Of a stretch of 64,000 nt of DNA, positions 1 to 64,000 are shown in pieces. The stretch's first letter is position 1. Each line of letters opens with the position of its first letter. The notes beneath the pieces are model-generated. The model was given only the letters and a program-made list of their open reading frames with translations, did not search any database and had not been told where the DNA came from. Origin of the DNA: Pseudochrobactrum saccharolyticum (GTDB lineage Bacteria; Pseudomonadota; Alphaproteobacteria; Rhizobiales; Rhizobiaceae); the NCBI RefSeq assembly GCF_008801715.1, contig NZ_VZPG01000003.1:124001-188000 (forward strand), in the 5' to 3' direction. The position numbers were made by a program, and so were the translations under genes.

Positions 1-4
1 CGAT

Positions 5-226
5 ATGGAAGACGTTGAAGCCATCGTCTCAAATGTTTTTGCAACACTACGCGCAGAACTTACCGGCATCCCCGCAGCGGTAACGCGCGATGTGAAATTG
101 CGCGCGGAGATTGAGAAGGGATTAAATGGGGCGTTTGCTCGATCACAAGGCAAGTTCAGAGAAGCGGGTGAGGCTTTACGATCTGGCAGCGATCCTTTGG
201 GAGCCGACGGAGAAAACGACTCCTGA
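5..226 (+). CDS. Small phage protein upstream of terminase (possible small-terminase remnant, may be partial)
   Basis: A 73-residue reading frame begins with an ATG at base 5, but the frame is open to the window edge, so the gene may be longer. The product is rich in Ala, Glu and Arg and is probably helical. It sits directly upstream of the large terminase, where tailed phages keep the small terminase subunit or a DNA-packaging protein. No family motif is visible. It overlaps the terminase frame by about 100 bases, which is long for phage genes, so either this stop or the terminase start may be misjudged. Confidence 0.45.
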   Translation: MEDVEAIVSNVFATLRAELTGIPAAVTRDVKLRAEIEKGLNGAFARSQGKFREAGEALRSGSDPLGADGENDS

Positions 227-2147
227 CAAATGGGGGGCGGATAACCGAGTTTACCCACCGACCTCCGGAAAGCCGGGTCAACGTGACCCTTTACTTACAC
301 CTTACATTGTCCCTTATGCGCGGGGGTTTGATGATAACCGTTATACCCGGAACGTCCTTGTCACCGGTGCGCAGAGCGGCAAGACCGAGACGATCCTTGA
401 CGTAATCGGTTACCGCTGTGATACGCGGCCAGTTCCTATTCTTTACGTGGGTCCGTCGCGTGAATTCCTCACTGACCAGTTTGAGCCGCGCCTGATGGGG
501 CTTTTTGACGAGGCTCCGAAACTCAAGCGCAAGCTGGCGCGCGGTAAGCGTATGAAAAAGACCTTGAAGCGTGTCGCGGGTGTTACCGTTCGCCTGGCTC
601 ATGCCGGTTCTTCAACGGCTCTTAAATCCGACCCTGCCGGTTTGGCACTGGTCGATGAATACGACGAAATGCTCTCGAACATTAAAGGACAAGGCGACCC
701 ACTCGGTCTTGTCGAAGCTCGCGGTATTACATATGCGGACTTCATGACTGGCATAACTTCAACGCCGTCGCAGGGGATGGTCGAAACTGAGATGGATCAC
801 GAAAGCGGCCTTGAATTTTGGGGGGTTGTTGCCCCTGAGGATGTAACCTCGCCGATCTGGCGACTTTGGCAGGAGGGCACGCGGCATCATTGGACATGGC
901 GCTGCCCGCATTGTCGCGAATGGTTTGTTCCTCGGTTCAAGTGCTTATCATGGCCGAAAACCGCGACGCCCGCACAGGCGCGTCGCGAAGCCTTTATCGA
1001 ATGTCCTCGTAACGGGTGCGTTATCGAGGAAGTCCACAAAGAGGCCATGAACGCCGAGGGCATTTATGTTGCGCCGGGGCAAACAGTTAATGTGGACGGG
1101 AGCGTACTCGGCGATCCTCCCGATACGACGACGCTATCGTTCTGGGTATCCGGCCTCGCTTCACCTTTCGTTTCTTTCGGAGAGAGGGCGGAAACGTATC
1201 TAAAAGCACTCGCATCGGGTGAAACCGACAAGGTTCAGACTGCTGTCAACGCCGGTTTCGGTGAGGTTTATACGCCGGGCGGTGGTGATGTTCCAGAGTG
1301 GCAGGAAGTTGCAAAGCTTAAAGCACCGTACCTTCCCCGAACCCTTCCGGATCAAGCCCTGTTCTTAACGGCTGGTATTGATGTTCAGAAAAACCGCCTC
1401 CCGTTCGTTATCCGAGCGTGGGGCGCGCGTGCCACCTCTTGGCTGATCGATAGCGGTGACCTGTGGGGAGATACCTCTCAACAAGAAGTATGGGATGATC
1501 TGGCCGATCTCATTACGCAGCCGATTGATGGTCTGCAGATCCGTCTTGTGTTCGTGGATAGTGGTTTCCGCCCGGGCAAGAAATTTGCCGTGCCTGAACA
1601 TCGTGTTTACTCGTTCGCACGGCGTTTCCCTCGGTTCGTATTCCCGACGAAAGGGCGGAGGACACAAACACGTCCGATTATTCAGTCAAAGATCGAAGTA
1701 AAGGCCGACGGTAAGACCTCTAAATACGGTCTTACCCTGCACTTGCTCGATACTGATCACTGGAAAAGTTGGGTTCATGAGCGCCTGCGGTACCCGCATA
1801 TCAGGGAAGACGGCGAGGCCTCTCTCGGAGCTTGGTATCTTCATGGGGAAACGGCGGATGATTACTGCCAACAGATCGTAAGTGAAGCTCGAACAACCTC
1901 GCCGACTGGTGCTCCGGTCTGGGTTCAGCGTTCCCGCGAGAACCATTATCTTGACTGCGAGGCATTGGCGGCGGCGGCTGGCTACCAACTAAACGCGCAT
2001 CGGATTAGTCCCGGTTCGCGTCGAAAGGACGACGACAAAACTGAGCCAAAAATCTCAGTTCCTGATGCAAACGGCGCGCCAAAAGCGGAGGCAGAGTCGA
2101 AATTCGACCGTATTGCCCGGCTTGCTGCTGGATTTAATGGGTTGTGA
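126..2147 (+). CDS. Phage terminase large subunit, GpA family
   Basis: ATP-driven DNA packaging motor and nuclease that cuts the concatemer and fills the prohead. The Walker A motif GAQSGKT lies at residues 81-87 and the Walker B motif LALVDEYDE around 173-181. A Cys-rich stretch (WRCPHC and ECPRNGC) lies near residues 260-300. The C-terminal half has the acidic FVDSG segment expected of the RNase H-like nuclease. The 673-residue length fits the lambda GpA family. ATG 126 is preceded by a GAGAAGGG ribosome site. A GTG at 168 is an alternative that would shorten the overlap with the upstream gene. The stop overlaps the portal gene region. Confidence 0.92.
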   Translation: MGRLLDHKASSEKRVRLYDLAAILWEPTEKTTPDKWGADNRVYPPTSGKPGQRDPLLTPYIVPYARGFDDNRYTRNVLVTGAQSGKTETILDVIGYRCDTRPVPILYVGPSREFLTDQFEPRLMGLFDEAPKLKRKLARGKRMKKTLKRVAGVTVRLAHAGSSTALKSDPAGLALVDEYDEMLSNIKGQGDPLGLVEARGITYADFMTGITSTPSQGMVETEMDHESGLEFWGVVAPEDVTSPIWRLWQEGTRHHWTWRCPHCREWFVPRFKCLSWPKTATPAQARREAFIECPRNGCVIEEVHKEAMNAEGIYVAPGQTVNVDGSVLGDPPDTTTLSFWVSGLASPFVSFGERAETYLKALASGETDKVQTAVNAGFGEVYTPGGGDVPEWQEVAKLKAPYLPRTLPDQALFLTAGIDVQKNRLPFVIRAWGARATSWLIDSGDLWGDTSQQEVWDDLADLITQPIDGLQIRLVFVDSGFRPGKKFAVPEHRVYSFARRFPRFVFPTKGRRTQTRPIIQSKIEVKADGKTSKYGLTLHLLDTDHWKSWVHERLRYPHIREDGEASLGAWYLHGETADDYCQQIVSEARTTSPTGAPVWVQRSRENHYLDCEALAAAAGYQLNAHRISPGSRRKDDDKTEPKISVPDANGAPKAEAESKFDRIARLAAGFNGL

Positions 2148-2149
2148 CA

Positions 2150-3745
2150 ATGGGTTTACTCTCTCGCGCTTCTGATATCTTACGAAATGCCGTTGGAGGC
2201 GCGGGGCATAACCTTCCGGCGTCTTCCCCGCAGCACTCCGCGCAGTATTTCCGGTCGCCTGGCAGCGGCGGGGCTGCTGCGCTCTTCGCGTGGCGTCCTG
2301 CTCTTCGAGATACCCGCGAAGATGTGCTTTCTGCCTATATCGAAGCTGCCGCCCGCGCGATCGACGCACTGCAAAATTCCGGCTGGATTGCCGGAGCGGT
2401 TAATCAGGCTGTTGCGAGTACCATCGGCACCGGCCTGCGCCTCAACCCGACACCGGATCATACTGTCCTCGGATGGGATGAAAAACAAACAGAGGAATGG
2501 ATTAGTAAAGTCGAACGCCGCTGGATACTCTGGTCTGAAAATCCGGTTGAGTGCGACGCAGCCGGAAAGCACTCGATGGGGCAGCTCACAGGGATGGTTC
2601 TCAAAACCGCTTTCGCCTATGGCGAGGCTGTTAGTCTCCTCCCGTCGATCCGACGCGACGTTTCGACAACGCGAACAAAGGTTCAACTCGTTTTGCCGCA
2701 CCGTCTTGTTCAAGATACGGACGCCATGACCCGAATGTATCAGGGTATTCGGACAGACGATTTCGGGTTCCCGCTTTCGTATCGCTTTACAAGAGACAGT
2801 GTTTTTCGTGAGCAGATCGATATTGCAGCACGCGACGGCGCAGGGCGGCCGCAGGTTGTGCATGTCTTCGAAGGCTCGCCGGGACAGGTTCGGGGTATTA
2901 CGCCGCTTGCTCCTGTTCTGCGCGTTCTTCGCCAGTATGATCAACTTGCCGACGCGACGCTGACGGCCGCGCTTATTCAGGCTGTCTTTGCCGCGACAAT
3001 CGAAAGCGAGGCACCGACCGAAGCTCTCTTGAACGCTTTGCAAGATCAAAACGAACAGGACGCGAGTGCAGGCTCACAGGCCGAGACGCTGTTCGGCTTT
3101 AAACAAGCTTGGTATCAGCAGACTAAAATTGACCTCGGATCAGGCGGGCGCATTGCTCACTTGTTCCCCGGCGAGAAGCTGACGATGAACCGGTCGGAGC
3201 ATCCGAACGATACCTATGAGGCTTTCAGCAAGTTCCTCCTCCGTGAGATTGCGACCTGCCTCGGCATGACGGTCGAAACGCTGACCGGTGATTACACCGG
3301 TGCGACTTACTCGTCCGTGCGCATGGCGACTGCCGAGAAATGGCCTCTTGTTCTCGCGCGCCGTAAAAATATCTGCGGCCGCTTTCTTCAACACGTTTAC
3401 GAGGCATGGCTTGAGGAGGAGATAGAGGCGGGGAATATCCCGTTCCCTAACGGTTTGATGGGGTTCATTGCGAACCGCTCCGCAGCCTGTTCGGCTGACT
3501 GGCGCGGGCCTGCCCGACCGCAGGCCGATGACCTCAAAGCCGCAAAGGCTCACGAGGTTTACAAACGTATGGGCGTCATGTCCGACGAAATGATTTGCAA
3601 CGATCTCGGCGTCGATTGGGAGGATGTTTATGAACAGCGCTCCCGTGAAGCCAAGAAACGTGCCACTCTCTACCTACCGGAGGGCGATACAATGACGCCT
3701 GACCCTGTAGGCGACAAACTGATTACGGAGGACGAAACGAAATGA
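2150..3745 (+). CDS. Phage portal protein, lambda gpB family
   Basis: Forms the dodecameric portal ring at the head vertex through which DNA enters and leaves. The product is about 531 residues, the usual size for lambda-type portals. It shows features typical of the family, such as the RGITPLAPVLRVLRQ segment and the TGDYTGATYSSVRMA segment near the C-terminal third. I chose ATG 2150 because a GGG lies 8 bases upstream; a GTG at 2144 is also possible. The gene overlaps gpW at its 3' end (ATGA). It lies between the terminase and gpW, as in lambda-like head modules. Confidence 0.93.
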   Translation: MGLLSRASDILRNAVGGAGHNLPASSPQHSAQYFRSPGSGGAAALFAWRPALRDTREDVLSAYIEAAARAIDALQNSGWIAGAVNQAVASTIGTGLRLNPTPDHTVLGWDEKQTEEWISKVERRWILWSENPVECDAAGKHSMGQLTGMVLKTAFAYGEAVSLLPSIRRDVSTTRTKVQLVLPHRLVQDTDAMTRMYQGIRTDDFGFPLSYRFTRDSVFREQIDIAARDGAGRPQVVHVFEGSPGQVRGITPLAPVLRVLRQYDQLADATLTAALIQAVFAATIESEAPTEALLNALQDQNEQDASAGSQAETLFGFKQAWYQQTKIDLGSGGRIAHLFPGEKLTMNRSEHPNDTYEAFSKFLLREIATCLGMTVETLTGDYTGATYSSVRMATAEKWPLVLARRKNICGRFLQHVYEAWLEEEIEAGNIPFPNGLMGFIANRSAACSADWRGPARPQADDLKAAKAHEVYKRMGVMSDEMICNDLGVDWEDVYEQRSREAKKRATLYLPEGDTMTPDPVGDKLITEDETK

Positions 3746-4038
3746 CGGACGACGTAATCGGTCACCCTGACGAGGTTGCGGTTAATTGGGATAACCCATG
3801 TGAACGCGCGAGAGCGTTGAAAGACGCTTACTATGACCGGCTTGCGGGCGGCTCTGCGCAGCGCGTCCGCTTCCGGCATGGCGATAACGAGCAGGAGGTA
3901 CAAACGTCCATCCTGCAAGGAAACCTTTTGATCCTCCGTCGAGAGTTTCAGGACGCCGAGGATGAGTGCCGCAAACTGCAAGGATTGCCGCCCGTTAATC
4001 GGCGCTTTGCGATCCGAGGCGGCTCGCGCCGGTACTAA
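3742..4038 (+). CDS. Head-to-tail joining protein, gpW-like
   Basis: A 98-residue protein with the layout of lambda gpW: an N-terminal helical part (ERARALKDAYYDRLAGG), a short strand region (RVRFRHGDNEQEVQT), a second helix and a basic tail (RRFAIRGGSRRY). gpW fills the portal channel after packaging so that tails can attach. In lambda the order is also A, W, B, C. Here W follows the portal, a common variation. The start overlaps the portal stop by four bases. The assignment rests on pattern and position, not on an alignment. Confidence 0.75.
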   Translation: MTDDVIGHPDEVAVNWDNPCERARALKDAYYDRLAGGSAQRVRFRHGDNEQEVQTSILQGNLLILRREFQDAEDECRKLQGLPPVNRRFAIRGGSRRY

Positions 4039-4054
4039 CCTAAAGGAAGATTCT

Positions 4055-5281
4055 ATGCCTGAAACGCGTGCCTTACAGGCGGCGCTTGCGGAGCCGTGGG
4101 CGATCACAGCCGAAGGGCTGGAACTCGTTCTCTCCGTCGCTGCCCGGGAACACAATGTCTCAATCGAAGCACTTGAGGCGTATCGGTCGAAGCACGTACC
4201 GACGGCCGAGCGCCTGCAGGAGCGGGGCACGGTCGCAATCATCGAAGCGCGCGGCCCTCTTTTCCGCCGCGCGAATATCTTCACGTCGATTTCGGGTGCG
4301 ACCTCTTACGACATTATGGCGCGTGATCTGCAAGCCGCCCTCGATAACCCGTCGTACCGGTCGATTGTTCTCAATTTCGATACGCCGGGCGGTGAAGTGA
4401 CCGGCGTTGATGAACTGGCGAAGGCAATCCGCGCAGGCAAAGCAATCAAGCCGATTGTCGCTTATGTCGGCGGGTCTGCGGCTTCGGCCGGCTACTGGCT
4501 TGCATCACAGGCAACGGAGATCGTGATCGCCGACACAGCGATCCTTGGCTCTATCGGCGTCCGTGCTGCCTTTCAGGACACGAGTAAGAAAGATGCGGAA
4601 GCGGGTCGGCGCGAATTTATCTCCTCGCAATCGCCCAGCAAGAGGACAGACCTTTCGAGTGACGAGGGCAGAGCTCGTATTCAAAACACGATTGATGCAC
4701 TCGCAGACGTATTTATCGCGACGGTCGCTCAAGGCCGTCGCGTGAAGCCCGACGACGTGATCGCCAAGTTTGGCGGCGGCGACGTGCTTATCGGATCGGC
4801 CGCCGTCGCGGCTGGGATGGCAGATCGCATCGGCACATTCGAGGCGGTTGTCGCACAACTGGCAGGGCGCGGCCCAACGCCACCAAACAGCAAGAGGATT
4901 GCAAAAATGAATAATGAAGAGATTGATGCCGCGCGCAAGGAAGGCGAGAAGATCGGTGCAACGGCGGAACGTACCCGTATTCAGGCGATTTTGAATTTGC
5001 CGGAAGCAAAAGGGCGCGAAGCTTCGGCAATGCACCTCGCATTTACGACCGACTTGTCGGCTGATGTTGTGAAAGGCGCTCTCGCTGGCCTGTCTGCCTC
5101 GACAACCGAGCAGGCACCGGAAAGCGAACAGAAGCAGCCGCAGCCGACAGGTCAGCGCTCAAGCGAAGCTCCGAGCGGTCTTGTCACGTTCGACCCGAAG
5201 ACCGACCAGCCTCAGCCCCCTGTCGAAAAGACAAAAGCGTCGTGGGGCAAAGTCACAGACAAACTTAACGCAAGCATGTGA
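4055..5281 (+). CDS. Phage prohead protease, peptidase family S49 (lambda gpC-like)
   Basis: Serine protease that matures the prohead. The S49/SppA core is clear: NFDTPGGEVTG near residue 108, then GGSAASAGYWLAS, where Ser144 is the expected nucleophile, and LGSIGVR near 164. Lys196 (SPSKRTD) sits where the general-base Lys is found in short S49 enzymes. The start at ATG 4055 has an AAAGGAAG ribosome site; an upstream in-frame start would run through the gpW gene. The C-terminal third is charged and Gln/Pro-rich and carries an internal start at 4907 for a scaffold, as in lambda C/Nu3. Confidence 0.92.
   Translation: MPETRALQAALAEPWAITAEGLELVLSVAAREHNVSIEALEAYRSKHVPTAERLQERGTVAIIEARGPLFRRANIFTSISGATSYDIMARDLQAALDNPSYRSIVLNFDTPGGEVTGVDELAKAIRAGKAIKPIVAYVGGSAASAGYWLASQATEIVIADTAILGSIGVRAAFQDTSKKDAEAGRREFISSQSPSKRTDLSSDEGRARIQNTIDALADVFIATVAQGRRVKPDDVIAKFGGGDVLIGSAAVAAGMADRIGTFEAVVAQLAGRGPTPPNSKRIAKMNNEEIDAARKEGEKIGATAERTRIQAILNLPEAKGREASAMHLAFTTDLSADVVKGALAGLSASTTEQAPESEQKQPQPTGQRSSEAPSGLVTFDPKTDQPQPPVEKTKASWGKVTDKLNASM
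4907..5281 (+). CDS. Capsid scaffold from internal in-frame start (Nu3-like)
   Basis: The protease gene has an internal ATG at 4907 with its own AGAGG ribosome site about 9 bases upstream. From this start a 124-residue, charged protein (starting MNNEEIDAARKEG) would be made in the same frame and share the stop. Lambda makes its scaffold Nu3 in this way from within gene C, and the linker just before 4907 (PTPPNSKRIAK) marks a domain boundary. The existence of the separate product is inferred; the start and its ribosome site are seen. Confidence 0.65.
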   Translation: MNNEEIDAARKEGEKIGATAERTRIQAILNLPEAKGREASAMHLAFTTDLSADVVKGALAGLSASTTEQAPESEQKQPQPTGQRSSEAPSGLVTFDPKTDQPQPPVEKTKASWGKVTDKLNASM

Positions 5282-5348
5282 TCGCCAGAGCGCCTTCGGG
5301 CGCACGCGATCCGCAGCGATTGAACCCTCTCATTGGAGAATTTGAACA

Positions 5349-6008
5349 ATGTCTAAAGTGTTCAACGAACCGCGCCACGCGGGAGAATTTATTTTGAGCG
5401 AGGCTAACAGCCAGCGCTCCCGTGAAGGCGTAACCATCGGCGCAAGCCAGAATATCGAAGCCGGTACGGTCTTGGCTCTGCTCGCGCAGGCCGGCGGCGT
5501 AACGACCTCCGTTGTTGCCGCTTCCGGCAATACAGGCGACGGTACCCTTGCTATGGCCTCTCCTGCGGTATCTTCGAAAGCGAAGAACGGCACCTATACG
5601 GCGACCGCTACCTCCGCGACTGTTTTCGCGATTGAAAGCCCGTCAGGCGCAAGCCTCGGCAACGCCACGGTCGGTGCAGCGTTCAACAAAGAAATCAAGT
5701 TCACGATCACTGCGGGGACAGCGGCGTTTGTGGCCGGTGACAGCTTTAAAATCGCGGTCGGTGTTGAAACCCCCGGCGATTACCACGCGGTCGCGTATGA
5801 TCCTGACGGTCAGGACGGCAGCGAAAAGGCGGCTGCTATCGCGATTTATCCGGCCGTTACCGGTGCGAGTGAAACCGTTAAGATCGCTGCAATCTTCCGT
5901 GACGCCGAAGTTAACGGCCAGTGCATCGCATGGCCTGAAGACGTAACCGCCGAGCAGAAGGCAGCGGCAACTGCCGATCTCGCCTCCGTTGGCATTCTCG
6001 TTCGCTGA
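5349..6008 (+). CDS. Head decoration protein, gpD family
   Basis: A 219-residue protein placed between the protease/scaffold and the major capsid gene, as gpD is in lambda. The N-terminal part (GEFILSEANSQRSREGVTIGA, then AGTVLALL) and the C-terminal AIYPAVTGASETVKIAAIFRDAEVN match the pattern of the HDPD decoration family, which trims the capsid surface and stabilises the expanded head. A middle segment of about 70 residues rich in Ala, Thr and Ser looks like an insertion compared with the short lambda protein (110 residues). A GGAGA ribosome site precedes the ATG. Confidence 0.85.
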   Translation: MSKVFNEPRHAGEFILSEANSQRSREGVTIGASQNIEAGTVLALLAQAGGVTTSVVAASGNTGDGTLAMASPAVSSKAKNGTYTATATSATVFAIESPSGASLGNATVGAAFNKEIKFTITAGTAAFVAGDSFKIAVGVETPGDYHAVAYDPDGQDGSEKAAAIAIYPAVTGASETVKIAAIFRDAEVNGQCIAWPEDVTAEQKAAATADLASVGILVR

Positions 6009-6053
6009 CGCCCAACGTCTCGACATAACTTAATAATTTTGGAGATTTCGCAG

Positions 6054-7073
6054 ATGTTGGACATTTTCAATAACGATGCGTTTTCGGTTACCAATCTGAC
6101 CGACGCAATCAACGAACTGAAATACAAGCCAGGTCGCATTGGCGAAATGGGTCTTTTCACCGCCAGCGGCGTCGATACGACGACAATCGCCATTGAAAAG
6201 AAGGGCGATATTCTGACCATCGTACCGCCGACACCGCGCGGTGCGCCGGGTACGACAATCGGCAAAGAGAAGCGCGATATGCGCTCCCTGATTATCCCGC
6301 ATTTCGAAATCAACGATGCGGTTTATGCGGAAGAAGTTCAGGGCGTTCGCGCCTTTGGAACCGAGCGCCAGCTTGAAACCGTCATGATGAAAGTCGGCCA
6401 GCGCCAGCAGACCCACGTCATCAACTTCGCTGTGACCGAAGAACATGCCCGCCTCGGCGCGGTAAAGGGTATCGTCACCTATGCCGACGGTTCAACGCTC
6501 AACCTCTTTACCGAGTTCGGCGTTACGCAGGGAAACGAGATCGATTTCGCTCTCGGTGCCTCAAATCCTGTTGACGGTGAACTCCGCAAGAAATGCGCGG
6601 CAGTCGTCCGCAAAATGTCCGACATTCTGGGCGGCGTTCCGTTTAACGGTATTCATGCCTTTGTCGGTGACAATTTCTTTGATGCTCTGCTCTCGCATCC
6701 GGAGGTCCGCGAAACTTTCAAAGGCTGGTCGGAAGCTCAAATTCTGCGCGAGGGCTATATCGGCCCGAACCGCTCAAGCTATGGTATCTTTGAATTTGGC
6801 GGCATTGTCTGGGAAAACTATCGCGGCGGCGTAATCGATGGGAAAACCTTCATCGAAAGCGACAAAGCGAATTTCTTCCCGACCGGTGTTCCGGGGCTGT
6901 TCAAAACCGCGTTCGCACCTGCCGATTACATTGACACTGTGAACACAATCGGTCAGCGCCTTTATACCAAGCAGTATAAAATGCCGAACGATAAGGGTAT
7001 TCATCTCGATACCCAGATGAACGCCCTGCAATACTGCACACGTCCTAAGGTTCTTATGCTTGGCAAGAAGTAA
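6054..7073 (+). CDS. Major capsid protein, lambda gpE family
   Basis: The 339-residue product has the length and pattern of the lambda gpE capsid family. Examples are DIFNNDAFSVTNLTDAIN near the N terminus, TIVPPTPRGAPG, a central REVQ-like region and the C-terminal MNALQYCTRPKVLMLG. It forms the HK97-fold shell. I place the start at ATG 6054, ten bases after a GGAG; the in-frame TTG at 6039 lacks a ribosome site. It follows the decoration gene and precedes two small connector genes. Confidence 0.93.
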   Translation: MLDIFNNDAFSVTNLTDAINELKYKPGRIGEMGLFTASGVDTTTIAIEKKGDILTIVPPTPRGAPGTTIGKEKRDMRSLIIPHFEINDAVYAEEVQGVRAFGTERQLETVMMKVGQRQQTHVINFAVTEEHARLGAVKGIVTYADGSTLNLFTEFGVTQGNEIDFALGASNPVDGELRKKCAAVVRKMSDILGGVPFNGIHAFVGDNFFDALLSHPEVRETFKGWSEAQILREGYIGPNRSSYGIFEFGGIVWENYRGGVIDGKTFIESDKANFFPTGVPGLFKTAFAPADYIDTVNTIGQRLYTKQYKMPNDKGIHLDTQMNALQYCTRPKVLMLGKK

Positions 7074-7078
7074 GTGCC

Positions 7079-7492
7079 ATGCGGTTGAACAGTCTCGCAG
7101 TACGCACCGCCTTCAAGGCGGTGCAACGCGAGTTTGGTGAGGTCGTACAGATAGAGCCGCTTAAACAGGGCGACTTTTCCGACGAGCTTTCCGACCCGTC
7201 CCGCATAATCGTTAGAGTTTACGCTGTCGTCGCGCTCACGCCGAAGACGGACATTCTCGACGGATCCCGGCAAGGATCGAAGATCAACACGACCGCACGC
7301 TTTTCGCAGAGGGATGCGGCCATATGGCTGTGCCCCGAAGTGTTCGCAGCGATCCCGTATGAGCTTCGGGAGGGTGATCGCGTTCGAATGATACAGCGGC
7401 CGAATGAGCCGCCTTACAAGTTATCCCGCGCGCCGGAAAGCTCCGACCGTGGCGATATCGTCATCTCTCTTGTTCTGGATGGTAACCGATGA
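7079..7492 (+). CDS. Head-tail connector region protein, unrecognised
   Basis: A 137-residue protein starting five bases after the capsid gene. It has an N-terminal helix (RLNSLAVRTAFKAVQREFG) followed by a mostly beta, charged body. I do not recognise a family. In lambda and P2-like phages this place is held by head completion or stopper proteins (FII, Z, L). A head-tail joining role is inferred only from position and size. The end overlaps the next gene by four bases, which suggests coupled translation. Confidence 0.6.
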   Translation: MRLNSLAVRTAFKAVQREFGEVVQIEPLKQGDFSDELSDPSRIIVRVYAVVALTPKTDILDGSRQGSKINTTARFSQRDAAIWLCPEVFAAIPYELREGDRVRMIQRPNEPPYKLSRAPESSDRGDIVISLVLDGNR

Positions 7493-8295
7493 GCCTCACA
7501 GCCCTCGCCGTTCGCTTCGCTACAATCCGCGCCCTTCAAGGCCGGACGTTCGCCGAGGATCGTGTTTTCGACAGCAAGATTAATCCGGTCAACCTCGTTG
7601 CAAGCAAAGAGAGCAAACCGGTGATTATCGTCACCACTGACGACGACAATATCGACATAACGGGAAAGGGCTTGCGCGCGGGCAATCATAAGCTTGAGCT
7701 TGTGATCGAAATTGCCGTCACGCAAAAGGTAACGGTCGAAGTTGAGAACGGCGACACAACGGAAGTTATAACTATCCCGTCAAGCGACGCAGGGCTTGAG
7801 GCGACGGTCGGCCTGATCGGCTGGCAGATTGCGAAAGCCCTTTCCGCAGACGGCGGGTATTGGGGTGACATTTGGCGCACACTGGTTACGAACGTTCACT
7901 CGATTTCAAGCCGCCGCGGAGCGGACGATGAAAACGGCGTTCGGTACGCCGCGCGGCAGTATATTTATTCACTTGACCACGTTGAAGAACCGACGCCGGG
8001 TGAATCCCCTTGTGTAGGCAGCGCGTGGGATAAGGTCTTAATTGCTATGAAGGCCGACGCCGATTATGCGGGCGTCGCAAAGCTGATCGAAGCCGAGATA
8101 ACGGGCGGCGATTATTTGCCGTGGCAAATCGCTCGCGGTCACCTCGGAGTTGCCGACGACGTTGCCGTTATCATGGGAACCAAGCCGGTGAAGATTGACG
8201 AAATTGTCCAGCTCGCTGCCGTTGACCTTACCGATGGCTTTACGATTGCCGAGCAACGGGCAGGTGAACTTGAGGTGCCGGAGAATGAGGCTTGA
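7489..8295 (+). CDS. Phage protein between capsid and baseplate genes, possible tail completion protein
   Basis: A 268-residue protein coupled to its upstream neighbour (ATGA overlap). The N-terminal half (LAVRFATIRALQGRTFAEDRV, then VIIVTTDDDN) resembles small tail-terminator or minor tail proteins, but I cannot assign a family. The C-terminal 90 residues look like a separate helical domain. It overlaps the baseplate spike gene by 11 bases. By position it probably works at the head-tail junction. Confidence 0.6.
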   Translation: MSLTALAVRFATIRALQGRTFAEDRVFDSKINPVNLVASKESKPVIIVTTDDDNIDITGKGLRAGNHKLELVIEIAVTQKVTVEVENGDTTEVITIPSSDAGLEATVGLIGWQIAKALSADGGYWGDIWRTLVTNVHSISSRRGADDENGVRYAARQYIYSLDHVEEPTPGESPCVGSAWDKVLIAMKADADYAGVAKLIEAEITGGDYLPWQIARGHLGVADDVAVIMGTKPVKIDEIVQLAAVDLTDGFTIAEQRAGELEVPENEA

Positions 8296-8773
8296 CCAAT
8301 TCCTCGCCGACCTTCTCCGGCGAACGTCTGAGATCGAGCGTCGTTTCGACGGGATGGTTTCGCAGGGCACTGTTCACGAGGTTGACCCGCAAGGCGGAAC
8401 CGTCCGTCTCCGCATTGGGGGGACGGACGACGAGCCGTTTCTCTCTCCTCCGATCCCGTATGCTCAAGTAGCAGGCGCTTTGAAGGTTCACGCTCCCCCA
8501 TCAAGGGGGCAGCAAATGACGGTGCTGAACGGATCGGGCGATTTCCGCCAAGGTCTGGCGCTGCCTATGACGTGGAGCGACGCGAACAAATCTCCGAGTG
8601 ATAAGGGCGACGAAAATGTCATGACCTTCGGCTCTGCGACCGTTGCGGTGCGCGGTGACGAAATTGTCGTCAAAGTTCCGCGCCTCCTGATCGAGTGTGA
8701 CGGAACGACTTTTGAACTATCGGGCAACGGCCTTCGCGCCGTTGCATCTGACTTTGATTTTTCACTGGGGTAA
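8285..8773 (+). CDS. Baseplate spike protein, P2 gpV / Mu gp45 family
   Basis: A 162-residue protein with the gpV pattern: an N-terminal helix (DQFLADLLRRTSEIERRFDG), then an OB-fold with HEVDPQGGTVRLRIGG and RGQQMTVLNGSGDF, then a beta-rich C-terminal part likely to form the trimeric spike. It punctures the outer membrane when the tail contracts. The start at ATG 8285 lies inside the end of the preceding gene, with GAGGTG about 8 bases upstream. A PAAR tip protein follows directly, as expected for a spike. Confidence 0.88.
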   Translation: MRLDQFLADLLRRTSEIERRFDGMVSQGTVHEVDPQGGTVRLRIGGTDDEPFLSPPIPYAQVAGALKVHAPPSRGQQMTVLNGSGDFRQGLALPMTWSDANKSPSDKGDENVMTFGSATVAVRGDEIVVKVPRLLIECDGTTFELSGNGLRAVASDFDFSLG

Positions 8774-8776
8774 ATC

Positions 8777-9040
8777 ATGCCGGGAATTGCGCTCGTCGGT
8801 GTCGATGCTGCCGGAGGGACGCAACTCGGCTTGCAAGTGCCGTGGTTTCGCGTGAACGGCCAGCCGGTCGCGGTCAAAGGCGACAGTGTTGCGGGGCACG
8901 GCTTCCCGCCGCACGACAGCCCTATCATGGCAGAGGGAACGCCCTCGTTCCGCGTCGGCGGCATCCCCGTTTGTCGGGAAGGCCACCTTGCAACGTGCGG
9001 GCACGTAACGACAGGGCGATCATTCTTTCGCATCCCATAG
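8777..9040 (+). CDS. PAAR-domain spike tip protein
   Basis: An 87-residue protein made almost entirely of a PAAR domain. It has the Gly/His/Pro-rich repeats GDSVAGHGFPPHDSPIM, then GTPSFRVGGIPVCREGHLATCGH, with several His and Cys residues suited to bind the metal at the apex. PAAR proteins cap the gpV-type spike with a sharp cone in contractile tails and type VI secretion. It lies four bases after the spike gene. Confidence 0.88.
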   Translation: MPGIALVGVDAAGGTQLGLQVPWFRVNGQPVAVKGDSVAGHGFPPHDSPIMAEGTPSFRVGGIPVCREGHLATCGHVTTGRSFFRIP

Positions 9041-9050
9041 AGAGGCAGCT

Positions 9051-9308
9051 ATGAAAAAGACCTATCTCATTACCGAACGCGCCGGTCGCTATGTGGCAGG
9101 CCAGCGCAAGCCGGACAGCGGCAGGATTGAGCTATCGGACAATCAGGCGGCTTACGAATTGGCGCTCGGAACTCTCGTTCTCGCGCCAGATGATACTGCT
9201 GTCGGTGCGGGTCAAGAGGAAAAGATCAAGCGGCGTAAAGCGGGAGAAACCTCGGAGAAACCGGCATGGAACAAAATGCAGCCCTCGGCGTCGACCTTAA
9301 CCGAGTAA
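9051..9308 (+). CDS. Small phage protein, unrecognised
   Basis: An 85-residue basic protein between the PAAR tip and the baseplate wedge gene. The N-terminal half looks folded (YLITERAGRYVAGQRKPDSG, then LSDNQAAYELALGTL). The C-terminal third is charged and probably disordered. It overlaps the next gene by 43 bases. Similar short proteins occur at this place in other P2- and Mu-like baseplate modules, but I cannot name a function. Confidence 0.6.
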   Translation: MKKTYLITERAGRYVAGQRKPDSGRIELSDNQAAYELALGTLVLAPDDTAVGAGQEEKIKRRKAGETSEKPAWNKMQPSASTLTE

Positions 9309-9673
9309 CTGGAGAGCTGATCTTCGGCTGGGAACACGTTGAACAATGTATAGGTGACTTTCTTACCACCTTCTTTGGAGAACGTATCATGCGTGAATGG
9401 TATGGCTCTGTAGTACCGAAGCTCATGGGTGAAAATCTTACAACGGATACAATCGTTACTTTTTTTGCTGCGGTCACTTCTGCAATTGAACAATGGGAAC
9501 CACGTTACAAGGTTACCAAAATCACGCCAATTTCTGTAAGCCGAAGCGGTGAATTCCACGTTCGTATTGAAGGCGATTACCGCCCCTTGGCGTTGATCGG
9601 TAACTTCACTTCCGGCAGTCCAAAACATTTAACAATAAGCGGCGCCGCTGGCCGAGGGTTGGTATTGATATGA
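9266..9673 (+). CDS. Baseplate wedge protein, GPW/gp25 family (P2 gpW)
   Basis: A 135-residue gp25-like protein. The family pattern is clear: LNRVTGELIFGWEHVEQCI, then FGERIMREWYGSVVPKLMGE, then a later strand SGEFHVRIEGDYRP. It joins the inner baseplate to the sheath and is required for sheath assembly. ATG 9266 lies inside the upstream gene with a GGAG about 11 bases before it. Around base 9310 the base composition by eye turns more AT-rich than in the upstream genes, which suggests a recombination joint inside or just before this gene. Confidence 0.9.
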   Translation: MEQNAALGVDLNRVTGELIFGWEHVEQCIGDFLTTFFGERIMREWYGSVVPKLMGENLTTDTIVTFFAAVTSAIEQWEPRYKVTKITPISVSRSGEFHVRIEGDYRPLALIGNFTSGSPKHLTISGAAGRGLVLI

Positions 9674-10515
9674 CCATCAATCTTGATAGCTATTCATCGC
9701 CAGATGTAATTGAAACAATCTCATTCGAGCAAAGTCTTGCTGAAATGCAAGAGGAACTAATTCGTTTATTCCCAACTATTGAGCCGACACTCGTTCTGGA
9801 AAGCTCACTTGCTAACAAGTTACTTCAAGTTGGCAGTTACAGGGAAATACTCCTAAGAGCGCGGATCAATGATGCGGCTAAGGCCAATCTGCTGGCGTTT
9901 GCTACAGGGTCAGACCTTGAGCACCTTGCAGCATTTTACGATGTTGTCCGATTGGGGGGTGAGGGTGATGAAGCGTTGCGAAGCCGCACCGTTCTCAATA
10001 TTCAGGCGCGATCACCAGCAGGCGGAGCTAATTGGTATAAGGCTGCAGCTCGTCGGGCAGACGTGCGCATCCGTGATGTTGCTGTTTTCCGTGAAGAATT
10101 TTGGCCGATCATTCATGTTGCAATTCTCTCGCACGAAAACGACGGCATTCCGGATGCTGCAATGCTCGACGCTGTGCGGGACATTGTCATGAGTGATGAT
10201 GTACGCCCACTCAACGATACAGTAATTGTTGAGGCAGCGGTTACAAGTACGACGGAAATTGAAGCCAATGTTTGGTTACTCCCGTCGGCTCCGTTAACTG
10301 ATCTAGCCCCGCTTGAAACTGCTTTGCGTAAGGCTTGGAGTATTGAGACTGCAATTGGTTTTGATCTAACCCCGTCTTGGATCGAGGCACGCCTTCATCT
10401 GTCCGGCGTACAGCGTATAGAAATGGTTTCCCCGACAGTCCCGCTTGTTGCTGCTGCCGGTACCGCGATTGCAATTGGTAGTATCAAACTCAATTACATG
10501 GGGCGCGATTACTGA
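9670..10515 (+). CDS. Baseplate assembly protein, P2 gpJ family
   Basis: A 281-residue gpJ-type protein, homologous in kind to Mu gp47 and T4 gp6. It has a conserved helical N-terminal part with LLQVGSYREILLRARINDAA and the later FATGSDLEHLAAFYDVVR segment. It forms the ring of wedges around the spike. It is coupled to gpW upstream and gpI downstream by short overlaps. The W-J-I order matches P2. Confidence 0.93.
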   Translation: MTINLDSYSSPDVIETISFEQSLAEMQEELIRLFPTIEPTLVLESSLANKLLQVGSYREILLRARINDAAKANLLAFATGSDLEHLAAFYDVVRLGGEGDEALRSRTVLNIQARSPAGGANWYKAAARRADVRIRDVAVFREEFWPIIHVAILSHENDGIPDAAMLDAVRDIVMSDDVRPLNDTVIVEAAVTSTTEIEANVWLLPSAPLTDLAPLETALRKAWSIETAIGFDLTPSWIEARLHLSGVQRIEMVSPTVPLVAAAGTAIAIGSIKLNYMGRDY

Positions 10516-11318
10516 TGAAAGAGCGATTCGCATTGTTACCGAGCAATATGACTTTCTTAGAGAAGTCATTTTCGGATGCACTTGATCGTTCTCCGGAAAT
10601 TTCTCCCGGCATTGTGGAGTTGCGCGGGTTGAAGTTTCACCCGATTGATAGGGTGATACCTTATCTTGTCGCTGAATACGGCCTCTCAGAAATTGCCGAA
10701 TATCTTCCTGACCTGCGTACTGTGATTAGTGACGGGATCAAATGGCAGCGATTAATCGGTACACCTGCTGCAATTCACAAGGCGCTGGGCTGGATCAATC
10801 ATGACGGGGATATTGAAGAGTTCCCCGCCAAAGCAAGCAAATGGTGGTGGTTTCAGATTCACTTACCATTTGAGGTGCGTAATACCGATTTTGTTACGCC
10901 AATCACGCATCTTGTCAAAGCATCGAAACCGCTTCGATCAGAATTTGCGCGTCTTACTGCCGGTTATGATGTTCGGGCATTTCGTCTCAATAAGCACCGA
11001 CTGAATGGCGATGCAGGCTTGAACAATTGGTCCGGTATCAAGCGTTCGAATGCTGAGCCTGTGCTGTCACTCCGAGTAAACAGGCGTCAGCCTGTATTTG
11101 CTCTGCTTGACGGCGGCGTAGTTAAACGCACTCAGCATATCAGCATGATCCGTCCGGTAGTTCTCGGAATGCCGATGAGACAGCAAGGGGCAATACTGCT
11201 CAGCGGATCAGCGCGCCATATTGATCTAAACAATCAGGCGACCACTCCATTCCGCAATGCGCCGTTCAATAATCAGCCATTCGGCAAACCATCACTTATA
11301 GTTCAAAGAGGCCAATAA
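10515..11318 (+). CDS. Tail protein I (P2 gpI family) with C-terminal extension
   Basis: A 267-residue protein whose first about 190 residues follow the gpI pattern: a start with LLPSNMTFLEKSFSDA, then VIPYLVAEYGLSEIAEYLPD, then GTPAAIHKALGWI. gpI connects the baseplate wedges to the tail fibres. The C-terminal about 80 residues (Asn/Gln-rich, SGSARHIDLNNQATTPF) extend beyond a typical gpI and may attach the fibre. Its one-base overlaps on both sides (ATGA or TAATG) point to coupled translation. Confidence 0.88.
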   Translation: MKERFALLPSNMTFLEKSFSDALDRSPEISPGIVELRGLKFHPIDRVIPYLVAEYGLSEIAEYLPDLRTVISDGIKWQRLIGTPAAIHKALGWINHDGDIEEFPAKASKWWWFQIHLPFEVRNTDFVTPITHLVKASKPLRSEFARLTAGYDVRAFRLNKHRLNGDAGLNNWSGIKRSNAEPVLSLRVNRRQPVFALLDGGVVKRTQHISMIRPVVLGMPMRQQGAILLSGSARHIDLNNQATTPFRNAPFNNQPFGKPSLIVQRGQ

Positions 11319-11836
11319 TGCCTGTATTTACGCAAAACGGACGTGTGTTTCTCGCACGCGCTTTGTACGACAGTGTCATGTTTCTGGCCGTTGGTCAGGG
11401 TGATGCGGCATGGGATAACCTGCCTCCTCCGGCAAATGCCGAAGAACAAATGCAGTTAGATGCCGAGATGTCTGCGCAAACCGGTTTGGTTGCTCAGGTG
11501 GGCGTAACCCGACTGCGTGAGAAATATTATGTCAAGCCTGATCCGGCCGGTACCATTATTATGGCGGACGGTGCTGCTTACAGCAAAAGCGTTGACCCCA
11601 CAGCGCATGTATTCGTGCGTTTCCAGTTGGATTTATCCGATGCTGTAGGAACAACGCTTCGCGAAGCAGGCATCATGATAGGCACCGCTTTCGCTGCCGG
11701 TGTGCCAGAGGGGCAAATGTTTATGCCTAACACCGAGATCACCAATATTGGCACAATGATTCAGGTCGACCGTTTTCAGCCTATTGTGCGTGACGGGTCT
11801 ATCAGCCAATCCCTGACATTCGTCATAACCGTCTGA
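11318..11836 (+). CDS. Tail-associated protein, unrecognised (between gpI and fibre genes)
   Basis: A 172-residue protein with an all-beta look (FLAVGQGDAAWDN, VDPTAHVFVRFQLDLSDAVG, TLREAGIMIGT). It lies where P2 keeps its fibre genes H and G, and is coupled to gpI. The pattern of a small jelly-roll or a baseplate-to-fibre adaptor fits, but I do not recognise a family. The role is inferred from position. Confidence 0.65.
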   Translation: MPVFTQNGRVFLARALYDSVMFLAVGQGDAAWDNLPPPANAEEQMQLDAEMSAQTGLVAQVGVTRLREKYYVKPDPAGTIIMADGAAYSKSVDPTAHVFVRFQLDLSDAVGTTLREAGIMIGTAFAAGVPEGQMFMPNTEITNIGTMIQVDRFQPIVRDGSISQSLTFVITV

Positions 11837-11844
11837 GAGGCGAC

Positions 11845-14800
11845 ATGAACAGCATTATCAAGCGCCCTGGCTATGGTGATCGACATGACCGTAGCCGGCG
11901 ACAGCACGCTATTGCGTTTCCAGATCTTGGGCGAGATCATCAGGGCATCTATCTTCAGTCAACTGACATTAATGAAATGCAGTCGCGCGCGCTGGATCAG
12001 GTGCGTCGTGTCGGTGATTACATCATTCAAGACGGCCGTATCATGGACGGCCAATATCCAATTGTGGATGAACCGGACTCACACCATATTCGTGTCCGTC
12101 TTCCTGCTTGCCCGATCTATATGCGTGGTCTCGTACATGATGTTGATGAGGCTGTCTTCATACTGCCCAACACCGGTGAATTGGTAATTGGTGTCCGGTC
12201 ACAGGAAAACCTTGTAACCGATATCGAAGACAGCAGCTTGAAAGGCTCTGTACCCGGTACTGAAGCCTTTATGGAAGAAGGTGCTGCACGCGTTGAGATC
12301 ATTCTGACGTGGGGTCACTCGCTCGAAACTGACCCACGCCCTTTGCAGTCAGTATTTCAGGTGCGGGACGGTAAAATTCTGACAGTGGAAACCAATACTG
12401 ATCAGTCTGAAATCTACAAAAGTTTGGAAAAGTATTCGCGTGAGAGCAATGGCTCTTTTGTGAATACCGGTTTTGATGTGACAGCTGTAGGTTTGAATGG
12501 TGCAGGCAAGCAAGTGCTATCCATTGCCGAAGGTGTGGCTTATGTCAGCGGTCGCCGGATCGTACGCCAGCAGTCAATGCGGGTTGAGGTCACTGAAGAG
12601 CCTGATCTGCGCAATGTAGATGCCGAGCCGCATCCGTTCACAGCGGCGACTGGCGGAACGCAGATTTTCAAGGTTTCCAAAACACCGATTGAAAGTGTCC
12701 GCCGTGTTGTGGTGGAAAAGGAAACCACGGAAACGGTTCTTCATGGCCCTTTCTCGGGTGCGGTTGATCCTCTGCAGCATCCGTCAGTCACAGCCATTCT
12801 TGAAATCAAACAGGGTGGCACTGTTTATACATCACCGGCCAGCTGGATACTGTCGCAAGGCCAGATCGACTGGTCACCGAACGGCGCCGAGCCGTCCCCC
12901 GGTTCAAATTACACGGTAAAATACCGTTACAATGAAAACATTCAGCCGGACGCTGTTACCCGTGACACAGTCACAGTGACGGGCGCGGCGAACGGTACCA
13001 ATGTTCTGCTGGACTATGCCTACAAACTGCCCCGCATTGATGCCCTCTGCCTCGATATGGCAGGCGCACCAGTCTATATCAAAGGTGTGTCGGCTGTATC
13101 CCGTCCGCGTCGGCCAGTTATTCCGGAAAGCATGATCGAACTGGCACGTCTCCATAACGATTGGGGGCGTCCGCCAGCTGTTCAAGCCTCAGGTGTACGT
13201 AACGTGCCATATGATGAGATCACGGACATGCGCACAGCAATCGTTGATCTTTATGATCTGGTTGCTCAGGAGCGTCTCAAGAATGACGTCACTGGCCGTG
13301 ATGTCGGCGCAAAACGCGGCCTGTTTGTTGATCCGCTCCGTAATGATGCGATGCGGGATCAGGGTATTCCGCAAACAGCAGCGGTGTTCGGTGGGAAAAT
13401 GACGATGCCGATTATACCACGGCTGCATGAGTTCCCGTCGTTTGTCGGCATCCGATGTCTTGCTTACACGGAATACCCGATCATCACACAGCCACGTCGT
13501 AGCAGCTCAAAGAAGATCAACCCGTATCAGACATTCACACGAATGCCCGGTCGTGCAAGCGTCGAGCCTTCGACCGATATTTTTACGGATCGGCAGACGG
13601 GCTGGACTTCACCGCAAACGCAATCCTTTGAAGCCCCTGAGGGTGAATATATCTCAGGAATTTCTCTGGAGCAGCGCGTTGAGAAAATCGGTGAGCGTAT
13701 CGTGCAGGCAGAGTTTGTTCGTCAGCGCGATGTTAATTTCAGACTGGAAGGATTCATTGAAAATGAAAAGCTGACTGCTCTGGAGTTCGACGGTATTGCA
13801 CTTCCGGTTACTGCCTACGCTCCGGCAAACGCAGATGGTGTTATTTCAGGGATATTCGCTATCCCTGCAAATGTGCCCTCAGGTTCAAAGACGGTATTCT
13901 TTGAAGGGTCTGCGAATACACGCGCATCCTGCACTTATGTTGGCCGCGGCGAGATAACCATTGAAGAATACCGGCTTGCATCGGCCTTGGAGACTTCATC
14001 CAAGACCATGCCGCAGCCGGTGATCAACAACACGGTGATTAACAACATCACCAACGTCAATAACGTCAGCGAACGGGGTGGCGATGGTGGTGGCCGTGGT
14101 GAAGGTCGCGATCCTCTGGCACAGACATTTACCCTCGTAAATGCACGGTGCCTCTCTGCGATCCGTTTGTGGTGTGCAAAGAAAGGATCAAATACCAATG
14201 CTGTTCTCGTGCAGATCAGAACATGTGAAGTGGGCATGCCGACTTCTATTGTACTCGCCGAGGCTTTTGTTCCTGCGACTGATCTGACTGAGGGTGAACA
14301 GTTTGTCGCGCGCTTCCGTTTTCCGGTTTATCTGGAAGCCGGTCGTGAATATGCATTTGTTGTCCTGACAGATGATGCTGAGCATTCGCTCTATACAGCG
14401 GAAATCGGCAAGATCGATATCGACACGGACGAGGTGATCACCGGTCAGCCGTTCACGGTTGGCGTGCTGTTGTCATCCTCCAATGCATCGACATGGACTG
14501 TTCACAACGAGGCAGACCTTTGGTTTGACATGTTGGCCTGCAAGTTTGATCCGGTCGAGCGGGTGATCCCTATCGGCAGTTTCAAAACTTTAAAAATGTC
14601 AGACATGATCGTTCGTGCCGGCGTTGAAATTCCTGATCCGGAAGCTGAAGTTCTTATCCGCCTGACCCGTTCAGCGCGTAATGAGATCATCACCTCTGCC
14701 CCATCACAAATTCACCAGTTCGCGGATTACATCCAGAACGAAGATATTATGGTGGAAGCCGTACTTCGTGGATCAGAGCATGTAACCCCGTTCCTGTTCC

Positions 14801-15135
14801 CTGATGTTCAGATTGTGGAAGGGGAATTACAGCCAACGGCTGACTATTACACCCGCGCTATTGATGCCACGGACACCAATAAAGTGTTGGTGACATTCGA
14901 TGCGTTCCTGCCAGCAGGATCGGGCGCACAGGTCAGCATCGGTGTTCCGGACAGTTATGTTCAGGTCAATGTATCCAGTGCAACGCCCTTGGGCGACGGT
15001 GTGGTTGAGCAAACTTATATCCGCGCTTCCTATCCGGCAAACAACCTTGATGCGCAAACAAAGGTCGTAATCACCGGCACGCCAGCGGCTCGGCCGGAAA
15101 TCAAAAGCATGCGCATGTTGCTTTCAAAGGTGTAA
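11845..15135 (+). CDS. Large phage baseplate/fibre protein, probable DUF4815 family
   Basis: A 1096-residue protein, the largest in the window. The N-terminal part (FQGIYLQSTDINEMQ-like segment near residue 36, then PNTGELVIGVRSQEN) resembles DUF4815 phage proteins. A Gly/Asn-rich linker (INNITNVNNVSERGGDGGGRG) near residues 725-755 separates it from a C-terminal beta region that looks like a carbohydrate-binding or receptor domain. It lies just before the tail fibre, so it is probably a tail appendage or fibre base. The family name is from memory of the pattern and needs a profile search. Confidence 0.65.
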   Translation: MNSIIKRPGYGDRHDRSRRQHAIAFPDLGRDHQGIYLQSTDINEMQSRALDQVRRVGDYIIQDGRIMDGQYPIVDEPDSHHIRVRLPACPIYMRGLVHDVDEAVFILPNTGELVIGVRSQENLVTDIEDSSLKGSVPGTEAFMEEGAARVEIILTWGHSLETDPRPLQSVFQVRDGKILTVETNTDQSEIYKSLEKYSRESNGSFVNTGFDVTAVGLNGAGKQVLSIAEGVAYVSGRRIVRQQSMRVEVTEEPDLRNVDAEPHPFTAATGGTQIFKVSKTPIESVRRVVVEKETTETVLHGPFSGAVDPLQHPSVTAILEIKQGGTVYTSPASWILSQGQIDWSPNGAEPSPGSNYTVKYRYNENIQPDAVTRDTVTVTGAANGTNVLLDYAYKLPRIDALCLDMAGAPVYIKGVSAVSRPRRPVIPESMIELARLHNDWGRPPAVQASGVRNVPYDEITDMRTAIVDLYDLVAQERLKNDVTGRDVGAKRGLFVDPLRNDAMRDQGIPQTAAVFGGKMTMPIIPRLHEFPSFVGIRCLAYTEYPIITQPRRSSSKKINPYQTFTRMPGRASVEPSTDIFTDRQTGWTSPQTQSFEAPEGEYISGISLEQRVEKIGERIVQAEFVRQRDVNFRLEGFIENEKLTALEFDGIALPVTAYAPANADGVISGIFAIPANVPSGSKTVFFEGSANTRASCTYVGRGEITIEEYRLASALETSSKTMPQPVINNTVINNITNVNNVSERGGDGGGRGEGRDPLAQTFTLVNARCLSAIRLWCAKKGSNTNAVLVQIRTCEVGMPTSIVLAEAFVPATDLTEGEQFVARFRFPVYLEAGREYAFVVLTDDAEHSLYTAEIGKIDIDTDEVITGQPFTVGVLLSSSNASTWTVHNEADLWFDMLACKFDPVERVIPIGSFKTLKMSDMIVRAGVEIPDPEAEVLIRLTRSARNEIITSAPSQIHQFADYIQNEDIMVEAVLRGSEHVTPFLFPDVQIVEGELQPTADYYTRAIDATDTNKVLVTFDAFLPAGSGAQVSIGVPDSYVQVNVSSATPLGDGVVEQTYIRASYPANNLDAQTKVVITGTPAARPEIKSMRMLLSKV

Positions 15136-15138
15136 AAT

Positions 15139-16587
15139 ATGGCAAATGAGAAGACGCCAAATTATCATTGGGATATCCCAAACCCATACGGGTTACAGAT
15201 CGTTGAGATGATGAAGGTGGCGTCCACATTCGGAGCCATCGACAGCCGGTTCAAGGCCTTTGAGGATGCTTATCTAAGCCATAAGCATTCCTTTGCGGAT
15301 ATAACTGACAGACCAACCACGCTAAGCGGTTATGGCATTACGGATGCCATCACCACAGATCAGGTGAAGAGCGAAATTGAGGCGTCACAAACCGCTCAGC
15401 AATCTGTCATTGATCAAAGCATTCAGTCACTGGCTAACAATACGGCTGATGCCCTCGCACTAAGAGTGCGTGTTGATGCTGCTCAGGCTTTTACCCTTGC
15501 CCAAAAATCAAGGGCACGCCAAAATATTGATGCTCTCGGCACCATTGACCGAGGTGTTCCAAACGGTGTGGCAACTCTTGATGCTGGGGGTAAAATTCCT
15601 TCATCTCAGCTACCACCGGTGGCCATATCTGAGACGTTCGTTGTCAATTCGCAAGCCTCCATGCTGGCCTTGGTTGCTGAACGTGGCGATATTGCTGTCC
15701 GTCCGGATTTGAACAAGACGTTCATCCTACGTTTGGAGCCAGCTACAGTTTTAGCCAACTGGCAGGAAATACTGACCCCAGCGGATGGGGTTTTGTCAGT
15801 GAATGGTTTAACTGGCCCGGTGATTAACCTCACTGCGGACGATGTTGGAGCCGCCACTCCCGCTCAGGTAGCGGCTAAGTTGGATAAACATAATCCAAAC
15901 TATACCGGCCGCGCTTTTGGCAACGCGCTAACCCTCATGAATGGTAATAGTGCAGCAAACCGAAACCTCCTCGGGTTTGGGTTCTCCGGAGATGTGGCAA
16001 GCACTCAGGAATTTATCCTCCTTTCTGACGGGTCGCTGTCACTCAGTAAGATGAACCCCGCAACGGGTTCATGGGAACGTGATCTTTTAAAAGTTTTTCC
16101 AAATGGATCGGTTCGTGCGGGTGGGGCATTAAATGCTGGAGCGGCTTATTTAGGTGTAGATGGAAACGTCGTTGGGAGTGCTTGGAACCTTACGGGAACC
16201 ACTTCTCTTTTTGACTTCATCAATAAAAAAACTTGGGGAAACACTTCGGTCGAAATCGGCTTTGCCGTCTTCAATAATGAGGATTGGCCATGGCGAGAAA
16301 CTGTCGCGCCTTGGACTAAATGCTTAGCCTTCTGCGTTTCAAAAACTGATGGTGGCTCAACAGATAACCGAAGACGCCCACGCAATTTGGAGGGGCAACA
16401 TGATTGGGGATGGGAAACTTGGGCGCAGATGATTGGCGGGGCGGATCAGGCGGGTGTTCCTGTAGATAAAAATGATCCTCACGTTCGGTCAAGCCTTACA
16501 GTGGCCTACACCACTATGGGACGGTTTAGAGTGAACGCAGGTTGGGGACGAACTTCCGAACGCATAGTGTTTCTGCGTGTTGCCTAA
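15139..16587 (+). CDS. Tail fibre protein
   Basis: A 482-residue receptor-binding fibre. The first 60 residues form a conserved attachment part. The phrase KHSFADITDRPTTLSGYGIT is the repeat unit common in P2, Mu and T4-type tail fibres. A second marker, LNGLTGPV-like VNGLTGPVINLTADDVGAA, lies near residue 225. The C-terminal about 200 residues are unrelated to known tips that I recognise and probably decide host range. It lies between the large appendage gene and a fibre-assembly gene. Confidence 0.88.
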   Translation: MANEKTPNYHWDIPNPYGLQIVEMMKVASTFGAIDSRFKAFEDAYLSHKHSFADITDRPTTLSGYGITDAITTDQVKSEIEASQTAQQSVIDQSIQSLANNTADALALRVRVDAAQAFTLAQKSRARQNIDALGTIDRGVPNGVATLDAGGKIPSSQLPPVAISETFVVNSQASMLALVAERGDIAVRPDLNKTFILRLEPATVLANWQEILTPADGVLSVNGLTGPVINLTADDVGAATPAQVAAKLDKHNPNYTGRAFGNALTLMNGNSAANRNLLGFGFSGDVASTQEFILLSDGSLSLSKMNPATGSWERDLLKVFPNGSVRAGGALNAGAAYLGVDGNVVGSAWNLTGTTSLFDFINKKTWGNTSVEIGFAVFNNEDWPWRETVAPWTKCLAFCVSKTDGGSTDNRRRPRNLEGQHDWGWETWAQMIGGADQAGVPVDKNDPHVRSSLTVAYTTMGRFRVNAGWGRTSERIVFLRVA

Positions 16588-16597
16588 GGGATACGAT

Positions 16598-17041
16598 ATG
16601 AAAATTTTCTATAATCCGACAGACGGTGTTTATACGTCAGCTACGGGCACCCCGGTGAACGAAGACGACATTGTTGTTCCGGCACGGCCACCAGAGAAAT
16701 CAACCTATCATCCGGACACTAATAGCTGGACGATTGATCCGGTTGAGCCGGAAATACCTCTGACACCCAAAGAGCAGCGCGCCCTGATGCCGCCACTTGA
16801 AAAATGGCGTTTCGATACGATTATCGATAGCCGCCCAGGACTGCGTGACAAAATCGAATCTGCGATTGACCGCAATATTTCTGACCTGCTCCAGAGAGTG
16901 ACGGTACGGAATAAGTTTCGCAGTGTAACGCAGTTTTCCCGATTGGATCCTATGTTCCCGTTTCTTGCCTCAGACCCTGACATCAATATCAGCGATCTGG
17001 AAATTGATGAAATGTGGCGGCAAGGCTTGGCTCTGACATAG
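16598..17041 (+). CDS. Tail fibre assembly-like protein
   Basis: A 147-residue protein directly after the fibre. It starts with MKIFYNPTDGVYTSATGTPV and continues with a Pro-rich linker and a helical C-terminal domain. This is the layout of tail fibre assembly chaperones (P2 gpG, lambda Tfa types), which help fibres trimerise. The ATG 16598 has an AAGGG seven bases upstream. Two terminators follow, closing the baseplate-fibre unit. Confidence 0.65.
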   Translation: MKIFYNPTDGVYTSATGTPVNEDDIVVPARPPEKSTYHPDTNSWTIDPVEPEIPLTPKEQRALMPPLEKWRFDTIIDSRPGLRDKIESAIDRNISDLLQRVTVRNKFRSVTQFSRLDPMFPFLASDPDINISDLEIDEMWRQGLALT

Positions 17042-17069
17042 CCAACAATGATCACAAGTCACTGAACAC

Positions 17070-17094
17070 ACCGCCCTTGAGGCGGTTTTTTATT
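17070..17094 (+). terminator. Rho-independent terminator after fibre module
   Basis: A short GC stem (CCGCC, loop CTTGA, GGCGG) is followed by a run of six T and TATT. It ends the baseplate-fibre transcript. Confidence 0.8.
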
Positions 17095-17110
17095 ATTCAA
17101 ACATAGCAGA

Positions 17111-17137
17111 AAGGCACGCTTCGGCGCGCCTTTTTTA
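17111..17137 (+). terminator. Second terminator before the sheath gene
   Basis: The stem AAGGCACGC / GCGCGCCTT has a TTCG loop and one A-C mismatch, and is followed by TTTTTTATT. It lies directly behind the first terminator and upstream of the sheath gene. Confidence 0.75.
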
Positions 17138-17175
17138 TTGCTCGGCGGGGTTCCCGCCTCAACAGGAGAAGAGGA

Positions 17176-18420
17176 ATGAGCGATCCAGTCTTCGGCTTGT
17201 CGATTACCCAAATGGATAACGAGCCGCGCCCGGCGATTGTTACGAATATGTCGATTGTCGGCCTTGTGTTTACTGCACCGGCCGCCGATGCGACTGAGTT
17301 TCCGCTTAATGAGCCGGTTCTTTTTTACTCGTCTGACGATGCAAAGCTCGCAAAGATGGGCAAAACAGGCACCGGTTACAATGCGGTAAAGCTCATTAAT
17401 CAGCAGCTTGGTCAGTTTCAGGCGGCGGCGACAATTGTCGGCGTTCGCGTAACTGAGGGCGCTACTCCGGACGAAACAATCGTCAACCTGCTTGGCGATA
17501 TCAACGCCCGCACCGGTATGTATGCACTGCTCAATGCAGGTGCGGAGCTTGGCATTACGCCTCGTCTTATCTGCGTGCCCGGATATACATCTCAACTTGC
17601 GTCTTCGGCGGATGCAAATGTGATTATTGCAGGCCTTCCGACTTTGCTTGACCGCCTGCTTGCTGTGGCTGTGGTTGACGGTCCCGCAACGGACGAAACT
17701 GCGGCGAGCGCATGGCGTGCGACAATCCAGTCGAAGCGCATAATCCCTGTCGATGTTGCGGCTAAGGTTATTGATGACGTCGGCGATGTTGTTACCGTCC
17801 CGGCATCCCCAGCAATCATTGGTATTGCGGTGCGCCGCGACCATGAGTTTCAGGGCCGTCCGTTCCATTCGTGGGCGAACCAGCCGGTTTACGGTATTGT
17901 CGGCCCGTCCCGTCCGCTTGAATTCTCGATCCTTGACGGCGCGACCGAAGGGCAACAGCTTTTGTCGAAAAACATCGGCATTATCGTACGGGGCGAGAGC
18001 ACCGATGGCGCCCTTGCTGACGGCGGGTTCCTCTATGTCGGTACGGACACTTGTTCCGAAGATACGCTTTGGCAGTTCTATAATCAGGTGCGAGGCCGCG
18101 ATTACATTCATCTGATGTTTATCAAGACCCTCCGCTTTTTCCTCGGCCGTCGCAATATTGACCGTGGGACAATTGAGGACATTCTCGCCACCATGAAAGG
18201 CGGGCTTCGCGATATCCAAGCAACGGGCGATCTCCTCGGCTTCCGTGTGAATTTCACGCGCGCCACCAATAGTCCTGAGCAACTGCGCCTGGGCCGGTTT
18301 ACCGTCGCCTTTCAGGCGGAGGAGCCGCCAGTCCTGCGCTATCTCGGTATCCAGTCAGCGCGTTATCGCCCTGCGCTCGATGCGCTCCTCGACGACCTGC
18401 TCACCAGCCTCGACGCTTAA
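17176..18420 (+). CDS. Contractile tail sheath protein (P2 gpFI family)
   Basis: A 414-residue sheath protein. Family pattern: NMSIVGLVFTAP near residue 26, GTGYNAVKLINQQL near 63, central LLARPRLICVPGY-like ITPRLICVPGYTS near 130, and a C-terminal domain with YIHLMFIKTLRFFLGRRNID and ATNSPEQLRLGRFTVAFQAE. It polymerises around the tube and contracts on infection. An AGGAGAAGAGGA ribosome site precedes the ATG. The base composition here returns to that of the head genes. Confidence 0.95.
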   Translation: MSDPVFGLSITQMDNEPRPAIVTNMSIVGLVFTAPAADATEFPLNEPVLFYSSDDAKLAKMGKTGTGYNAVKLINQQLGQFQAAATIVGVRVTEGATPDETIVNLLGDINARTGMYALLNAGAELGITPRLICVPGYTSQLASSADANVIIAGLPTLLDRLLAVAVVDGPATDETAASAWRATIQSKRIIPVDVAAKVIDDVGDVVTVPASPAIIGIAVRRDHEFQGRPFHSWANQPVYGIVGPSRPLEFSILDGATEGQQLLSKNIGIIVRGESTDGALADGGFLYVGTDTCSEDTLWQFYNQVRGRDYIHLMFIKTLRFFLGRRNIDRGTIEDILATMKGGLRDIQATGDLLGFRVNFTRATNSPEQLRLGRFTVAFQAEEPPVLRYLGIQSARYRPALDALLDDLLTSLDA

Positions 18421-18483
18421 TCAGGTTCGTGCGGTGGTCTAGCGCCACCGTTAACGTTTCTCGATTTTTAGGGAAAAATCGTC

Positions 18484-19020
18484 ATGTCAAATATCTATAT
18501 TATGGAAGCGGCGAACCTTTTCGTTGGCGACCACGATCCCCAGAACTCAAAGTTTTTGACGCTGGAAGAATTAAAGCTTCCAGATTTGCAGGAAACACTT
18601 GTTGATCACAATCCGGGCGGCGGCAAAGTTTCCGTCGAATTTGGGGTCGGCGTTGAAAAGCTCGAACCGACCTTCAAGCTGAAGGGTTGGGATATGCCGC
18701 TCCTGCGCTCGTTCGGCCTCGGCAGCACGATCCGGAAAAACTTCACCGCGTATGGTGTTATTCGCAATAAAAAGAATGGCAAGGCTCTTGAAGCGAAAGC
18801 AATTATGGAAGGGCGTCTTTCCCGTGTTGCGCCGGATGCGTTTACGCGCGGCGAAACGATGGGGCACGAATACGCGATCAATGAAGTTCTGCACTATGAA
18901 CTTTTCTTTGATGGCTCCGAAGAACTCTATTGGGATTTCTTCACCAACACGCTCCGCCTAGGTGGTGTCGATCCCGATCCGGATTTCAACAACATTCTTC
19001 GGATCAGCAACGGCAGTTAA
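18484..19020 (+). CDS. Major tail tube protein (P2 gpFII family)
   Basis: A 178-residue tube protein. It has the gpFII pattern: EAANLFVGDHDPQNSKFLTLEE near the start, GVGVEKLEPTFKLKGWD in the middle, and NEVLHYELFFDGSEELYWD near the end. It stacks as hexamer rings inside the sheath. FI followed by FII is the P2 order. The gap before it holds a weak hairpin (GGTGG with CCACC) and a TTTTTAGGGAAAA leader. Confidence 0.93.
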   Translation: MSNIYIMEAANLFVGDHDPQNSKFLTLEELKLPDLQETLVDHNPGGGKVSVEFGVGVEKLEPTFKLKGWDMPLLRSFGLGSTIRKNFTAYGVIRNKKNGKALEAKAIMEGRLSRVAPDAFTRGETMGHEYAINEVLHYELFFDGSEELYWDFFTNTLRLGGVDPDPDFNNILRISNGS

Positions 19021-19074
19021 TCGTTTATATCTCCATAAGTCCGCCGCAAAGGCGGGCATTTTCAGGGCAAGAAA

Positions 19075-19479
19075 ATGAATAAGCACGATCTCAAGTATCC
19101 TATTACGGTGAACGGGGCGACGATCTCCTCCGTCACGATCCGTCGTCCGAATGGCGGGGACATGGTTGCCATTGGCGATCAGGTTGCGGAACTGATGAAG
19201 TTCTATTCGTCTAACGCGAAAGCCTCGCAAGAGTACGTCCTCGCCGAAGCGGCTGCAAAGCTGTCCGGAACGGGAACAGATCTTGAGGCTATCGCGGCGA
19301 AAATGACCCCGCCGACGAGCGCCGTTTTCTCTGCAATGGTTGATATTGCCAGTCGCTTGGCTGGCCTTGGCGAGGCAGCCGCAGAGCTGGATGTTACAGA
19401 CCTGCAAGACATTGCAGGGAAGGCACTCAACACGGGGGAAGCTCCGGGGCGTGGGACAGTGGAGACTGGCGACGCGTAA
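19075..19479 (+). CDS. Tail assembly chaperone gpE
   Basis: A 134-residue protein between tube and tape-measure genes, the place of P2 gpE. It starts LKYPITVNGATISSVTIRRPNGGDM, a pattern common to the gpE/Phage_TAC family, and is otherwise helical and Ala-rich. It helps load the tape measure before tube assembly. A second product made by frameshift is given as a separate entry. The gap before it holds a CCGCC/GGCGG hairpin at about 19041-19056. Confidence 0.85.
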   Translation: MNKHDLKYPITVNGATISSVTIRRPNGGDMVAIGDQVAELMKFYSSNAKASQEYVLAEAAAKLSGTGTDLEAIAAKMTPPTSAVFSAMVDIASRLAGLGEAAAELDVTDLQDIAGKALNTGEAPGRGTVETGDA

Positions 19480-19595
19480 TCGCGCTTGCTGCTGCAAACA
19501 CCAACACGCCCCTAAGTTTCTTTCTCGATCTGCCGATCAAAGAACTTGTTGATTGGCTCGAAACAGCTTCGAAAATTCCGCAGAGGCGTATCTAA
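19075..19595 (+). CDS. gpE+E' fusion by -1 ribosomal frameshift
   Basis: Past the gpE stop the -1 frame stays open from 19344 to a TAA at 19593-19595 and has no good start of its own. It encodes a tail ending with LSFFLDLPIKELVDWLETAS, the Pro-Leu-x-Glu-Leu-x-x-Trp pattern of P2 gpE'. The TAA directly abuts the ATG of the tape-measure gene. P2 makes E+E' in the same way. The shift site is not certain; a run of five G (G GGG GAA, 19434-19440) is the best candidate. With that site the fusion has about 173 residues. Confidence 0.75.
19434..19440 (+). other. Candidate slippery site for the gpE/E' frameshift
   Basis: In the gpE frame this reads G GGG GAA. The P-site codon GGG re-pairs fully after slipping back one base, while the A-site codon changes from GAA to GGA. 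It is not a perfect X XXY YYZ heptamer. No better site is seen between 19344 and the gpE stop; a second weaker G run is at 19446-19449. Confidence 0.4.
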
Positions 19596-21866
19596 ATGGC
19601 TAACCTTACCTCAATCCTTACCGTCCGCTTGATCGATGCCGTTACGGCTCCGGCGCGTGCGGCCGCGAATTCGATCCGCGGGATCGGGACGGCGGTCGAT
19701 AGCACGAACGCACGCCGTCTCGCTATCGGCGGCGCGATTAATACGATGGTGACGGACGTTGGTAAGGCTACGGATCGCCTTCGCCGGAACTTTAATAATA
19801 TGACTAGCGGGCTTTCTATGCCCGCTAGTTTCCTCACGTTCTTCGGTGCCCGCTCGGTTTATGACTTTGAGAAAACGTCGAACGCCTTGCAGGCCGTCAC
19901 CAACGTAACCGACGTGCAGCGCAAATCGATCCAGAGTTACGCGAAAGAGCTAAACGAGCTTTTCCCCGCGACAAACTCCGAGATCATGAAGGGCACTTTT
20001 GAACTCGGCCGCGCCGGTTTTAAGTACGAACAGATTATGGGTTCCATGAAAGGAATGCTTAATCTCGCGCTGGCCGGTGACATTGAAATTAAAGAAAGCG
20101 CGGATATTGCTACGAACGTCCTGACAGCGATGCGTCTGCCTATGAAGACGGTTGAGCAGGCTTCGGAAAGCCTGACCCGCGTAAACGACGCTCTCGCCTA
20201 TGCCGCGTCAAACTCGAATACCGACGTGCGCATGATGGGCGAAACCTTCAAGTATGTCGGCCCTATGGCTGCGGCTGCGGGTATGTCCATTGAGGAAGTA
20301 TCCGCCGCGTCAATGGTTATGGCGCGAAATGGTATCCGTGCGAGTGAGGCCGGTGTCGCAATGCGATCCGCTCTCGTTCGTATGGTTCGCCCGACAAAAC
20401 CAATGCTCGCCGCTCTTGAGCGTTTGAACATCAACGTCAACGACTTTGTAAAAGGCGGACGTCAGATCAGCGCACAAGATATTGTCTCCTCGCTCGCTGT
20501 GGACGGTATTGATGCGACTTCATACGCAAAGCAGATTGAGCAGGTTCTCAATGACCCTTCGCTCAAAAAATCATTGAGCAAACTTACCGAGAAGCTGACG
20601 AACGTTATCGGCGGCGACGGCTCCGTTATGGATAAGTCGAAGCTCGCCGAAACGATTACTGAGGCTTTGACGGCCGCAGGCTCCGAGGTCGATTTCTTCG
20701 GGTTTATCCGTACCCTTCGCGAGAAGGGTGCCGACCTCGGCGATATCGCTCGCGTCTTCGACGCTCGGCAGGGTTCGCGCTTGATTACGCTCCTCGCTGG
20801 CGATCTCGATAAAGCTCTGTCTGATGTTGAGAATGGAGCTAAAGGCGCGACCGACCGCATGGCTAAAATCATGATGAAAGGTATCGTCGGAGATTGGGCG
20901 GCGTTCACTGCATCAATCGAAAACCTGTTCGTAATGCTTGGTGAAAGCGGCGTTCTCAAGACCGCCTCGGAGGCTATCAAGTGGGCGGCAGACGGGTTAA
21001 AATCTCTATCTGAGAGCAATCCTAAACTGCTAGAGTTCGGGACGTATGCGATCATGATTATGGCCGCTCTCGGCCCGATTGCTATCATCGGCGGCGGCGT
21101 GATCTCATTCTTCCTGTCGCTTGTCTCGCTGATGATGCTCGCCACCAAGTTCGGGCGTGGAGCGCTTGCTGTTGCCGCTGCAACAATGGGTGTTACGGGC
21201 GCGACAGCAGCGGGCGCTGCGGGCACGGCTGCGGCAAGCGCTACGGTTGCCGGTGCAGCAACAAAGGGAACCTCTCTTTTTGGTAAAGTCATCAAGGGAG
21301 CAGGCGTCGTTGGTACAGCGTACACGATTAACGAAATACTCGGTGCTATAGACCCAGAGGGCAATCTATGGGGGCTTACGAGCGGAATTGATGCGTGGAT
21401 GAAAGAAAAGACGGGCATCGACCCGTCAAAGATCGGCGCAAGCGAACGCGTCGCCCCGCAAGTATCACCTGAGGAAGGTCGCGCCCATGATCTTGCCGAA
21501 TGGCAGGCTCGACAGGCCGCGATTGATACTCGCCTCTCGCAGATCGAAAAGAATACTCACCCGTCTATGCGCGACATGCCAAACATGGAGCGCGAGAATT
21601 TGCAGGCAGAGCGGACAATGCTCGACCAGCAAATTAATGACATGACGCCGCAAGGCGACGCGGCGGGCGGTGCTTCGGCAGCAAACGAGACAATGGGGGC
21701 GTTCAACGCGGCTTTTGATGTTCAAGCGGCCGAGGCAAGGGCGAAAGCCGTTGCTCTCGCGCGAGAACTTCAAGCGATCCTCTCGACCACGATAAGCCCG
21801 ACCATACGGCCAAAAATGGATATGTCGGCAATTTCAGGCGTCCATGCGGATACAGGAGTTGAATAA
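19596..21866 (+). CDS. Tail tape measure protein, TP901 family (P2 gpT position)
   Basis: A 756-residue tape measure that sets tail length. The TP901 core is plain: VYDFEKTSNALQAVTNV near residue 88, then LGRAGFKYEQIMGS and VTDMRMMGETFKYVGPMAAAAG-like VRMMGETFKYVGPMA near 210, and ASMVMARNGIRASEAGVAMRSAL. Hydrophobic segments lie at about 485-525, as expected for a protein that enters the inner membrane. A coiled C-terminal part follows. The start directly touches the E' stop. Confidence 0.95.
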   Translation: MANLTSILTVRLIDAVTAPARAAANSIRGIGTAVDSTNARRLAIGGAINTMVTDVGKATDRLRRNFNNMTSGLSMPASFLTFFGARSVYDFEKTSNALQAVTNVTDVQRKSIQSYAKELNELFPATNSEIMKGTFELGRAGFKYEQIMGSMKGMLNLALAGDIEIKESADIATNVLTAMRLPMKTVEQASESLTRVNDALAYAASNSNTDVRMMGETFKYVGPMAAAAGMSIEEVSAASMVMARNGIRASEAGVAMRSALVRMVRPTKPMLAALERLNINVNDFVKGGRQISAQDIVSSLAVDGIDATSYAKQIEQVLNDPSLKKSLSKLTEKLTNVIGGDGSVMDKSKLAETITEALTAAGSEVDFFGFIRTLREKGADLGDIARVFDARQGSRLITLLAGDLDKALSDVENGAKGATDRMAKIMMKGIVGDWAAFTASIENLFVMLGESGVLKTASEAIKWAADGLKSLSESNPKLLEFGTYAIMIMAALGPIAIIGGGVISFFLSLVSLMMLATKFGRGALAVAAATMGVTGATAAGAAGTAAASATVAGAATKGTSLFGKVIKGAGVVGTAYTINEILGAIDPEGNLWGLTSGIDAWMKEKTGIDPSKIGASERVAPQVSPEEGRAHDLAEWQARQAAIDTRLSQIEKNTHPSMRDMPNMERENLQAERTMLDQQINDMTPQGDAAGGASAANETMGAFNAAFDVQAAEARAKAVALARELQAILSTTISPTIRPKMDMSAISGVHADTGVE

Positions 21867-22288
21867 TGCTTATGAATTTCGGAGCCTTAAAATTCGAGGT
21901 CTGGCCGTTCAACCCGACTGCAACAAGTAGCGAGAGCGGCGGTGAATATGTCGAAAAACCAATAATGGGTCGACGTCCGCCGCTCGAATTTGTTGGAGAA
22001 GCGGCTGAGAATTTTACGATCTCAGTAAAATTATTCCCTGCCAAGCTCGGTGGCCTTGGATCATTAGAGCAACTTCATACAATCCGCAGAAGCGGTATGC
22101 CCCAATATCTCATGCGTGGCGACGGTGTTCCTCTCGGATGGTTCGTGGTGACGAGCGTTGGGGCTGAAAGCTCCTACCTCGATGCGAAGGGCGTCGGGCA
22201 AGTGATCGACGTTGACATATCTCTGCGGCGCGCAGATGCGCCGCAGGATGCCGACTTCTTTGCAACAGTGATAGGAATGCTCGGATGA
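21866..22288 (+). CDS. Tail protein, P2 gpU family
   Basis: A 140-residue gpU-like protein. It starts with MNFGALKFEVWPFNPT and has PIMGRRPPLEFVGEAAENF and LGWFVVTSVGAESSYLD, the usual gpU pattern. It is a minor tail protein near the tip. One-base and four-base overlaps connect it to the tape measure and to gpX. Confidence 0.9.
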   Translation: MLMNFGALKFEVWPFNPTATSSESGGEYVEKPIMGRRPPLEFVGEAAENFTISVKLFPAKLGGLGSLEQLHTIRRSGMPQYLMRGDGVPLGWFVVTSVGAESSYLDAKGVGQVIDVDISLRRADAPQDADFFATVIGMLG

Positions 22289-22524
22289 TTTACACCGGCA
22301 ACACGGAAACCGTCGTCGTAAAGGGTGAGGCAATTACCCTTTCCCTGCTGGTCTGGCGTCGGTTCAAGCGGCAAAGCATGGGTTTTGTCGAGCGCGTCCT
22401 CGATATGAACTCCGGCCTTGCCGATATCGGCCCGATTATTCCGGTCGGAACCTCTATTCGCTTCCCGATTGACGCTCCTGAATTGAAAAACAAAGAGCGA
22501 AACGTCGTCCATCTTTGGGATTGA
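22285..22524 (+). CDS. Tail protein, P2 gpX family
   Basis: A 79-residue LysM-like gpX protein. It has the signature of a short helix after GEAITLSLLVWRRFKRQ, then RVLDMNSGLADIGPIIPVGT, and ends with IRFPIDAPE and a Trp near the C terminus. It is a minor tail component. It overlaps gpU by four bases and is followed three bases later by gpD. Confidence 0.9.
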   Translation: MIYTGNTETVVVKGEAITLSLLVWRRFKRQSMGFVERVLDMNSGLADIGPIIPVGTSIRFPIDAPELKNKERNVVHLWD

Positions 22525-22527
22525 TCC

Positions 22528-23580
22528 ATGAATACAACGGTTCGCAAGACGACCTGTATCGTCATGGTTGACGGGCAGGATATTTCAAGCGCGCTCCTCC
22601 CCCGTCTGATAAATCTAAGCATTACAGATAAGGCGGGGGTGTCGAGCGACACGATACGGATTGAGCTTGATGATGGAGAGGGCGCGATCCTTTTGCCAAG
22701 CGAGGGGGCAATTCTGAGCGTTTCCCTCGGCTCAAATGACGCCGGTGCCGCCGTGGTCTTTCGCGGCGTCGTCGATGAAGTCCGCTCCTCCGGCTCCCGC
22801 TCTGCCGGTCGTGTGCTCTCAATCTCCGGAAAGGGATTTGACGCGCAGGGCAAGGCAAAGCAGCAACAGCAAAAGCATTGGGACGGTAAGAACCTCGGCG
22901 ATGTATTCTCGGAGGCAGCAAAGCTCGGCGGGATTGAAAACGTCCGCGTCGATGAAGAACTGAAATCTATCATCCGCCCTTATTGGGCGATGCAAGGCGA
23001 GAGCTTTATCCATTTCGGAGAGCGGGTCGCCCACGAGATCGGCGCGACATTCAAGATTTCGAATGACGTTGCAATCCTCGCGAAACGAAACGGCGGGCGC
23101 TCGGCCGGAGGCCAGCAGCTTGCCGTTGTTCAGGCTGTTTACGGCGAAAATCTTATCTCGTGGGATATCGCACCCGTGACCGGTCGCCCTCGTTACTCGA
23201 AGGCTAGAACACGATGGTACGATAAAAAAACAGGGACGTGGAAAACCGAGGAAGTCGAGATCGAGGACGAAAAAGCCAATGCCGAATTTACGAGCCGGTA
23301 TCCGGCCGGAGACGCGGACGAGGCGAAGCGCAATTCCGAGAGCCGGAAGGCCGACAGCGAGCGCGGCAAGGGTGATGGGTCGATCACGATTGACGGCAAT
23401 TCGGAAGCACAGCCAGAGGGAACGGTAGTTCTTACTGGCGCTCGTCCAGGTATCGATGGGACATATCGAACTGAAACCGTCCAACATGATTTTTCCCGCA
23501 ATACAGGTTGGATAACGCGTATTGATCTAAAGCAACCTAGTGGGGATGCCGGCAAGGATAAACGGAAAACCTCTGGCTAA
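22528..23580 (+). CDS. Phage late control / tail hub protein, P2 gpD family
   Basis: A 350-residue gpD protein that forms the baseplate hub together with the spike. It has the family features: DISSALLPRLINLSITDKAG, then RVLSISGKGFDAQGKA, then MQGESFIHFGERVAHEIGATFKI and the C-terminal VLTGARPGIDGTYRTETVQHDFS. In P2 D is the last tail gene, and so it is here. The transcript is followed by a strong inverted repeat and then by genes with sigma-EcfG-type promoters. Confidence 0.92.
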   Translation: MNTTVRKTTCIVMVDGQDISSALLPRLINLSITDKAGVSSDTIRIELDDGEGAILLPSEGAILSVSLGSNDAGAAVVFRGVVDEVRSSGSRSAGRVLSISGKGFDAQGKAKQQQQKHWDGKNLGDVFSEAAKLGGIENVRVDEELKSIIRPYWAMQGESFIHFGERVAHEIGATFKISNDVAILAKRNGGRSAGGQQLAVVQAVYGENLISWDIAPVTGRPRYSKARTRWYDKKTGTWKTEEVEIEDEKANAEFTSRYPAGDADEAKRNSESRKADSERGKGDGSITIDGNSEAQPEGTVVLTGARPGIDGTYRTETVQHDFSRNTGWITRIDLKQPSGDAGKDKRKTSG

Positions 23581-23627
23581 TCAATATCTCTTTAATAAAG
23601 AATATTCTTACAGCCTCTAGCAATAAC

Positions 23628-23659
23628 ATTAAGCCCGAATGCATCGTTTCGGGCTTAAT
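23628..23659 (+). terminator. Inverted repeat between gpD and the DUF982 gene, likely bidirectional terminator
   Basis: A perfect 12-base stem (ATTAAGCCCGAA / TTCGGGCTTAAT) has an 8-base loop. It has no clear T run in the + direction. It lies between the convergent ends of gpD and the DUF982 gene and could stop transcription from both sides. Confidence 0.6.
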
Positions 23660-23668
23660 GCTGAACAA

Positions 23669-23971
23669 CTAAACTCGTAATTGGTCGTTATTTGAAAGTG
23701 CAGAAGCCGACCAAGGAATTGGAGGATTAGGTATATCTAGTATGTCACGTTTACTGGCGAATCCCTTTATCGCGTTTCGTGCCGCTATTACTGGTTTTAC
23801 CCCGTCATAGGCATCACAACATGCCTTCCAGGCAGTTTCATAAATGAGGTCGCGATCGTCTTCGGGCCATTCATGTAAGAACATAAGTGCATCGTAAACG
23901 TTGGTAAGTTCTAATGTTAGATAACGTCCTTTTTTAATGTAAACTGGTTTGTCAAACAAACGGTCGCTCAC
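23669..23971 (-). CDS. DUF982 family protein
   Basis: A 100-residue protein with the DUF982 pattern of Hyphomicrobiales: FDKPVYIKKGRYLTLELTNVYDA, then FLHEWPEDDRDLIYETAWKACCDA, then PVIAARNAIKGFA. The family is plant-bacteria and soil-bacteria specific and its function is unknown. The start is GTG 23971 with a TAGGAGG site. A possible sigma-EcfG promoter (GAAAC-N16-CGTT) lies at 23989-24013, which would put it in the stress regulon of this element. Confidence 0.85.
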   Translation of the reverse strand: MSDRLFDKPVYIKKGRYLTLELTNVYDALMFLHEWPEDDRDLIYETAWKACCDAYDGVKPVIAARNAIKGFASKRDILDIPNPPIPWSASALSNNDQLRV

Positions 23972-23988
23972 AGAAACCTCCTATTCTG

Positions 23989-24013
23989 AACGAAGAGTTG
24001 GGATGACGGTTTC
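23989..24013 (-). promoter_or_regulatory. Possible sigma-EcfG promoter for DUF982 gene
   Basis: Read on the minus strand it is GAAAC, 16 bases, CGTT. One base differs from the GGAAC-N16-CGTT form. It lies 18 bases before the GTG start of the DUF982 gene, so the leader would be very short. Confidence 0.45.
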
Positions 24014-24106
24014 GATTTAGTGATAGAAATCATTTTTTCAAGACAGATCTTGATAGAGCGATATACCTGCCTTGGTTTAATCAGTTTCAATGCGGCTGTT
24101 GACCAT

Positions 24107-24131
24107 GGAACATTCTTCCTTTGCCTCTGTT
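24107..24131 (+). promoter_or_regulatory. Sigma-EcfG-type promoter of first small membrane gene
   Basis: GGAAC (24107-24111), 16 bases, TGTT (24128-24131), then TGTATTAATA. It lies 21 bases before the start of the 42-residue membrane protein and just before its GGAGGAAG ribosome site. Confidence 0.65.
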
Positions 24132-24152
24132 GTATTAATAGGAGGAAGTAAA

Positions 24153-24281
24153 ATGGATGGCCAAGAGTATATCTCAGTATATTATTTATTAATTTCAATA
24201 TTAGTGATCGCTGTTTTTATGTTGGTGTTTTCTATGTGGCAAATGCGAAAAAATTGCTGGCGCGATAAGGATAAAAAATAA
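24153..24281 (+). CDS. Small single-span membrane protein (copy A)
   Basis: A 42-residue protein with one strong membrane helix (about residues 12-31) and a basic C-terminal end (WQMRKNCWRDKDKK). GGAGGAAG precedes ATG 24153. It shares the EYISxY start, the VFxxWQMRK end of the helix and the overall size with a second gene 60 bases downstream, so the two are paralogues. A sigma-EcfG promoter lies upstream. Function unknown; an anti-stress membrane peptide or a holin-related role are guesses. Confidence 0.75.
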   Translation: MDGQEYISVYYLLISILVIAVFMLVFSMWQMRKNCWRDKDKK

Positions 24282-24297
24282 CATAAGAAACCTGATC

Positions 24298-24322
24298 GGA
24301 ACTTTCCTAGCCTCCGCCAGTT
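24298..24322 (+). promoter_or_regulatory. Sigma-EcfG-type promoter of second small membrane gene
   Basis: GGAAC (24298-24302), 16 bases, AGTT (24319-24322). It lies between the paired small membrane genes, 20 bases before the ATG of the second, so each copy has its own promoter. Confidence 0.62.
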
Positions 24323-24342
24323 TACAATACAGGAGGCAGATT

Positions 24343-24477
24343 ATGAAAGTTTATGAGTATATTTCTATCTATAATGGTGCAGTCGCATTAACTACAATAA
24401 CAGTTGTGATGATTGTCTTTTTGACATGGCAAATGCGTAAGCGACGCAACAAAAAACAACTGACATCAAAAGAATAA
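24343..24477 (+). CDS. Small single-span membrane protein (copy B)
   Basis: A 44-residue protein starting MKVYEYISIYNG with a membrane helix at about residues 11-29, followed by WQMRKRRNKKQLTSKE. AGGAGG stands upstream of the ATG. The EYIS and VFLTWQMRK parts match the first copy, while the middle of the helix has changed. A terminator follows before the endolysin. The conserved flanks suggest selection on the ends rather than the helix. Confidence 0.75.
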   Translation: MKVYEYISIYNGAVALTTITVVMIVFLTWQMRKRRNKKQLTSKE

Positions 24478-24482
24478 ATCAT

Positions 24483-24506
24483 ACCCCGCTTATGCGGGGT
24501 TTTTCT
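24483..24506 (+). terminator. Terminator between small membrane gene and endolysin
   Basis: Stem ACCCCGC / GCGGGGT with loop TTAT, followed by TTTTTCTTTTA. It separates the stress-type small gene from the lysis cassette. Confidence 0.85.
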
Positions 24507-24522
24507 TTTAGGAAGGAACGCT

Positions 24523-25275
24523 ATGCGTGAGACCTTAACGACCGCGCTTGACTTGATCTTTGGTCATGAGGGCGGATATGTGAATAATCCGAAAGACCCG
24601 GGCGGCGCTACAAAGTACGGCATAACACATAGGACGTTGGCAGCACACCGCGGCGTACAAAGTGTTACGCCTGCGGAAGTGAAAACACTGACCAAAGAAG
24701 AAGCTATCGTGATTTACCGGCGCTCTTATTGGGTGCAATCCGGCGGCGATCTGCTTCCGGTTGGTATTGATTTTATGGCATTTGATTATGGTGTGAACAG
24801 CGGTCCCGCACAGGCGGTTAAATCGCTGCAGCGCGTGGTTGGTGTGACTGCGGACGGCATTGTCGGCGGCCAGACTGTCGCTGCGGTTAAAGCTTATAAG
24901 GGCGATCTGATCGGCGCTTATGCTGCTGAGCGTCTTCGGTTCATGCGGACGTTGAAAGCATGGCCGGTGTTCGGTAGGGGCTGGCGCGAGCGGGTGGTGA
25001 GCGTGGAAGCGCAAGCACGTCAGCTCGTCAAAGGCAAAGTGACAATTACTGACGCGTATACTGCTTCAGCCAAGGCCAACCCCAAAGACCAATCTCTCAC
25101 AGAAACCTTAAAAAAACCAGAGGCGTGGGCATCGATTGGCGGTCTTTTATCCGGTCTTGGCGGCATGGCTTCCGGATCGGGGCCGATCCAGTGGGCGCTT
25201 GCAATCATCATGGTTGGAGCGTTCGCTACAGGTGCATATTTCCTTATTAAGCGCATGCAGGATCAGGCGGCATGA
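24523..25275 (+). CDS. Endolysin, glycoside hydrolase family 108 with membrane anchor
   Basis: A 250-residue peptidoglycan hydrolase. The GH108 catalytic motif is HEGGYVNNPKDPGGATKYGIT with Glu16 as the catalytic acid. The peptidoglycan-binding half follows (ALDYGVNSGPAQAVKSLQ-like FDYGVNSGPAQAVKSLQRVVGV, then DGIVGGQT). Residues about 222-244 form a membrane span near the C terminus, unusual for a soluble endolysin, so it may stay anchored until the membrane is breached. It starts the lysis cassette and overlaps Rz by four bases. Confidence 0.9.
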   Translation: MRETLTTALDLIFGHEGGYVNNPKDPGGATKYGITHRTLAAHRGVQSVTPAEVKTLTKEEAIVIYRRSYWVQSGGDLLPVGIDFMAFDYGVNSGPAQAVKSLQRVVGVTADGIVGGQTVAAVKAYKGDLIGAYAAERLRFMRTLKAWPVFGRGWRERVVSVEAQARQLVKGKVTITDAYTASAKANPKDQSLTETLKKPEAWASIGGLLSGLGGMASGSGPIQWALAIIMVGAFATGAYFLIKRMQDQAA

Positions 25276-25526
25276 GGATCAGTCTTCAACACATCACAGG
25301 TGCGGTCATCGGAGGGGCAGTTTCAGGCCTCTTTTTTTATGCGCTCGGACAACATGACGGCAAGCAGGATGCAGCACTCAAAGTTGCACAGGCCGTCACA
25401 CAAGCAAATCAGAACAGGGCAGGGATTAATGAGGAAGTTGGGAACATGGACAGCTACAGCCTTTGCCGTGAGCTTGGCGGGGTGCGCGACGAGTGCGAGC
25501 AATTGCGCAGGCTGGCAGAAGATTAA
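25272..25526 (+). CDS. Rz-like inner-membrane spanin
   Basis: An 84-residue protein with an N-terminal membrane helix (residues about 7-26) and a charged, helical periplasmic part ending with ELGGVRDECEQLRRLAED. Size and layout fit a short i-spanin. It overlaps the endolysin stop (ATGA). The outer partner Rz1 is encoded in another frame over its 3' half, the classic arrangement. Confidence 0.7.
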   Translation: MRISLQHITGAVIGGAVSGLFFYALGQHDGKQDAALKVAQAVTQANQNRAGINEEVGNMDSYSLCRELGGVRDECEQLRRLAED

Positions 25527-25629
25527 CCTTAAACCGGAAACGGCGGTTTATCTGCCGGGCAATGACATGAATGCAGGCAAAAGCATTGCCGGTCACAACG
25601 CCTATGGGAAGAAAGCGGGGTGCTGGTAA
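25429..25629 (+). CDS. Rz1-like outer-membrane lipoprotein spanin, overlapping Rz out of frame
   Basis: A 66-residue lipoprotein. It starts MRKLGTWTATAFAVSLAGCAT, where LAGC is the lipobox and the Cys is residue 19. The mature part is short and rich in Asn, Gly and Lys. The gene begins inside Rz in a different frame, with an AGGG site before ATG 25429, and runs 103 bases beyond Rz. Rz and Rz1 together fuse inner and outer membranes at lysis. The longer upstream in-frame extension lacks a signal peptide and was not used. Confidence 0.78.
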   Translation: MRKLGTWTATAFAVSLAGCATSASNCAGWQKINLKPETAVYLPGNDMNAGKSIAGHNAYGKKAGCW

Positions 25630-25946
25630 TGGAGGATCCATTAACTTCATATGGGCTTAAGGCGTCGGTTGTTATTGCAGGGTTCGCTGGCGGAGTACTT
25701 CGCGCTTTATCACACCAAAACTATACCTTTCGTGAGGCTGTAGCATCACCTGTATGTGGTGCCCTCGCGGCTGGCTATCTCACCAGCCCGCTAGTTCACT
25801 ATCTCAATGCTATTCATTTCCCACTACCGCCCGATGATGGTACCAATGTGACAATTCATGCTGGAGCATTTCTTGTTGGCATCTGCGCAATGTGGATAAG
25901 CGATGCTATTTTTGAGCTCATCAGCAGGTGGATTAAAAAACAATAG
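25629..25946 (+). CDS. Probable phage holin (multi-span membrane protein)
   Basis: A 105-residue protein with about three hydrophobic segments (near residues 10-25, 38-56 and 77-97), ending with basic residues RWIKKQ. It is placed at the end of the lysis cassette. The ATG overlaps the stop of Rz1 (TAATG). Size and topology fit a holin that opens the inner membrane for the endolysin. Function is inferred from topology and place; a GTG at 25620 is an alternative start. Confidence 0.6.
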   Translation: MEDPLTSYGLKASVVIAGFAGGVLRALSHQNYTFREAVASPVCGALAAGYLTSPLVHYLNAIHFPLPPDDGTNVTIHAGAFLVGICAMWISDAIFELISRWIKKQ

Positions 25947-25970
25947 GTACAGGTATAGCAGGTCGTAAGT

Positions 25971-26138
25971 TTAACCTTCTGCTTTGAATTTTAATGCTTC
26001 CTTCAGCAGCGTTTTTCTATCTCGCCCAAATTTTTTAATGAGCTCTTTCGCTTGTAAAGGGGAGACGTCAGTATTTTCAGCTAAAAATTTGACGTCCTCA
26101 TCTTCAGTTAAAGGTGTAGTATTTTTATCATCGGTCAT
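25971..26138 (-). CDS. Small acidic protein, stress-associated, unrecognised
   Basis: A 55-residue protein starting MTDDKNTTPLTEDEDVKFL and containing SPLQAKELIKKFGRDRKTLL, which looks like a small helix-turn-helix of the kind seen in DUF3606-type proteins. AAAGGA precedes the ATG. It lies 25 bases after the SRAP gene on the same strand, so both are probably transcribed from the sigma-EcfG promoter at 26821-26845. Function unknown. Confidence 0.6.
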   Translation of the reverse strand: MTDDKNTTPLTEDEDVKFLAENTDVSPLQAKELIKKFGRDRKTLLKEALKFKAEG

Positions 26139-26163
26139 AATTTATTCCTTTAATATCATTCAC

Positions 26164-26799
26164 CTAATTGAGTATTTTTAGCTTATATTCACTCAAGGGT
26201 CTTTGCAGCTCTTTTGCAATTTCCCATGGCGCTGTCATCCACATATTGAATTCTTCCAGCTCAGTCAGAATGACTGGCATAGCTTTTGGGTGGATAGGGG
26301 CGACGACTGAATTCGGTTCACTGGTCAGGAATGCAAACAGGGTGTGATTTTGCTTGCCCTCTGATGGCTTTCTAACACCAATCCATTCTGTCCAGATGCC
26401 TGCGAAGAAAAACAGTGGTTCCGTTTCATCAATTGCAAACCAGTGCAGCGGCTTCTTTCCTGTCTTCGGGGCAGGCTCCTGTGCATACTCGCTGAATGAT
26501 GTCGCCGGAATAAGGCACCGATTTGCAATGGTCAGCCATTGCTGCCAATGACGTGACGAGATATTGCGCACATTGGTAATACCTTTGTCAGCTGCGCCTT
26601 TGACATACATTTGTGGGGTTGGCATGCCCCATCTGCTTAATGCTAACTCTGGTCCATCCAGATTGTTGCGCAATATTGGCGCCGGATAATCAGGGTAGAT
26701 ATTTTCATCAAATGATGCGCCGTTTGTTAGATCAATATATGACCCGACGGCCTGCTTCAGCTGAGCACTATGCATTTTAATATTATAGATATTGCACAT
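26164..26799 (-). CDS. SRAP-family abasic-site protein (YedK/HMCES-like)
   Basis: A 211-residue SOS-response-associated peptidase family protein. It crosslinks to abasic sites in single-stranded DNA through Cys2 (MCNIYN start) and shields them. Visible active-site residues are Cys2, Asn76 (TNVRN), Glu104 (IPATSFSEYA) and His170 (APIHPKAMPV). LSRWGMP and FAGIWTEW are further family marks. A sigma-EcfG promoter lies upstream, so this copy appears tied to the general stress response. A degenerate second copy lies at 32051-32681. Confidence 0.92.
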   Translation of the reverse strand: MCNIYNIKMHSAQLKQAVGSYIDLTNGASFDENIYPDYPAPILRNNLDGPELALSRWGMPTPQMYVKGAADKGITNVRNISSRHWQQWLTIANRCLIPATSFSEYAQEPAPKTGKKPLHWFAIDETEPLFFFAGIWTEWIGVRKPSEGKQNHTLFAFLTSEPNSVVAPIHPKAMPVILTELEEFNMWMTAPWEIAKELQRPLSEYKLKILN

Positions 26800-26820
26800 T
26801 TCACCCTCCGCTTCTTTAGA

Positions 26821-26845
26821 AACGCAGAAACGTACTTTTGGTTCA
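26821..26845 (-). promoter_or_regulatory. Sigma-EcfG-type promoter of SRAP gene
   Basis: On the minus strand: TGAAC (26845-26841), 16 bases, CGTT (26824-26821), followed by TCTAAAG. It is 22 bases before the SRAP start and divergent from the nepR promoter. Confidence 0.7.
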
Positions 26846-26950
26846 AATCGCGAATATCAACGGCACATCAAATGATAGATTAAGGTTGTGAAACGCGCTG
26901 ATGAGGTTCGTTTTGCATAATTTGATTGTTCTGTAATTTTTAAAAAAACA

Positions 26951-26975
26951 GGAACCCAACGCTTGCGAATGCATT
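26951..26975 (+). promoter_or_regulatory. Sigma-EcfG-type promoter of nepR-ecfG
   Basis: GGAAC (26951-26955), 16 bases, CATT (26972-26975). The -10 part has A for G. It lies about 80 bases before nepR. Autoregulation by EcfG is usual for this locus in Alphaproteobacteria. Confidence 0.55.
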
Positions 26976-27056
26976 TACTTACACGAACACCAAAGCATGG
27001 TCATCACAGAATCGCAGGAAAATCAGAGTGCATAAAGATTATTGAAAAGAACTATC

Positions 27057-27227
27057 ATGGAAAATAAATCAAAAAAGCTAAAAATATGGGAGACTGCAGC
27101 TTTCAGCCCAGATCAAGGCATAGGAACAAAGTTGCGGTCACTATACAACTCTCTAAGAGATGAGGAAATACCTGAGAACTTAATGAAGTTACTAAATGAA
27201 TTGGATAAAGCAGAAAAATCTAAATAA
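27057..27227 (+). CDS. nepR: NepR-type anti-sigma factor
   Basis: A 56-residue protein with the NepR core GIGTKLRSLYNSLRDEEIP followed by ENLMKLLNELD. NepR holds sigma EcfG inactive until phosphorylated PhyR captures it. The ATG at 27057 is chosen over a TTG at 27042. ecfG follows 34 bases later. This is normally a chromosomal core gene, so finding it inside a prophage region is unusual. The Pro-Glu pair that follows the helix-1/2 loop is conserved in the family. Confidence 0.88.
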   Translation: MENKSKKLKIWETAAFSPDQGIGTKLRSLYNSLRDEEIPENLMKLLNELDKAEKSK

Positions 27228-27261
27228 AGATTTAAGTGGTATTGCTGGGAGATGTTTAACT

Positions 27262-27813
27262 ATGAGTGACAATCCGTCGTGTTTTAAAAAGAGCCTAATA
27301 GAGTCGCTGCCGGATTTGCGCGCTTTTGCAAGATCTCTTATTAGAAATGCGGATAAGGCTGATGATTTGGTACAGGATACAATTTTAAAGGCGTGGGCAA
27401 AACAAGATTCCTTTGAAGTTGGCACGAACATTAAAGCTTGGCTTGTCACAATACTGCGCAATGAGTTTTATAGCCAGATGAGGAAGCGTGGACGTGAAGT
27501 GCAAGATAGTGAAGGCACTTATAGTAACGCCATGGCAATACATCCCGCTCAATATGGTTCACTGGATTTAAAGGATTTTCGAAAAGCGCTTGATCTACTC
27601 CCTGACGATCAGCGTGAGGCGATCATCTTAATAGGCGCATCAGGTTTTTCTTATGAAGAGGCCGCTGAAATCTGTGATTGTGCAATCGGAACCATAAAAA
27701 GTCGTGTTTCAAGAGCAAGGTCACGATTACAAGAGTTACTTGAGATCGAGAGCCTCGGACATTTTGGCCCGGATTTATCGTCCGCTCATGTAGCTCTTAG
27801 GAGTTTTGTATAA
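27262..27813 (+). CDS. ecfG: General stress response sigma factor EcfG
   Basis: A 183-residue ECF sigma factor. Region 2 reads DKADDLVQDTILKAWAKQDSF and GTNIKAWLVTILRNEFYSQ; the GTNIKAWL segment is typical of ECF15/EcfG. Region 4 reads LPDDQREAIILIGASGFSYEEAA and GTIKSRVSRARSRL. It directs RNA polymerase to GGAAC-N16-CGTT promoters; a dozen such sites occur around it. ATG 27262 is chosen because the upstream part would overlap nepR. The kinase gene follows 65 bases later. NepR-EcfG pairing is clear, but phyR is not in the window. Confidence 0.92.
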   Translation: MSDNPSCFKKSLIESLPDLRAFARSLIRNADKADDLVQDTILKAWAKQDSFEVGTNIKAWLVTILRNEFYSQMRKRGREVQDSEGTYSNAMAIHPAQYGSLDLKDFRKALDLLPDDQREAIILIGASGFSYEEAAEICDCAIGTIKSRVSRARSRLQELLEIESLGHFGPDLSSAHVALRSFV

Positions 27814-27878
27814 GGACTCCTTAAAAAATAATATTAAAGTCGCCCTGCAGTGTTTTTAAGAGACATTCGTATCAGTTG

Positions 27879-29030
27879 ATGCTTAAAAGCAAGTTATGCA
27901 ACTGCCTCTTAAGCCTTTTGGTGATTCCTTTGAATAATGTTCAATACTTTTTATCTGAGGTTGGAATATCAGCGGATGAAATAAGGGCTTTTGATTGGTC
28001 GAAAACACCACTCGGTGATCCTGAAAAATGGCCAGTGCAGTTAAAGACGACTGTCCAGCTTATGCTCGCATCACGCTTCCCAAAAGCCATTGTCTGGGGT
28101 GAAGAGTATACAACCCTCTATAACGATGCATTCAGAAATATCCTTGGTGCCAAGCAAAATTGCATGGGACAATCTTTCAGAGATATATGGAGTGAAGCTT
28201 GGCCAAATATTGAGCCAATGATACTTGATGCCTATCAGGGTAAGGCGACATTTATCGAAGATTTCCCGTTAGTTATTAATCGTCACGGTTATCCAGAAAA
28301 ATGCTATTTTACATTTTGTTATAGCCCGATCATTGATGAAACGGGGCGTGTTTTGGGCATGATTGATACCGTCATTGAAATGACGGAAAAAGTCGAAGCT
28401 GTTCAGAACGCCGTCGTCATTAATGCTGAATTATCCCACAGAATTAAAAATACATTCAGTGTGGTTCAAGCGCTAGTAAATCAAACATTTCGTAAAGCTG
28501 ATTTAAAAGAGGCGGTTCCAGTGTTTTCACGAAGGCTTCACGCTTTAGCAAAAGGACATGAAATTTTACGCTTGGGCGGCACCTCTAATGGAACAATTGA
28601 GCAAGTTATCACGTCGGTTTTTGAATCTTTAGCTAGTAAAAGCAAAATAGTTTTAGAAGGGCCTCAAATTCTGATCGGTCCTAAAGGTGTAATGTCAACT
28701 TCACTACTAATAAATGAACTGACTACGAATGCTATCAAATACGGTGCTTTATCAGTCCCTGATGGCTCCATATTAGTTAATTGGAGAGTCAGCAATGAAG
28801 GTGATACTTCCACATTAATTTTAGAGTGGCGTGAGCGAAATGGGCCGATAGTCAAAGTTCCGACTACAAAAGGTTTTGGCTCACGTTTAATTAAAATGGG
28901 GCTTATGGGGATTGGCGCTTCAAATGTTTATTATAATGAAGATGGTTTGCATGCCGTCTTTACCGCGCCATTCCAACAAATCCAAGAAGAAGGTAGGCTA
29001 TACAGCTCTGGAAGCCGTTTGACACGATAG
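27879..29030 (+). CDS. HWE-family sensor histidine kinase with PAS domain
   Basis: A 383-residue soluble kinase. A PAS domain spans about residues 35-170 (WGEEYTTLYNDAFRNILGAK, CYSPIIDETGRVLGMIDTV). The phosphoacceptor motif LSHRIKNTFSVVQALVNQT has His187. The N box INELTTNAIKYGALS and WRERNGP, with a C-terminal G box GFGSRLIKMG, mark the HWE/HisKA2 class. Kinases of this class phosphorylate PhyR in the general stress response. It lies next to nepR-ecfG, so the partner is expected to be the host PhyR. The start is ambiguous because an upstream TTG and several in-frame Leu codons exist. Confidence 0.88.
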   Translation: MLKSKLCNCLLSLLVIPLNNVQYFLSEVGISADEIRAFDWSKTPLGDPEKWPVQLKTTVQLMLASRFPKAIVWGEEYTTLYNDAFRNILGAKQNCMGQSFRDIWSEAWPNIEPMILDAYQGKATFIEDFPLVINRHGYPEKCYFTFCYSPIIDETGRVLGMIDTVIEMTEKVEAVQNAVVINAELSHRIKNTFSVVQALVNQTFRKADLKEAVPVFSRRLHALAKGHEILRLGGTSNGTIEQVITSVFESLASKSKIVLEGPQILIGPKGVMSTSLLINELTTNAIKYGALSVPDGSILVNWRVSNEGDTSTLILEWRERNGPIVKVPTTKGFGSRLIKMGLMGIGASNVYYNEDGLHAVFTAPFQQIQEEGRLYSSGSRLTR

Positions 29031-29124
29031 TCGGGCATTAACGGAGAAGAGAATGATCTCAGTCAGGTCTCAGTTATCTGGTATTCACATCTCATGAGGT
29101 GTGAACATCATAACTTTTGAGATT

Positions 29125-29334
29125 TTATGTATTTCGGGATAATTTCCTATACCATTCATTGATCTGCTCTCTTACCTGTTCAGGTGTTAGATTGTAGCGC
29201 TGTTGTATTTTATGCTCCAAAGCATTCTGTTCGCCAGCTATTTCGTCTAGTTCCTCAGATGTTATGTTGCCCCATTGTTCACGGATGTTTACTTTATAAC
29301 GCCGCCAGTCCGCTTTGATTTCATTCCAGTCCAT
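29125..29334 (-). CDS. CsbD-family stress protein (copy 1)
   Basis: A 69-residue CsbD-like protein: MDWNEIKADWRRYKVNIREQ, then GNITSEELDEIAGEQNALEHKIQQRY, then EQVREQINEWYRKL. CsbD proteins are small four-helix bundles of unknown function and are sigma-B or EcfG dependent in many bacteria. Copy 2 lies at 32778-32981. It follows a small membrane-protein gene, probably in one transcript. Confidence 0.85.
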   Translation of the reverse strand: MDWNEIKADWRRYKVNIREQWGNITSEELDEIAGEQNALEHKIQQRYNLTPEQVREQINEWYRKLSRNT

Positions 29335-29396
29335 TCATCTCTCCCAAGCTCTTTTGTAACATGTGCTGAACAAGGCATATGGCTCCTTCCGAAATT

Positions 29397-29585
29397 TTAA
29401 TCGGGCATGCTATGTTCATTGGTTGTATTTGAATCCATGATGCTCTCACTTTCAGAAATATAGCTTCCATAAATTTCTGCGCCGAACCAAACCAAAGCAA
29501 CAATAATCATGCTTGAGATTAAGACGATGAGAACAGGCCGGCCTTTTTGACCCTGCCGAGCTTTTTGCGGTGGAATTTCTTTCAT
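29397..29585 (-). CDS. Small membrane protein upstream of CsbD
   Basis: A 62-residue protein with a basic N terminus (PPQKARQGQKGRP), a membrane helix at about residues 17-38 (VLIVLISSMIIVALVWFGAE) and an acidic C terminus. AAGGAG precedes the ATG. Its leader (CGTTAGTTAA... ATCAAA... CGAAGGAG) resembles that of the second CsbD gene near 32990-33025. No perfect EcfG site is seen; GGAAC lies only 13 bases before CGTT. Confidence 0.7.
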   Translation of the reverse strand: MKEIPPQKARQGQKGRPVLIVLISSMIIVALVWFGAEIYGSYISESESIMDSNTTNEHSMPD

Positions 29586-29755
29586 GGGACACTCCTTCGG
29601 TTAGAACCTTTGATTGGTTAACTAACGGAAGGAGGGTTCTGTTCCCAAAAAAGAAAATCGGAAACTGCTATTTTGAAGCGTTCTGTGGTATAATATTGCT
29701 TCAATAGCCTAAGTTGAACGCATATGTGGAACATGTAAATAACGAAGGGCTCAGC

Positions 29756-31135
29756 CTATGCACATCGCAATTCGCCAAGATAATTCGCACACCAATGATT
29801 GATATCATTTTCCTGCAGGTGCTTAATCATAGAAGAATAACGATATTGTCGTTCATTCTGGGACATGTTCAATGCATGACGAATAGCCTGCGAAACGGAC
29901 TCTTTGTCGTAAGGGTTGACCAGCAGAGCGCCGTCCAGTTCGCGTGATGCGCCTGCAAATCGAGAAAGCACTAATACACCAGGGTCGTTTTTATCTTGTG
30001 CTGCAACATATTCTTTCGCAACCAAATTCATACCATCCCGAAGCGGTGTTACTAATCCGACCTTTGCGTGACGATACAGGCCTGCGAGAATATTGCGATT
30101 TAATGAGCGGGTAATGTAACGGATAGGCGTCCAATCTACAGCAGCAAGTGCGCCATTGACGCGACCGGCATATTCAGCCACCATACTTTGCATCTCAGCA
30201 TATTCCGGTACTTCTGAACGGGACTTTGGTGTCACCTGCAGAAAAGTTACTTTGCTTTTATACTCGGGATTGTTCTGTACGAAATGCTCAAATGCTTCTA
30301 TTCGGTTTGTTATTCCCTTTGAATAATCAAGACGGTCGACCCCGATAATGAGGTCTCGTCCTGTCATGCTTTCGCGCATACGCCGGACGAGGGCACTCTT
30401 TTCTGACCGTTGGGCAGTGTCAGTGAATTTATCTGTTTCAATACCAATCCCGAATTTCCCGACTTTAAATTCATGACTGCCGGTTTTGAACCGGTTTTCG
30501 CCTAAGGGAATAGCAATATTTTCCCGCGAGATGCAGCCGGTGAAGTTTTCAAGGTCATAATCTGTTTGAAAGCCAATCAAATCATAGGACACTAACCCCC
30601 GCATAATGGTTTCATGAACAGGGAGTGTGAAGACGATATCTGCCGAAGGCCAAGGGATATGGAGGAAAAAACCGATCCTGTTTTTAACACCTAAACGGCG
30701 TAGTTCCGCAGCCAGAGGGATGAGATGGTAGTCGTGAACCCAAATAATATCATCAGGCTGAATAAGTGATTGTAACTGTTCAGCAAAAAGACGATTGACG
30801 CGGAAATAACCAGCCATATCTTTTCGCTCATAATCAATGAGATCCAGCCGGTAATGACACAGAGGCCATAGCATACGGTTAGCGAAACCGGCATAATACT
30901 CATCAACATCGGTGCTGGCTAAATCCAACAGCGCATATTCAATATTATCGTGTTTTTGAATGTTTAGCTGAGGTTGCTGTAGGTTATCGGATATTACCTT
31001 CCCGGACCAGCCCATCCAGAGGCCGCCCTTTTCCTCCAGTGCAGCTTGCAGAGCAACAGCAAGACCTCCGGCCGGCGCATTCCCATGTTTATCCGGCAAA
31101 GAAACCCGGTTCGATATGATAATTAGTTTTCCCAT
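29756..31135 (-). CDS. otsA: Trehalose-6-phosphate synthase
   Basis: A 459-residue GT20 glycosyltransferase that joins UDP-glucose and glucose-6-phosphate to trehalose-6-phosphate. Marks are the start IIISNRVSLPDKHGNAPAGGLA, IWVHDYHLIPLAAELRR, GFFLHIPWPSADIV, GVDRLDYSKGITNRI and the C-terminal LVTPLRDGMNLVAKEYVAAQ. Length matches E. coli OtsA. otsB lies 19 bases upstream on the same strand, forming a two-gene trehalose operon. Trehalose synthesis is a common general-stress output in Rhizobiales. Confidence 0.96.
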   Translation of the reverse strand: MGKLIIISNRVSLPDKHGNAPAGGLAVALQAALEEKGGLWMGWSGKVISDNLQQPQLNIQKHDNIEYALLDLASTDVDEYYAGFANRMLWPLCHYRLDLIDYERKDMAGYFRVNRLFAEQLQSLIQPDDIIWVHDYHLIPLAAELRRLGVKNRIGFFLHIPWPSADIVFTLPVHETIMRGLVSYDLIGFQTDYDLENFTGCISRENIAIPLGENRFKTGSHEFKVGKFGIGIETDKFTDTAQRSEKSALVRRMRESMTGRDLIIGVDRLDYSKGITNRIEAFEHFVQNNPEYKSKVTFLQVTPKSRSEVPEYAEMQSMVAEYAGRVNGALAAVDWTPIRYITRSLNRNILAGLYRHAKVGLVTPLRDGMNLVAKEYVAAQDKNDPGVLVLSRFAGASRELDGALLVNPYDKESVSQAIRHALNMSQNERQYRYSSMIKHLQENDINHWCANYLGELRCA

Positions 31136-31154
31136 TTTAATGGCTCCTGACTGT

Positions 31155-32009
31155 TTATACTTTATTTGTAGGATGATTGATGGCGGGGTCGGGAACTCTC
31201 AGGGTTCCTTGTGCTGCAATGACTTCGGTGAGCCAGTTTCTGAGCGCGGAAGGCGACGATATAAGGCTCATTGCACAACTTTGTTGGAGTGATGCGCCGA
31301 TTTTCACAGATGCGCCTGAATATTTGTGCGCTGCAGCAAACATAGCTTCATCGGTTAAATCATCACCAAAAGCGATTGGTATGCGAGACTGGAAAGCCGG
31401 TTTAGCCATGAAGTGATCTAAAGCTGAACCCTTGTCAGAACCGGCAGGCCGTAATTCAGCAACCATTTTTCCATGTTGCACAGTCCAGTTCTCGTCTGTT
31501 ATTGAAGCTGCTTTATTGATTATATCCGTGGTCGTTTTCTGCAGGCGGGGATTGCTTCGATAATGCAACGCCAGAGCGACTTCTTTATCTTCCACTTTTA
31601 TATCCGGATAATCAGTAAGCGTATCTTCGATATAGCGTTTCGCTGTGCGAAAACTATCGTCGATTTTAAGCCCTCTTATACTCCCGTCGCTGTTACGAAT
31701 TTGAGCGCCATGCAGGCCTGCAATTTCAAAGCTATGGGAGGGAAATATTGTATCAACAAAGCTGACCGGACGTCCTGTTATGAGAGCTAATGCGCCGTCA
31801 AGATGCCAGTGCAAGTGAGATAGAATGTCATATAATTGTTGCGGAAGTTGTATTTTATCCGGTGCTGCGGCGATATCCAGCAGCGTTCCGTCTAAGTCAA
31901 AGAAAAATGCATGCTTTGATAGTGAGCCTTTATCATTTTTCAAATGGCTTAACTCAGGGATTAAACCTTGATTGTATTCAATGTTTTCCCTTGTTAGGGT
32001 AGTACTCAT
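31155..32009 (-). CDS. otsB: Trehalose-6-phosphate phosphatase
   Basis: A 284-residue HAD-superfamily phosphatase. The DxD motif is FFFDLDGTLLDIA with Asp38 and Asp40. ALALITGRPVSFVD and the C-terminal GDDLTDEAMFAAA are further family marks. It converts trehalose-6-phosphate to trehalose. The start is ATG 32009, with AAAGGT about 13 bases upstream; the track of upstream residues is not needed. otsA follows closely. It lies behind the degenerate SRAP copy, with which it may share a transcript. Confidence 0.94.
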   Translation of the reverse strand: MSTTLTRENIEYNQGLIPELSHLKNDKGSLSKHAFFFDLDGTLLDIAAAPDKIQLPQQLYDILSHLHWHLDGALALITGRPVSFVDTIFPSHSFEIAGLHGAQIRNSDGSIRGLKIDDSFRTAKRYIEDTLTDYPDIKVEDKEVALALHYRSNPRLQKTTTDIINKAASITDENWTVQHGKMVAELRPAGSDKGSALDHFMAKPAFQSRIPIAFGDDLTDEAMFAAAHKYSGASVKIGASLQQSCAMSLISSPSALRNWLTEVIAAQGTLRVPDPAINHPTNKV

Positions 32010-32050
32010 TGTCTGTGTTACCTTTACTGAAAAAGAAACAGCGACCAATT

Positions 32051-32681
32051 TTATAAATAGATCAGTTTTTGCTCATCCAAAGGACGATGGAGCTGCTTGG
32101 CAGTGTCCCAAGGAGCCGTCATCCAGACATCCAGCTCATCTGTGTTGGTCAGTATAACCGGTAGCGAAACGGGAGTGTCTTGATCTCTGAGAGAGGATGC
32201 CTCTGTCGTAAGAAAAGCAAAAAAAACTATGGCTTTTCTCACCCTCTTGCGGGTCGCGGGTGCCAACCCATTCTGTCCATATGCCGGCAAAGAACAGTAG
32301 GTTTCCGGTCGTGTGTAGTGACAGCCATCGGGCATTATTGCCGGATAAAGGGGTGGACTTATGTGTTTGTATGCCAAAGGCTATGGCCGGTATCAGGCAG
32401 CGATGAGCAACAGTCTGCCATTCCTGCCAGTGAGCTGCGTTACTGTGCCGGATGTGTGTGATCCCTTTATCATTTTTGTGTTTTACGGCTTTGTCGGGAG
32501 AGGGCATGCCCCAGCGACTAATTCCGAGTTCAGGACCATCTAAATTATTACGCAAAACAGGGGCAGGAAAATCCGGATAAATAACTTCGTTAAAGGACCT
32601 TCCGTCTGTCAGATCAATATAAAAGCCTACAGACATTTTTAAATCTGCAGGAGTGAACCGGGTAGCATAAATATCAGACAT
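32051..32681 (-). pseudogene. Degenerate, frameshifted SRAP-family copy
   Basis: A second SRAP protein is broken by a one-base shift in a run of eight A/T at 32219-32226. Before the shift the frame reads SHSFFCF and after it FFAFLTTEA, which matches FAFLTSE of the intact copy. The other frame stops at 32051. Compared with the intact paralogue all four active-site residues are lost: Cys2 is Ser, the Asn site is His, the Glu site is Ile and the His site is Thr. The LRNNLDGPELGISRWGMPSP core is kept. It is either a decayed duplicate or an inactive relative; the A8 shift could also be a sequencing error. Confidence 0.8.
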
Positions 32682-32748
32682 AACTCCTCCTCTCAGAGAT
32701 GTTTGATGATATGTTGCGATGCAGGAGCAAAAGCTGCGGCATAAATGA

Positions 32749-32772
32749 AAAAGCTCCCTGACGGGAGCTTTT
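32749..32772 (-). terminator. Terminator of the second CsbD gene
   Basis: A perfect 10-base stem (AAAAGCTCCC / GGGAGCTTTT) with a 4-base loop; read on the minus strand it is followed by TCATTT. It lies 5 bases behind the CsbD stop. Confidence 0.82.
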
Positions 32773-32777
32773 GCGGG

Positions 32778-32981
32778 TTACCACGTCTGTCGGTTGTACC
32801 AATCATCAATGTCTTCTTTGACACGATCTTTTTCAATTCCGTACCGCTCTTGAATTTTTCCTTCAAGCTGTTCACGGCGTCCGTTTACTTGATCCAGATC
32901 ATCGTCAGTCAGCTTTCCCCACTGCTCTTTGATCTTACCTTTGATCTGCTTCCAATTCCCTTCAACTCTGTTCCAATCCAT
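32778..32981 (-). CDS. CsbD-family stress protein (copy 2)
   Basis: A 67-residue CsbD protein: MDWNRVEGNWKQIKGKIKEQ, GKLTDDDLDQVNGRREQLEGKI, DRVKEDIDDWYNRQ. The match to the family consensus is closer than in copy 1. The start at 32981 is preceded by CGAAGGAG. A sigma-EcfG promoter lies at 33022-33046. A terminator follows. It is divergent from the SDR gene. Confidence 0.93.
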   Translation of the reverse strand: MDWNRVEGNWKQIKGKIKEQWGKLTDDDLDQVNGRREQLEGKIQERYGIEKDRVKEDIDDWYNRQTW

Positions 32982-33021
32982 CAGGATTCTCCTTCGTTTA
33001 ATGGTTTTGATACAATGAACT

Positions 33022-33046
33022 AACGAAGCACAACGAGAATGGTTCA
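33022..33046 (-). promoter_or_regulatory. Sigma-EcfG-type promoter of CsbD copy 2
   Basis: On the minus strand: TGAAC (33046-33042), 16 bases, CGTT (33025-33022), then AGTTCA. It is 41 bases before the CsbD start. Confidence 0.7.
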
Positions 33047-33169
33047 ATAAAAGCTGATAAAATTTACATATTTAACATCGTCTACTAAGTGCTGGAGTTT
33101 TCGAATTGATGTAGTTGCTGCCCACAAACAGGGTGCTGGTCTGTAATATTGGCGCTTTAAATTAATTTC

Positions 33170-33194
33170 GGAACCAAGATAGCCCTGTAACATT
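33170..33194 (+). promoter_or_regulatory. Sigma-EcfG-type promoter of the SDR gene
   Basis: GGAAC (33170-33174), 16 bases, CATT (33191-33194). The CATT -10 variant is the same as at nepR. It lies 150 bases before the chosen SDR start, so the leader would be long. Confidence 0.5.
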
Positions 33195-33344
33195 CCTTTT
33201 ATGAGCGGTGGCCGTGTCAACCGAACATGATGGTAATGAAAAACACTTTGATTTTTTCGGTTTCTCATTGTGGCCAACGAAATGGCAGACGAGTTTCTAT
33301 CCCATCCGGCTATCGTTCACATAATTATTTTATGGGAGAGAGCC

Positions 33345-34313
33345 GTGTCACAATCTTCAAAAAACTCAAATAAAGCAAAAATTACTGCCTCCCGACAAAG
33401 GAAGCTGCAAGCGCAGGTTTCCGATAAGAAAACGAAACATTCATACGAGTCTGAAACTGGTGCACGTGAATATCCGGTTCCACCTTTTCCGAAGCAAAAT
33501 ATAGCTAAGCCAGGGTCTGAAGCAGTTTTGAAACCCGAGCCCATGTACGATGCGCCGTACTACTCAGGATCAGGAAAACTACAGGATAAGGTAGCACTTA
33601 TTACAGGTGGAGATTCCGGCATTGGGAGAGCCGTGGCAGTTTTATATGCGCGTGAAGGTGCAACCATTGTAGTTTTATATCTCGAGGAGAAAAAAGACGC
33701 CGAGCTTACAAAGCAAATGATCGAGAAAGAGGGGCGTGAATGCCTCTTAATTCAGGGAGATGTGCGGGATCTGGAATTTTGTGAAAAAGCTGTTTCCGAT
33801 GCTGTAAAAACCTTTGGCAGGCTTGATGTCCTGGTTAATAACGCAGCTTTTCAATTACATGCTAACCGCTTTCAGGATTTGTTGCCGGAGCATTTCGATG
33901 AGACAATACAGACCAACTTGTATGGTTATTATAATATGACAAAAGCTGCATTGCCTTTTTTGAAAAAAGGAGCGGCGATTGTTAATACCGGTTCCGTCAC
34001 AGGATTGAGGGGAAGCAAGAAGCTCGTTGATTATTCAATGACCAAAGGTGGTATTCACGCCTTTACCCGTGCACTAGCCGCTAATTTGCTATCAGACGGC
34101 ATTCGGGTGAATGCGGTAGCTCCCGGGCCTGTATGGACCCCGCTCAATCCTGCCGATAAAGAGGCTGCTGATGTTGCTGAGTTTGGTGCTGACACCCCAA
34201 TGAAAAGACCCGCGCAGCCGGAAGAACTTGCACCCGCTTATGTGTTTTTAGCTTCTGAGCAAACAGCGAGCTACATAACGGGAGAGATTTTACCTGTAAT
34301 AGGTGGATATTGA
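33345..34313 (+). CDS. Short-chain dehydrogenase/reductase, YhdF/YghA-like
   Basis: A 322-residue SDR with a long, basic N-terminal extension of about 70 residues. The NAD(P) motif TGGDSGIG is at 87-94, NNAA near 165, and the catalytic Ser217, Tyr230 and Lys234 (DYSMTKGG) are present. The form matches YhdF-type general stress oxidoreductases that also carry an extension with PPFPKQ and YDAPYY-like segments. GTG 33345 with GGGAGAG is my start. GTG 33270 or ATG 33282 would add 21-25 residues. Substrate unknown. Confidence 0.9.
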   Translation: MSQSSKNSNKAKITASRQRKLQAQVSDKKTKHSYESETGAREYPVPPFPKQNIAKPGSEAVLKPEPMYDAPYYSGSGKLQDKVALITGGDSGIGRAVAVLYAREGATIVVLYLEEKKDAELTKQMIEKEGRECLLIQGDVRDLEFCEKAVSDAVKTFGRLDVLVNNAAFQLHANRFQDLLPEHFDETIQTNLYGYYNMTKAALPFLKKGAAIVNTGSVTGLRGSKKLVDYSMTKGGIHAFTRALAANLLSDGIRVNAVAPGPVWTPLNPADKEAADVAEFGADTPMKRPAQPEELAPAYVFLASEQTASYITGEILPVIGGY

Positions 34314-34322
34314 TAAAATAAT

Positions 34323-34347
34323 GGCCTTGGGCTGACGCGCCAAGGCC
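34323..34347 (+). terminator. Hairpin after the SDR gene
   Basis: Stem GGCCTTGG / CCAAGGCC with a 9-base loop, no T run. It lies 10 bases after the SDR stop and probably ends its transcript. Confidence 0.55.
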
Positions 34348-34369
34348 CTTAACTTCATAAAATAAACGG

Positions 34370-34501
34370 CTAATTCTCCGGAGTCGTTTGTAATGAGTGA
34401 GGCGCTTCCTGAGTGCCTACAGTTGGTTTGCTGGGTTTGTTTACTACCCATACTAAAAGCATCAACAGCACCACTATTAAAATCAGGTAGCCATATTTCA
34501 T
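34370..34501 (-). CDS. Small single-span membrane protein
   Basis: A 43-residue protein: MKYGYLILIVVLLMLLVWVV forms a membrane helix at the N terminus, followed by a polar tail with several Thr and Pro. AAGGAG lies ten bases before the ATG. It lies downstream of the PRC-barrel gene on the same strand. It is one of several tiny membrane proteins in the stress region. Function unknown. Confidence 0.6.
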   Translation of the reverse strand: MKYGYLILIVVLLMLLVWVVNKPSKPTVGTQEAPHSLQTTPEN

Positions 34502-34523
34502 AGTGCATAGCTCCTTCATGCAT

Positions 34524-34558
34524 TGATGACTGCCCGGTACCAACCCGGACAGTCATCA
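34524..34558 (-). terminator. Hairpin after the PRC-barrel gene
   Basis: A 9-base perfect stem TGATGACTG / CAGTCATCA with a further CCGG pairing inside. No T run. It lies 15 bases behind the PRC-barrel stop and before the small membrane gene. Confidence 0.5.
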
Positions 34559-34572
34559 TAAATATGTGTGCG

Positions 34573-35169
34573 TTATGGCGTGGTATTGGTTTGCGGAGTA
34601 GCCGGAGCGGGGGATGCCGGCATTTCCGTTGGGCTCTCTTTGTTTGTAGCTGCGGGATCAGCTACACCTTCTGGGAAAAGCGATGAACGGTCGAAAGTCG
34701 GCGCAGCATTCAGCTCTTCTTTGGTTGTTTTAATGACTAGCCATTTCTTACCATCGCTACGCATAGCAAGCTGTAATTGATCTGGGCTTACCGCTACATC
34801 TTTTTCACCTACACCCAAAAAACCACCAACACCGATTACAGCAGCTTCAATCTGACCTTCGGGACTCGTAATAAGGTCATTCAATTTACCGACAGACTGT
34901 GCGCCATTTTCCGAGCTATCATAAACGGATTGTCCGATGAATGATGAGACAAGAAGCTGCCCTGGCTTTGCTTCCAAAAAGCCAACCTTATTGGTTTCAG
35001 CAGCTGTATCCGAAGGTTGATTTCCGAACATGTTCTGCGTTTTAACGGTGGTTTGAAGCTGCTGCTCCATTGGCGCAGTTGGCGTGGTCGTGGTGTCGCT
35101 AGTCTGAGCATAGGCCGCACTACCAATAAACAAGGCACACGACGTTGCCAGAAGTTTAGCTCTCAACAT
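34573..35169 (-). CDS. Secreted PRC-barrel domain protein
   Basis: A 198-residue protein with a signal peptide (MLRAKLLATSCALFIGSAAYA) and a PRC-barrel (GQLLVSSFIGQSVYDSSENGA, VGKLNDLITSPEGQIEAAVIG, FLGVGEKDVAVSPDQL). PRC-barrel proteins of this exported kind are often stress-induced in Rhizobiales. The linker regions are Thr, Pro and Ala rich. AAAGGAGA precedes ATG 35169. A sigma-EcfG promoter lies at 35204-35228. Role unknown. Confidence 0.9.
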   Translation of the reverse strand: MLRAKLLATSCALFIGSAAYAQTSDTTTTPTAPMEQQLQTTVKTQNMFGNQPSDTAAETNKVGFLEAKPGQLLVSSFIGQSVYDSSENGAQSVGKLNDLITSPEGQIEAAVIGVGGFLGVGEKDVAVSPDQLQLAMRSDGKKWLVIKTTKEELNAAPTFDRSSLFPEGVADPAATNKESPTEMPASPAPATPQTNTTP

Positions 35170-35203
35170 AAATATCTCCTTTGCACGTATGTTATAATTT
35201 GCT

Positions 35204-35228
35204 AACATTCGAGCGGCGGAATAGTTCC
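35204..35228 (-). promoter_or_regulatory. Sigma-EcfG-type promoter of the PRC-barrel gene
   Basis: On the minus strand: GGAAC (35228-35224), 16 bases, TGTT (35207-35204), then AGC. It lies 35 bases before the start. Confidence 0.7.
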
Positions 35229-35239
35229 AAAATATAATT

Positions 35240-35614
35240 TCAGTTTCTTTCAGCTTGGCTTTTTAGAGCTGCATGATGTTCGATTTTATCTCTTAAGTTT
35301 TTGAGTTCCTCTAATGGTAGATGCTCAATTCCAATGACCCTTTCATCGGCATTTTTTAGCGCGTCAATCAACTCATCAACCTTTGTGTGAAGAGCGCATG
35401 AGTCTCTATTTTGTGAGTTTTGAATAAGAAAAACCATTAAGAAAGTTATTATTGTTGTAGTTGTGTTTACAATTAATTGCCATGTATCAGAATAATTAAA
35501 GAACGGACCTGATAGTGACCATATAATTATAAATGTAATCGCTATTAAAAATGAGCCATAGTGCCCAGTAATTTTGGATACTTCCTCGCTTAGATCAGAG
35601 AAATATTTACCCAT
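35240..35614 (-). CDS. Low-affinity iron permease-like membrane protein
   Basis: A 124-residue protein of the low-affinity iron permease family. GKYFSDLSEEVSKITGHYGSF is followed by two membrane segments (about 22-42 and 50-70) and NTTTTIITFLMVFLIQNSQNRD, a strong family mark, then a helical tail (KVDELIDALKNADERVIG). GGGAG precedes ATG 35614. I see no EcfG site upstream. Whether these bacterial members carry iron is not known; many sit in stress operons. Confidence 0.88.
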   Translation of the reverse strand: MGKYFSDLSEEVSKITGHYGSFLIAITFIIIWSLSGPFFNYSDTWQLIVNTTTTIITFLMVFLIQNSQNRDSCALHTKVDELIDALKNADERVIGIEHLPLEELKNLRDKIEHHAALKSQAERN

Positions 35615-35677
35615 TTCAATCTCCCATATTATTTTCATTTATTACATTATGTTATCCATTCATTGATACTGAATTTT

Positions 35678-35702
35678 GGAACAATCAGATTTCCTCCTCG
35701 TT
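35678..35702 (+). promoter_or_regulatory. Sigma-EcfG-type promoter of the PepSY-like and YflT-like genes
   Basis: GGAAC (35678-35682), 16 bases, CGTT (35699-35702). A perfect match. It lies 24 bases before the start, with AGGAGG between. Confidence 0.8.
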
Positions 35703-35726
35703 AATAAAATATCAACAGGAGGTTAT

Positions 35727-36068
35727 ATGATGAAACTCAAACTGATCACTTTGACATCTGCGTGTATTTTTATGACTGCAAGTGCGTTTGCTCAATCAGG
35801 GGCTAATCCACAAAGCACGCAGACTGACACTACTAAGACACCAGCAATTGTCACGCCGGATTCAACCAATCCTGCGGCACCGGTCAAAGGTGAGAACAGC
35901 TTCACAGAAGATCAAGCAAAAGAAAAAATTGAATCTGCCGGATTTACTGAAGTCAAAATGCAAAATCTGGATACTGACGGCATTTGGCATGCAACAGCTC
36001 AGAAAGCCGGTGCGAGTGTGAATGTTCTTATGGATTATCAGGGTAACGTCACAACAGCCAATCCATAA
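35727..36068 (+). CDS. Secreted PepSY-like small protein
   Basis: A 113-residue exported protein. The signal peptide is MKLKLITLTSACIFMTASAFA with cleavage near residue 23. A Thr/Pro-rich linker follows. The C-terminal 60 residues (FTEDQAKEKIESAGFTEVKMQ, then GIWHATAQKAGASVNVLMDYQGNV) follow the PepSY pattern. AGGAGG precedes the tandem ATG ATG; the first is used. A perfect EcfG promoter lies upstream, and the next gene is 39 bases downstream. Confidence 0.85.
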   Translation: MMKLKLITLTSACIFMTASAFAQSGANPQSTQTDTTKTPAIVTPDSTNPAAPVKGENSFTEDQAKEKIESAGFTEVKMQNLDTDGIWHATAQKAGASVNVLMDYQGNVTTANP

Positions 36069-36107
36069 TATCACAATCGAATTGCTTTATATAAAAGGGA
36101 GAAGATT

Positions 36108-36686
36108 ATGAAAAATATTACAGCGCTATTTGATGACTACTCAACCGCCAAACAGGCCGTTCGTGATTTGGAAGCAGCAGGTATCCCTTCAGATGATATC
36201 AGCATCGTCACTCATGACGCGAACAAAGAATCCGGAGCCGCTGAAGGAGCTGGAGTAGGTGCAGGTATTGGTGCGGCAGTAGGTGGCGCGGGTGGCTTGC
36301 TGGCGGGGCTGGGGCTGTTGGCAATTCCGGGTGTTGGACCAGTGGTTGCTGCGGGCTGGTTGGCTGCGACAGCCGCTGGCGCGGCTGGAGGTGCGGTAGT
36401 TGGTGCTGCTGCTGGCGGTTTGGTTGGAGCTCTGGCGGAAGCAGGTGTATCCGATGACGATGCGCAAATGTATGCAGAGGGTGTGCGTCGAGGTGGTACC
36501 TTGGTAAGTGCCCATGTAGCAGATGAAAAATATGGTATCGCGCAGCAAATTCTGACGCGTGCAAACATGGTCAATCTGGAAGAACGCCGTCGCAGATATA
36601 CTGAAGAGGGCTGGGAGCGTTTTGACCCGGATGCACGACCATATAGTGTGGATGAAATCGATGCGGAGAGATTACGTTATCGATAA
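36108..36686 (+). CDS. General stress protein 17M/YflT-like, glycine-alanine rich
   Basis: A 192-residue protein. The N-terminal ITALFDDYSTAKQAVRDLEA, then IPSDDISIVTH, is the YflT/GSP17M-like ferredoxin-fold domain. The middle (about 45-110) is a Gly/Ala-rich hydrophobic region that may enter the membrane. The C-terminal part is charged, with RRYTEEGWERFDPDARPY. GGGAGAAG precedes the ATG. It is probably cotranscribed with the PepSY gene. Known members respond to stress; the function is not known. Confidence 0.88.
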   Translation: MKNITALFDDYSTAKQAVRDLEAAGIPSDDISIVTHDANKESGAAEGAGVGAGIGAAVGGAGGLLAGLGLLAIPGVGPVVAAGWLAATAAGAAGGAVVGAAAGGLVGALAEAGVSDDDAQMYAEGVRRGGTLVSAHVADEKYGIAQQILTRANMVNLEERRRRYTEEGWERFDPDARPYSVDEIDAERLRYR

Positions 36687-36795
36687 ATAATTATTAAAGG
36701 CAGAGTAATCTGCCTTTAATTTTTTCCGAGAAATTTTAGTTAAATGTATGATTATTCAGAAAAATATTTTTTTCTGAATCGCTAAATTGATGCTC

Positions 36796-36820
36796 GGAAC
36801 TTAAATCTCTTCATATCGTT
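36796..36820 (+). promoter_or_regulatory. Sigma-EcfG-type promoter of the DUF892 gene
   Basis: GGAAC (36796-36800), 16 bases, CGTT (36817-36820). A perfect match, 26 bases before the start. Confidence 0.82.
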
Positions 36821-36846
36821 GTACTCAATTAACAGGAGGAGACAAG

Positions 36847-37320
36847 ATGAAAACTCTAGCTGATATTTTTCTGCATACCCTAAAAGATGTTTACTATGCA
36901 GAGAATGCAATAGTTAAAGCTTTGCCTAATGTAGCTAAGGCTGCACAGGATGCTAAACTCAAAGAAGCGGCAGAGAAGCACTTGGAGGAAACCAAAGGTC
37001 AGATCGAGACTTTGAAAAAGGTTTTCAAGTCTATCGGTAAATCCGCGGAGGGCGAAAAGTGCGATGCTATAGAAGGTCTTATTAAAGAGACTGATGGGTT
37101 GATAAAAGAGGCTTCAGGAACAGCCTTAAATGCCGGATTGTTGGCAGCATGTCAGGCTGTCGAGCATTATGAGATTTCCCGTTATGGGTCCTTGCGGGAA
37201 TGGGCCAAGCAATTAGGTCATGAGGAAGCCCATACCTTACTTAGTGAAATTTTGGATCAGGAAAAAGCCACTAATAATAAACTAACTAACTTGGCTATCT
37301 CCTCAATCAATAAGCCGTAA
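36847..37320 (+). CDS. Ferritin-like DUF892 stress protein (YciE/YciF-like)
   Basis: A 157-residue four-helix protein. The family start TLADIFLHTLKDVYYAENAIVKALP is clear; later marks are HLEETKGQIETLKKVFKSIG, CDAIEGLIKE, ACQAVEHYEISRYGSL and HEEAHTLLSEILDQEKATN, whose Glu and His residues can bind two metal ions. Such proteins are EcfG targets in other Alphaproteobacteria. AGGAGG precedes the ATG. A perfect EcfG promoter lies upstream. Confidence 0.94.
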   Translation: MKTLADIFLHTLKDVYYAENAIVKALPNVAKAAQDAKLKEAAEKHLEETKGQIETLKKVFKSIGKSAEGEKCDAIEGLIKETDGLIKEASGTALNAGLLAACQAVEHYEISRYGSLREWAKQLGHEEAHTLLSEILDQEKATNNKLTNLAISSINKP

Positions 37321-37336
37321 CGAATGATATATGCAA

Positions 37337-37372
37337 ATATGAGAACATCGGAATTATTCGATGTTCTCATAT
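37337..37372 (+). terminator. Bidirectional hairpin between convergent genes
   Basis: A perfect 14-base stem (ATATGAGAACATCG / CGATGTTCTCATAT) with an 8-base loop. It lies between the ends of the DUF892 gene and the gene at 37388-37612. Confidence 0.75.
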
Positions 37373-37387
37373 AGTTTGGAATAAATT

Positions 37388-37612
37388 TTAGAATAGATAC
37401 TCTTCAATTTCGGAAATTAATTTTGCAATATTCTGCGGGTCTTTTTCTCCGCTTTTATAAATATTTATCACGGCTCTTGCCAAAACATCCTTGTTCTCAT
37501 CGGATGTAGGACACCGGCCAAGAATATTGCAAACCTCATCATAGGCTTGTTGCAGCATATGTAATTGCTCTGGTGTATAGGCACCAACGATATCAGCTTT
37601 TTTAAAAGGCAT
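37388..37612 (-). CDS. Small conserved-looking protein, unrecognised
   Basis: A 74-residue, helical protein starting MPFKKADIVGAYTPEQLHMLQ and containing CNILGRCPTSDENKDVLARAVI. The pattern resembles short conserved proteins of Rhizobiales that I cannot name. In-frame upstream ATGs at about 37630-37639 are possible starts. No EcfG site is found. The 160-base gap upstream is AT-rich with no visible gene. Confidence 0.65.
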   Translation of the reverse strand: MPFKKADIVGAYTPEQLHMLQQAYDEVCNILGRCPTSDENKDVLARAVINIYKSGEKDPQNIAKLISEIEEYLF

Positions 37613-37771
37613 TTTTCTTATCCCGCTCATAATCATCAAGATAGATTGATTGCAGCGGATGAAATTGTCATATCAAGATTTGTGAAGAGATATGACCAGA
37701 TGGATAAAAAACCATAAAAGGCTAATAAATATAAAACCAAGCAAATTTTGCGTTTTGCATACGCTTATAAA

Positions 37772-38083
37772 TTACTTAGTCTCTTTATTCCTTTTACGCG
37801 TTTGAGCTGCTTTTTTTGCCGAAGCGGATCGTTCGCTCGCCCTCCTTGATGCGGCTACCTCACCACCCTTTTTGCCACCTTCTTTCGAGGCGGGGTGATC
37901 GGTTTTCTTGCCTCTTCCAGAGCCGCCGGGCATTTTACCGCCTCCATCATCTTTATTTACGGTTGCCCATGCGCGGCTTTCGGCTTCATCTTCAGGGATA
38001 CCTTTTTTCTCATAACTTTCAGCGATGTGTTGTGCTTTTCTCTTCTGTTTGTCTGTATACTTAGATTTATCGCCACGGGGCAT
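37772..38083 (-). CDS. Basic KGG-type stress protein (often annotated plasmid stabilisation protein)
   Basis: A 103-residue very basic protein. MPRGDKSKYTDKQKRKAQHI, then GIPEDEAESRAWATVNKDDGGG, then KEGGKKGGEVAASRRA with KGG-like repeats. This form is common in Proteobacteria and is named plasmid stabilisation protein in databases without proof. KGG motifs occur in stress-induced DNA-associated proteins. A perfect EcfG promoter lies at 38139-38163. Lysine and arginine richness suggests nucleic-acid binding. Confidence 0.82.
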   Translation of the reverse strand: MPRGDKSKYTDKQKRKAQHIAESYEKKGIPEDEAESRAWATVNKDDGGGKMPGGSGRGKKTDHPASKEGGKKGGEVAASRRASERSASAKKAAQTRKRNKETK

Positions 38084-38138
38084 GATTGCTCCTTTCTACC
38101 ATTTGAGTGAATACCAGGTTCACACTGATATGTTGGTC

Positions 38139-38163
38139 AACGGTATAGAATTGGAGATGTTCC
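38139..38163 (-). promoter_or_regulatory. Sigma-EcfG-type promoter of the KGG gene
   Basis: On the minus strand: GGAAC (38163-38159), 16 bases, CGTT (38142-38139), then GACC. Perfect match, 56 bases before the start. Confidence 0.8.
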
Positions 38164-38181
38164 ATATTTAGGAACTTTGGC

Positions 38182-39408
38182 TCAACGAAATTTGAATAAA
38201 TTCTCGACGGGATCTGATTGTCCCTTTAATTTGGCGGAGATTATATCTGCAGCTATCTTGCTAAAAGTTATGCCGTTGCCTCCATATCCCATAACTGCAA
38301 ATACGTTTTTATGATCAGGCACTTCACCGATCATCGGTATACCAAGTTTGGTATCTCCAAAGGCAGCGGCCCAACGAAATGCCGGCGTCCCAATATTTAT
38401 ATTCAAAAGAGTGCTGATTTTTTCCGCAATAGTGTTTGTTTTCTCAGCTAATAATTGAGGATCTTTGTATGCTTCCGGGCTTTCCGTGTCCTCACCGCCA
38501 GCAATTAGGCGGCCGTCATAACCGGTGCGGAAATATAAGTATGGATCTGAACCTTCCCAGACTAAAAAATCATTCAGCCAATGCGGTAATCTTATATTTT
38601 TCCGGCTTGCTAAAGCCCAGGTCGAAATAATTTGATGATTTTTGTTTTTTAGCGATTGTAAAAATTCGTACCCAGTACAAAAGATTACGAACTTTGCTGA
38701 ATAAATTTCGCCTGCAGAAGTTGCCAGTATCACTTGGTCATTTAAAGATACAAAGTCAGTTATCTCAATATCTTGTATGATTTCTGCTCCGTGTTTTTGA
38801 ACGAGCTTTAGTAAGCCAGCTGTCATTTGAGCCGGATTTGCAGATGCAGAGTATGTGCTTACAATTCCTGCAGTGCGGTTGATATTGAATTCGGTTTTTA
38901 GAGATTTTTGATCCAGATATCTGGCATCAATCTGGGCAGAGTTACGAGCTTTGGTCTCTGTCAGTAGGGCACGTTTTCCGTATTTATCACCCGCCAAATA
39001 CAGCGCAGATTTGTGCTGCATCTGACAGTGAATTCCATGTTTTTTGATAAGTTTATGTAAATCGCTGACGGCATTTACAGAGCGTTGCCATATTGTTTCT
39101 GCCTGGAGTGTTCCGGTGTGCTGGACCATTTTGTGGAGAGGCAGATCAATTTCATGCTGCAACATAGCAGTACTGGCCATAGTACTCCCATGCACAGGTG
39201 TTCTTTTATCCATGATGGCAATTTTACGCTTATGACCGGTTAGTGCTTCGGCAACCAATGCACCGCTAATTCCCGCACCAACAATAATGATATCAAAGTT
39301 ACGTGTTGAAGCTGTTTTTCTCGTTCTTACAGATATATGGGGTGTAGTCTGCCAGTAAGGCAGCGATACTCGGAGTTTTTTCTCAACTGTTACACCCGTC
39401 TTTTTCAT
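38182..39408 (-). CDS. FAD-dependent oxidoreductase (DAO family)
   Basis: A 408-residue flavoprotein. The FAD-binding motif GAGISG is at residues 44-49 after IIIV. TMASTAMLQHEIDLPLHKM is close to the active site region. The C-terminal part GGEDTESPEAYKDP and FAVMGYGGNGITFSKIAADI completes the DAO fold. Substrate unknown; close kin are often called glycine/D-amino acid oxidase-like. There is no Rieske domain, which some stress-linked relatives have. A sigma-EcfG-type promoter lies upstream. Confidence 0.9.
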   Translation of the reverse strand: MKKTGVTVEKKLRVSLPYWQTTPHISVRTRKTASTRNFDIIIVGAGISGALVAEALTGHKRKIAIMDKRTPVHGSTMASTAMLQHEIDLPLHKMVQHTGTLQAETIWQRSVNAVSDLHKLIKKHGIHCQMQHKSALYLAGDKYGKRALLTETKARNSAQIDARYLDQKSLKTEFNINRTAGIVSTYSASANPAQMTAGLLKLVQKHGAEIIQDIEITDFVSLNDQVILATSAGEIYSAKFVIFCTGYEFLQSLKNKNHQIISTWALASRKNIRLPHWLNDFLVWEGSDPYLYFRTGYDGRLIAGGEDTESPEAYKDPQLLAEKTNTIAEKISTLLNINIGTPAFRWAAAFGDTKLGIPMIGEVPDHKNVFAVMGYGGNGITFSKIAADIISAKLKGQSDPVENLFKFR

Positions 39409-39440
39409 ATCCAGATCCTTTGTGAGTCAATCACAAGGCT

Positions 39441-39465
39441 AACTTTTCAAAAGTGAAATGGTTCA
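39441..39465 (-). promoter_or_regulatory. Sigma-EcfG-type promoter of the FAD oxidoreductase gene
   Basis: On the minus strand: TGAAC (39465-39461), 16 bases, AGTT (39444-39441), then AGCC. It lies 33 bases before the start. Confidence 0.6.
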
Positions 39466-39611
39466 ACATAACCTTAGGAGATTTGAACAAATGGAATACG
39501 CAGAACTGCCAATGCTCGGCATTCTGTGAGTGTTAAGGATATGCTGGCGATTTCACTCATCCTGATTATCGTTGAAGTTTTTGATCGACGATAAAGAAAA
39601 ATATGGGTCAA

Positions 39612-39641
39612 TAAAAAAGGCCAGACAAAATGTCTGACCTC
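39612..39641 (-). terminator. Terminator downstream of cold-shock gene
   Basis: On the minus strand the stem GGTCAGAC / GTCTGGCC with loop ATTTT is followed by TTTTTTATT. It lies 60 bases behind the cold-shock gene stop. Confidence 0.85.
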
Positions 39642-39700
39642 TCGCGGTAATGTTTTCAACTGTGCCAGTACATCCGTGGTCAAAGTCGAGTTATACCAAA

Positions 39701-39910
39701 TTATACAGCCTGAAGATTGGTGGCTGACATTTTGCCGGAACGGTTATCACGCTCTAAGTCGTAACCGATTTTCTGGCCTTCTGCGAGTTCACGCATGCCA
39801 GCACGCTCAACAGCTGAAATGTGAACGAACACATCTGCGCTGCCTTCATCAGGCTGAATGAAGCCGAAGCCTTTTGTAGAATTAAACCATTTAACTGTGC
39901 CAGTGGCCAT
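39701..39910 (-). CDS. cspA: Cold-shock family RNA chaperone
   Basis: A 69-residue CspA-type protein. [20 protein letters not shown] holds RNP1 (KGFGFI), and [13 protein letters not shown] holds RNP2 (VFVHI). ATG 39910 follows AAAGGG. The upstream about 120 bases are open in the same frame but lie in a likely long 5' leader, as usual for csp genes. It binds single-stranded RNA and DNA and melts structure. Whether it is part of the phage element or of general stress is open; I find no EcfG box. Confidence 0.95.
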
Positions 39911-40249
39911 AACGAACCCTTTCATAGCAATAATAGAAAACCACAGCGTATGAACGCCGTGAAAGTGATAGCGATTTTTTGAAGGAAGGTTCGTCAGAGG
40001 CGCATAGTGTGCGCTAAAAGCAAAGCTAAACAAGCAAATATCGATATCAAAAATATAGGTACTTAGCTGTCCTGTGTCAACCTTTGGTTTTTATTTTATA
40101 AAAATCTACTTTTGGTTGTTTGTTGATTCGGTAGTTGCTGGAACGATCATGTGCTAACGCCGCCGGTAAATCCCTCTTTATCAACTACTCCTAATCTTGT
40201 TTATTTTTATCGGTGAACTACTCTTATTTATTCCATTGGAGATGATGAT
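39911..40249 (+). other. Intergenic region between cspA and the DUF808 gene
   Basis: A 339-base divergent gap. Its left part is likely the long structured leader of the cold-shock gene. The right part is AT-rich and must hold the DUF808 promoter. A GGAAC at 40153 has no NGTT 16 bases downstream, so I do not count it as an EcfG site. Confidence 0.5.
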
Positions 40250-41215
40250 ATGAGTGGTTTGCTGGCGCTTTTAGATGATGTGGCTGCCATCGCGAAGGTA
40301 GCTGCAGCTTCTGTCGATGATATTGCTGCCAATGCAACGCGTGCCGGCACAAAAACCCTTGGTGTTATTATTGATGATGCTGCAGTAACGCCAAATTATG
40401 TTGTCGGAATAACTGCGGCTCGCGAACTTCCTATGATCGCACGAATAGCTATGGGGAGTTTGCGAAATAAGGCCTTTCTCATACCGGGCTTATTAGCATT
40501 GGATTATTATTTTCCGGTTGCAGTGACTGGGCTTCTAATGATTGGCGGTGCGTATCTTTGCTACGAAGGCGCAGAAAAAATCTGGCATAAGCTAATTCCC
40601 TCAAATTCCCACGAAGGCGGTGAGACTGATGAAGTTCAGGATCCTACAGCGCTTGAAGAAAGTCGTGTCTCAGGCGCAGTGAAGACGGATTTCATATTAT
40701 CTGCCGAGATTATGACGTTAGCTCTCTCAATGATTGAATCCCGATCTTTATGGATTGAGTTAGTAACATTATGCTTGGTTGGTCTTATGGTAACACTGCT
40801 TGTGTATGGAGTCGTCGCTGTAATCGTTAAACTTGATGACTTTGGTGTGCTTCTAGCCAAAAAAGGCAGATTGTCTTGGACGCGTGCTTTTGGTCATTGG
40901 ACGGTTCGTTCTGTTCCCAAATTATTGTGGCTACTGACCGTAATCGGCACCGCAGCGATGCTTTGGGTCGGTGGGAATATTTTCATTCACGGAATGCATG
41001 AATTGGGGATGCATCAGCCGAATGGATTCATAGAGTATCTGGCGACATTAGCATCAAGCAAGGTTTCAGAAGCCTTTGCTGCTGTGGCTAACTGGTTAGT
41101 GACTGCATTTTCCGATGGTATATTCGGCTTTATACTTGGTTCACTTTTAATCCCTGTTGTCGGAAAAATATTCTTTCCGACTTGGAACTTAGTGATGAAC
41201 AAAACAAATCAATGA
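40250..41215 (+). CDS. DUF808 membrane protein (YedI-like)
   Basis: A 321-residue membrane protein. The N-terminal mark SGLLALLDDVAAIAKVAAASVDDIAANATRA is typical of DUF808/YedI. There are about six to seven spans (near residues 75-110, 145-165, 170-195, 220-245, 285-305). The family is stress-associated in several Proteobacteria, with unknown activity. GGAGATGATG precedes the ATG. It lies between the cold-shock gene and the polymerase cassette. Confidence 0.9.
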   Translation: MSGLLALLDDVAAIAKVAAASVDDIAANATRAGTKTLGVIIDDAAVTPNYVVGITAARELPMIARIAMGSLRNKAFLIPGLLALDYYFPVAVTGLLMIGGAYLCYEGAEKIWHKLIPSNSHEGGETDEVQDPTALEESRVSGAVKTDFILSAEIMTLALSMIESRSLWIELVTLCLVGLMVTLLVYGVVAVIVKLDDFGVLLAKKGRLSWTRAFGHWTVRSVPKLLWLLTVIGTAAMLWVGGNIFIHGMHELGMHQPNGFIEYLATLASSKVSEAFAAVANWLVTAFSDGIFGFILGSLLIPVVGKIFFPTWNLVMNKTNQ

Positions 41216-41259
41216 GCATTTCCATAAATTTGTTTAAGATACAGGATTGAACCGTTGGT

Positions 41260-41421
41260 TCATTTCGGCATGTATAATCCATCGTCCTTATGCTCGAAAC
41301 AAAACCACTCTGTGCCGAAGCGACCTTTGAAGCCGTAGGCTCCCCAGTTCTTGCACCCTTTATGTAAGCAATAATGGATATAAATACCTTTGGATGTGCG
41401 GAATTTGATATCGTCGCTCAT
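41260..41421 (-). CDS. Small Cys/His-rich protein downstream of polymerase
   Basis: A 53-residue protein with MSDDIKFRTSKGIYIHYCLH, KGCKNWGAYGF and WFCFEHKDD. The spacing of Cys and His suggests a small zinc-binding fold. It overlaps the next upstream gene by four bases and so belongs to the polymerase operon. Function unknown. Confidence 0.7.
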   Translation of the reverse strand: MSDDIKFRTSKGIYIHYCLHKGCKNWGAYGFKGRFGTEWFCFEHKDDGLYMPK

Positions 41422-41672
41422 GCCAGCCCTCCGGTGAAGCCGGACATCTCATCCAGCCGAACCATGGCCATACGCATCTGACCTTTGCAGCCCCGTGCCT
41501 TGCATCGTGCGCGTTTCTCAATCTCATCCAGGTAGAGCTGTTCACGGCCTTTGGCTGTGCAGATTGTGGCCTTATTAATGTAAACAAGCCTGCTGCATTT
41601 CTTGCAGATCATTTCCAGCTTTTGAGTGTCAGATAAATCACTGACCCTGTAGTTTGTTTTCCAGTTGCCCAT
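41418..41672 (-). CDS. Small zinc-ribbon-like protein in polymerase operon
   Basis: An 84-residue protein with two CxxC-type pairs: CKKCSRL near residue 23 and CKARGCKGQ near 57, which looks like a zinc ribbon. It overlaps the polymerase stop by one base and the next small gene by four. The three genes form one unit under the LexA box at 43013-43027. A DNA-binding helper of the polymerase is a guess. Confidence 0.75.
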   Translation of the reverse strand: MGNWKTNYRVSDLSDTQKLEMICKKCSRLVYINKATICTAKGREQLYLDEIEKRARCKARGCKGQMRMAMVRLDEMSGFTGGLA

Positions 41673-42946
41673 TAGTAGAAGTCCTCCGCAGAGGGGATGC
41701 GCACATAACTGATCTTACCGCCGACATGGCCACCCGCTGGCGGCTTCCATTCACCCATGTGAACAATCGTGCTGGAATATTTGGAATTGAGCGCATCCAT
41801 AGCGCCATTGGCTCTTTCCCATTTCTGCCGCATCGCATCATCATTGTTGAAGATATCCAGCTGACGGGCATTGGCCTCGCTCAAATCCATCAGGGTAACA
41901 CCGACACGGAAAATGGTTGTGCGTCTCGGCAGTTCTCTCCGTGCGCATTCCCAAAGCGCTGTATGCGCCGTCATAATGGCTTGCTCATCATTCACGGTCG
42001 GCATTTTGATCGTGCGGAACCATGAGCCGCCATCAATTGCCATCCAGAGCCACAAGCCGCTGGCATAGTATTCCTCGCGCCGCAATCGCCTGCCAGCCTT
42101 GACCAAGAGCAAACGGGCAATCTCATAGGCTCCGTTGATACTACGGCTCTCCGGCGGCAATACACGAGCATGGCCATACATGCCACGCTTCTGCGACATG
42201 GCCTGAATGTCGTAGCCGTGCAGCGCCATCCACAGCCGTTCACCATTCACACTTCGCCAGATTTTGCGCATATGTTTTGGCTGCAGATTGTAGAGCTGCT
42301 CAGTTGTGATCACTTGACTATGAGCAAGCCGCATTTTCATGCTGTGGCCAACGCCCGGAACATCTTCCAACTTCACCTTAAACAGCGGCTCCGGCATCAT
42401 ATGCGGGTGCCAGATTGCTAAACCATTGCCATACTGACCAACCTTCTTGCTGGCGTCCTTACCAGCTTTACAGGCCATCTTTGCCAGCTGCCGGTTGGCT
42501 GCGAAGCCGATTGAACTTGTGATGTATGGCCCGATATTCTGTCCAATTCTCTGCTTGATCTGAAGTGCCAAGCCTTCCGGATCTCTCCGCCCGCGCTCAT
42601 CCAAAATGCAGGTTAACTCATCAATGCTCTTAGCCGTATCAATCGGGATAACCGTTTCAATCTCGCAGAGCAGGGCGTTATGGGCGCGGCGATACAGGTC
42701 TGGTTTCTGCCCGACCAAAATCAGGTCCGGACAGAGTGCTTTGGCATCCTTAATCTTCATGACGTTTTTGACGCCATAGGCTTTCGCTTCTTTTGAACAG
42801 GCGATTACGGCCGTACGATCTGTGCCTTCGAATGGCACAACGCCAACAGGCCGACCACGCAGGCGCTTATCGCATTGCTGTTCTACACTCGCAAAAAAGC
42901 CGTCAAAGTCGAGGTAGAGACGTTCAATTGTTTCTGGCTTACGCAT
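41672..42946 (-). CDS. Y-family translesion DNA polymerase (UmuC/DinB-like)
   Basis: A 424-residue polymerase. The catalytic motif YLDFDGFFASVEQ has Asp13 and Asp15, and SIDE at 107-110 supplies Asp109 and Glu110. The ITSSIGFAANRQLAKMACKAGKDA segment and VPGVGHSMKMRLA (HhH) confirm the fold. It copies past damaged bases. A LexA box lies upstream, so it is SOS-controlled. It lacks a clear beta-clamp tail that I can identify. Two small Cys-rich proteins follow in the operon. Such genes occur on plasmids and phages of Alphaproteobacteria. Confidence 0.92.
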   Translation of the reverse strand: MRKPETIERLYLDFDGFFASVEQQCDKRLRGRPVGVVPFEGTDRTAVIACSKEAKAYGVKNVMKIKDAKALCPDLILVGQKPDLYRRAHNALLCEIETVIPIDTAKSIDELTCILDERGRRDPEGLALQIKQRIGQNIGPYITSSIGFAANRQLAKMACKAGKDASKKVGQYGNGLAIWHPHMMPEPLFKVKLEDVPGVGHSMKMRLAHSQVITTEQLYNLQPKHMRKIWRSVNGERLWMALHGYDIQAMSQKRGMYGHARVLPPESRSINGAYEIARLLLVKAGRRLRREEYYASGLWLWMAIDGGSWFRTIKMPTVNDEQAIMTAHTALWECARRELPRRTTIFRVGVTLMDLSEANARQLDIFNNDDAMRQKWERANGAMDALNSKYSSTIVHMGEWKPPAGGHVGGKISYVRIPSAEDFY

Positions 42947-43012
42947 GGCACAACAAATCCGTGGCGCAAACGAGTGCGCAAAAGGTCGGTAAGTTTTTAA
43001 AAATTCAATTCT

Positions 43013-43027
43013 GTTCTACAAATGTTC
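43013..43027 (-). promoter_or_regulatory. LexA (SOS) box of alphaproteobacterial type
   Basis: GTTC (43013-43016), 7 bases, GTTC (43024-43027) is the direct-repeat LexA site of Alphaproteobacteria. It lies 67 bases before the polymerase start, in the polymerase-integrase divergent gap. Confidence 0.8.
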
Positions 43028-43171
43028 TCAATCTTAAGAAGAGTCAAGACAGATTCTAAACAGCTAATAGACGTTGTGAATTACGGGAGTAACGTCTGTT
43101 TAAGCGTCCCATATTCGAATTGATAGGCGCCTTCTGTTGCATACATTCTGCGTGTCAAATAGCGTGTAACC

Positions 43172-44368
43172 ATGGCTTTACGAAAACGAACATTACCATC
43201 CGGGAAGAACGCCTGGCTTGCCGAGTACCGCGACGGTGAAGGCAAGCGGAGGTTTAAGCAATTCACTCGGAAAAAGGATGCCGATGACTTCCTTTTGACC
43301 GTTCGTGGTGAGGTTCGTCATGGTACGCACGTTGCTGAATCTGAAAGTGTTACTGTTCAGAAGGCTGGCGAATTATGGCTGTCTGCAGTTGATGCGCGCG
43401 GGCTTGAGCGCTCTACGGCTAATCAGTATGCGCAGCATGTAAATCTGCATATTTCTCCATTTATCGGCGCTACCAAACTTTCGAAATTAAATATCGCTGC
43501 GGTACGCGCATTCGAAGATAGATTGCGTGATGAGGGTCGTTCTCCTGCAATGGTTCGAAAGATATTGGTGAGCCTCGGCTCATTGTTGTCAGACGCACAG
43601 GATCGGGGTTTAGTTGCTCGCAATGTTGTGCGTGAAAAATCAAAAACTCGTAGTTCCGGTACGGATCGCCGTATTGAAAAACGAAAGAAAGGCAAGCTGA
43701 AGGTCGGGGTGGACATTCCAACCACAGAGGAGATCCGGTCAATCGTCATGGCACTTGAAGGCAGGTGGCGACCTTTGTTTTTGATGGCAATCTTCGCTGG
43801 GTTGCGAGCGTCTGAGTTGCGAGGCTTACGGTGGAGTGATGTTAATCTGAAGAAAGGTGAGGTGCATGTAAGCCAACGTGCAGACCGGTTTAATGAAATC
43901 GGTGCTCCCAAATCTGAGGCAGGCGAACGAACCATTCCTGTGCCACCAATTGTAATTGATGCAATGAAAGAATGGAAAAAAGAATGCCCGCACGGAGTAT
44001 TAAATCTATGCTTCCCAACGGGGGCTGGAACGGTCGAAAGTTTAGCGAACATTCGTCGACGCGGCTGGGCGCCAACGCAAATTAAGGCTGGCGTTGTTCT
44101 TAACACCGGTAAACTCGATGAGGATGGGCGGCCGATATTGGAAGCAAAATATTCTGGTCTGCATAGCACGCGTCATTTCTTTGCTTCATGGCTGATCAAT
44201 CGCAAAGAGGATGGCGGCCTTGGTATGCCGTTAAAAGTGGTTCAATCACGAATGGGGCATGCAACAATCAATGTTACGGCTGACGTATATGGACACCTAT
44301 TCCCATCTGATAACGCAACTGACGAACTGGCATTAGCTCAAAATGCATTGCTTAGAGGTGCAACATAA
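43172..44368 (+). CDS. int: Site-specific tyrosine recombinase (phage/island integrase)
   Basis: A 398-residue integrase. The N-terminal arm-binding part (RTLPSGKNAWLAEYRDGEGK) and SAM-like core domain precede the catalytic domain. Catalytic residues are Arg212 (AGLRASELRGL), His331 and Arg334 (LHSTRHFFASW), His363 (RMGHATINVT) and Tyr373 (ADVYGHLF). It ends 46 bases before the tRNA-Phe fragment, which is the expected attachment site. No excisionase is seen in this window. Confidence 0.95.
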   Translation: MALRKRTLPSGKNAWLAEYRDGEGKRRFKQFTRKKDADDFLLTVRGEVRHGTHVAESESVTVQKAGELWLSAVDARGLERSTANQYAQHVNLHISPFIGATKLSKLNIAAVRAFEDRLRDEGRSPAMVRKILVSLGSLLSDAQDRGLVARNVVREKSKTRSSGTDRRIEKRKKGKLKVGVDIPTTEEIRSIVMALEGRWRPLFLMAIFAGLRASELRGLRWSDVNLKKGEVHVSQRADRFNEIGAPKSEAGERTIPVPPIVIDAMKEWKKECPHGVLNLCFPTGAGTVESLANIRRRGWAPTQIKAGVVLNTGKLDEDGRPILEAKYSGLHSTRHFFASWLINRKEDGGLGMPLKVVQSRMGHATINVTADVYGHLFPSDNATDELALAQNALLRGAT

Positions 44369-44414
44369 CGTAACATATTTATAAAATTATTGTTTAAAAA
44401 CAATGATTCAAATA

Positions 44415-44462
44415 GGATTGAAAATCCGCGTGTCGGCGGTTCAAATCCGTCTCCGGGCACCA
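44415..44462 (+). other. Attachment site: 3' fragment of tRNA-Phe(GAA)
   Basis: The sequence matches the anticodon-to-CCA part of tRNA-Phe: TT GAA AA (anticodon GAA), then the variable loop, the T arm with loop TTCAAAT (stem GGCGG / CCGTC), acceptor strand TCCGGGC, A and CCA at 44460-44462. The bases left of 44415 no longer fit a tRNA, so only about 48 bases remain. This is the typical target of tyrosine integrases and marks the right end of the element. The full tRNA must lie at the other end, outside the window. Confidence 0.85.
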
Positions 44463-44535
44463 CTCTTATTTCTCACTACTTAGCTTTGAACTTCTTTAAT
44501 TACCGCTTTGTCGTTTGTTTTGGCTTTATGTGAAA

Positions 44536-45048
44536 TCAGTGCGGTATTTTTCCGCTGAGTGATTTGTAACACGCGATCAGCTCATGCATGGCCGCTTCCG
44601 GCAGTGCAGATTTAAAATAATAAGGGCCGATTTGCAGCTTTTTTGCTGTTGAGATCAGTTTGATCCAGTCCGCTTCCCCGTTCAGCTCAACCGTTAATGT
44701 ACCGGCGAGGGGCATGACTTCGGCTTTGATTTCGCGATCATTGATAAAAACCGGATAGCGGCCGGTATTTTCCGGAAATTCCTGAACGACTGACAGCATA
44801 GCCGATAAACGCGGTTGTTTCTGGTCCGGTGTTGCTTTGACAACCACCATTGAAAACTCGCTCTGCTCTGTGCCTTTCAGAGAGATAAAACAGGAGCATT
44901 GTGCTGTTTGCAACGTCCATGCTTCTATCTGCTTTTCAGACAAAGCATGATCTCCGTCTTCTGCGCTGCACATTTCCGGTTCTGGCGGTTTGGGAACCGA
45001 AAAATATAATGTCCACAGAATGATGACGGAGAATGTTGAGAGCATCAC
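44536..45048 (-). CDS. Probable membrane-anchored or exported protein, unrecognised
   Basis: A 170-residue protein. The N-terminal MMLSTFSVIILWTLYFSV looks like a signal anchor, followed by a Pro-rich stretch with PKPPEPEMC. The C-terminal domain has a plain alpha/beta look (RYPVFINDREIKAEVMPL, LQIGPYYFKSALPEAAMHELIACY). It is the first chromosomal gene after the attachment site. I do not recognise a family. Confidence 0.65.
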   Translation of the reverse strand: MMLSTFSVIILWTLYFSVPKPPEPEMCSAEDGDHALSEKQIEAWTLQTAQCSCFISLKGTEQSEFSMVVVKATPDQKQPRLSAMLSVVQEFPENTGRYPVFINDREIKAEVMPLAGTLTVELNGEADWIKLISTAKKLQIGPYYFKSALPEAAMHELIACYKSLSGKIPH

Positions 45049-45094
45049 TTATCCGAAAATATCCCGCTGATGTGTTTGAAGCGGCAGGAACACT

Positions 45095-45249
45095 TCAAGC
45101 TGTCAGCAGCAGCGTAATCAACGCAATTGCGGCAGAGGAATAACCGCCCAATAATATTCTCTGCGCAATTTTCCTGTACTGACCGACAGGGCAATAAGCA
45201 TCGCGACAACAATCGGAATAACGATAAACACAATATCAGTCAGTGACAT
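45095..45249 (-). pseudogene. Tiny two-span membrane protein with apparent frameshift
   Basis: From ATG 45249 the frame reads MSLTDIVFIVIPIVVAMLIA and then STGK, one membrane helix, ending after 43 residues at 45118. In the -1 frame the DNA goes on with RILLGGYSSAAIALITLLLT and stops at 45095, a second helix. A missing base near a run of four A around 45165-45175 would join them to about 51 residues. Either the gene is broken, the read has an error, or the short form is real. Confidence 0.4.
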
Positions 45250-45379
45250 GAGATACTCTTCAAAGGATTTGCAATTGCCGGAGCAAGCCAATCCGTAACA
45301 TAAAAAAATGACAAAGCCTTATGAAAATGAAGAGGGGGAGCAAATCTGCTCCCCCTCTTGTTGTTCTGTGGCTGCGTAA

Positions 45380-46891
45380 TCAGGCGACTTCGGCAGCAAG
45401 GCGTTTTTTCTGGCGTGCCCTGCGGGCAAGTACCGCCGGAATAATTGCCACGGCTGCGGCCAGTATCCAGAGGATCAGCGAGATTTTACTCTGGAACAGG
45501 ATGGAGATATCTCCGCCGCTGATGGCCAGTGCATTGCGCAGATTCACTTCCATCATATTGCCGAGCACAAAGCCCAGAATAATCGGCGCCATATCGAAGC
45601 CCGCTTTACGCAGCAGCCAGCCGACCATGCCGATGGCAAGCATCAGCAGCACTGCAAAGACAGATGCATGACTGGAATAGACACCGATAATTGAGAGGAT
45701 GAGGATACCCGGTACCAGAATCCAGTTCGGCAGTGTTAGAAGACGCGCAAATATATTGACGAGCGGCAGGTTGAGTAACAGCAGCAGAATATTGCCGATG
45801 AACAGGGAAGCAATCAGACCGCCTACAATTTCAGGGCGTTCGGCAATCAGCATCGGGCCCGGCTGAATATTATAGAGCATCAACGCACCGAGCATAACGG
45901 CAGTGGTGCCTGATCCCGGTACACCCAGCGTCAGCATTGGCACAAAGGCACCGCAGGCTGTTGCATTATTCGCCGCTTCCGGTGCCGCAAGGCCGCGGAC
46001 ATCGCCTTTGCCGAAAGTACCTTCCGTGTCGGAGATACGTTTTTCAGTTGTATAGGAAACAGCACTGGAAACGGATGCGCCGGTGCCGGGCAAAACGCCG
46101 ACGATGAAGCCGATGAAAGAACCGCGCAATGTTGCGCCGGTTGAGCGCACAACATCACTCCAGCGGGCAAACATACGTCCCATATTGCGGATAACAGTAT
46201 GGCCTTTAGCCTGATTTTCCAGAATGAGTAATGCTTCGGAGATCGAGAAAAGACCAATCACCAGCACAACAAATTCAATACCATCGCCGAGTTCGGGTTC
46301 ATTGAAGGTGAAGCGATAGGCGCCGGAGGTTGCATCGAGACCGACGGTTGCCAGCATCAGGCCGATCACACAGCCGATCAGTGTTTTGGCAGGTTGTGAG
46401 CCGACCATGGAACCGAGTGTGGCAAAGGCAAACACCATCAGTACAAAATATTCGGCCGGACCAAAGCCGATCGCAATACCGGATAGCAGTGGCGCAAAAA
46501 GTGCCAACCCTGTTGCGCCGATCATGCCGCCGACGAATGAGGCCAGTCCGGACAGCATCAGCGCTTCACCGGCACGTCCCTGACGCGCCATCGGATTTCC
46601 GTCCAGCGCAGTCATCACCGCACCGGCATCACCCGGGACATTGAGCAGGATTGAGGAAATACGACCACCATATTCGGCACCGCAATAAATGGCTGCCAGC
46701 AGGATCATCGTGCTTTCCGGCGGCAGACCCATTGTATAGGCAATCGGCAGCAGCAGAGCGATGCCGTTTATGGGGCCGATGGCGGGCAGGGCGCCGACCA
46801 TTGTGCCGATAAAAGCGCCGATCAGGCCGATGAGAAGATTTTGAGTTGTCAGGGCAACGGCAAAACCGTTCCAGAGATAATCAAGATTCAT
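45380..46891 (-). CDS. tctA: Tripartite tricarboxylate transporter, large membrane subunit TctA
   Basis: A 503-residue polytopic protein. NLDYLWNGFAVALTTQNLLIG, then GALPAIGPINGIALLLPIAY and the repeat GVLPGTGASVSSAVSYTTEKR are the two TctA signature loops. About 11-12 spans. It moves tricarboxylates or related acids with sodium or proton. ATG 46891 follows AAGGA; the longer upstream form overlaps tctB. tctB and tctC lie upstream on the same strand. Confidence 0.95.
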   Translation of the reverse strand: MNLDYLWNGFAVALTTQNLLIGLIGAFIGTMVGALPAIGPINGIALLLPIAYTMGLPPESTMILLAAIYCGAEYGGRISSILLNVPGDAGAVMTALDGNPMARQGRAGEALMLSGLASFVGGMIGATGLALFAPLLSGIAIGFGPAEYFVLMVFAFATLGSMVGSQPAKTLIGCVIGLMLATVGLDATSGAYRFTFNEPELGDGIEFVVLVIGLFSISEALLILENQAKGHTVIRNMGRMFARWSDVVRSTGATLRGSFIGFIVGVLPGTGASVSSAVSYTTEKRISDTEGTFGKGDVRGLAAPEAANNATACGAFVPMLTLGVPGSGTTAVMLGALMLYNIQPGPMLIAERPEIVGGLIASLFIGNILLLLLNLPLVNIFARLLTLPNWILVPGILILSIIGVYSSHASVFAVLLMLAIGMVGWLLRKAGFDMAPIILGFVLGNMMEVNLRNALAISGGDISILFQSKISLILWILAAAVAIIPAVLARRARQKKRLAAEVA

Positions 46892-46939
46892 TTGAGAAAT
46901 TCCTTTCGGCGGAAAAATGGCCGGCTGAGATACGGCCAA

Positions 46940-47398
46940 TCAGCCAAAAACAATGCCCTTGGGCAGATAGACTTCGAGCAAATAGGAAAACACAAACCAC
47001 CAAAGCAGGGCTTGTACTGCGCCACCTGCCAGTGCGAATTTCAGCGGTGCGCCAAACAGGGCTGCAATTACGGTAACGATGAAGAAAACGGTCAGCAGAA
47101 ACCCCGCGGTTTCAAGCATGAGCACGGCCACAACCAGTGTCAGGGGCACGGCCAGCACCCGCAGCAATGTGGCTCCGCGCGGAAACTCTTCAGCCTCACC
47201 CGGATTTCTGAGATAAAAGAAACATAGCAGCCCGAGAATGACTGCCAGCATCACCGGCACGACCCTCGGTCCGAGCGGATCTGAAGCAAAAGCATAGTCA
47301 ATGCGACTGCCGCCGATGCCGTAAACCACGGCCAGCACCAGAAAACAGGCCGCATAAATAAGTCCTGTACGTTTTGAATTGACTGAGTTTTCGTACAT
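46940..47398 (-). CDS. tctB: Tripartite tricarboxylate transporter, small membrane subunit TctB
   Basis: A 152-residue protein with four predicted spans (about 12-30, 48-62, 82-100, 105-145) and the DPLGPRVVPVMLAVIL mark of TctB. AGGAGG precedes ATG 47398. It pairs with TctA. The tctC-tctB gap of about 220 bases holds GC-rich inverted repeats, perhaps a stem-loop that lowers expression after tctC, as in other periplasmic-first operons. Confidence 0.92.
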   Translation of the reverse strand: MYENSVNSKRTGLIYAACFLVLAVVYGIGGSRIDYAFASDPLGPRVVPVMLAVILGLLCFFYLRNPGEAEEFPRGATLLRVLAVPLTLVVAVLMLETAGFLLTVFFIVTVIAALFGAPLKFALAGGAVQALLWWFVFSYLLEVYLPKGIVFG

Positions 47399-47619
47399 AA
47401 ATTGCCTCCTGCATCGCCGCCGGTAAGGCGGTTGCCGCATAATTTGTTCATGGCCTTGCGAAAATGCTGCTGCATATCCGGACACAGCCAGAGAAGTTTA
47501 GAAGTGAAACAGATTGGTCCTGCAATACCGGCAAAAGCTCAGGATGCGGGATCAGTCAGGGTGCGGAGCCGCTATGCAGGCGGCACGGAATGGAGGCCGC
47601 GCCACCCGCAAGGTTGCGT

Positions 47620-48591
47620 TTACATACCTGCTTCTTTGGCCAGTGTTTTAAAGCGTGCTACGTCAGCTTTAACCTGATCGTCAAAAGCCTGCCCGATCTG
47701 GGTATAGGCATAAAGGCCGCGGGCTTCACGCTCCTGAGCAAATTCCGGTGTTTCTGCCATTTTGGCAAAAGCATCGACCCACCATTTATAATCGGCGTCG
47801 GAAACATCTTTGCCGACATAGTAACCGCGCCAGACCGGCCAGTCGATTTCAACGCCCTGTTCGCGGGCAGTTGCAACATCTTTAAGATCACCCGGCAGAC
47901 GCTCTGGTGCCATCACCGCAAGAATACGCACTTTGCCTGCGGCATGATGCTTTGACATTTCCGCAGCATCACCGGCGCCGACTTTGACATGGCCGCCTTC
48001 CAGAGCAGTCAGAACTGCGCCGCCGCCTTCAAGCGCGACATAGCGCATTTGTTTCGGATCCTGACCGGCATTTTTGGCCAGCAGGGAACCCTTCATCCAG
48101 TCCTGCGATCCGACCGCACCGCCGCCGGCAATGGCAAAGTCAGAAGGATTTTCCTTATAGGCTGCAATCAGTTCCTGAAGGTTTTTGTAAGGGGAATCTG
48201 CCGCCACAACCAGCACGCCGTAATCTGTGCCGAGAGCACCAAGCCAGCGGACGGCACTTTCATCATATTTACCAAATTTGCCCTGTGCGATCAGCAGCGC
48301 CGAGCCGGTGGAGGCTGCTGCGATCATATTATTATCGGCTGCGCGTTTGCCGATGACATGATTATAAGCAACTGCGCCGACGCCGCCTTCCATATAGGTG
48401 ACAGCCATTGGTTTATTGATTGTTTTTGTCGCCAGCAGTGCATTTGCTGCCAGACGGCAGGTCAGATCAAAACCGCCGCCTGGCTTCGCCCCCGCGAGAC
48501 ATTCCGGTTTTGACGGTTCGGCCTGAGCACTTGCTCCCGCAGTGAAAGCCACTCCGGCAACGGCCAATGCACCGATAAATAGATGTTTCAT
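47620..48591 (-). CDS. tctC: Tripartite tricarboxylate transporter, periplasmic binding protein TctC
   Basis: A 323-residue Bug-family binding protein. The signal peptide runs to about residue 22 (AGVAFTAGASAQA). Body marks are CLAGAKPGGGFDLTCRL, where the PGGGFD loop contacts the acid ligand, VTYMEGGVGAVAYNHV, and LEGGGAVLTALEGGHVKVG. The ligand is probably citrate or another carboxylate, not shown by sequence. It is divergent from the tctDE pair. Confidence 0.93.
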   Translation of the reverse strand: MKHLFIGALAVAGVAFTAGASAQAEPSKPECLAGAKPGGGFDLTCRLAANALLATKTINKPMAVTYMEGGVGAVAYNHVIGKRAADNNMIAAASTGSALLIAQGKFGKYDESAVRWLGALGTDYGVLVVAADSPYKNLQELIAAYKENPSDFAIAGGGAVGSQDWMKGSLLAKNAGQDPKQMRYVALEGGGAVLTALEGGHVKVGAGDAAEMSKHHAAGKVRILAVMAPERLPGDLKDVATAREQGVEIDWPVWRGYYVGKDVSDADYKWWVDAFAKMAETPEFAQEREARGLYAYTQIGQAFDDQVKADVARFKTLAKEAGM

Positions 48592-48688
48592 ATGCGCTCC
48601 CTCTCATCCGCTCTGCTGGCGGTTCCTCGCAATATCTGAACGACAACCGGCAGTTTTACATCGCGGTGTGAAGACCGCAGTAACCGGC

Positions 48689-48716
48689 ATCACAGACATT
48701 CCTCCCAGTCTGTGAT
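48689..48716. promoter_or_regulatory. Inverted repeat in the tctC-tctD divergent region
   Basis: ATCACAGAC and GTCTGTGAT form a perfect 9-base inverted repeat with 10 bases between. It lies about midway between the divergent tctC and response-regulator genes. It may be an operator for the response regulator, or a hairpin of the tctC leader. Confidence 0.45.
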
Positions 48717-48813
48717 CGGGCGAAACTTCCATATGAACCTGTCATGAGACTGTCACCGAAAATAGATTTTCTCGTTCTTGTGCGCTGCGCTTTTCTCATG
48801 TTAACTCGGTATT

Positions 48814-49488
48814 ATGCGCATTCTTTTGGTGGAAGACACAACTGACGTCGGGGAGGCAATCAGCCAGCGCCTGCAAAAAACCGGTCACCTGATTGACTGG
48901 CAAACAGACGGCGCTGTGGCTGCAGAAATTCTCGGCTTTACCGAATATGATCTGGTTATTCTCGACGTTATGCTGCCCGGCATGAACGGTTTCGAGATAC
49001 TGAAACATATCCGTAAGACCGGTAATATGACACCGGTGCTGATTTTGACGGCGCGCTCCGAGGTTGAAGACCGTGTTGGTGCGCTGGATATCGGCGCGGA
49101 TGATTATCTGGTGAAACCTTTTGATTTTCGTGAGCTTGAAGCGCGTATCAGGGTGCTGTTACGTCGTAAAAATGGCGGCGCCACCAATCTTATCACCTGC
49201 GGTGACCTTATTCTTGATCGGCAAAGCCGTTCGGTCTCGGTGGGTACAAAAGAAATTCAGCTGAAAAGGCGTGAAATCGCAATATTGGAATTGCTGCTCT
49301 CAAGGCCGGGGCGGTTGTTCAGTAAGGGTGAGCTGATGGATCATCTCTACGGTTTTGATGAAGAGGTAAACAGCAATGCTGTTGAGCTTTATATCAGCCG
49401 TCTGAGAAAAAAGATCGAGGGCGCGCGCGTCAGGATCATTACACAGCGTGGCATCGGCTACCAGATGGTCGCAGATAATGGCACGTGA
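48814..49488 (+). CDS. tctD: OmpR-family response regulator, TctD-like
   Basis: A 224-residue regulator. The receiver domain has acidic Glu7-Asp8, the phosphoacceptor Asp51 (LVILDVMLPGMNGFE) and Lys in DYLVKPFD near 104. The winged-helix DNA-binding domain ends with NAVELYISRLRKKIEG and TQRGIGYQMV. The divergent tctC gene and the adjoining TctE-like kinase support TctD function, activation of tricarboxylate uptake. The kinase start overlaps its 3' end by 11 bases. Confidence 0.88.
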   Translation: MRILLVEDTTDVGEAISQRLQKTGHLIDWQTDGAVAAEILGFTEYDLVILDVMLPGMNGFEILKHIRKTGNMTPVLILTARSEVEDRVGALDIGADDYLVKPFDFRELEARIRVLLRRKNGGATNLITCGDLILDRQSRSVSVGTKEIQLKRREIAILELLLSRPGRLFSKGELMDHLYGFDEEVNSNAVELYISRLRKKIEGARVRIITQRGIGYQMVADNGT

Positions 49489-50860
49489 GCATTCGCTTTT
49501 TGGCAGGTTGGTTCTGCGGGTCACGATTATTCTGACTATCGGCGCGGCCTTGCTTATCACCGCTGCATGGTATTACGGGCGCAGCGCTGCCAGCCAGACC
49601 TATGACCGGTTGTTGCTCGGTGCTGCTTTGCAAATGGCCGGCAGCCTGTCCATCGAGGATGGCAAGCTGAATGCCAGTCTGCCGGTTTCGGCCTTTGAAT
49701 TGCTGGGATTCTCACAGGAAGACCGTATTTTTTACCGCCTGATTGATACGGAAGGGCAAACCCTGACAGGTTATCGCGATCTGGCCGGTTATATTGATTA
49801 TACTGCGGCGCGGACAGGGCCGGTTTTTCTCAATGATGTTTATCGTGACACGCCTGTGCGTCTCGTGGTTGTTTCCCGTGTTTTGTCGGATCCGCCTTTA
49901 TCCGGATGGGCATATGTGCTGGTGGCGCAAACAACCGAAGCCAGAAATGCGCTGACACAGGAGATTACCAGTCGTGCGATTTTACTCGTTATTCTGATGA
50001 GTTTTCTGGCATTGATCGCCGGAATTCTGGCAATACGTTATTCGCTGCAACCCGTGGCGGCGCTTGGCAGCGCGCTGCATAAACGCGATCCGCAGGATCT
50101 GACCCCGCTTGATCTTGATATACCGACCGAGATGAAGCCGTTTATCGGTTCGATCAATCATTTTATGAACCGGCTCGACCAGAGGGTGATGCTGCTGCAG
50201 CGCTTTATTGCTGATGCGGCACATCAGATACGCACGCCGCTGACAGCTTTGGCAGCGCAGGCGGATATGCTGGAAACCGAAACCCTACCTGCAAATGCAC
50301 AACATTCCCTGCAGCGTATGCGCGTTCGTATCACGGAATTATCAAGACTGACGGGGCAGTTGCTCAATCATGCCATGGTCATTCACAGGGCAGGGACAGT
50401 ACATCTGGAAAAGACAGATCTGGTTATTGTTGCCAGACAGGCTTTCCGCATGGCTGTGCCGGTGACAGTTAACCCTGATATTGTGGTGTCATTTGAGGCT
50501 GCGCAAAAGCAAGTGTCGGTAGCGGGGGATATTGTCAGTCTGCGCGAGGCAATTGCCAATATTATCGACAATGCCTTGCGCCATGGCAGCAAGGCTGAAC
50601 TTGCGGTCAGGGTTTCCGCAGAAAACAACCGTGCTCTGGTGGAGGTTTCCGATGACGGGGAGGGTATCCCGCCTGAAAAATGGCCTCATGTTGTTGAGCG
50701 CTTCATGACATCGAAGCCGCATGAGGGTAATTCCGGTCTGGGTTTTGCCATCGCTTCGGAAGTCGCAACTGCCCATAGTGGTCTGATCCGCTTCAGGGAG
50801 AAAACCACGCATAGCAATTTCTGTGTCATTCTGGATATTCCGCTGGGGCAGGACACATGA
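49478..50860 (+). CDS. tctE: Sensor histidine kinase, TctE-like
   Basis: A 460-residue membrane kinase with spans at about 10-32 and 165-186 around a periplasmic domain of about 130 residues. The phosphoacceptor motif is FIADAAHQIRTPLTALAAQ with His249. N box REAIANIIDNALRHG, G1 DDGEGIP and G2 GLGFAI follow. It starts inside the regulator gene. The periplasmic domain is of the 2CSK_N type found in TctE. A binding protein gene follows with overlap, perhaps a sensor partner. Confidence 0.88.
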   Translation: MAREHSLFGRLVLRVTIILTIGAALLITAAWYYGRSAASQTYDRLLLGAALQMAGSLSIEDGKLNASLPVSAFELLGFSQEDRIFYRLIDTEGQTLTGYRDLAGYIDYTAARTGPVFLNDVYRDTPVRLVVVSRVLSDPPLSGWAYVLVAQTTEARNALTQEITSRAILLVILMSFLALIAGILAIRYSLQPVAALGSALHKRDPQDLTPLDLDIPTEMKPFIGSINHFMNRLDQRVMLLQRFIADAAHQIRTPLTALAAQADMLETETLPANAQHSLQRMRVRITELSRLTGQLLNHAMVIHRAGTVHLEKTDLVIVARQAFRMAVPVTVNPDIVVSFEAAQKQVSVAGDIVSLREAIANIIDNALRHGSKAELAVRVSAENNRALVEVSDDGEGIPPEKWPHVVERFMTSKPHEGNSGLGFAIASEVATAHSGLIRFREKTTHSNFCVILDIPLGQDT

Positions 50861-51963
50861 TGAACAAAGATCAGGCCGTGAGATTATCTGTGCTGGCCGT
50901 TTGGTTTGTGACTGGTTTTGCATCTCCTGTCAGCGCTTCCGAGGGGACATTCAGTCTGTTTCCTGCCCTGAAACCAGAAACAGAGCGCCTGCAAATCAGC
51001 GGAGCGATGGATACAGCTGCGATTGCGCCTTTAATCAGGGACTTTCAAAAGCAAAGACCGGATATAGCTGTCGCCTATAATGATCGTGTAACCAATGATC
51101 TTTACGAGGATGCGGATGCGGCCTGTATGGCTAAAACATCTTTTGCTGATGTTATTTTATCATCCTCTGTCGATCATCTGGTCAAACTCGCCAATGACGG
51201 ATGCGCCCGATCCTATCAGTCGCAATATACGGTCAATGTTCCTGAGTGGACGCAGTGGCGCAATGAAGTTTACGGCTTCACTTTTGAACCGGCCGTTCTG
51301 GTCTATAACAGCGATTATGTGGTACCGGATGAAATGGCCGCAACACATGGCGAACTGGCTGATCTGCTGCGCAGGAAAAATGATTATTATTTCCGCCGTG
51401 TCGGAACCTATGATTTGCGGACATCCGGCATAGGCTATTTGCTTGCTTTTCTTGATGCGCAGCAGGCATCCGCGACCTACGGGCGGTTGTTGGAAAGTAT
51501 GAGCCGGACAGAGAGCGCATTATATTGCTGCAATAATGATGTGCTCAGCAGGCTGGAAAGCGGCGAACTCTATATCGGCTATAATATTCTGGGCTCTTAT
51601 GCCTATGCCGCGCAAAAGCGGAATCCCAAATTACGCATAACGATGATGCGGGATTATACGCATATTCTCAGCAGGGGTGTCTTGCTGCCGCGTTACGCAA
51701 AAAACTACCGCCTCGGGGAAAGTTTTCTGGATTATCTGCTTTCACCGCAAGGGAAGGCGGTTGCTTTGCAGGAAGGGATTTCATTTCCGTGGGATGGTGT
51801 GCCGCCGTCAGACATTAATGCACCGGGATCTTTGCTGACATCGGGCATTGGCAGGCCGATACGGATCGGACCTTCCTTGCTGGCGGCGCAGGATCAGATG
51901 CGCAGACAGCGTTTTATCGGTGACTGGCAGGGCGCAATGCTGCCAGCCTCGCTGGAGCCGTGA
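50857..51963 (+). CDS. Periplasmic ABC-type solute-binding protein linked to TctDE
   Basis: A 368-residue exported binding protein. Residues 1 to about 28 form a signal peptide (AVWFVTGFASPVSA). The body is of the iron/thiamine/spermidine-type binding fold (QISGAMDTAAIAPLIRDFQKQRPDIAVAYND, VYGFTFEPAVLVYNSDYVV, GYNILGSYAYAAQKRNP). No permease or ATPase lies near. It overlaps the kinase by four bases, so it probably hands a ligand signal to the kinase rather than feeding a transporter. A terminator follows. Confidence 0.82.
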   Translation: MMNKDQAVRLSVLAVWFVTGFASPVSASEGTFSLFPALKPETERLQISGAMDTAAIAPLIRDFQKQRPDIAVAYNDRVTNDLYEDADAACMAKTSFADVILSSSVDHLVKLANDGCARSYQSQYTVNVPEWTQWRNEVYGFTFEPAVLVYNSDYVVPDEMAATHGELADLLRRKNDYYFRRVGTYDLRTSGIGYLLAFLDAQQASATYGRLLESMSRTESALYCCNNDVLSRLESGELYIGYNILGSYAYAAQKRNPKLRITMMRDYTHILSRGVLLPRYAKNYRLGESFLDYLLSPQGKAVALQEGISFPWDGVPPSDINAPGSLLTSGIGRPIRIGPSLLAAQDQMRRQRFIGDWQGAMLPASLEP

Positions 51964-51980
51964 GGGTTGCAGAATAATAA

Positions 51981-52013
51981 ATCTCCGGAATATTGCCTGA
52001 GTATTCCGGAGAT
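51981..52013. terminator. Bidirectional terminator between binding protein and Omp genes
   Basis: A 12-base stem ATCTCCGGAATA / TATTCCGGAGAT with short loop is followed by GCTGTTTTAAG. It lies between convergent genes. Confidence 0.8.
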
Positions 52014-52035
52014 GCTGTTTTAAGAACTGGGGGGC

Positions 52036-52713
52036 TTAGAATTTATAGGCTATACCCAGCCGTATATTATTGGTGGTGAGTTTTGCTTCCACCAGATCAT
52101 TATCGTCGATGCCTTTTTTGCCATAGTCGCTGTAGCGATATTCCGCACGCAGCAACAGATTATTGGTCAGCGCATAATCAACACCCGCGCCGAGTGTGAA
52201 GCCGACATTGGTATTGGATGTTGTGCCGAGATCGGTGTTTCCGGTTGTCAGATTATGTTTAATACCTGCAAAAGCCACACCACCGGCGACATAAGGCAGC
52301 CAGCGTTCGTAGTTGATACCAAAACGGGCGCGGAGCGCGCCTTCCCATTCAACGCGACTGTTCCAGACATAATTACGTGTACCGATGAGAATATCGCTAT
52401 CTTTGCTCAAATCAGAATAATTAATGTCGCCTTCAAGGCCGAATAAATAAGCATTTGAAAACTCCCAGTTATAACCGGCATAAAGACCGCCCATAAAGCC
52501 GTTTGAGTTTGCAGACAGATCGCTATTATAGCCGTATAGCTTTGTCTTCGCCCAATTATACCCGACCTGACCGCCGATATAGGCACCACCCCAGATTGAG
52601 GATTCATCATAGGCAGGTGCTTCAGGGCTATTGTAAACGACATCAGCCGCATGAGAAATATTGATATTTGAAATAAAAAACGCAGCAGTTAAAAGTAAAA
52701 ATTTATTTTTCAC
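52036..52713 (-). CDS. Outer membrane beta-barrel protein, Omp25/Omp31 family
   Basis: A 225-residue OmpA-like 8-strand barrel. The signal peptide ends near residue 22 (NISHA). WGGAYIGGQVGYNWAKTK, SNGFMGGLYAGYNWEFSNAYLFGLEGDINYS and FTLGAGVDYALTNNLLLRAEYRYSDYG, ending in LGIAYKF, are close to Brucella Omp25/Omp31. The start is a GTG at 52713 with AAGGAG eight bases away; the next upstream ATG lacks one. Gap of 300 bases to macB is AT-rich, with no gene seen. Confidence 0.92.
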   Translation of the reverse strand: MKNKFLLLTAAFFISNINISHAADVVYNSPEAPAYDESSIWGGAYIGGQVGYNWAKTKLYGYNSDLSANSNGFMGGLYAGYNWEFSNAYLFGLEGDINYSDLSKDSDILIGTRNYVWNSRVEWEGALRARFGINYERWLPYVAGGVAFAGIKHNLTTGNTDLGTTSNTNVGFTLGAGVDYALTNNLLLRAEYRYSDYGKKGIDDNDLVEAKLTTNNIRLGIAYKF

Positions 52714-53013
52714 GCAATGACTCCTTATGAAAGCATGAGCCATAATCATATTTTCAAGTTAATCAAAATAATGTAGTAAAAATACAACTCAAATTGTTGA
52801 TTTAATTTGATTATTATAGAGCAATAAATTCAATGTTTGAGCAAAAATTCTCTAATTATATGTTTTTATTCTATAAGGTTTATCTCTGTGGAATAGGCGT
52901 TATTTATTTATCGGGCAGAAAATTCTGTGAAAATTTTTGACAATTGGATTTATGGTAAAAGAAAGATAATTGCAGCGCCACTTTTACAACCAAAAGTGGC
53001 GCTCTACGAAAAA

Positions 53014-54993
53014 TCAGTCGCGGGCAAGAGCTGCCACAGGGTCAAGCTTGGAGGCATTGCGCGCGGGCAGGAAGCCGAAACAAATCCCGATCAGGCTTGA
53101 GCAGATAAATGCGGCGATGATTGAGAATGGCGAATAGATCAGTTCAAATGGTGTATTGAATTGTCTGAACAGCCAGCCGAAGCCCATTGCCACCATAATA
53201 CCGAGAAAGCCGCCGATCAGACAGACAAGCACGGCTTCGATCAAGAATTGCTGCAATATATCGCTGCGTCTTGCGCCGACAGCCATCCGCACACCGATTT
53301 CATTGATCCGCTCGGATACGGAAACCAGCATAATATTCATCACGCCAATACCGCCGACCAGCAGCGAAATCAGCGCAATTGCTGAGACCAGCAGGGTGAG
53401 TGCCTGCGTTGTGCTGGTGATGGTTTTGCGGATATCATCAGTGTTCAGGATGGTGAAATCCTGCTCACCATGCCGCTGGATCAGAAAAGCGGTGACAGCT
53501 TTTTCTGCCAGTTCAGGAGACGTATCATCACTGATGCGCAATGTGAGGCTGCGCAAAACGCGTGAACCGGTCATACGGGTCTGCACTGTGGTATAGGGCA
53601 GATAGATGGACAGGTTTTCACTGGAGCCGAACCCGCCTTGTTCCGGCTGCATGATGCCGACAATTCTGACCGGCACATTTTTGAGAATGATAATCTGGCC
53701 GACCGGACTGTCGTGGAAATTCGCGAACAGGGTTTTGCGCGTATTCTCGTCAATCACCGCATCCAGCGCGATATCCTGAACGCTTTGCTCGTCAAAAAAG
53801 CGTCCTTCAGCAATCTTACTGCCGCGGGTGACAAAATACTGGTCGCTGACGCCGTTAATCAGGGCATTTGCTTCCACGCCGCCAAAACGCGCTGTGGCCG
53901 GTGTGGAAACCGTAGGCGTTGCGGCCATAATATAGGGTTGTTTGGCAAGCTGATTGGCATCATCAATCGTCAAAGTGGTGATGCGGGCAGACATACGGTC
54001 GCCAAAGCCGCGTCCGGGGAAAATCTCCAGCGTATTGGTACCGAGACTGCTGATCTGGTCGAGCACCTGCTTTTGTGAGCCTTTGCCGAGTGCCACAACA
54101 CAGACAACCGAAGCAATGCCGATAATAATACCGAGCATTGTCAGAAAAGTGCGCAGCCGGTGCGCATTCATCGAGCGCAATGCCATCAGAAAAGCTTCGC
54201 CGAAACGATCAGCTAGTGTGCCCAGCGATGAGTGCCCGCCTTTGCCTGTCCCCGTTGTGGCGGCAATGTCGCTCTCAGGTGCCTGCGCAGTTGCAGCCTT
54301 CTCGTCGCGGGTCGTGTCGGAGATGATTTCCCCGTCGCTGATCTCAATGATCCGTTGCGCCCGCTCGGCGACATTGCGGTCATGGGTCACGATGATGATC
54401 GTTTTGCCTTCGCGGTGCAGCTCTTCAAGGATTTTGAGAACTTCCTCACCGCTATGGCTGTCCAGAGCACCGGTTGGCTCATCGGCCAGAATAACATCGG
54501 CATTATTAATCAGTGCACGGGCAATAGAAACACGTTGCTGCTGACCGCCGGAAAGCTGGCCGGGTCGGTGATGAGTCCGGTCTCCCATACCAAGCCGGTC
54601 GAGTATGTGAATGGCCTGCTCCTGCCGGTCTTCGCGGTTTTGACCGGCATAAATTGCGGGGATTTCAACATTGCCGACAGCACTCAGCTCATTGAGCAGA
54701 TGATAGCGCTGAAAAATGAAACCGAAATGCTCGCGCCGCAACTGGGCGAGTTCATCGGCATCAAGATCGGAGGTTTCCCGTCCGGAGATGAAATATTTGC
54801 CCTCGGAAGGTCTGTCGAGACAGCCTAAAATATTCATCAGAGTGGATTTGCCGGAGCCGGAGGCACCGACAATCGCCACCATTTCACCATGGCCGATTGT
54901 CAGATTGACATCTTTCAGCACAGTGGTGAAACCGTCGCCTGAAGGGTAATGACGATAAAGATGCTCGAGGGTGATCAGCGGCTTTTCCATCAT
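53014..54993 (-). CDS. macB: MacB-type ABC transporter, ATPase-permease
   Basis: A 659-residue fused ABC exporter. ATPase domain: Walker A GASGSGKST at 43-51, signature LSGGQQQRVSIARAL, Walker B VILADEPTGALDS. The first span follows a linker of Thr/Gly at about 290-315. A long periplasmic domain lies between it and three C-terminal spans, with the MacB mark GGIGVMNIMLVSVSERINEIGVRMAVGA. Drives efflux of macrolides, peptides or siderophores; the substrate is not known. It overlaps macA by one base. Confidence 0.95.
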   Translation of the reverse strand: MMEKPLITLEHLYRHYPSGDGFTTVLKDVNLTIGHGEMVAIVGASGSGKSTLMNILGCLDRPSEGKYFISGRETSDLDADELAQLRREHFGFIFQRYHLLNELSAVGNVEIPAIYAGQNREDRQEQAIHILDRLGMGDRTHHRPGQLSGGQQQRVSIARALINNADVILADEPTGALDSHSGEEVLKILEELHREGKTIIIVTHDRNVAERAQRIIEISDGEIISDTTRDEKAATAQAPESDIAATTGTGKGGHSSLGTLADRFGEAFLMALRSMNAHRLRTFLTMLGIIIGIASVVCVVALGKGSQKQVLDQISSLGTNTLEIFPGRGFGDRMSARITTLTIDDANQLAKQPYIMAATPTVSTPATARFGGVEANALINGVSDQYFVTRGSKIAEGRFFDEQSVQDIALDAVIDENTRKTLFANFHDSPVGQIIILKNVPVRIVGIMQPEQGGFGSSENLSIYLPYTTVQTRMTGSRVLRSLTLRISDDTSPELAEKAVTAFLIQRHGEQDFTILNTDDIRKTITSTTQALTLLVSAIALISLLVGGIGVMNIMLVSVSERINEIGVRMAVGARRSDILQQFLIEAVLVCLIGGFLGIMVAMGFGWLFRQFNTPFELIYSPFSIIAAFICSSLIGICFGFLPARNASKLDPVAALARD

Positions 54994-56222
54994 CAGAACC
55001 TTATGGAGCGGCCGCGGCGGCTGCGCGGAACTGCCGGTCCGCCGGCACTGTCGCCGGTGACGATTTTTTCGCCTTCTTTCAGGCCGGAGATGATCTCAAC
55101 CAGAACCTTGTCATTCAGGCCGGTTTCGACCGGTTTTTCGCTGATAGTCCCGTTCTGCTCCATCACCCGCACCGTGACTTTACCTTTTTCATCAGGCTCA
55201 GACAGCGCGGTGGAAGGGATCAGCAAAACATTATCAGCCTGCCCCAAAATGATATGAATTTCAGCAGTCATATAGGTTTTCAGCACACCGTCAGGATTGG
55301 CAATGTCAAAAATACCCTTGTAATAAATGGCTGAGGCTGTGCTGCTGCTGCTGCTCGCCGCACTGGTGCCGCCAAAACTCTTGTCGCTGACGATGGATTG
55401 CGGCGCGGGTTCCAGAATCTGCAATTTGGCTGTGTAGCGCTTGTTACTCTGGCCGGGTATCGTAAAGTAAAGATCCTGTCCTTCTTTGACATTTACAACA
55501 TCGGCTTCAGAAATATCGGCTTCAACTGTCATGGTGTCGAGCTGGCCGATAATAGCAATGGTCGGTGCTGATTGCACAGCATTAACCGTCTGGCCTTCCT
55601 GCACAACAGTTGCCAGAATTGTGCCGTCAATCGGCGCACGGATTTGCGTATAACCGAGATTGGCTTCAGCCGTTTCAACAGCGATTTTTGACACCACGAT
55701 CTGAGCATCGCTTAATGCGATCTGCGCTTCGGCGGATTTAACGGCTTTGACGGCCTTGTCATAATCGGCGCGCGAAATGGCATTGCGCGACACCATCTGC
55801 TGCTGGCGGGTCAGATCCTGTTTGGTCAGCTCCAGCTGGGCGATTTTATCTTCACGGTCTGCCTGATTGCGAACTTCTTCCGCTTTCGCCTTCCGCAGAT
55901 CATTCTGCTGGGTGGTGGCGTCAATCTGGGCAATCAGATCGTCTTTTTTCACCAGCTGTCCGGCTTTGACATTGAGGCTCAGCACACGGCCGGAAGCCTG
56001 TGCACCCACAGCCACCAGTCGTGCAGGCTTGAGAATGCCTGTGGCAAGGACTGTGGTTTCAATATCGCCCTTGCGCACCGTATAAGTCATAATCTGCGGG
56101 GTTTCAGTCTTGAAATAATCCGCAGTGAAGTAATAGAGAACAGCAGCCAGCCCTGCGATTGCAAGCAACCAGAAGAGCCATTTTTTAGCAAAACCGCGTT
56201 TCTTTTTGGAACTACCGTTCAT
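54993..56222 (-). CDS. macA: MacA-type periplasmic adaptor
   Basis: A 409-residue membrane fusion protein. The N-terminal anchor is KWLFWLLAIAGLAAVLYYF, the biotinyl-lipoyl parts are VGAQASGRVLSLNVKAGQLVKKDD and YTQIRAPIDGTILATVVQEGQTV, and a coiled hairpin lies between. The C-terminal MP domain ends with ISGLKEGEKIVTGDSAG. It connects MacB to the outer membrane factor gene just upstream (28-base gap). Confidence 0.94.
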   Translation of the reverse strand: MNGSSKKKRGFAKKWLFWLLAIAGLAAVLYYFTADYFKTETPQIMTYTVRKGDIETTVLATGILKPARLVAVGAQASGRVLSLNVKAGQLVKKDDLIAQIDATTQQNDLRKAKAEEVRNQADREDKIAQLELTKQDLTRQQQMVSRNAISRADYDKAVKAVKSAEAQIALSDAQIVVSKIAVETAEANLGYTQIRAPIDGTILATVVQEGQTVNAVQSAPTIAIIGQLDTMTVEADISEADVVNVKEGQDLYFTIPGQSNKRYTAKLQILEPAPQSIVSDKSFGGTSAASSSSSTASAIYYKGIFDIANPDGVLKTYMTAEIHIILGQADNVLLIPSTALSEPDEKGKVTVRVMEQNGTISEKPVETGLNDKVLVEIISGLKEGEKIVTGDSAGGPAVPRSRRGRSIRF

Positions 56223-56250
56223 CTATACCTCATCAGCCTGAAACTTCATT

Positions 56251-57711
56251 TCAGGGTATTCTTTTTTGGGTTACCAGATGCGGCCCTGTATAGCCGTCCT
56301 GAATTTCAGCTTTGTCTGTTATAATGGTGCCGTCCCAGCCGCCACCCAGTGCCTTTTGCAGGTTGATATAATCCTGCAGCAGGCTGACCCTGAGTTGAAT
56401 CAGGCTGCCTTCATTCGAATAGAGTGAACGTTCGGATGTCAGCAGATCAAGGAAACTCGTGGAGCCGCTCTCATAGAGCGCACGGGAAAGCTCCGTTGCC
56501 CGCCGGTAAGACTGTACAGCTTTTTGTGTCTTGGCATATTGAATACGCCGTTGATTAAGCGACACGCTGGCATTCTCAACTTCTTCCAAAGCGGTCAGAA
56601 TAGCTTTGCGATAGCTGATAAAGGCCTGATCGCGGCTGGCTTTCGCAGCATCGACTGCGGCATTGAGTTGTCCGCCTTTAAACAGCGGAACGGTCAGGCT
56701 CGGGCCAAAACCCCAGCTGATTGTGGAGCCTTTTCCAAGATCGCCGATCCGCGCTCCCGCAGTACTGATATTACCGGTGAGGCTGACACTCGGATAGAGA
56801 GCTGCCTGTCTCTGGCCGATGACTGCGGTGGAGCGTGCATAATTGCGCTCTGCAACCCGCAAATCAGGACGGTTCAGCAATAAATCGGCGGGGATACCGG
56901 CCGTCACGATTGCCGGAACCACAGGAACAGGCTTCGTTTTTTCAAGCGTAGCGGTCAGTGCCGTCGGCGCTTGACCGGTCAATACCGACAGGCGATGCAG
57001 GCTCTTCGCATAGGCGGTTTTCAGTTCCGGAATCTGCGCTTCCGTACTGCTGGTTTGCCCTTCTGCATTGGCCAGATCGACTTCGGAAATATCACCGGCA
57101 TTAAACCGTGCACGGGTCAGTTCAGCGGTTTTACGTTGAGATTTTACGGTGCGTTCTGTCAGCGCTATGCGTGCCTGCAAGCCGCGTAATTCCGCATAAT
57201 TGCTGGCAATGTCACCGATCATGGTCACCAGAACCGCATGCATATTTTCCTGCTCGGCATCCAGACCATAGCGCGCGGCTTCCACGGAGCGGAGATTTGC
57301 GCCGAAAAGATCAAGCTCCCAGCTGGTATTCAGACCGGCAGTGAGACCGGTGCTTTCACCGCTGTCGCCGCTCTTGGAACGTTTCGCACTGCCTGAGCCG
57401 TCAAGCACAGGATATAACGCGCCGCCTGCCTGCTGATAGGAGGCACGGGCTTCGCGGATTTTGGCTTTTGCCAGCGCAACATCATTATTACCTTGAACGG
57501 CCTGCCCGATCAGATTGTCCAGCACCGGATCATTGAAACGTTTCCACCATTGTGCAAGCTGCGCCGGTTTGGCCGGTGCAGATTTTTGTCCGCTCCAGGA
57601 AGCGGGCAATAAAGTGGACGGAGTCTGATAGTCGGGGCCGACAGCGACACAGGACGCGAGAGCCGGAAGCGTTATGCTCAACGTTGCCAGACGCAAAAAC
57701 AGCACAGTCAT
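56251..57711 (-). CDS. Outer membrane efflux lipoprotein, NodT family
   Basis: A 486-residue TolC-like protein. The signal peptide ends in LPALASC, a lipobox with Cys near 20. Family marks are VGPDYQTPSTLLPASW, the WKRFNDPVLDNLIGQAV segment, AELRGLQARIALTERTVKSQRKTAELTRARFNAGDISEVDLANAEGQ and LGGGWDG at the end. It forms the outer channel of the MacAB unit. ATG 57711 is used; the ribosome site is weak. The 311-base upstream gap holds a small CCGGT/ACCGG repeat near 57766-57781 and likely the promoter. Confidence 0.93.
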   Translation of the reverse strand: MTVLFLRLATLSITLPALASCVAVGPDYQTPSTLLPASWSGQKSAPAKPAQLAQWWKRFNDPVLDNLIGQAVQGNNDVALAKAKIREARASYQQAGGALYPVLDGSGSAKRSKSGDSGESTGLTAGLNTSWELDLFGANLRSVEAARYGLDAEQENMHAVLVTMIGDIASNYAELRGLQARIALTERTVKSQRKTAELTRARFNAGDISEVDLANAEGQTSSTEAQIPELKTAYAKSLHRLSVLTGQAPTALTATLEKTKPVPVVPAIVTAGIPADLLLNRPDLRVAERNYARSTAVIGQRQAALYPSVSLTGNISTAGARIGDLGKGSTISWGFGPSLTVPLFKGGQLNAAVDAAKASRDQAFISYRKAILTALEEVENASVSLNQRRIQYAKTQKAVQSYRRATELSRALYESGSTSFLDLLTSERSLYSNEGSLIQLRVSLLQDYINLQKALGGGWDGTIITDKAEIQDGYTGPHLVTQKRIP

Positions 57712-58022
57712 GAAATGGCAATATCCCTGAAATATAAATAAAAGCCGGGGCATTGCCGCACCCGCCCGGTATTCTCACCGGATGTGCGCAACAATGCGAT
57801 AAAATCAAGACACCGGAGAGATAAAACATACTCCTGACAAACACCGGCTGTCATGCCGTGTTTGCAGTCTTGTCACAGCTTGGCGATGAAAAAAAGCAAG
57901 AAAACTGTTTTTTTACCAAGCTTAACGATTTGTAATGATAAATCCGCTGACTGTGCATAACGGGCAAATGAATTGTCGGGATTTTGTCAGGGCAAACCGT
58001 TAAGCCTGAAAAAGATTGTGGA

Positions 58023-58700
58023 TCAGCTGTCCGGACTGTGCAAGCGGATGCGACTGATAATCAGATCGCTGGCTGTCAGAATATCATGAGCGATTGCTGC
58101 TTCCGCAGCATCCGCATCGCGATTTTCAATCGCCTCCACGATTTTATAATGGTCATCAATCATTGCCCGTCCGCCATGTTTATAGGCATCGGCAATCAGT
58201 GGTCCCATTTGCAGCCATAGCCGGTTGATGATGGAATTGAGCACCGGCATGTCGGCTACTTCCACCAAGGCCGAATGGAAAATATGGTTCATCGCCAAGG
58301 CATCGCCCCAGAGCTGCTTTTTCATAGCCTTGTCATTATCTTCGACCAGTTTCCAGAGGCGGGCTATGTCTTTTTTACTGGCCTGTTGAGCTGCCTGTCT
58401 GGCGGCAAGTCCTTCAAGACGCACACGGATGGCACGGATTTCTTCATATTTTTTCTGATCCAGCACCGGTACGCGAATATCCCGCGGTGTTTTCTGAATC
58501 AGCGCTTCATCCTGAATGAGCCGCAGCAATGCATCGCGCACTGGCGTGACACTGGTACCCAGTGATGCCGCCAATTCACGGATTGTCAGCCTTGTATCCG
58601 GCGCGAATTGTCCGCGCATCAGCGCCTGTGAGAGTTTGCGATAGACGATTTCGCCGAGATTATGGTGTTCAAGCGTCTGAAGTTCTGAAATGCCATTCAT
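58023..58700 (-). CDS. GntR-family regulator, FCD (FadR-type) domain
   Basis: A 225-residue regulator. The N-terminal winged helix has IVYRKLSQALMRGQFAPDTRLTIRELAASLGTSVTPVRDAL. The FCD domain (about 80-215) has acidic and His residues that bind metal and a carboxylic ligand (NHIFHSALVEVADMPVL, HYKIVEAIENRDADAAEAAI). It is divergent from the aminotransferase gene with a 392-base gap, so it probably controls it. Ligand unknown. Confidence 0.9.
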   Translation of the reverse strand: MNGISELQTLEHHNLGEIVYRKLSQALMRGQFAPDTRLTIRELAASLGTSVTPVRDALLRLIQDEALIQKTPRDIRVPVLDQKKYEEIRAIRVRLEGLAARQAAQQASKKDIARLWKLVEDNDKAMKKQLWGDALAMNHIFHSALVEVADMPVLNSIINRLWLQMGPLIADAYKHGGRAMIDDHYKIVEAIENRDADAAEAAIAHDILTASDLIISRIRLHSPDS

Positions 58701-59092
58701 GCAAGATATGTCCCCCGCAGTGAGCGAACTGTTCTGTTTTTATGATCTCACTTCATATCCGGCCCTGTTTTGCCGGAAATGTTTCGAATAAAATGACTCA
58801 TCATAACCATGAATAAAATCACGGCAATGTTATTGATTACGCTGTTTATCAAGCCTGTCGCAACAATAAATTGGGCTCTGCGATATGCTTGACAAACTAT
58901 TATATAAAAAACATGATGCATCAAATGGGAGGCGGGATTTTATTTCAGATCATCGCTTCAGCGGAGAAATTTCAGAGCAGTTTTAAGCCAAAAGCGGAAC
59001 CGGTTTTAGCTTAGAACTGCGCCGAGCAAAGCGATGAACGGTTTCCGGTTCGGAAAACAAAAACCGTTCTGAAATAAACCAGGTAGGGAACT
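58701..59092. other. Divergent control region between GntR and aminotransferase genes
   Basis: A 392-base gap without a gene. Its left part is AT-rich and should hold the promoters and the GntR operator. Its right part is occupied by the RIME-like repeat at 58968-59075. Confidence 0.6.
58968..59075. repeat. RIME-like intergenic mosaic repeat
   Basis: Two inverted arms, TTTCAGAGCAGTTTT at the left and AAAACCGTTCTGAAA at the right, enclose GCGGAACCGGTTTT and GAACGGTTTCCGGTTCGG parts. This is the form of the palindromic RIME-type repeats of Rhizobiales. It lies directly before the ribosome site of the aminotransferase gene and could fold in its mRNA. Confidence 0.5.
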
Positions 59093-60463
59093 ATGGATAA
59101 GCAGCCGAATTCACCTGAAGCGCGTGATATTCAGTATCACCTTCATTCCTATACGAATGCGCGTCGTCATCAGGAAATCGGACCGATGATCCTTGAAAAA
59201 GGTGACGGGATCTATGTCGAGGACAATAACGGCAAGCGCTATATTGAAGGTCTGGCCGGTCTGTGGAGCGTGGGCGTAGGCTTCTCGGAACAGCGTCTCG
59301 TGGATGCTGCCACCAAACAGATGCAGAAACTGCCTTATTATCACAATTTTGGCCATAAATCCCACGGCCCTGTGATTGATCTGGCGGAGAAGCTGGTGAC
59401 CATGGCGCCGGTGCCGATGAGCAAGGCGTTTTTCACCAATTCCGGCTCCGAGGCCAATGATACCGCGATTAAAATGCTGTGGTACCGTTCCAATGCACTC
59501 GGCCAGCCGCAGCGCAAAAAGATCATCAGCCGCAAGCGCGGTTACCATGGTGTGACGATTGCTGCTGCAAGCCTCACCGGCCTGCCTGCAAACCAGATGT
59601 CTTTCGATCTGCCGATTGCCAATATTTTGCACACATCCTGCCCGCATTACTGGCGCGAGGCGCTGCCGGGTGAAACGGAAGAACAGTTCACCGACCGTAT
59701 GGCTGCTGATCTGGAAGCAATGATTCTGGCAGAAGGCCCTGATACCATCGCTGCATTCATCGGCGAGCCGATCATGGGTGCCGGTGGTGTTGTGGTGCCG
59801 CCGGACAGCTATTGGGGTAAAATTCAGGCTGTTCTGAAGAAATATGACATTCTGCTGATTGCGGATGAAGTGATCTGCGGTTTCGGCCGTACCGGTAATA
59901 TGTTCGGTTCTGAGACCTTCAAAATGCAGCCGGATATTATGGTGTTCTCCAAGCAGCTTTCATCCTCTTATCTGCCGATCTCGGCACTTGTAGTGAATGA
60001 AAAAGTCTTTGCACCGCTGGCTGATGAGAGCAATCGTATCGGTACTTTCGGTCATGGTTATACCGGTGGTGCGCATCCGGTTGCTGCAGCTGTTGCCAAT
60101 GAAAATATCAAGATTATTGAAGAAAATAATCTGGTTGCTAATGCCCGTGAAGTCGGCGCGCATATGCAGAAGCGTCTGCGCGAACTTGCCGATCATCCGC
60201 TTGTGGGTGAAGTGCGCGGCAAGGGTCTGATTGCAGCGGTTGAACTGGTTGCTGACAAGCAGACCAAAGAACCGCTTGAAAAAGCCGGTAATCTTGGCCT
60301 GATGGCAAATGCTGCGCTGCTGAACAATGGCGTTATCTGCCGCAATATGCTGGACACAGTTGCATTCTGCCCGCCGCTGATCATCAATGAAAAACAGGTT
60401 GATGAAATGGTTGGCGCTTTTGCCAAGGCACTGGATACAGTGGCTGCTGAAGTGAAGAAATAA
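59093..60463 (+). CDS. Class III pyridoxal-phosphate aminotransferase
   Basis: A 456-residue omega-type aminotransferase. NSGSEANDTAIKMLWY near 116, the cofactor Asp258 (LLIADEVICGFGRTG) and the Schiff-base Lys287 (MVFSKQLSSSYLPISA) are present. It transfers an amino group from an omega-amine or amino acid (for example putrescine, beta-alanine or taurine) to pyruvate or 2-oxoglutarate; the exact substrate is not given by sequence. TAGGGA precedes the ATG. A GntR/FCD gene is divergent. A terminator follows. Confidence 0.92.
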   Translation: MDKQPNSPEARDIQYHLHSYTNARRHQEIGPMILEKGDGIYVEDNNGKRYIEGLAGLWSVGVGFSEQRLVDAATKQMQKLPYYHNFGHKSHGPVIDLAEKLVTMAPVPMSKAFFTNSGSEANDTAIKMLWYRSNALGQPQRKKIISRKRGYHGVTIAAASLTGLPANQMSFDLPIANILHTSCPHYWREALPGETEEQFTDRMAADLEAMILAEGPDTIAAFIGEPIMGAGGVVVPPDSYWGKIQAVLKKYDILLIADEVICGFGRTGNMFGSETFKMQPDIMVFSKQLSSSYLPISALVVNEKVFAPLADESNRIGTFGHGYTGGAHPVAAAVANENIKIIEENNLVANAREVGAHMQKRLRELADHPLVGEVRGKGLIAAVELVADKQTKEPLEKAGNLGLMANAALLNNGVICRNMLDTVAFCPPLIINEKQVDEMVGAFAKALDTVAAEVKK

Positions 60464-60484
60464 TTTCTTCTGAAAATTGGAATG

Positions 60485-60524
60485 AAACGGCGCATGTGAG
60501 CAATCATATGCGCCGTTTTTATTT
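60485..60524 (+). terminator. Terminator of the aminotransferase gene
   Basis: An 11-base stem AAACGGCGCAT / ATGCGCCGTTT with a 12-base loop, followed by TTTATTTAT. Confidence 0.9.
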
Positions 60525-60564
60525 ATACTCTTTCAAACGACTGCAATATGTGCTTAATCTCGCG

Positions 60565-60657
60565 CATCCACAGGGGGGCTCCGTAGTGCCGGGGCTGAGA
60601 TGCTAGTGTCAAACTGGCGGACTCTAAAGCTGATCTGGGTAATACTAGCGGAGCGAG
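60565..60657 (+). promoter_or_regulatory. TPP riboswitch (thi box)
   Basis: The conserved TPP elements are seen in order: AGGGGGGCTCC at 60572-60582, GGGGCTGAGATG at 60591-60602 (pyrimidine sensor), and CTGATCTGGGTAATACTAGCGGAG at 60630-60653 (the pyrophosphate sensor; quoted here only as CTGATCTGGG and AATACTAGCG). It controls the following transporter genes and shows that they serve thiamine supply. The closing P1 strand GGAGCGAGG overlaps a ribosome site for a short reading frame at 60665. Confidence 0.93.
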
Positions 60658-60664
60658 GCGGACC

Positions 60665-60736
60665 ATGTTTTCTGGCGCACAAATTTCCCTTAATACTGTC
60701 ACGGCAATTCCGGCGGGCTATTTCCGGCTGATCTGA
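60665..60736 (+). CDS. Short leader reading frame behind the riboswitch
   Basis: ATG 60665 lies 7 bases behind GAGGCGG-type purines of the riboswitch and opens a 23-codon frame that starts MFSGAQISLNT and ends in YFRLI. It may be a translated leader, the remains of an older gene, or chance. The permease gene starts 49 bases after its stop. Confidence 0.3.
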   Translation: MFSGAQISLNTVTAIPAGYFRLI

Positions 60737-60785
60737 AGAATTTCGCTGCAAGTTTTACCCGTATTCTTGTCACCGGAATTCTGTC

Positions 60786-61607
60786 ATGTCTGTTTATCAA
60801 GCTGCCGCTGCAGATTGCCCGCAATCTGCACGCGAATCGTCTGATTATATCGCTACATTTCTGCCCGCCATTTTGTCGGTCAGTGCGATCTTTCTGTTCT
60901 GGGAAAGCTATGTCGCGCTGTCAGGCATCGCACCTTCCGTCTTGCCTGCACCAAGCCGAATTCTTCAGCAGATGTTTCTGCATCGTCAGGCTTTGTGGGA
61001 CAATACGCTGCCGACAATCCGTGCAACGCTGATCGGCTTCAGCTGCTCGGTCATCACTGCCTGCCTGCTCTCCGTACTGATTGACCGGTATATTCTGTTG
61101 CGGCGCGCGCTGTTTCCGGTTTTCATCATTAGCCAGACCCTGCCGCTGATTGCCATTGCACCTTTGATTGTGCTGTGGTTCGGCTTTGGTTTACTGCCGA
61201 AAATTCTGCTGGTCTCTCTGGTCACATTTTTCCCGATGCTTGTGGCACTGGTGCAGGGTTATGCTGCGACGGATAAAGAAATTGAGCATTTGCTGGCCTC
61301 AATGGGCGCAGGCAGATGGACGATTTTCCGCCTAGCGCGTATTCCTTCGGCTTTGCCTTACTTCTTCGCTGGCTTACGCATCTCAATTACCTATGCAGTT
61401 GTCGGTGCGATATTTGCTGAATATGCCGGTGCTTTGAAAGGGCTGGGCATTTATATTCTCAATGCCAAAAATAACTTCCGGCCTGATCTGGTGCTGGCTG
61501 CGGTGTTTATCAGCGCTACGCTGACTTTGAGCCTGTTTGGTCTGACGTTGCTGGTGCAGAAATGGGTCGCCCCGTGGCTGAAAACAGAACGGGGGGCAGG
61601 GCAATGA
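60786..61607 (+). CDS. thiX: ABC transporter permease, thiamine-precursor type (ThiX-like)
   Basis: A 273-residue permease of the SsuC/ThiX group. About six spans. It has LPAPSRILQQMFLHRQALWDN near residue 54 and the EAA loop region GYAATDKEIEHLLASMGAGRW, then FRLARIPSALPYFFAGLRIS. Under the TPP riboswitch, it likely imports the HMP pyrimidine or formyl-aminopyrimidine. ATGA overlap with the ATPase gene. The ATG at 60786 has no strong ribosome site. Confidence 0.88.
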   Translation: MSVYQAAAADCPQSARESSDYIATFLPAILSVSAIFLFWESYVALSGIAPSVLPAPSRILQQMFLHRQALWDNTLPTIRATLIGFSCSVITACLLSVLIDRYILLRRALFPVFIISQTLPLIAIAPLIVLWFGFGLLPKILLVSLVTFFPMLVALVQGYAATDKEIEHLLASMGAGRWTIFRLARIPSALPYFFAGLRISITYAVVGAIFAEYAGALKGLGIYILNAKNNFRPDLVLAAVFISATLTLSLFGLTLLVQKWVAPWLKTERGAGQ

Positions 61608-62353
61608 CACGTCTGCAACTGCAATCTGTCGCCAAGTCCTTTGGCGCATTGGAAGTTCTGCGCAATATTTCCCTTCATGTGGCGGAAGGCGAGTTTGTCT
61701 CGGTTTTAGGGCCGTCCGGTGCGGGTAAATCGACGATTTTCAATCTGCTGACCGGTGCGGAACAGCTCTCGCAAGGGCGCATCATGTTTGACGGGGCACC
61801 ATTGGCGCAGGCACGCGATGTTTTCGCTTTCATGCCACAGCGCGATGCGCTGATGCCGTGGCGGCGTATGATAGATAATGCCACGCTGGGGCTGGAAGTG
61901 CAGGGCATGAGCCGCAAGGATGCCCGCCAATTAGCTGAGCCATTGTTTGAGGAATTTGGCCTTGCCGGTTTTGAGCAGGCCTATCCGGCGGAGTTGTCAG
62001 GCGGTATGCGCCAGCGGGCAGCCTTGCTGCGCACAGTTGTCCAGCAACGGAAAATGCTGCTGCTGGACGAGCCATTCGGTGCGCTGGATGCTCTAACCCG
62101 CGCTTCGATGCAGCACTGGCTGGAGAGCATGTGGCAGAGCCATCGCTGGACGGCTTTGCTGATTACCCATGATGTGCGGGAAGCCGTTTATCTCTCAGAC
62201 CGGATTTATGTGTTGTCGGCACGCCCGAGCAGGGTTGTGCATGAGGTGACTGTCGATCTTCCGCGCCCGAGACGGGACTCTATGCACAAAACCGCATTGG
62301 AAAAAGCTGCCGCGCTGGAAGCTGAAATTCTAGATCTCCTCCTGAATGTGTAA
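61604..62353 (+). CDS. thiZ: ABC transporter ATPase, thiamine-precursor type (ThiZ-like)
   Basis: A 249-residue ATPase. Walker A GPSGAGKST at 36-44, Q loop PQRDALMPWRR, signature LSGGMRQRAALLRTV, Walker B MLLLDEPFGALDA and the H loop ITHDVREAV. Close in type to SsuB/ThiZ ATPases. ATG 61604 with GGGGGGCAGGG is used; a longer form overlaps the permease. It powers the ThiX permease. Confidence 0.92.
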   Translation: MTRLQLQSVAKSFGALEVLRNISLHVAEGEFVSVLGPSGAGKSTIFNLLTGAEQLSQGRIMFDGAPLAQARDVFAFMPQRDALMPWRRMIDNATLGLEVQGMSRKDARQLAEPLFEEFGLAGFEQAYPAELSGGMRQRAALLRTVVQQRKMLLLDEPFGALDALTRASMQHWLESMWQSHRWTALLITHDVREAVYLSDRIYVLSARPSRVVHEVTVDLPRPRRDSMHKTALEKAAALEAEILDLLLNV

Positions 62354-62363
62354 GGAAATAATC

Positions 62364-63380
62364 ATGGCAATTCTCAATCGCCGCCGCCTGTTATCCGCAC
62401 TGGCTCTGTCCGGTGCAATGAGCCTTCTGCCGGTCACATCTTTCGCTAAAGATCCGGCGAAAGTCACTGTCGCCCTCGACTGGACAGTGAATACCAATCA
62501 TATCGGCATGTTCATTGCCCGCGATCAGGGTTTTTATAAAGAAGCTGGTCTGGATGTAACGATCCTGCCTTATTCCGATACATCGGCGGGTGTGCTGGTC
62601 CCCAGTGGCGCGGCGGATTTCGGGATTGTCGGTTCTACCGGTCTTTTCGCGCAGCGCACTGCGGGTGCTGATCTTGTCGGAACCTATGCCGTTGTGCAGC
62701 ATGAAACCGGCCGTCTGGTCTTTATGGATGACAGGGCAGATATTCAGTCTCCGAAAGATCTGGATGGCAAAACCTATGCCGGTTTTGGTTCCAACTGGGA
62801 GCGCAGGATGATTGCCAGTATGATCCGCGCTGACGGTGGTAAAGGTGAGTTTGAAATTGTGACACTCGGCACCTCTGCCTATGAGGCATTGGCTAATGGC
62901 GCTGTGGATTTCACGTTGGAAATCGTGACATGGGAAGGTGTGAAAAACGAACTTGAAGGCGTGAAACAGCGGGCATTCCGCTACTCCGATTATGGTGTGC
63001 CGGATCAGCATACGACATTACTGGTCTCATCGGGCAAATATCTCAGTGAAAATTCTGATGCGGCAAAAGCCTTCCTGAGTGCCACACAACGCGGCTATGC
63101 TTTCGCTGCCGATCATCCGGATGAAGCGGCGGATATTCTCATTCGCGGTAATCAGGATGTGCTGACCGATGACAAGCTGATCCGCGCCTCGCTGAAGGCT
63201 CTCAATGATGGGCATTTCCTGCGTGACAGTGATGGTACAATCGGCAAAATGCGCCCTGAAACCATGAATGCTATGGGCGAGTTTTTATTTAAAGCGCAGA
63301 TTCTCTATGATAAAGAAGGTGCTGTTGTGCAGGAAAAACCGGATTTCTCCGCGTATTTTACCAATGATTTCCTGCCATAA
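62364..63380 (+). CDS. thiY: Thiamine-precursor binding protein, NMT1/THI5-like (ThiY-like)
   Basis: A 338-residue exported binding protein. The signal region MAILNRRRLLSALALSGAMS has an RRRLL Tat-like motif. The NMT1/THI5 fold is seen in KVTVALDWTVNTNHIGMFIARDQGFYKEAGLDV, then GAADFGIVGSTGLF and GFGSNWERRM. Such proteins bind N-formyl-4-amino-5-aminomethyl-2-methylpyrimidine or HMP. ATG 62364 follows TAAGGAAAT. It completes a riboswitch-controlled XZY transporter. Confidence 0.9.
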   Translation: MAILNRRRLLSALALSGAMSLLPVTSFAKDPAKVTVALDWTVNTNHIGMFIARDQGFYKEAGLDVTILPYSDTSAGVLVPSGAADFGIVGSTGLFAQRTAGADLVGTYAVVQHETGRLVFMDDRADIQSPKDLDGKTYAGFGSNWERRMIASMIRADGGKGEFEIVTLGTSAYEALANGAVDFTLEIVTWEGVKNELEGVKQRAFRYSDYGVPDQHTTLLVSSGKYLSENSDAAKAFLSATQRGYAFAADHPDEAADILIRGNQDVLTDDKLIRASLKALNDGHFLRDSDGTIGKMRPETMNAMGEFLFKAQILYDKEGAVVQEKPDFSAYFTNDFLP

Positions 63381-63395
63381 ATAACGGAACAATGA

Positions 63396-63950
63396 ATGAG
63401 CAAGCAGGAACCGGTGCGTATTATTGTGATGGGCGTCTCCGGTTCCGGCAAGTCTACTCTGGCCGGTGCTCTGGCGCAGACACTGGCACTGGTTTTTATT
63501 GAAGGCGATGATCTGCACCCGACTGCCAATATTGCGAAAATGCAGGCGGGTGAGCCGTTGGATGATGCTGACCGCCTGCCTTGGCTTCAGGCGATTTCTG
63601 AGCAGATTTTAACACTGCCTGAAGGTGCGGTGGCGAGTTGCTCAGCGCTGAAAAAATCCTATCGGGATTTGCTGCGTGAGCAGACCGGCGAGCCTTTATA
63701 TTTCATTTGCCTGACCTGCGATCCCGCCATGATTGCTGCGCGTTTGCAGGCGAGACACGGGCACTTCATGCCCGCATCTTTGCACGCCTCGCAACTGGCA
63801 AGCTTTGAAAACCCGCAAGGCGAACCGGCAACGCTGATGCTGTCCTGCGACCAGCCTGTGAGCACCATGATTGCGATTTGCAAAACATGGCTGGAAGATC
63901 AGACAGGATTGAGCGCAATCACAAAGACTGTGCCGCTGCCGGAAAGCTGA
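63396..63950 (+). CDS. gntK: Gluconokinase, GntK type
   Basis: A 184-residue P-loop kinase. Walker A GVSGSGKST at 13-21, FIEGDDLHP, then DDADRLPWL and SCSALKKSYRDLLR are the thermoresistant gluconokinase marks. It makes 6-phosphogluconate from gluconate. It follows the thiamine transporter by 15 bases, so it may be read from the same transcript; no link to thiamine is known. The stop is 50 bases from the end of the window. Confidence 0.93.
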   Translation: MSKQEPVRIIVMGVSGSGKSTLAGALAQTLALVFIEGDDLHPTANIAKMQAGEPLDDADRLPWLQAISEQILTLPEGAVASCSALKKSYRDLLREQTGEPLYFICLTCDPAMIAARLQARHGHFMPASLHASQLASFENPQGEPATLMLSCDQPVSTMIAICKTWLEDQTGLSAITKTVPLPES

Positions 63951-64000
63951 AGCTCTGTATTGCTGCATTGCTCAAACCTCAGGCAATCATTGACCTCAAG

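Follow-up and report, generated by a model that had tools for sequence, protein, structure and literature searches.

Why should a temperate phage carry a switch of the general stress response (GSR) of its host? PhyR, NepR and EcfG act as a partner switch (PMC4814048) whose activation is coordinated by HWE-family kinases (PMC12148442), as set out in the available parts of these sources. A preliminary description of a 64,000-nucleotide stretch of Pseudochrobactrum saccharolyticum DNA (the window; C3:124001-188000 of a 3.76-Mb genome on 12 contigs) had placed nepR, ecfG and an HWE histidine kinase gene between the lysis genes and the integrase of a single prophage. An attachment-site pair, Pfam matches and PHROGs assignments bear out that placement. 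The genes of the three-gene unit and their position stand, but the probable gene starts have moved, to 27057, 27262 and 27930, and the unit proved to be part of a far longer cargo of ~17 kb.

All three proteins match their families. NepR, the anti-sigma factor (27057..27227, plus strand), scores 37.5 bits against its Pfam family (cut-off 25.7), and its profile matches the solved NepR chains 5uxx_B and 4qic_B. The GSR sigma factor EcfG (27262..27813, plus strand) matches Pfam Sigma70_r2, Sigma70_r4_2 and PhyR_sigma2, with 5uxx_A as the best profile match. The PAS-HWE histidine kinase (27930..29030, plus strand; ORF open from 27876) matches HWE_HK at 64.5 bits (cut-off 22.8) as well as PAS_4, and the motifs HRIKN, NELTTNAIK, GFGSRL and WRE are all present. 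The probable starts were obtained by mapping the annotation of two relatives, Pseudochrobactrum sp. XF203 and P. algeriensis, onto the window; both annotate the products as NepR family anti-sigma factor, sigma factor and PAS domain-containing sensor histidine kinase. Three P. algeriensis plasmid records encode the same EcfG (100% identity), and the XF203 protein is 99.5% identical. In the two annotated records nepR-ecfG-kinase lies on replicons of 433 kb and 464 kb that were submitted as plasmids, and behind it come the integrase and tricarboxylate-transporter genes known from the window.

The borders of the element are defined by a 50-bp exact direct repeat. One copy is the 3' end of a tRNA-Phe gene (C3:109484-109533), where the element starts upstream of the window; the other, attR, lies at 44415..44464 (plus strand). 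No other direct repeats of at least 15 bp were found joining 42.9-46.0 kb with C3:84001-188000. Because this pair encloses phage genes, island and integrase, we take the prophage to span ~59 kb, with nepR-ecfG-kinase inside it. Genes for a repressor, a Bet-like protein, exonuclease VIII, a RuvC-like resolvase and a DnaB-like helicase lie to the left of the window. Within it, PHROGs identify terminase, portal, head and contractile-tail genes and then endolysin and holin (packaging to lysis, 126..25946, plus strand), and a tyrosine integrase is encoded downstream of the kinase and cargo (43172..44368, plus strand). Attachment at a tRNA gene, an integrase, a repressor and structural genes together mark the element as a prophage.

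Comparison within the genus shows the same site with and without an insert. The tRNA-Phe site is kept in 7/7 genus genomes. In G006, ~1.2 kb after tRNA-Phe, 13.2 kb match the window from position 44607 onward at 91%, and G004 has the same flank at 80-83% identity, which makes two nearly empty sites among the six other genus genomes. The right flank was not found within ~14.6 kb of tRNA-Phe in G001 and G003, and a related element occupies the site in G005 (P. asaccharolyticum DSM 25619). It could be argued that the stress genes are not phage cargo, being either a host island trapped beside a prophage or one of two adjacent elements: GC content is 0.40 in the nepR-kinase stretch and 0.45 in the rest of the island against 0.54 in the packaging and tail genes, and IMG/VR contigs stop at ecfG. 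We consider this extremely unlikely, as a single att pair surrounds phage genes, island and integrase, lysis genes are followed by nepR-ecfG in three phages, and G006 lacks all of it at the tRNA-Phe site. The preliminary description had named two findings that would speak against its own reading, a region held in place in prophage-free relatives and a host with no other nepR-ecfG locus and no element ends around this one; instead the element has ends, the congener G006 lacks it and the host has a canonical locus elsewhere.

The cargo, at 25.97-43 kb, consists mostly of stress-type genes. Ahead of nepR lies a gene of the SRAP (SOS response-associated peptidase) family (26164..26799, minus strand; Pfam); a second SRAP gene is shortened in the window. 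Behind the kinase come a CsbD-like gene (29125..29334, minus strand), whose 26.9 bits fall below the Pfam cut-off of 40 and whose family is given by annotation in relatives, and the Pfam-assigned trehalose genes otsA (trehalose-phosphate synthase, 29756..31135) and otsB (trehalose-phosphatase, 31155..32048), both on the minus strand. The small RNA Atu_At1 (Rfam RF02496; 33205..33312, plus strand; 94.5 bits, gathering threshold 60) is present in single copy in the genome and overlaps the start of an SDR oxidoreductase gene (33270..34313, plus strand). Further domain matches identify a PRC-barrel protein (34573..35208, minus strand; also by a relative's annotation), a low-affinity iron permease family gene (35240..35638, minus strand), a YflT-domain general stress protein (36108..36686, plus strand) and a DUF892 ferritin-like gene (36847..37320, plus strand). 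The gene at 35730..36068 (plus strand) is PepSY by XF203 annotation, and the ORF at 37772..38083 (minus strand) is a plasmid stabilization protein by relatives' annotation. FAD oxidoreductase, cold-shock protein, DUF808 and Y-family DNA polymerase genes fill 38182..42946. XF203 lacks otsAB and P. algeriensis carries an IS3 element behind the kinase, which indicates that the island is modular. The cargo is accessory, varies between relatives and has candidate promoters of its own, as moron genes do.

These candidate promoters resemble the R. etli EcfG1 motif GGAAC-N16-CGTT (PMC3892343, from the part of that paper available). One GGAAC-N16-CATT lies ahead of nepR-ecfG (26951..26975, plus strand) and another at 33170..33194 (plus strand), 35 nt before the 5' end of Atu_At1 and also preceding the SDR gene. 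Others precede the PRC-barrel gene (35228-35204, minus strand, 59 nt before the annotated start), gene 35730 (GGAAC-N16-CGTT, 35678-35702, plus strand), the DUF892 gene (GGAAC-N16-CGTT, 36796-36820, plus strand) and the ORF at 37772..38083 (38163-38139, minus strand). All six are correctly oriented. Across the island, GGAAC-Nk-[CT][AG]TT has six occurrences at k=16, where 18 other spacers average 0.28, and GGAAC-N16/17-CGTT has three against 0.11 expected, a count reached in 0/500 first-order simulations. No spacer-16 site belongs to otsA or otsB themselves.

Similar sites recur in the phage bodies. The window phage has one 51 nt ahead of a lipocalin gene (C3:121931); the viral contig G061 has them ahead of its lipocalin, DUF892, small-ORF and nepR genes; and G005 ahead of its lipocalin, MgtC-family and nepR genes, with one more at 24352. 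GGAAC-N16-CATT ahead of nepR is common to the window phage, G061, G005 and the host's canonical nepR. For the nepR, lipocalin, small-ORF and DUF892 promoters, all pairs compared share 9/9 box bases, while the spacers agree at only 4-8 of 16 bases in diverged phage pairs and at 13/16 in two close pairs. Counted over the whole genome, the exact motif shows no excess: it has 41 sites, 4/41 of them in the element, and the reversed control has 39. Only a small surplus at spacer 16 is seen in the phage body (2 vs 1.0), G061 (4 vs 1.4), G005 (4 vs 1.6) and host-side sequence (4 vs 1.6). The case for EcfG-type promoters thus draws on position, direction and conservation, and is weak genome-wide. With that qualification, the element appears to bring, as first proposed, a sigma factor and an anti-sigma factor of its own, along with genes preceded by putative EcfG-type promoters.

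One of these sites bears on lysis. A small, hydrophobic-looking ORF of 42 amino acids (24153..24281, plus strand) lies beside the endolysin gene, with GGAAC-N16-TGTT (24107..24131, plus strand) 46 nt before its ATG; the conserved boxes are found in the window and the G061 group, being kept in G061 and L027 with spacer agreement of 6-7 of 16. The unit might then couple stress to prophage induction, EcfG acting on the lysis region through this ORF. We regard such coupling as very unlikely: the ORF has no Pfam match, the lysis region of P. asaccharolyticum yielded no EcfG-type site, and the cargo is of a protective kind. Based on one conserved promoter, the suggestion that the unit steers lysis is a weak one.

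If the cargo is instead part of a regulon, how might its sigma factor be released? The host genome contains two NepR matches, the phage copy and one on contig C6, the latter in a canonical phyR-nepR-ecfG locus (L001), so that the separate host locus whose presence the preliminary description had left to be checked does exist. A PhyR search of the host genome returned one full match and five weak matches to the receiver part. The absence of phyR from the phage locus, also claimed at the outset, extends to all phage-type loci searched: PhyR was found in 0/4 of them (L006, L043, L147 and L148) and, by the same search, in 13/13 other EcfG loci from 11 genomes. The phage unit has the NepR, the EcfG and the promoter form of the GSR core, and no phyR in its locus.

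The phage pair could conceivably serve to tune or dampen the host response, phage NepR taking up host PhyR or EcfG while the cargo runs mainly under host EcfG. The promoter form shared by phage genes and host nepR suits such tuning, as do the two NepR paralogues of M. extorquens that bind PhyR and for which, in the portion of PMC4814048 available, an interaction with the sigma factor was not detected. In S. meliloti, however, each of the two NepR copies does bind the sigma factor (PMC4814048, same portion), and the phage keeps a sigma factor of its own under purifying selection, adjoining its own NepR and stress genes. We consider tuning unlikely, although host EcfG by itself could suffice for the cargo promoters.

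The arrangement is not confined to one phage: nepR-ecfG pairs, which the preliminary description had proposed to look for in other prophages, turned up in P. asaccharolyticum and in IMG/VR. The P. asaccharolyticum element sits at the same tRNA-Phe, and its integrase, 92% identical, is at the end of another contig than the unit, so that the continuity of this element is presumed. Its phage body differs, in that portal, tape-measure and tail-fibre proteins belong to other families and the window's phage proteins find few matches there. The gene order repeats all the same: lysis genes, nepR, ecfG, kinase, SRAP, DUF808 and polymerase. The TerL proteins of the IMG/VR contig G061 and the window are 99% identical. 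The contig runs colinear with the prophage, for the most part at a nucleotide identity of 80-94%, and nepR-ecfG comes after its lysis genes at 68.5% identity. Two further contigs, G062 and G063, align at 94% with the final 10 kb of G061, and each of the three records breaks off at the ecfG stop codon. In viral contigs a pattern search found no kinase relative, the nepR-ecfG contigs ending at ecfG. Altogether, nepR-ecfG comes after the lysis genes of three phages. In a Brucella haematophila prophage (G220), TerL is related (86%), a serine recombinase gene adjoins holin, and the stretch read contains no nepR-ecfG.

Wider searches returned few further cases. An EcfG match at E <=1e-78 was found in 165/394 family genomes, and two at that level only in the host genome and G005; phage EcfG is ~71% identical to host EcfG. 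Among 47 kinase relatives in named genomes, the phage-type unit occurred only in P. asaccharolyticum (L070). A deeper EcfG search of viral contigs confirmed 5/83 stretches, namely the three already known, L142 and L146. The first of the two additions proved to be the P. asaccharolyticum provirus itself, and L146 (55%) was not counted as phage-borne, its ORFs reading as an ordinary nepR-ecfG stretch beside phage genes. In INPHARED, 36 records had sigma matches, all below 60% identity, and there was no NepR match and one partial kinase match. Dinoroseobacter and Roseobacter plasmid records carry a NepR annotation at the sigma match (53-56% identity), so nepR-ecfG on accessory replicons is not unique.

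The phage copies form one clade in the kind of tree comparison that the preliminary description had proposed. Among the 40 EcfG rows of a tree, the four from phages group together (97/93; 95% of 200 bootstrap trees), while phyR is present in 36/36 other loci (34 genomes); an earlier 23-row tree agrees on the phage group (96/99). The phage rows have long branches, which makes attraction between them possible. Between the window and G005, pN is 0.13 and pS 0.74 for ecfG, and 0.16 and 0.85 for the kinase, synonymous change being near saturation; these values indicate that both genes are kept under purifying selection. A functionless passenger, a host paralogue acquired by chance, would account for the variable cargo (no otsAB in XF203, IS3 in P. 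algeriensis) and for the shortened second SRAP gene. It is a decidedly unlikely account, given purifying selection, a single phage clade, conserved promoter boxes and recurrence on two phage bodies.

How does the unit compare with known systems? It shares with the host's PhyR-NepR-EcfG core (L001, on C6) the NepR and EcfG families, the nepR-ecfG order and GGAAC-N16-CATT before nepR, and differs in being prophage-borne, lacking phyR in the locus and having an HWE kinase gene attached. Like moron genes, the cargo is accessory, lies between phage modules under candidate promoters of its own and varies between relatives; what sets it apart is that a sigma factor, an anti-sigma factor and a kinase belong to it. 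Phages of related hosts, the Rhizobium and Sinorhizobium phages phiM9 and the RHph group, also carry ECF-like sigma genes, but these are at most 39% identical to phage EcfG in the best 20 of 36 records and come with no NepR match. Bacillota phages carry sporulation sigma factors, for which we know of no NepR-type partner. These too are phage-borne homologues of a host regulatory sigma factor, although of another sigma family and another host programme (PMC9429907, available part). Extra EcfG copies, plasmid-borne ones included, were already known (PMC3892343, PMC4814048): R. etli EcfG2 and the M. extorquens paralogues, non-canonical and in part plasmid-borne, likewise put a second EcfG on an accessory replicon beside a canonical chromosomal copy. 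Near R. etli EcfG2 there is neither an anti-sigma nor a response-regulator gene, according to the accessible part of PMC3892343, whereas phage EcfG comes with nepR and a kinase, inside a phage. Among openly licensed papers, in the parts available, we found no earlier report of a phage-borne nepR-ecfG.

Taken together, we favour, with moderate confidence, a lysogenic-conversion regulon on temperate phages of Pseudochrobactrum, in which a second NepR-EcfG switch and an HWE kinase are carried as cargo and act via host PhyR. In the lysogen, phage NepR would hold phage EcfG. Under stress, the single host PhyR, phosphorylated by host kinases and probably by the phage kinase, would take up phage NepR, and the freed phage EcfG would transcribe its own operon and the phage-borne stress genes; very likely it would also act on host GSR promoters of like sequence. 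The gain would be lysogen survival. Binding, phosphotransfer, expression and benefit are what we infer here from the sequence. The protective type of the cargo fits lysogen survival better than lytic growth, and in S. melonis proteins of the PRC-barrel, ferritin-like and general-stress kinds depend on EcfG (PMC6599016, available part). A bolder version, which we think unlikely, is a private GSR branch: the phage kinase would report a cue that the host does not, host PhyR would relay it, and phage NepR-EcfG would drive survival genes and, via the small ORF, a stay-or-lyse choice, with the unit moving as a regulatory cassette between unrelated phage bodies.

Under the favoured regulon, carrying the prophage probably changes the stress survival of the cell. 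A temperate phage would then hold its host's own stress switch along with genes whose promoters answer to it. This would explain some of the extra alphaproteobacterial EcfG copies, which the available part of PMC3892343 calls not satisfactorily explained. It would also make phage rewiring of a Gram-negative GSR testable, a counterpart to the sporulation sigma factors of Bacillota phages (PMC9429907, available part).

In three phages a second cargo slot, located between the replication and packaging genes, carries further genes of the stress type. This slot lies at 17982-18518 of L004 (a stretch of the window's own prophage), 14377-16131 of L044 (a stretch of the P. asaccharolyticum element), and 28229-28695 of G061, an IMG/VR viral record. 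All three phages carry a lipocalin gene there, joined by a DUF892 gene in G061 and by genes for an MgtC-family protein and a transglycosylase-associated protein in P. asaccharolyticum. EcfG-type sites accompany several of these second-slot genes. A host site, GGAACTCTCAATATCTATATGCGTT, at C3:34423-34447 (minus strand) of the P. saccharolyticum genome is similar to the phage lipocalin promoters. The phage lipocalin gene may thus derive from a host copy that lies at this site.

The island itself varies between relatives. In the P. asaccharolyticum element, a long open reading frame (L043, 3-2150), autotransporter-like as named by eye, occupies the place beside the polymerase, whereas the window has the integrase at that place. 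The second SRAP gene is probably broken in the window, because the 630-bp gene of P. algeriensis corresponds there to two shorter, overlapping open reading frames (32051-32681). Within the window at 33170-33312, the match to the Atu_At1 sRNA has its 5′ end at 33205, 35 nt downstream of an EcfG-type site at 33170. This distance would be expected for a transcript start from such a promoter, and the SDR gene may have At1 as its leader.

Part of the island resembles a chromosomal gene set in Brucella tritici and its relatives, which have the closest homologues of the PAS-HWE kinase (40-57%; L072, L073, L078, L083, L106). Neighbours of these kinase genes include two other ECF sigma genes, 35-39% identical to EcfG, together with an SDR gene, a YflT gene and a counterpart of the island gene orf35676. 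In a Hyphomicrobiales MAG (L087) and in genome G418 (L139), a relative of the kinase gene lies within a few kilobases of otsA, otsB and a gene for an EcfG-like protein (42%).

The ecfG stop codon forms the exact end of all three IMG/VR records (G061, G062, and G063), perhaps because provirus-calling software cut them at a gene border. If so, such trimming would conceal cargo of this kind from viral collections.
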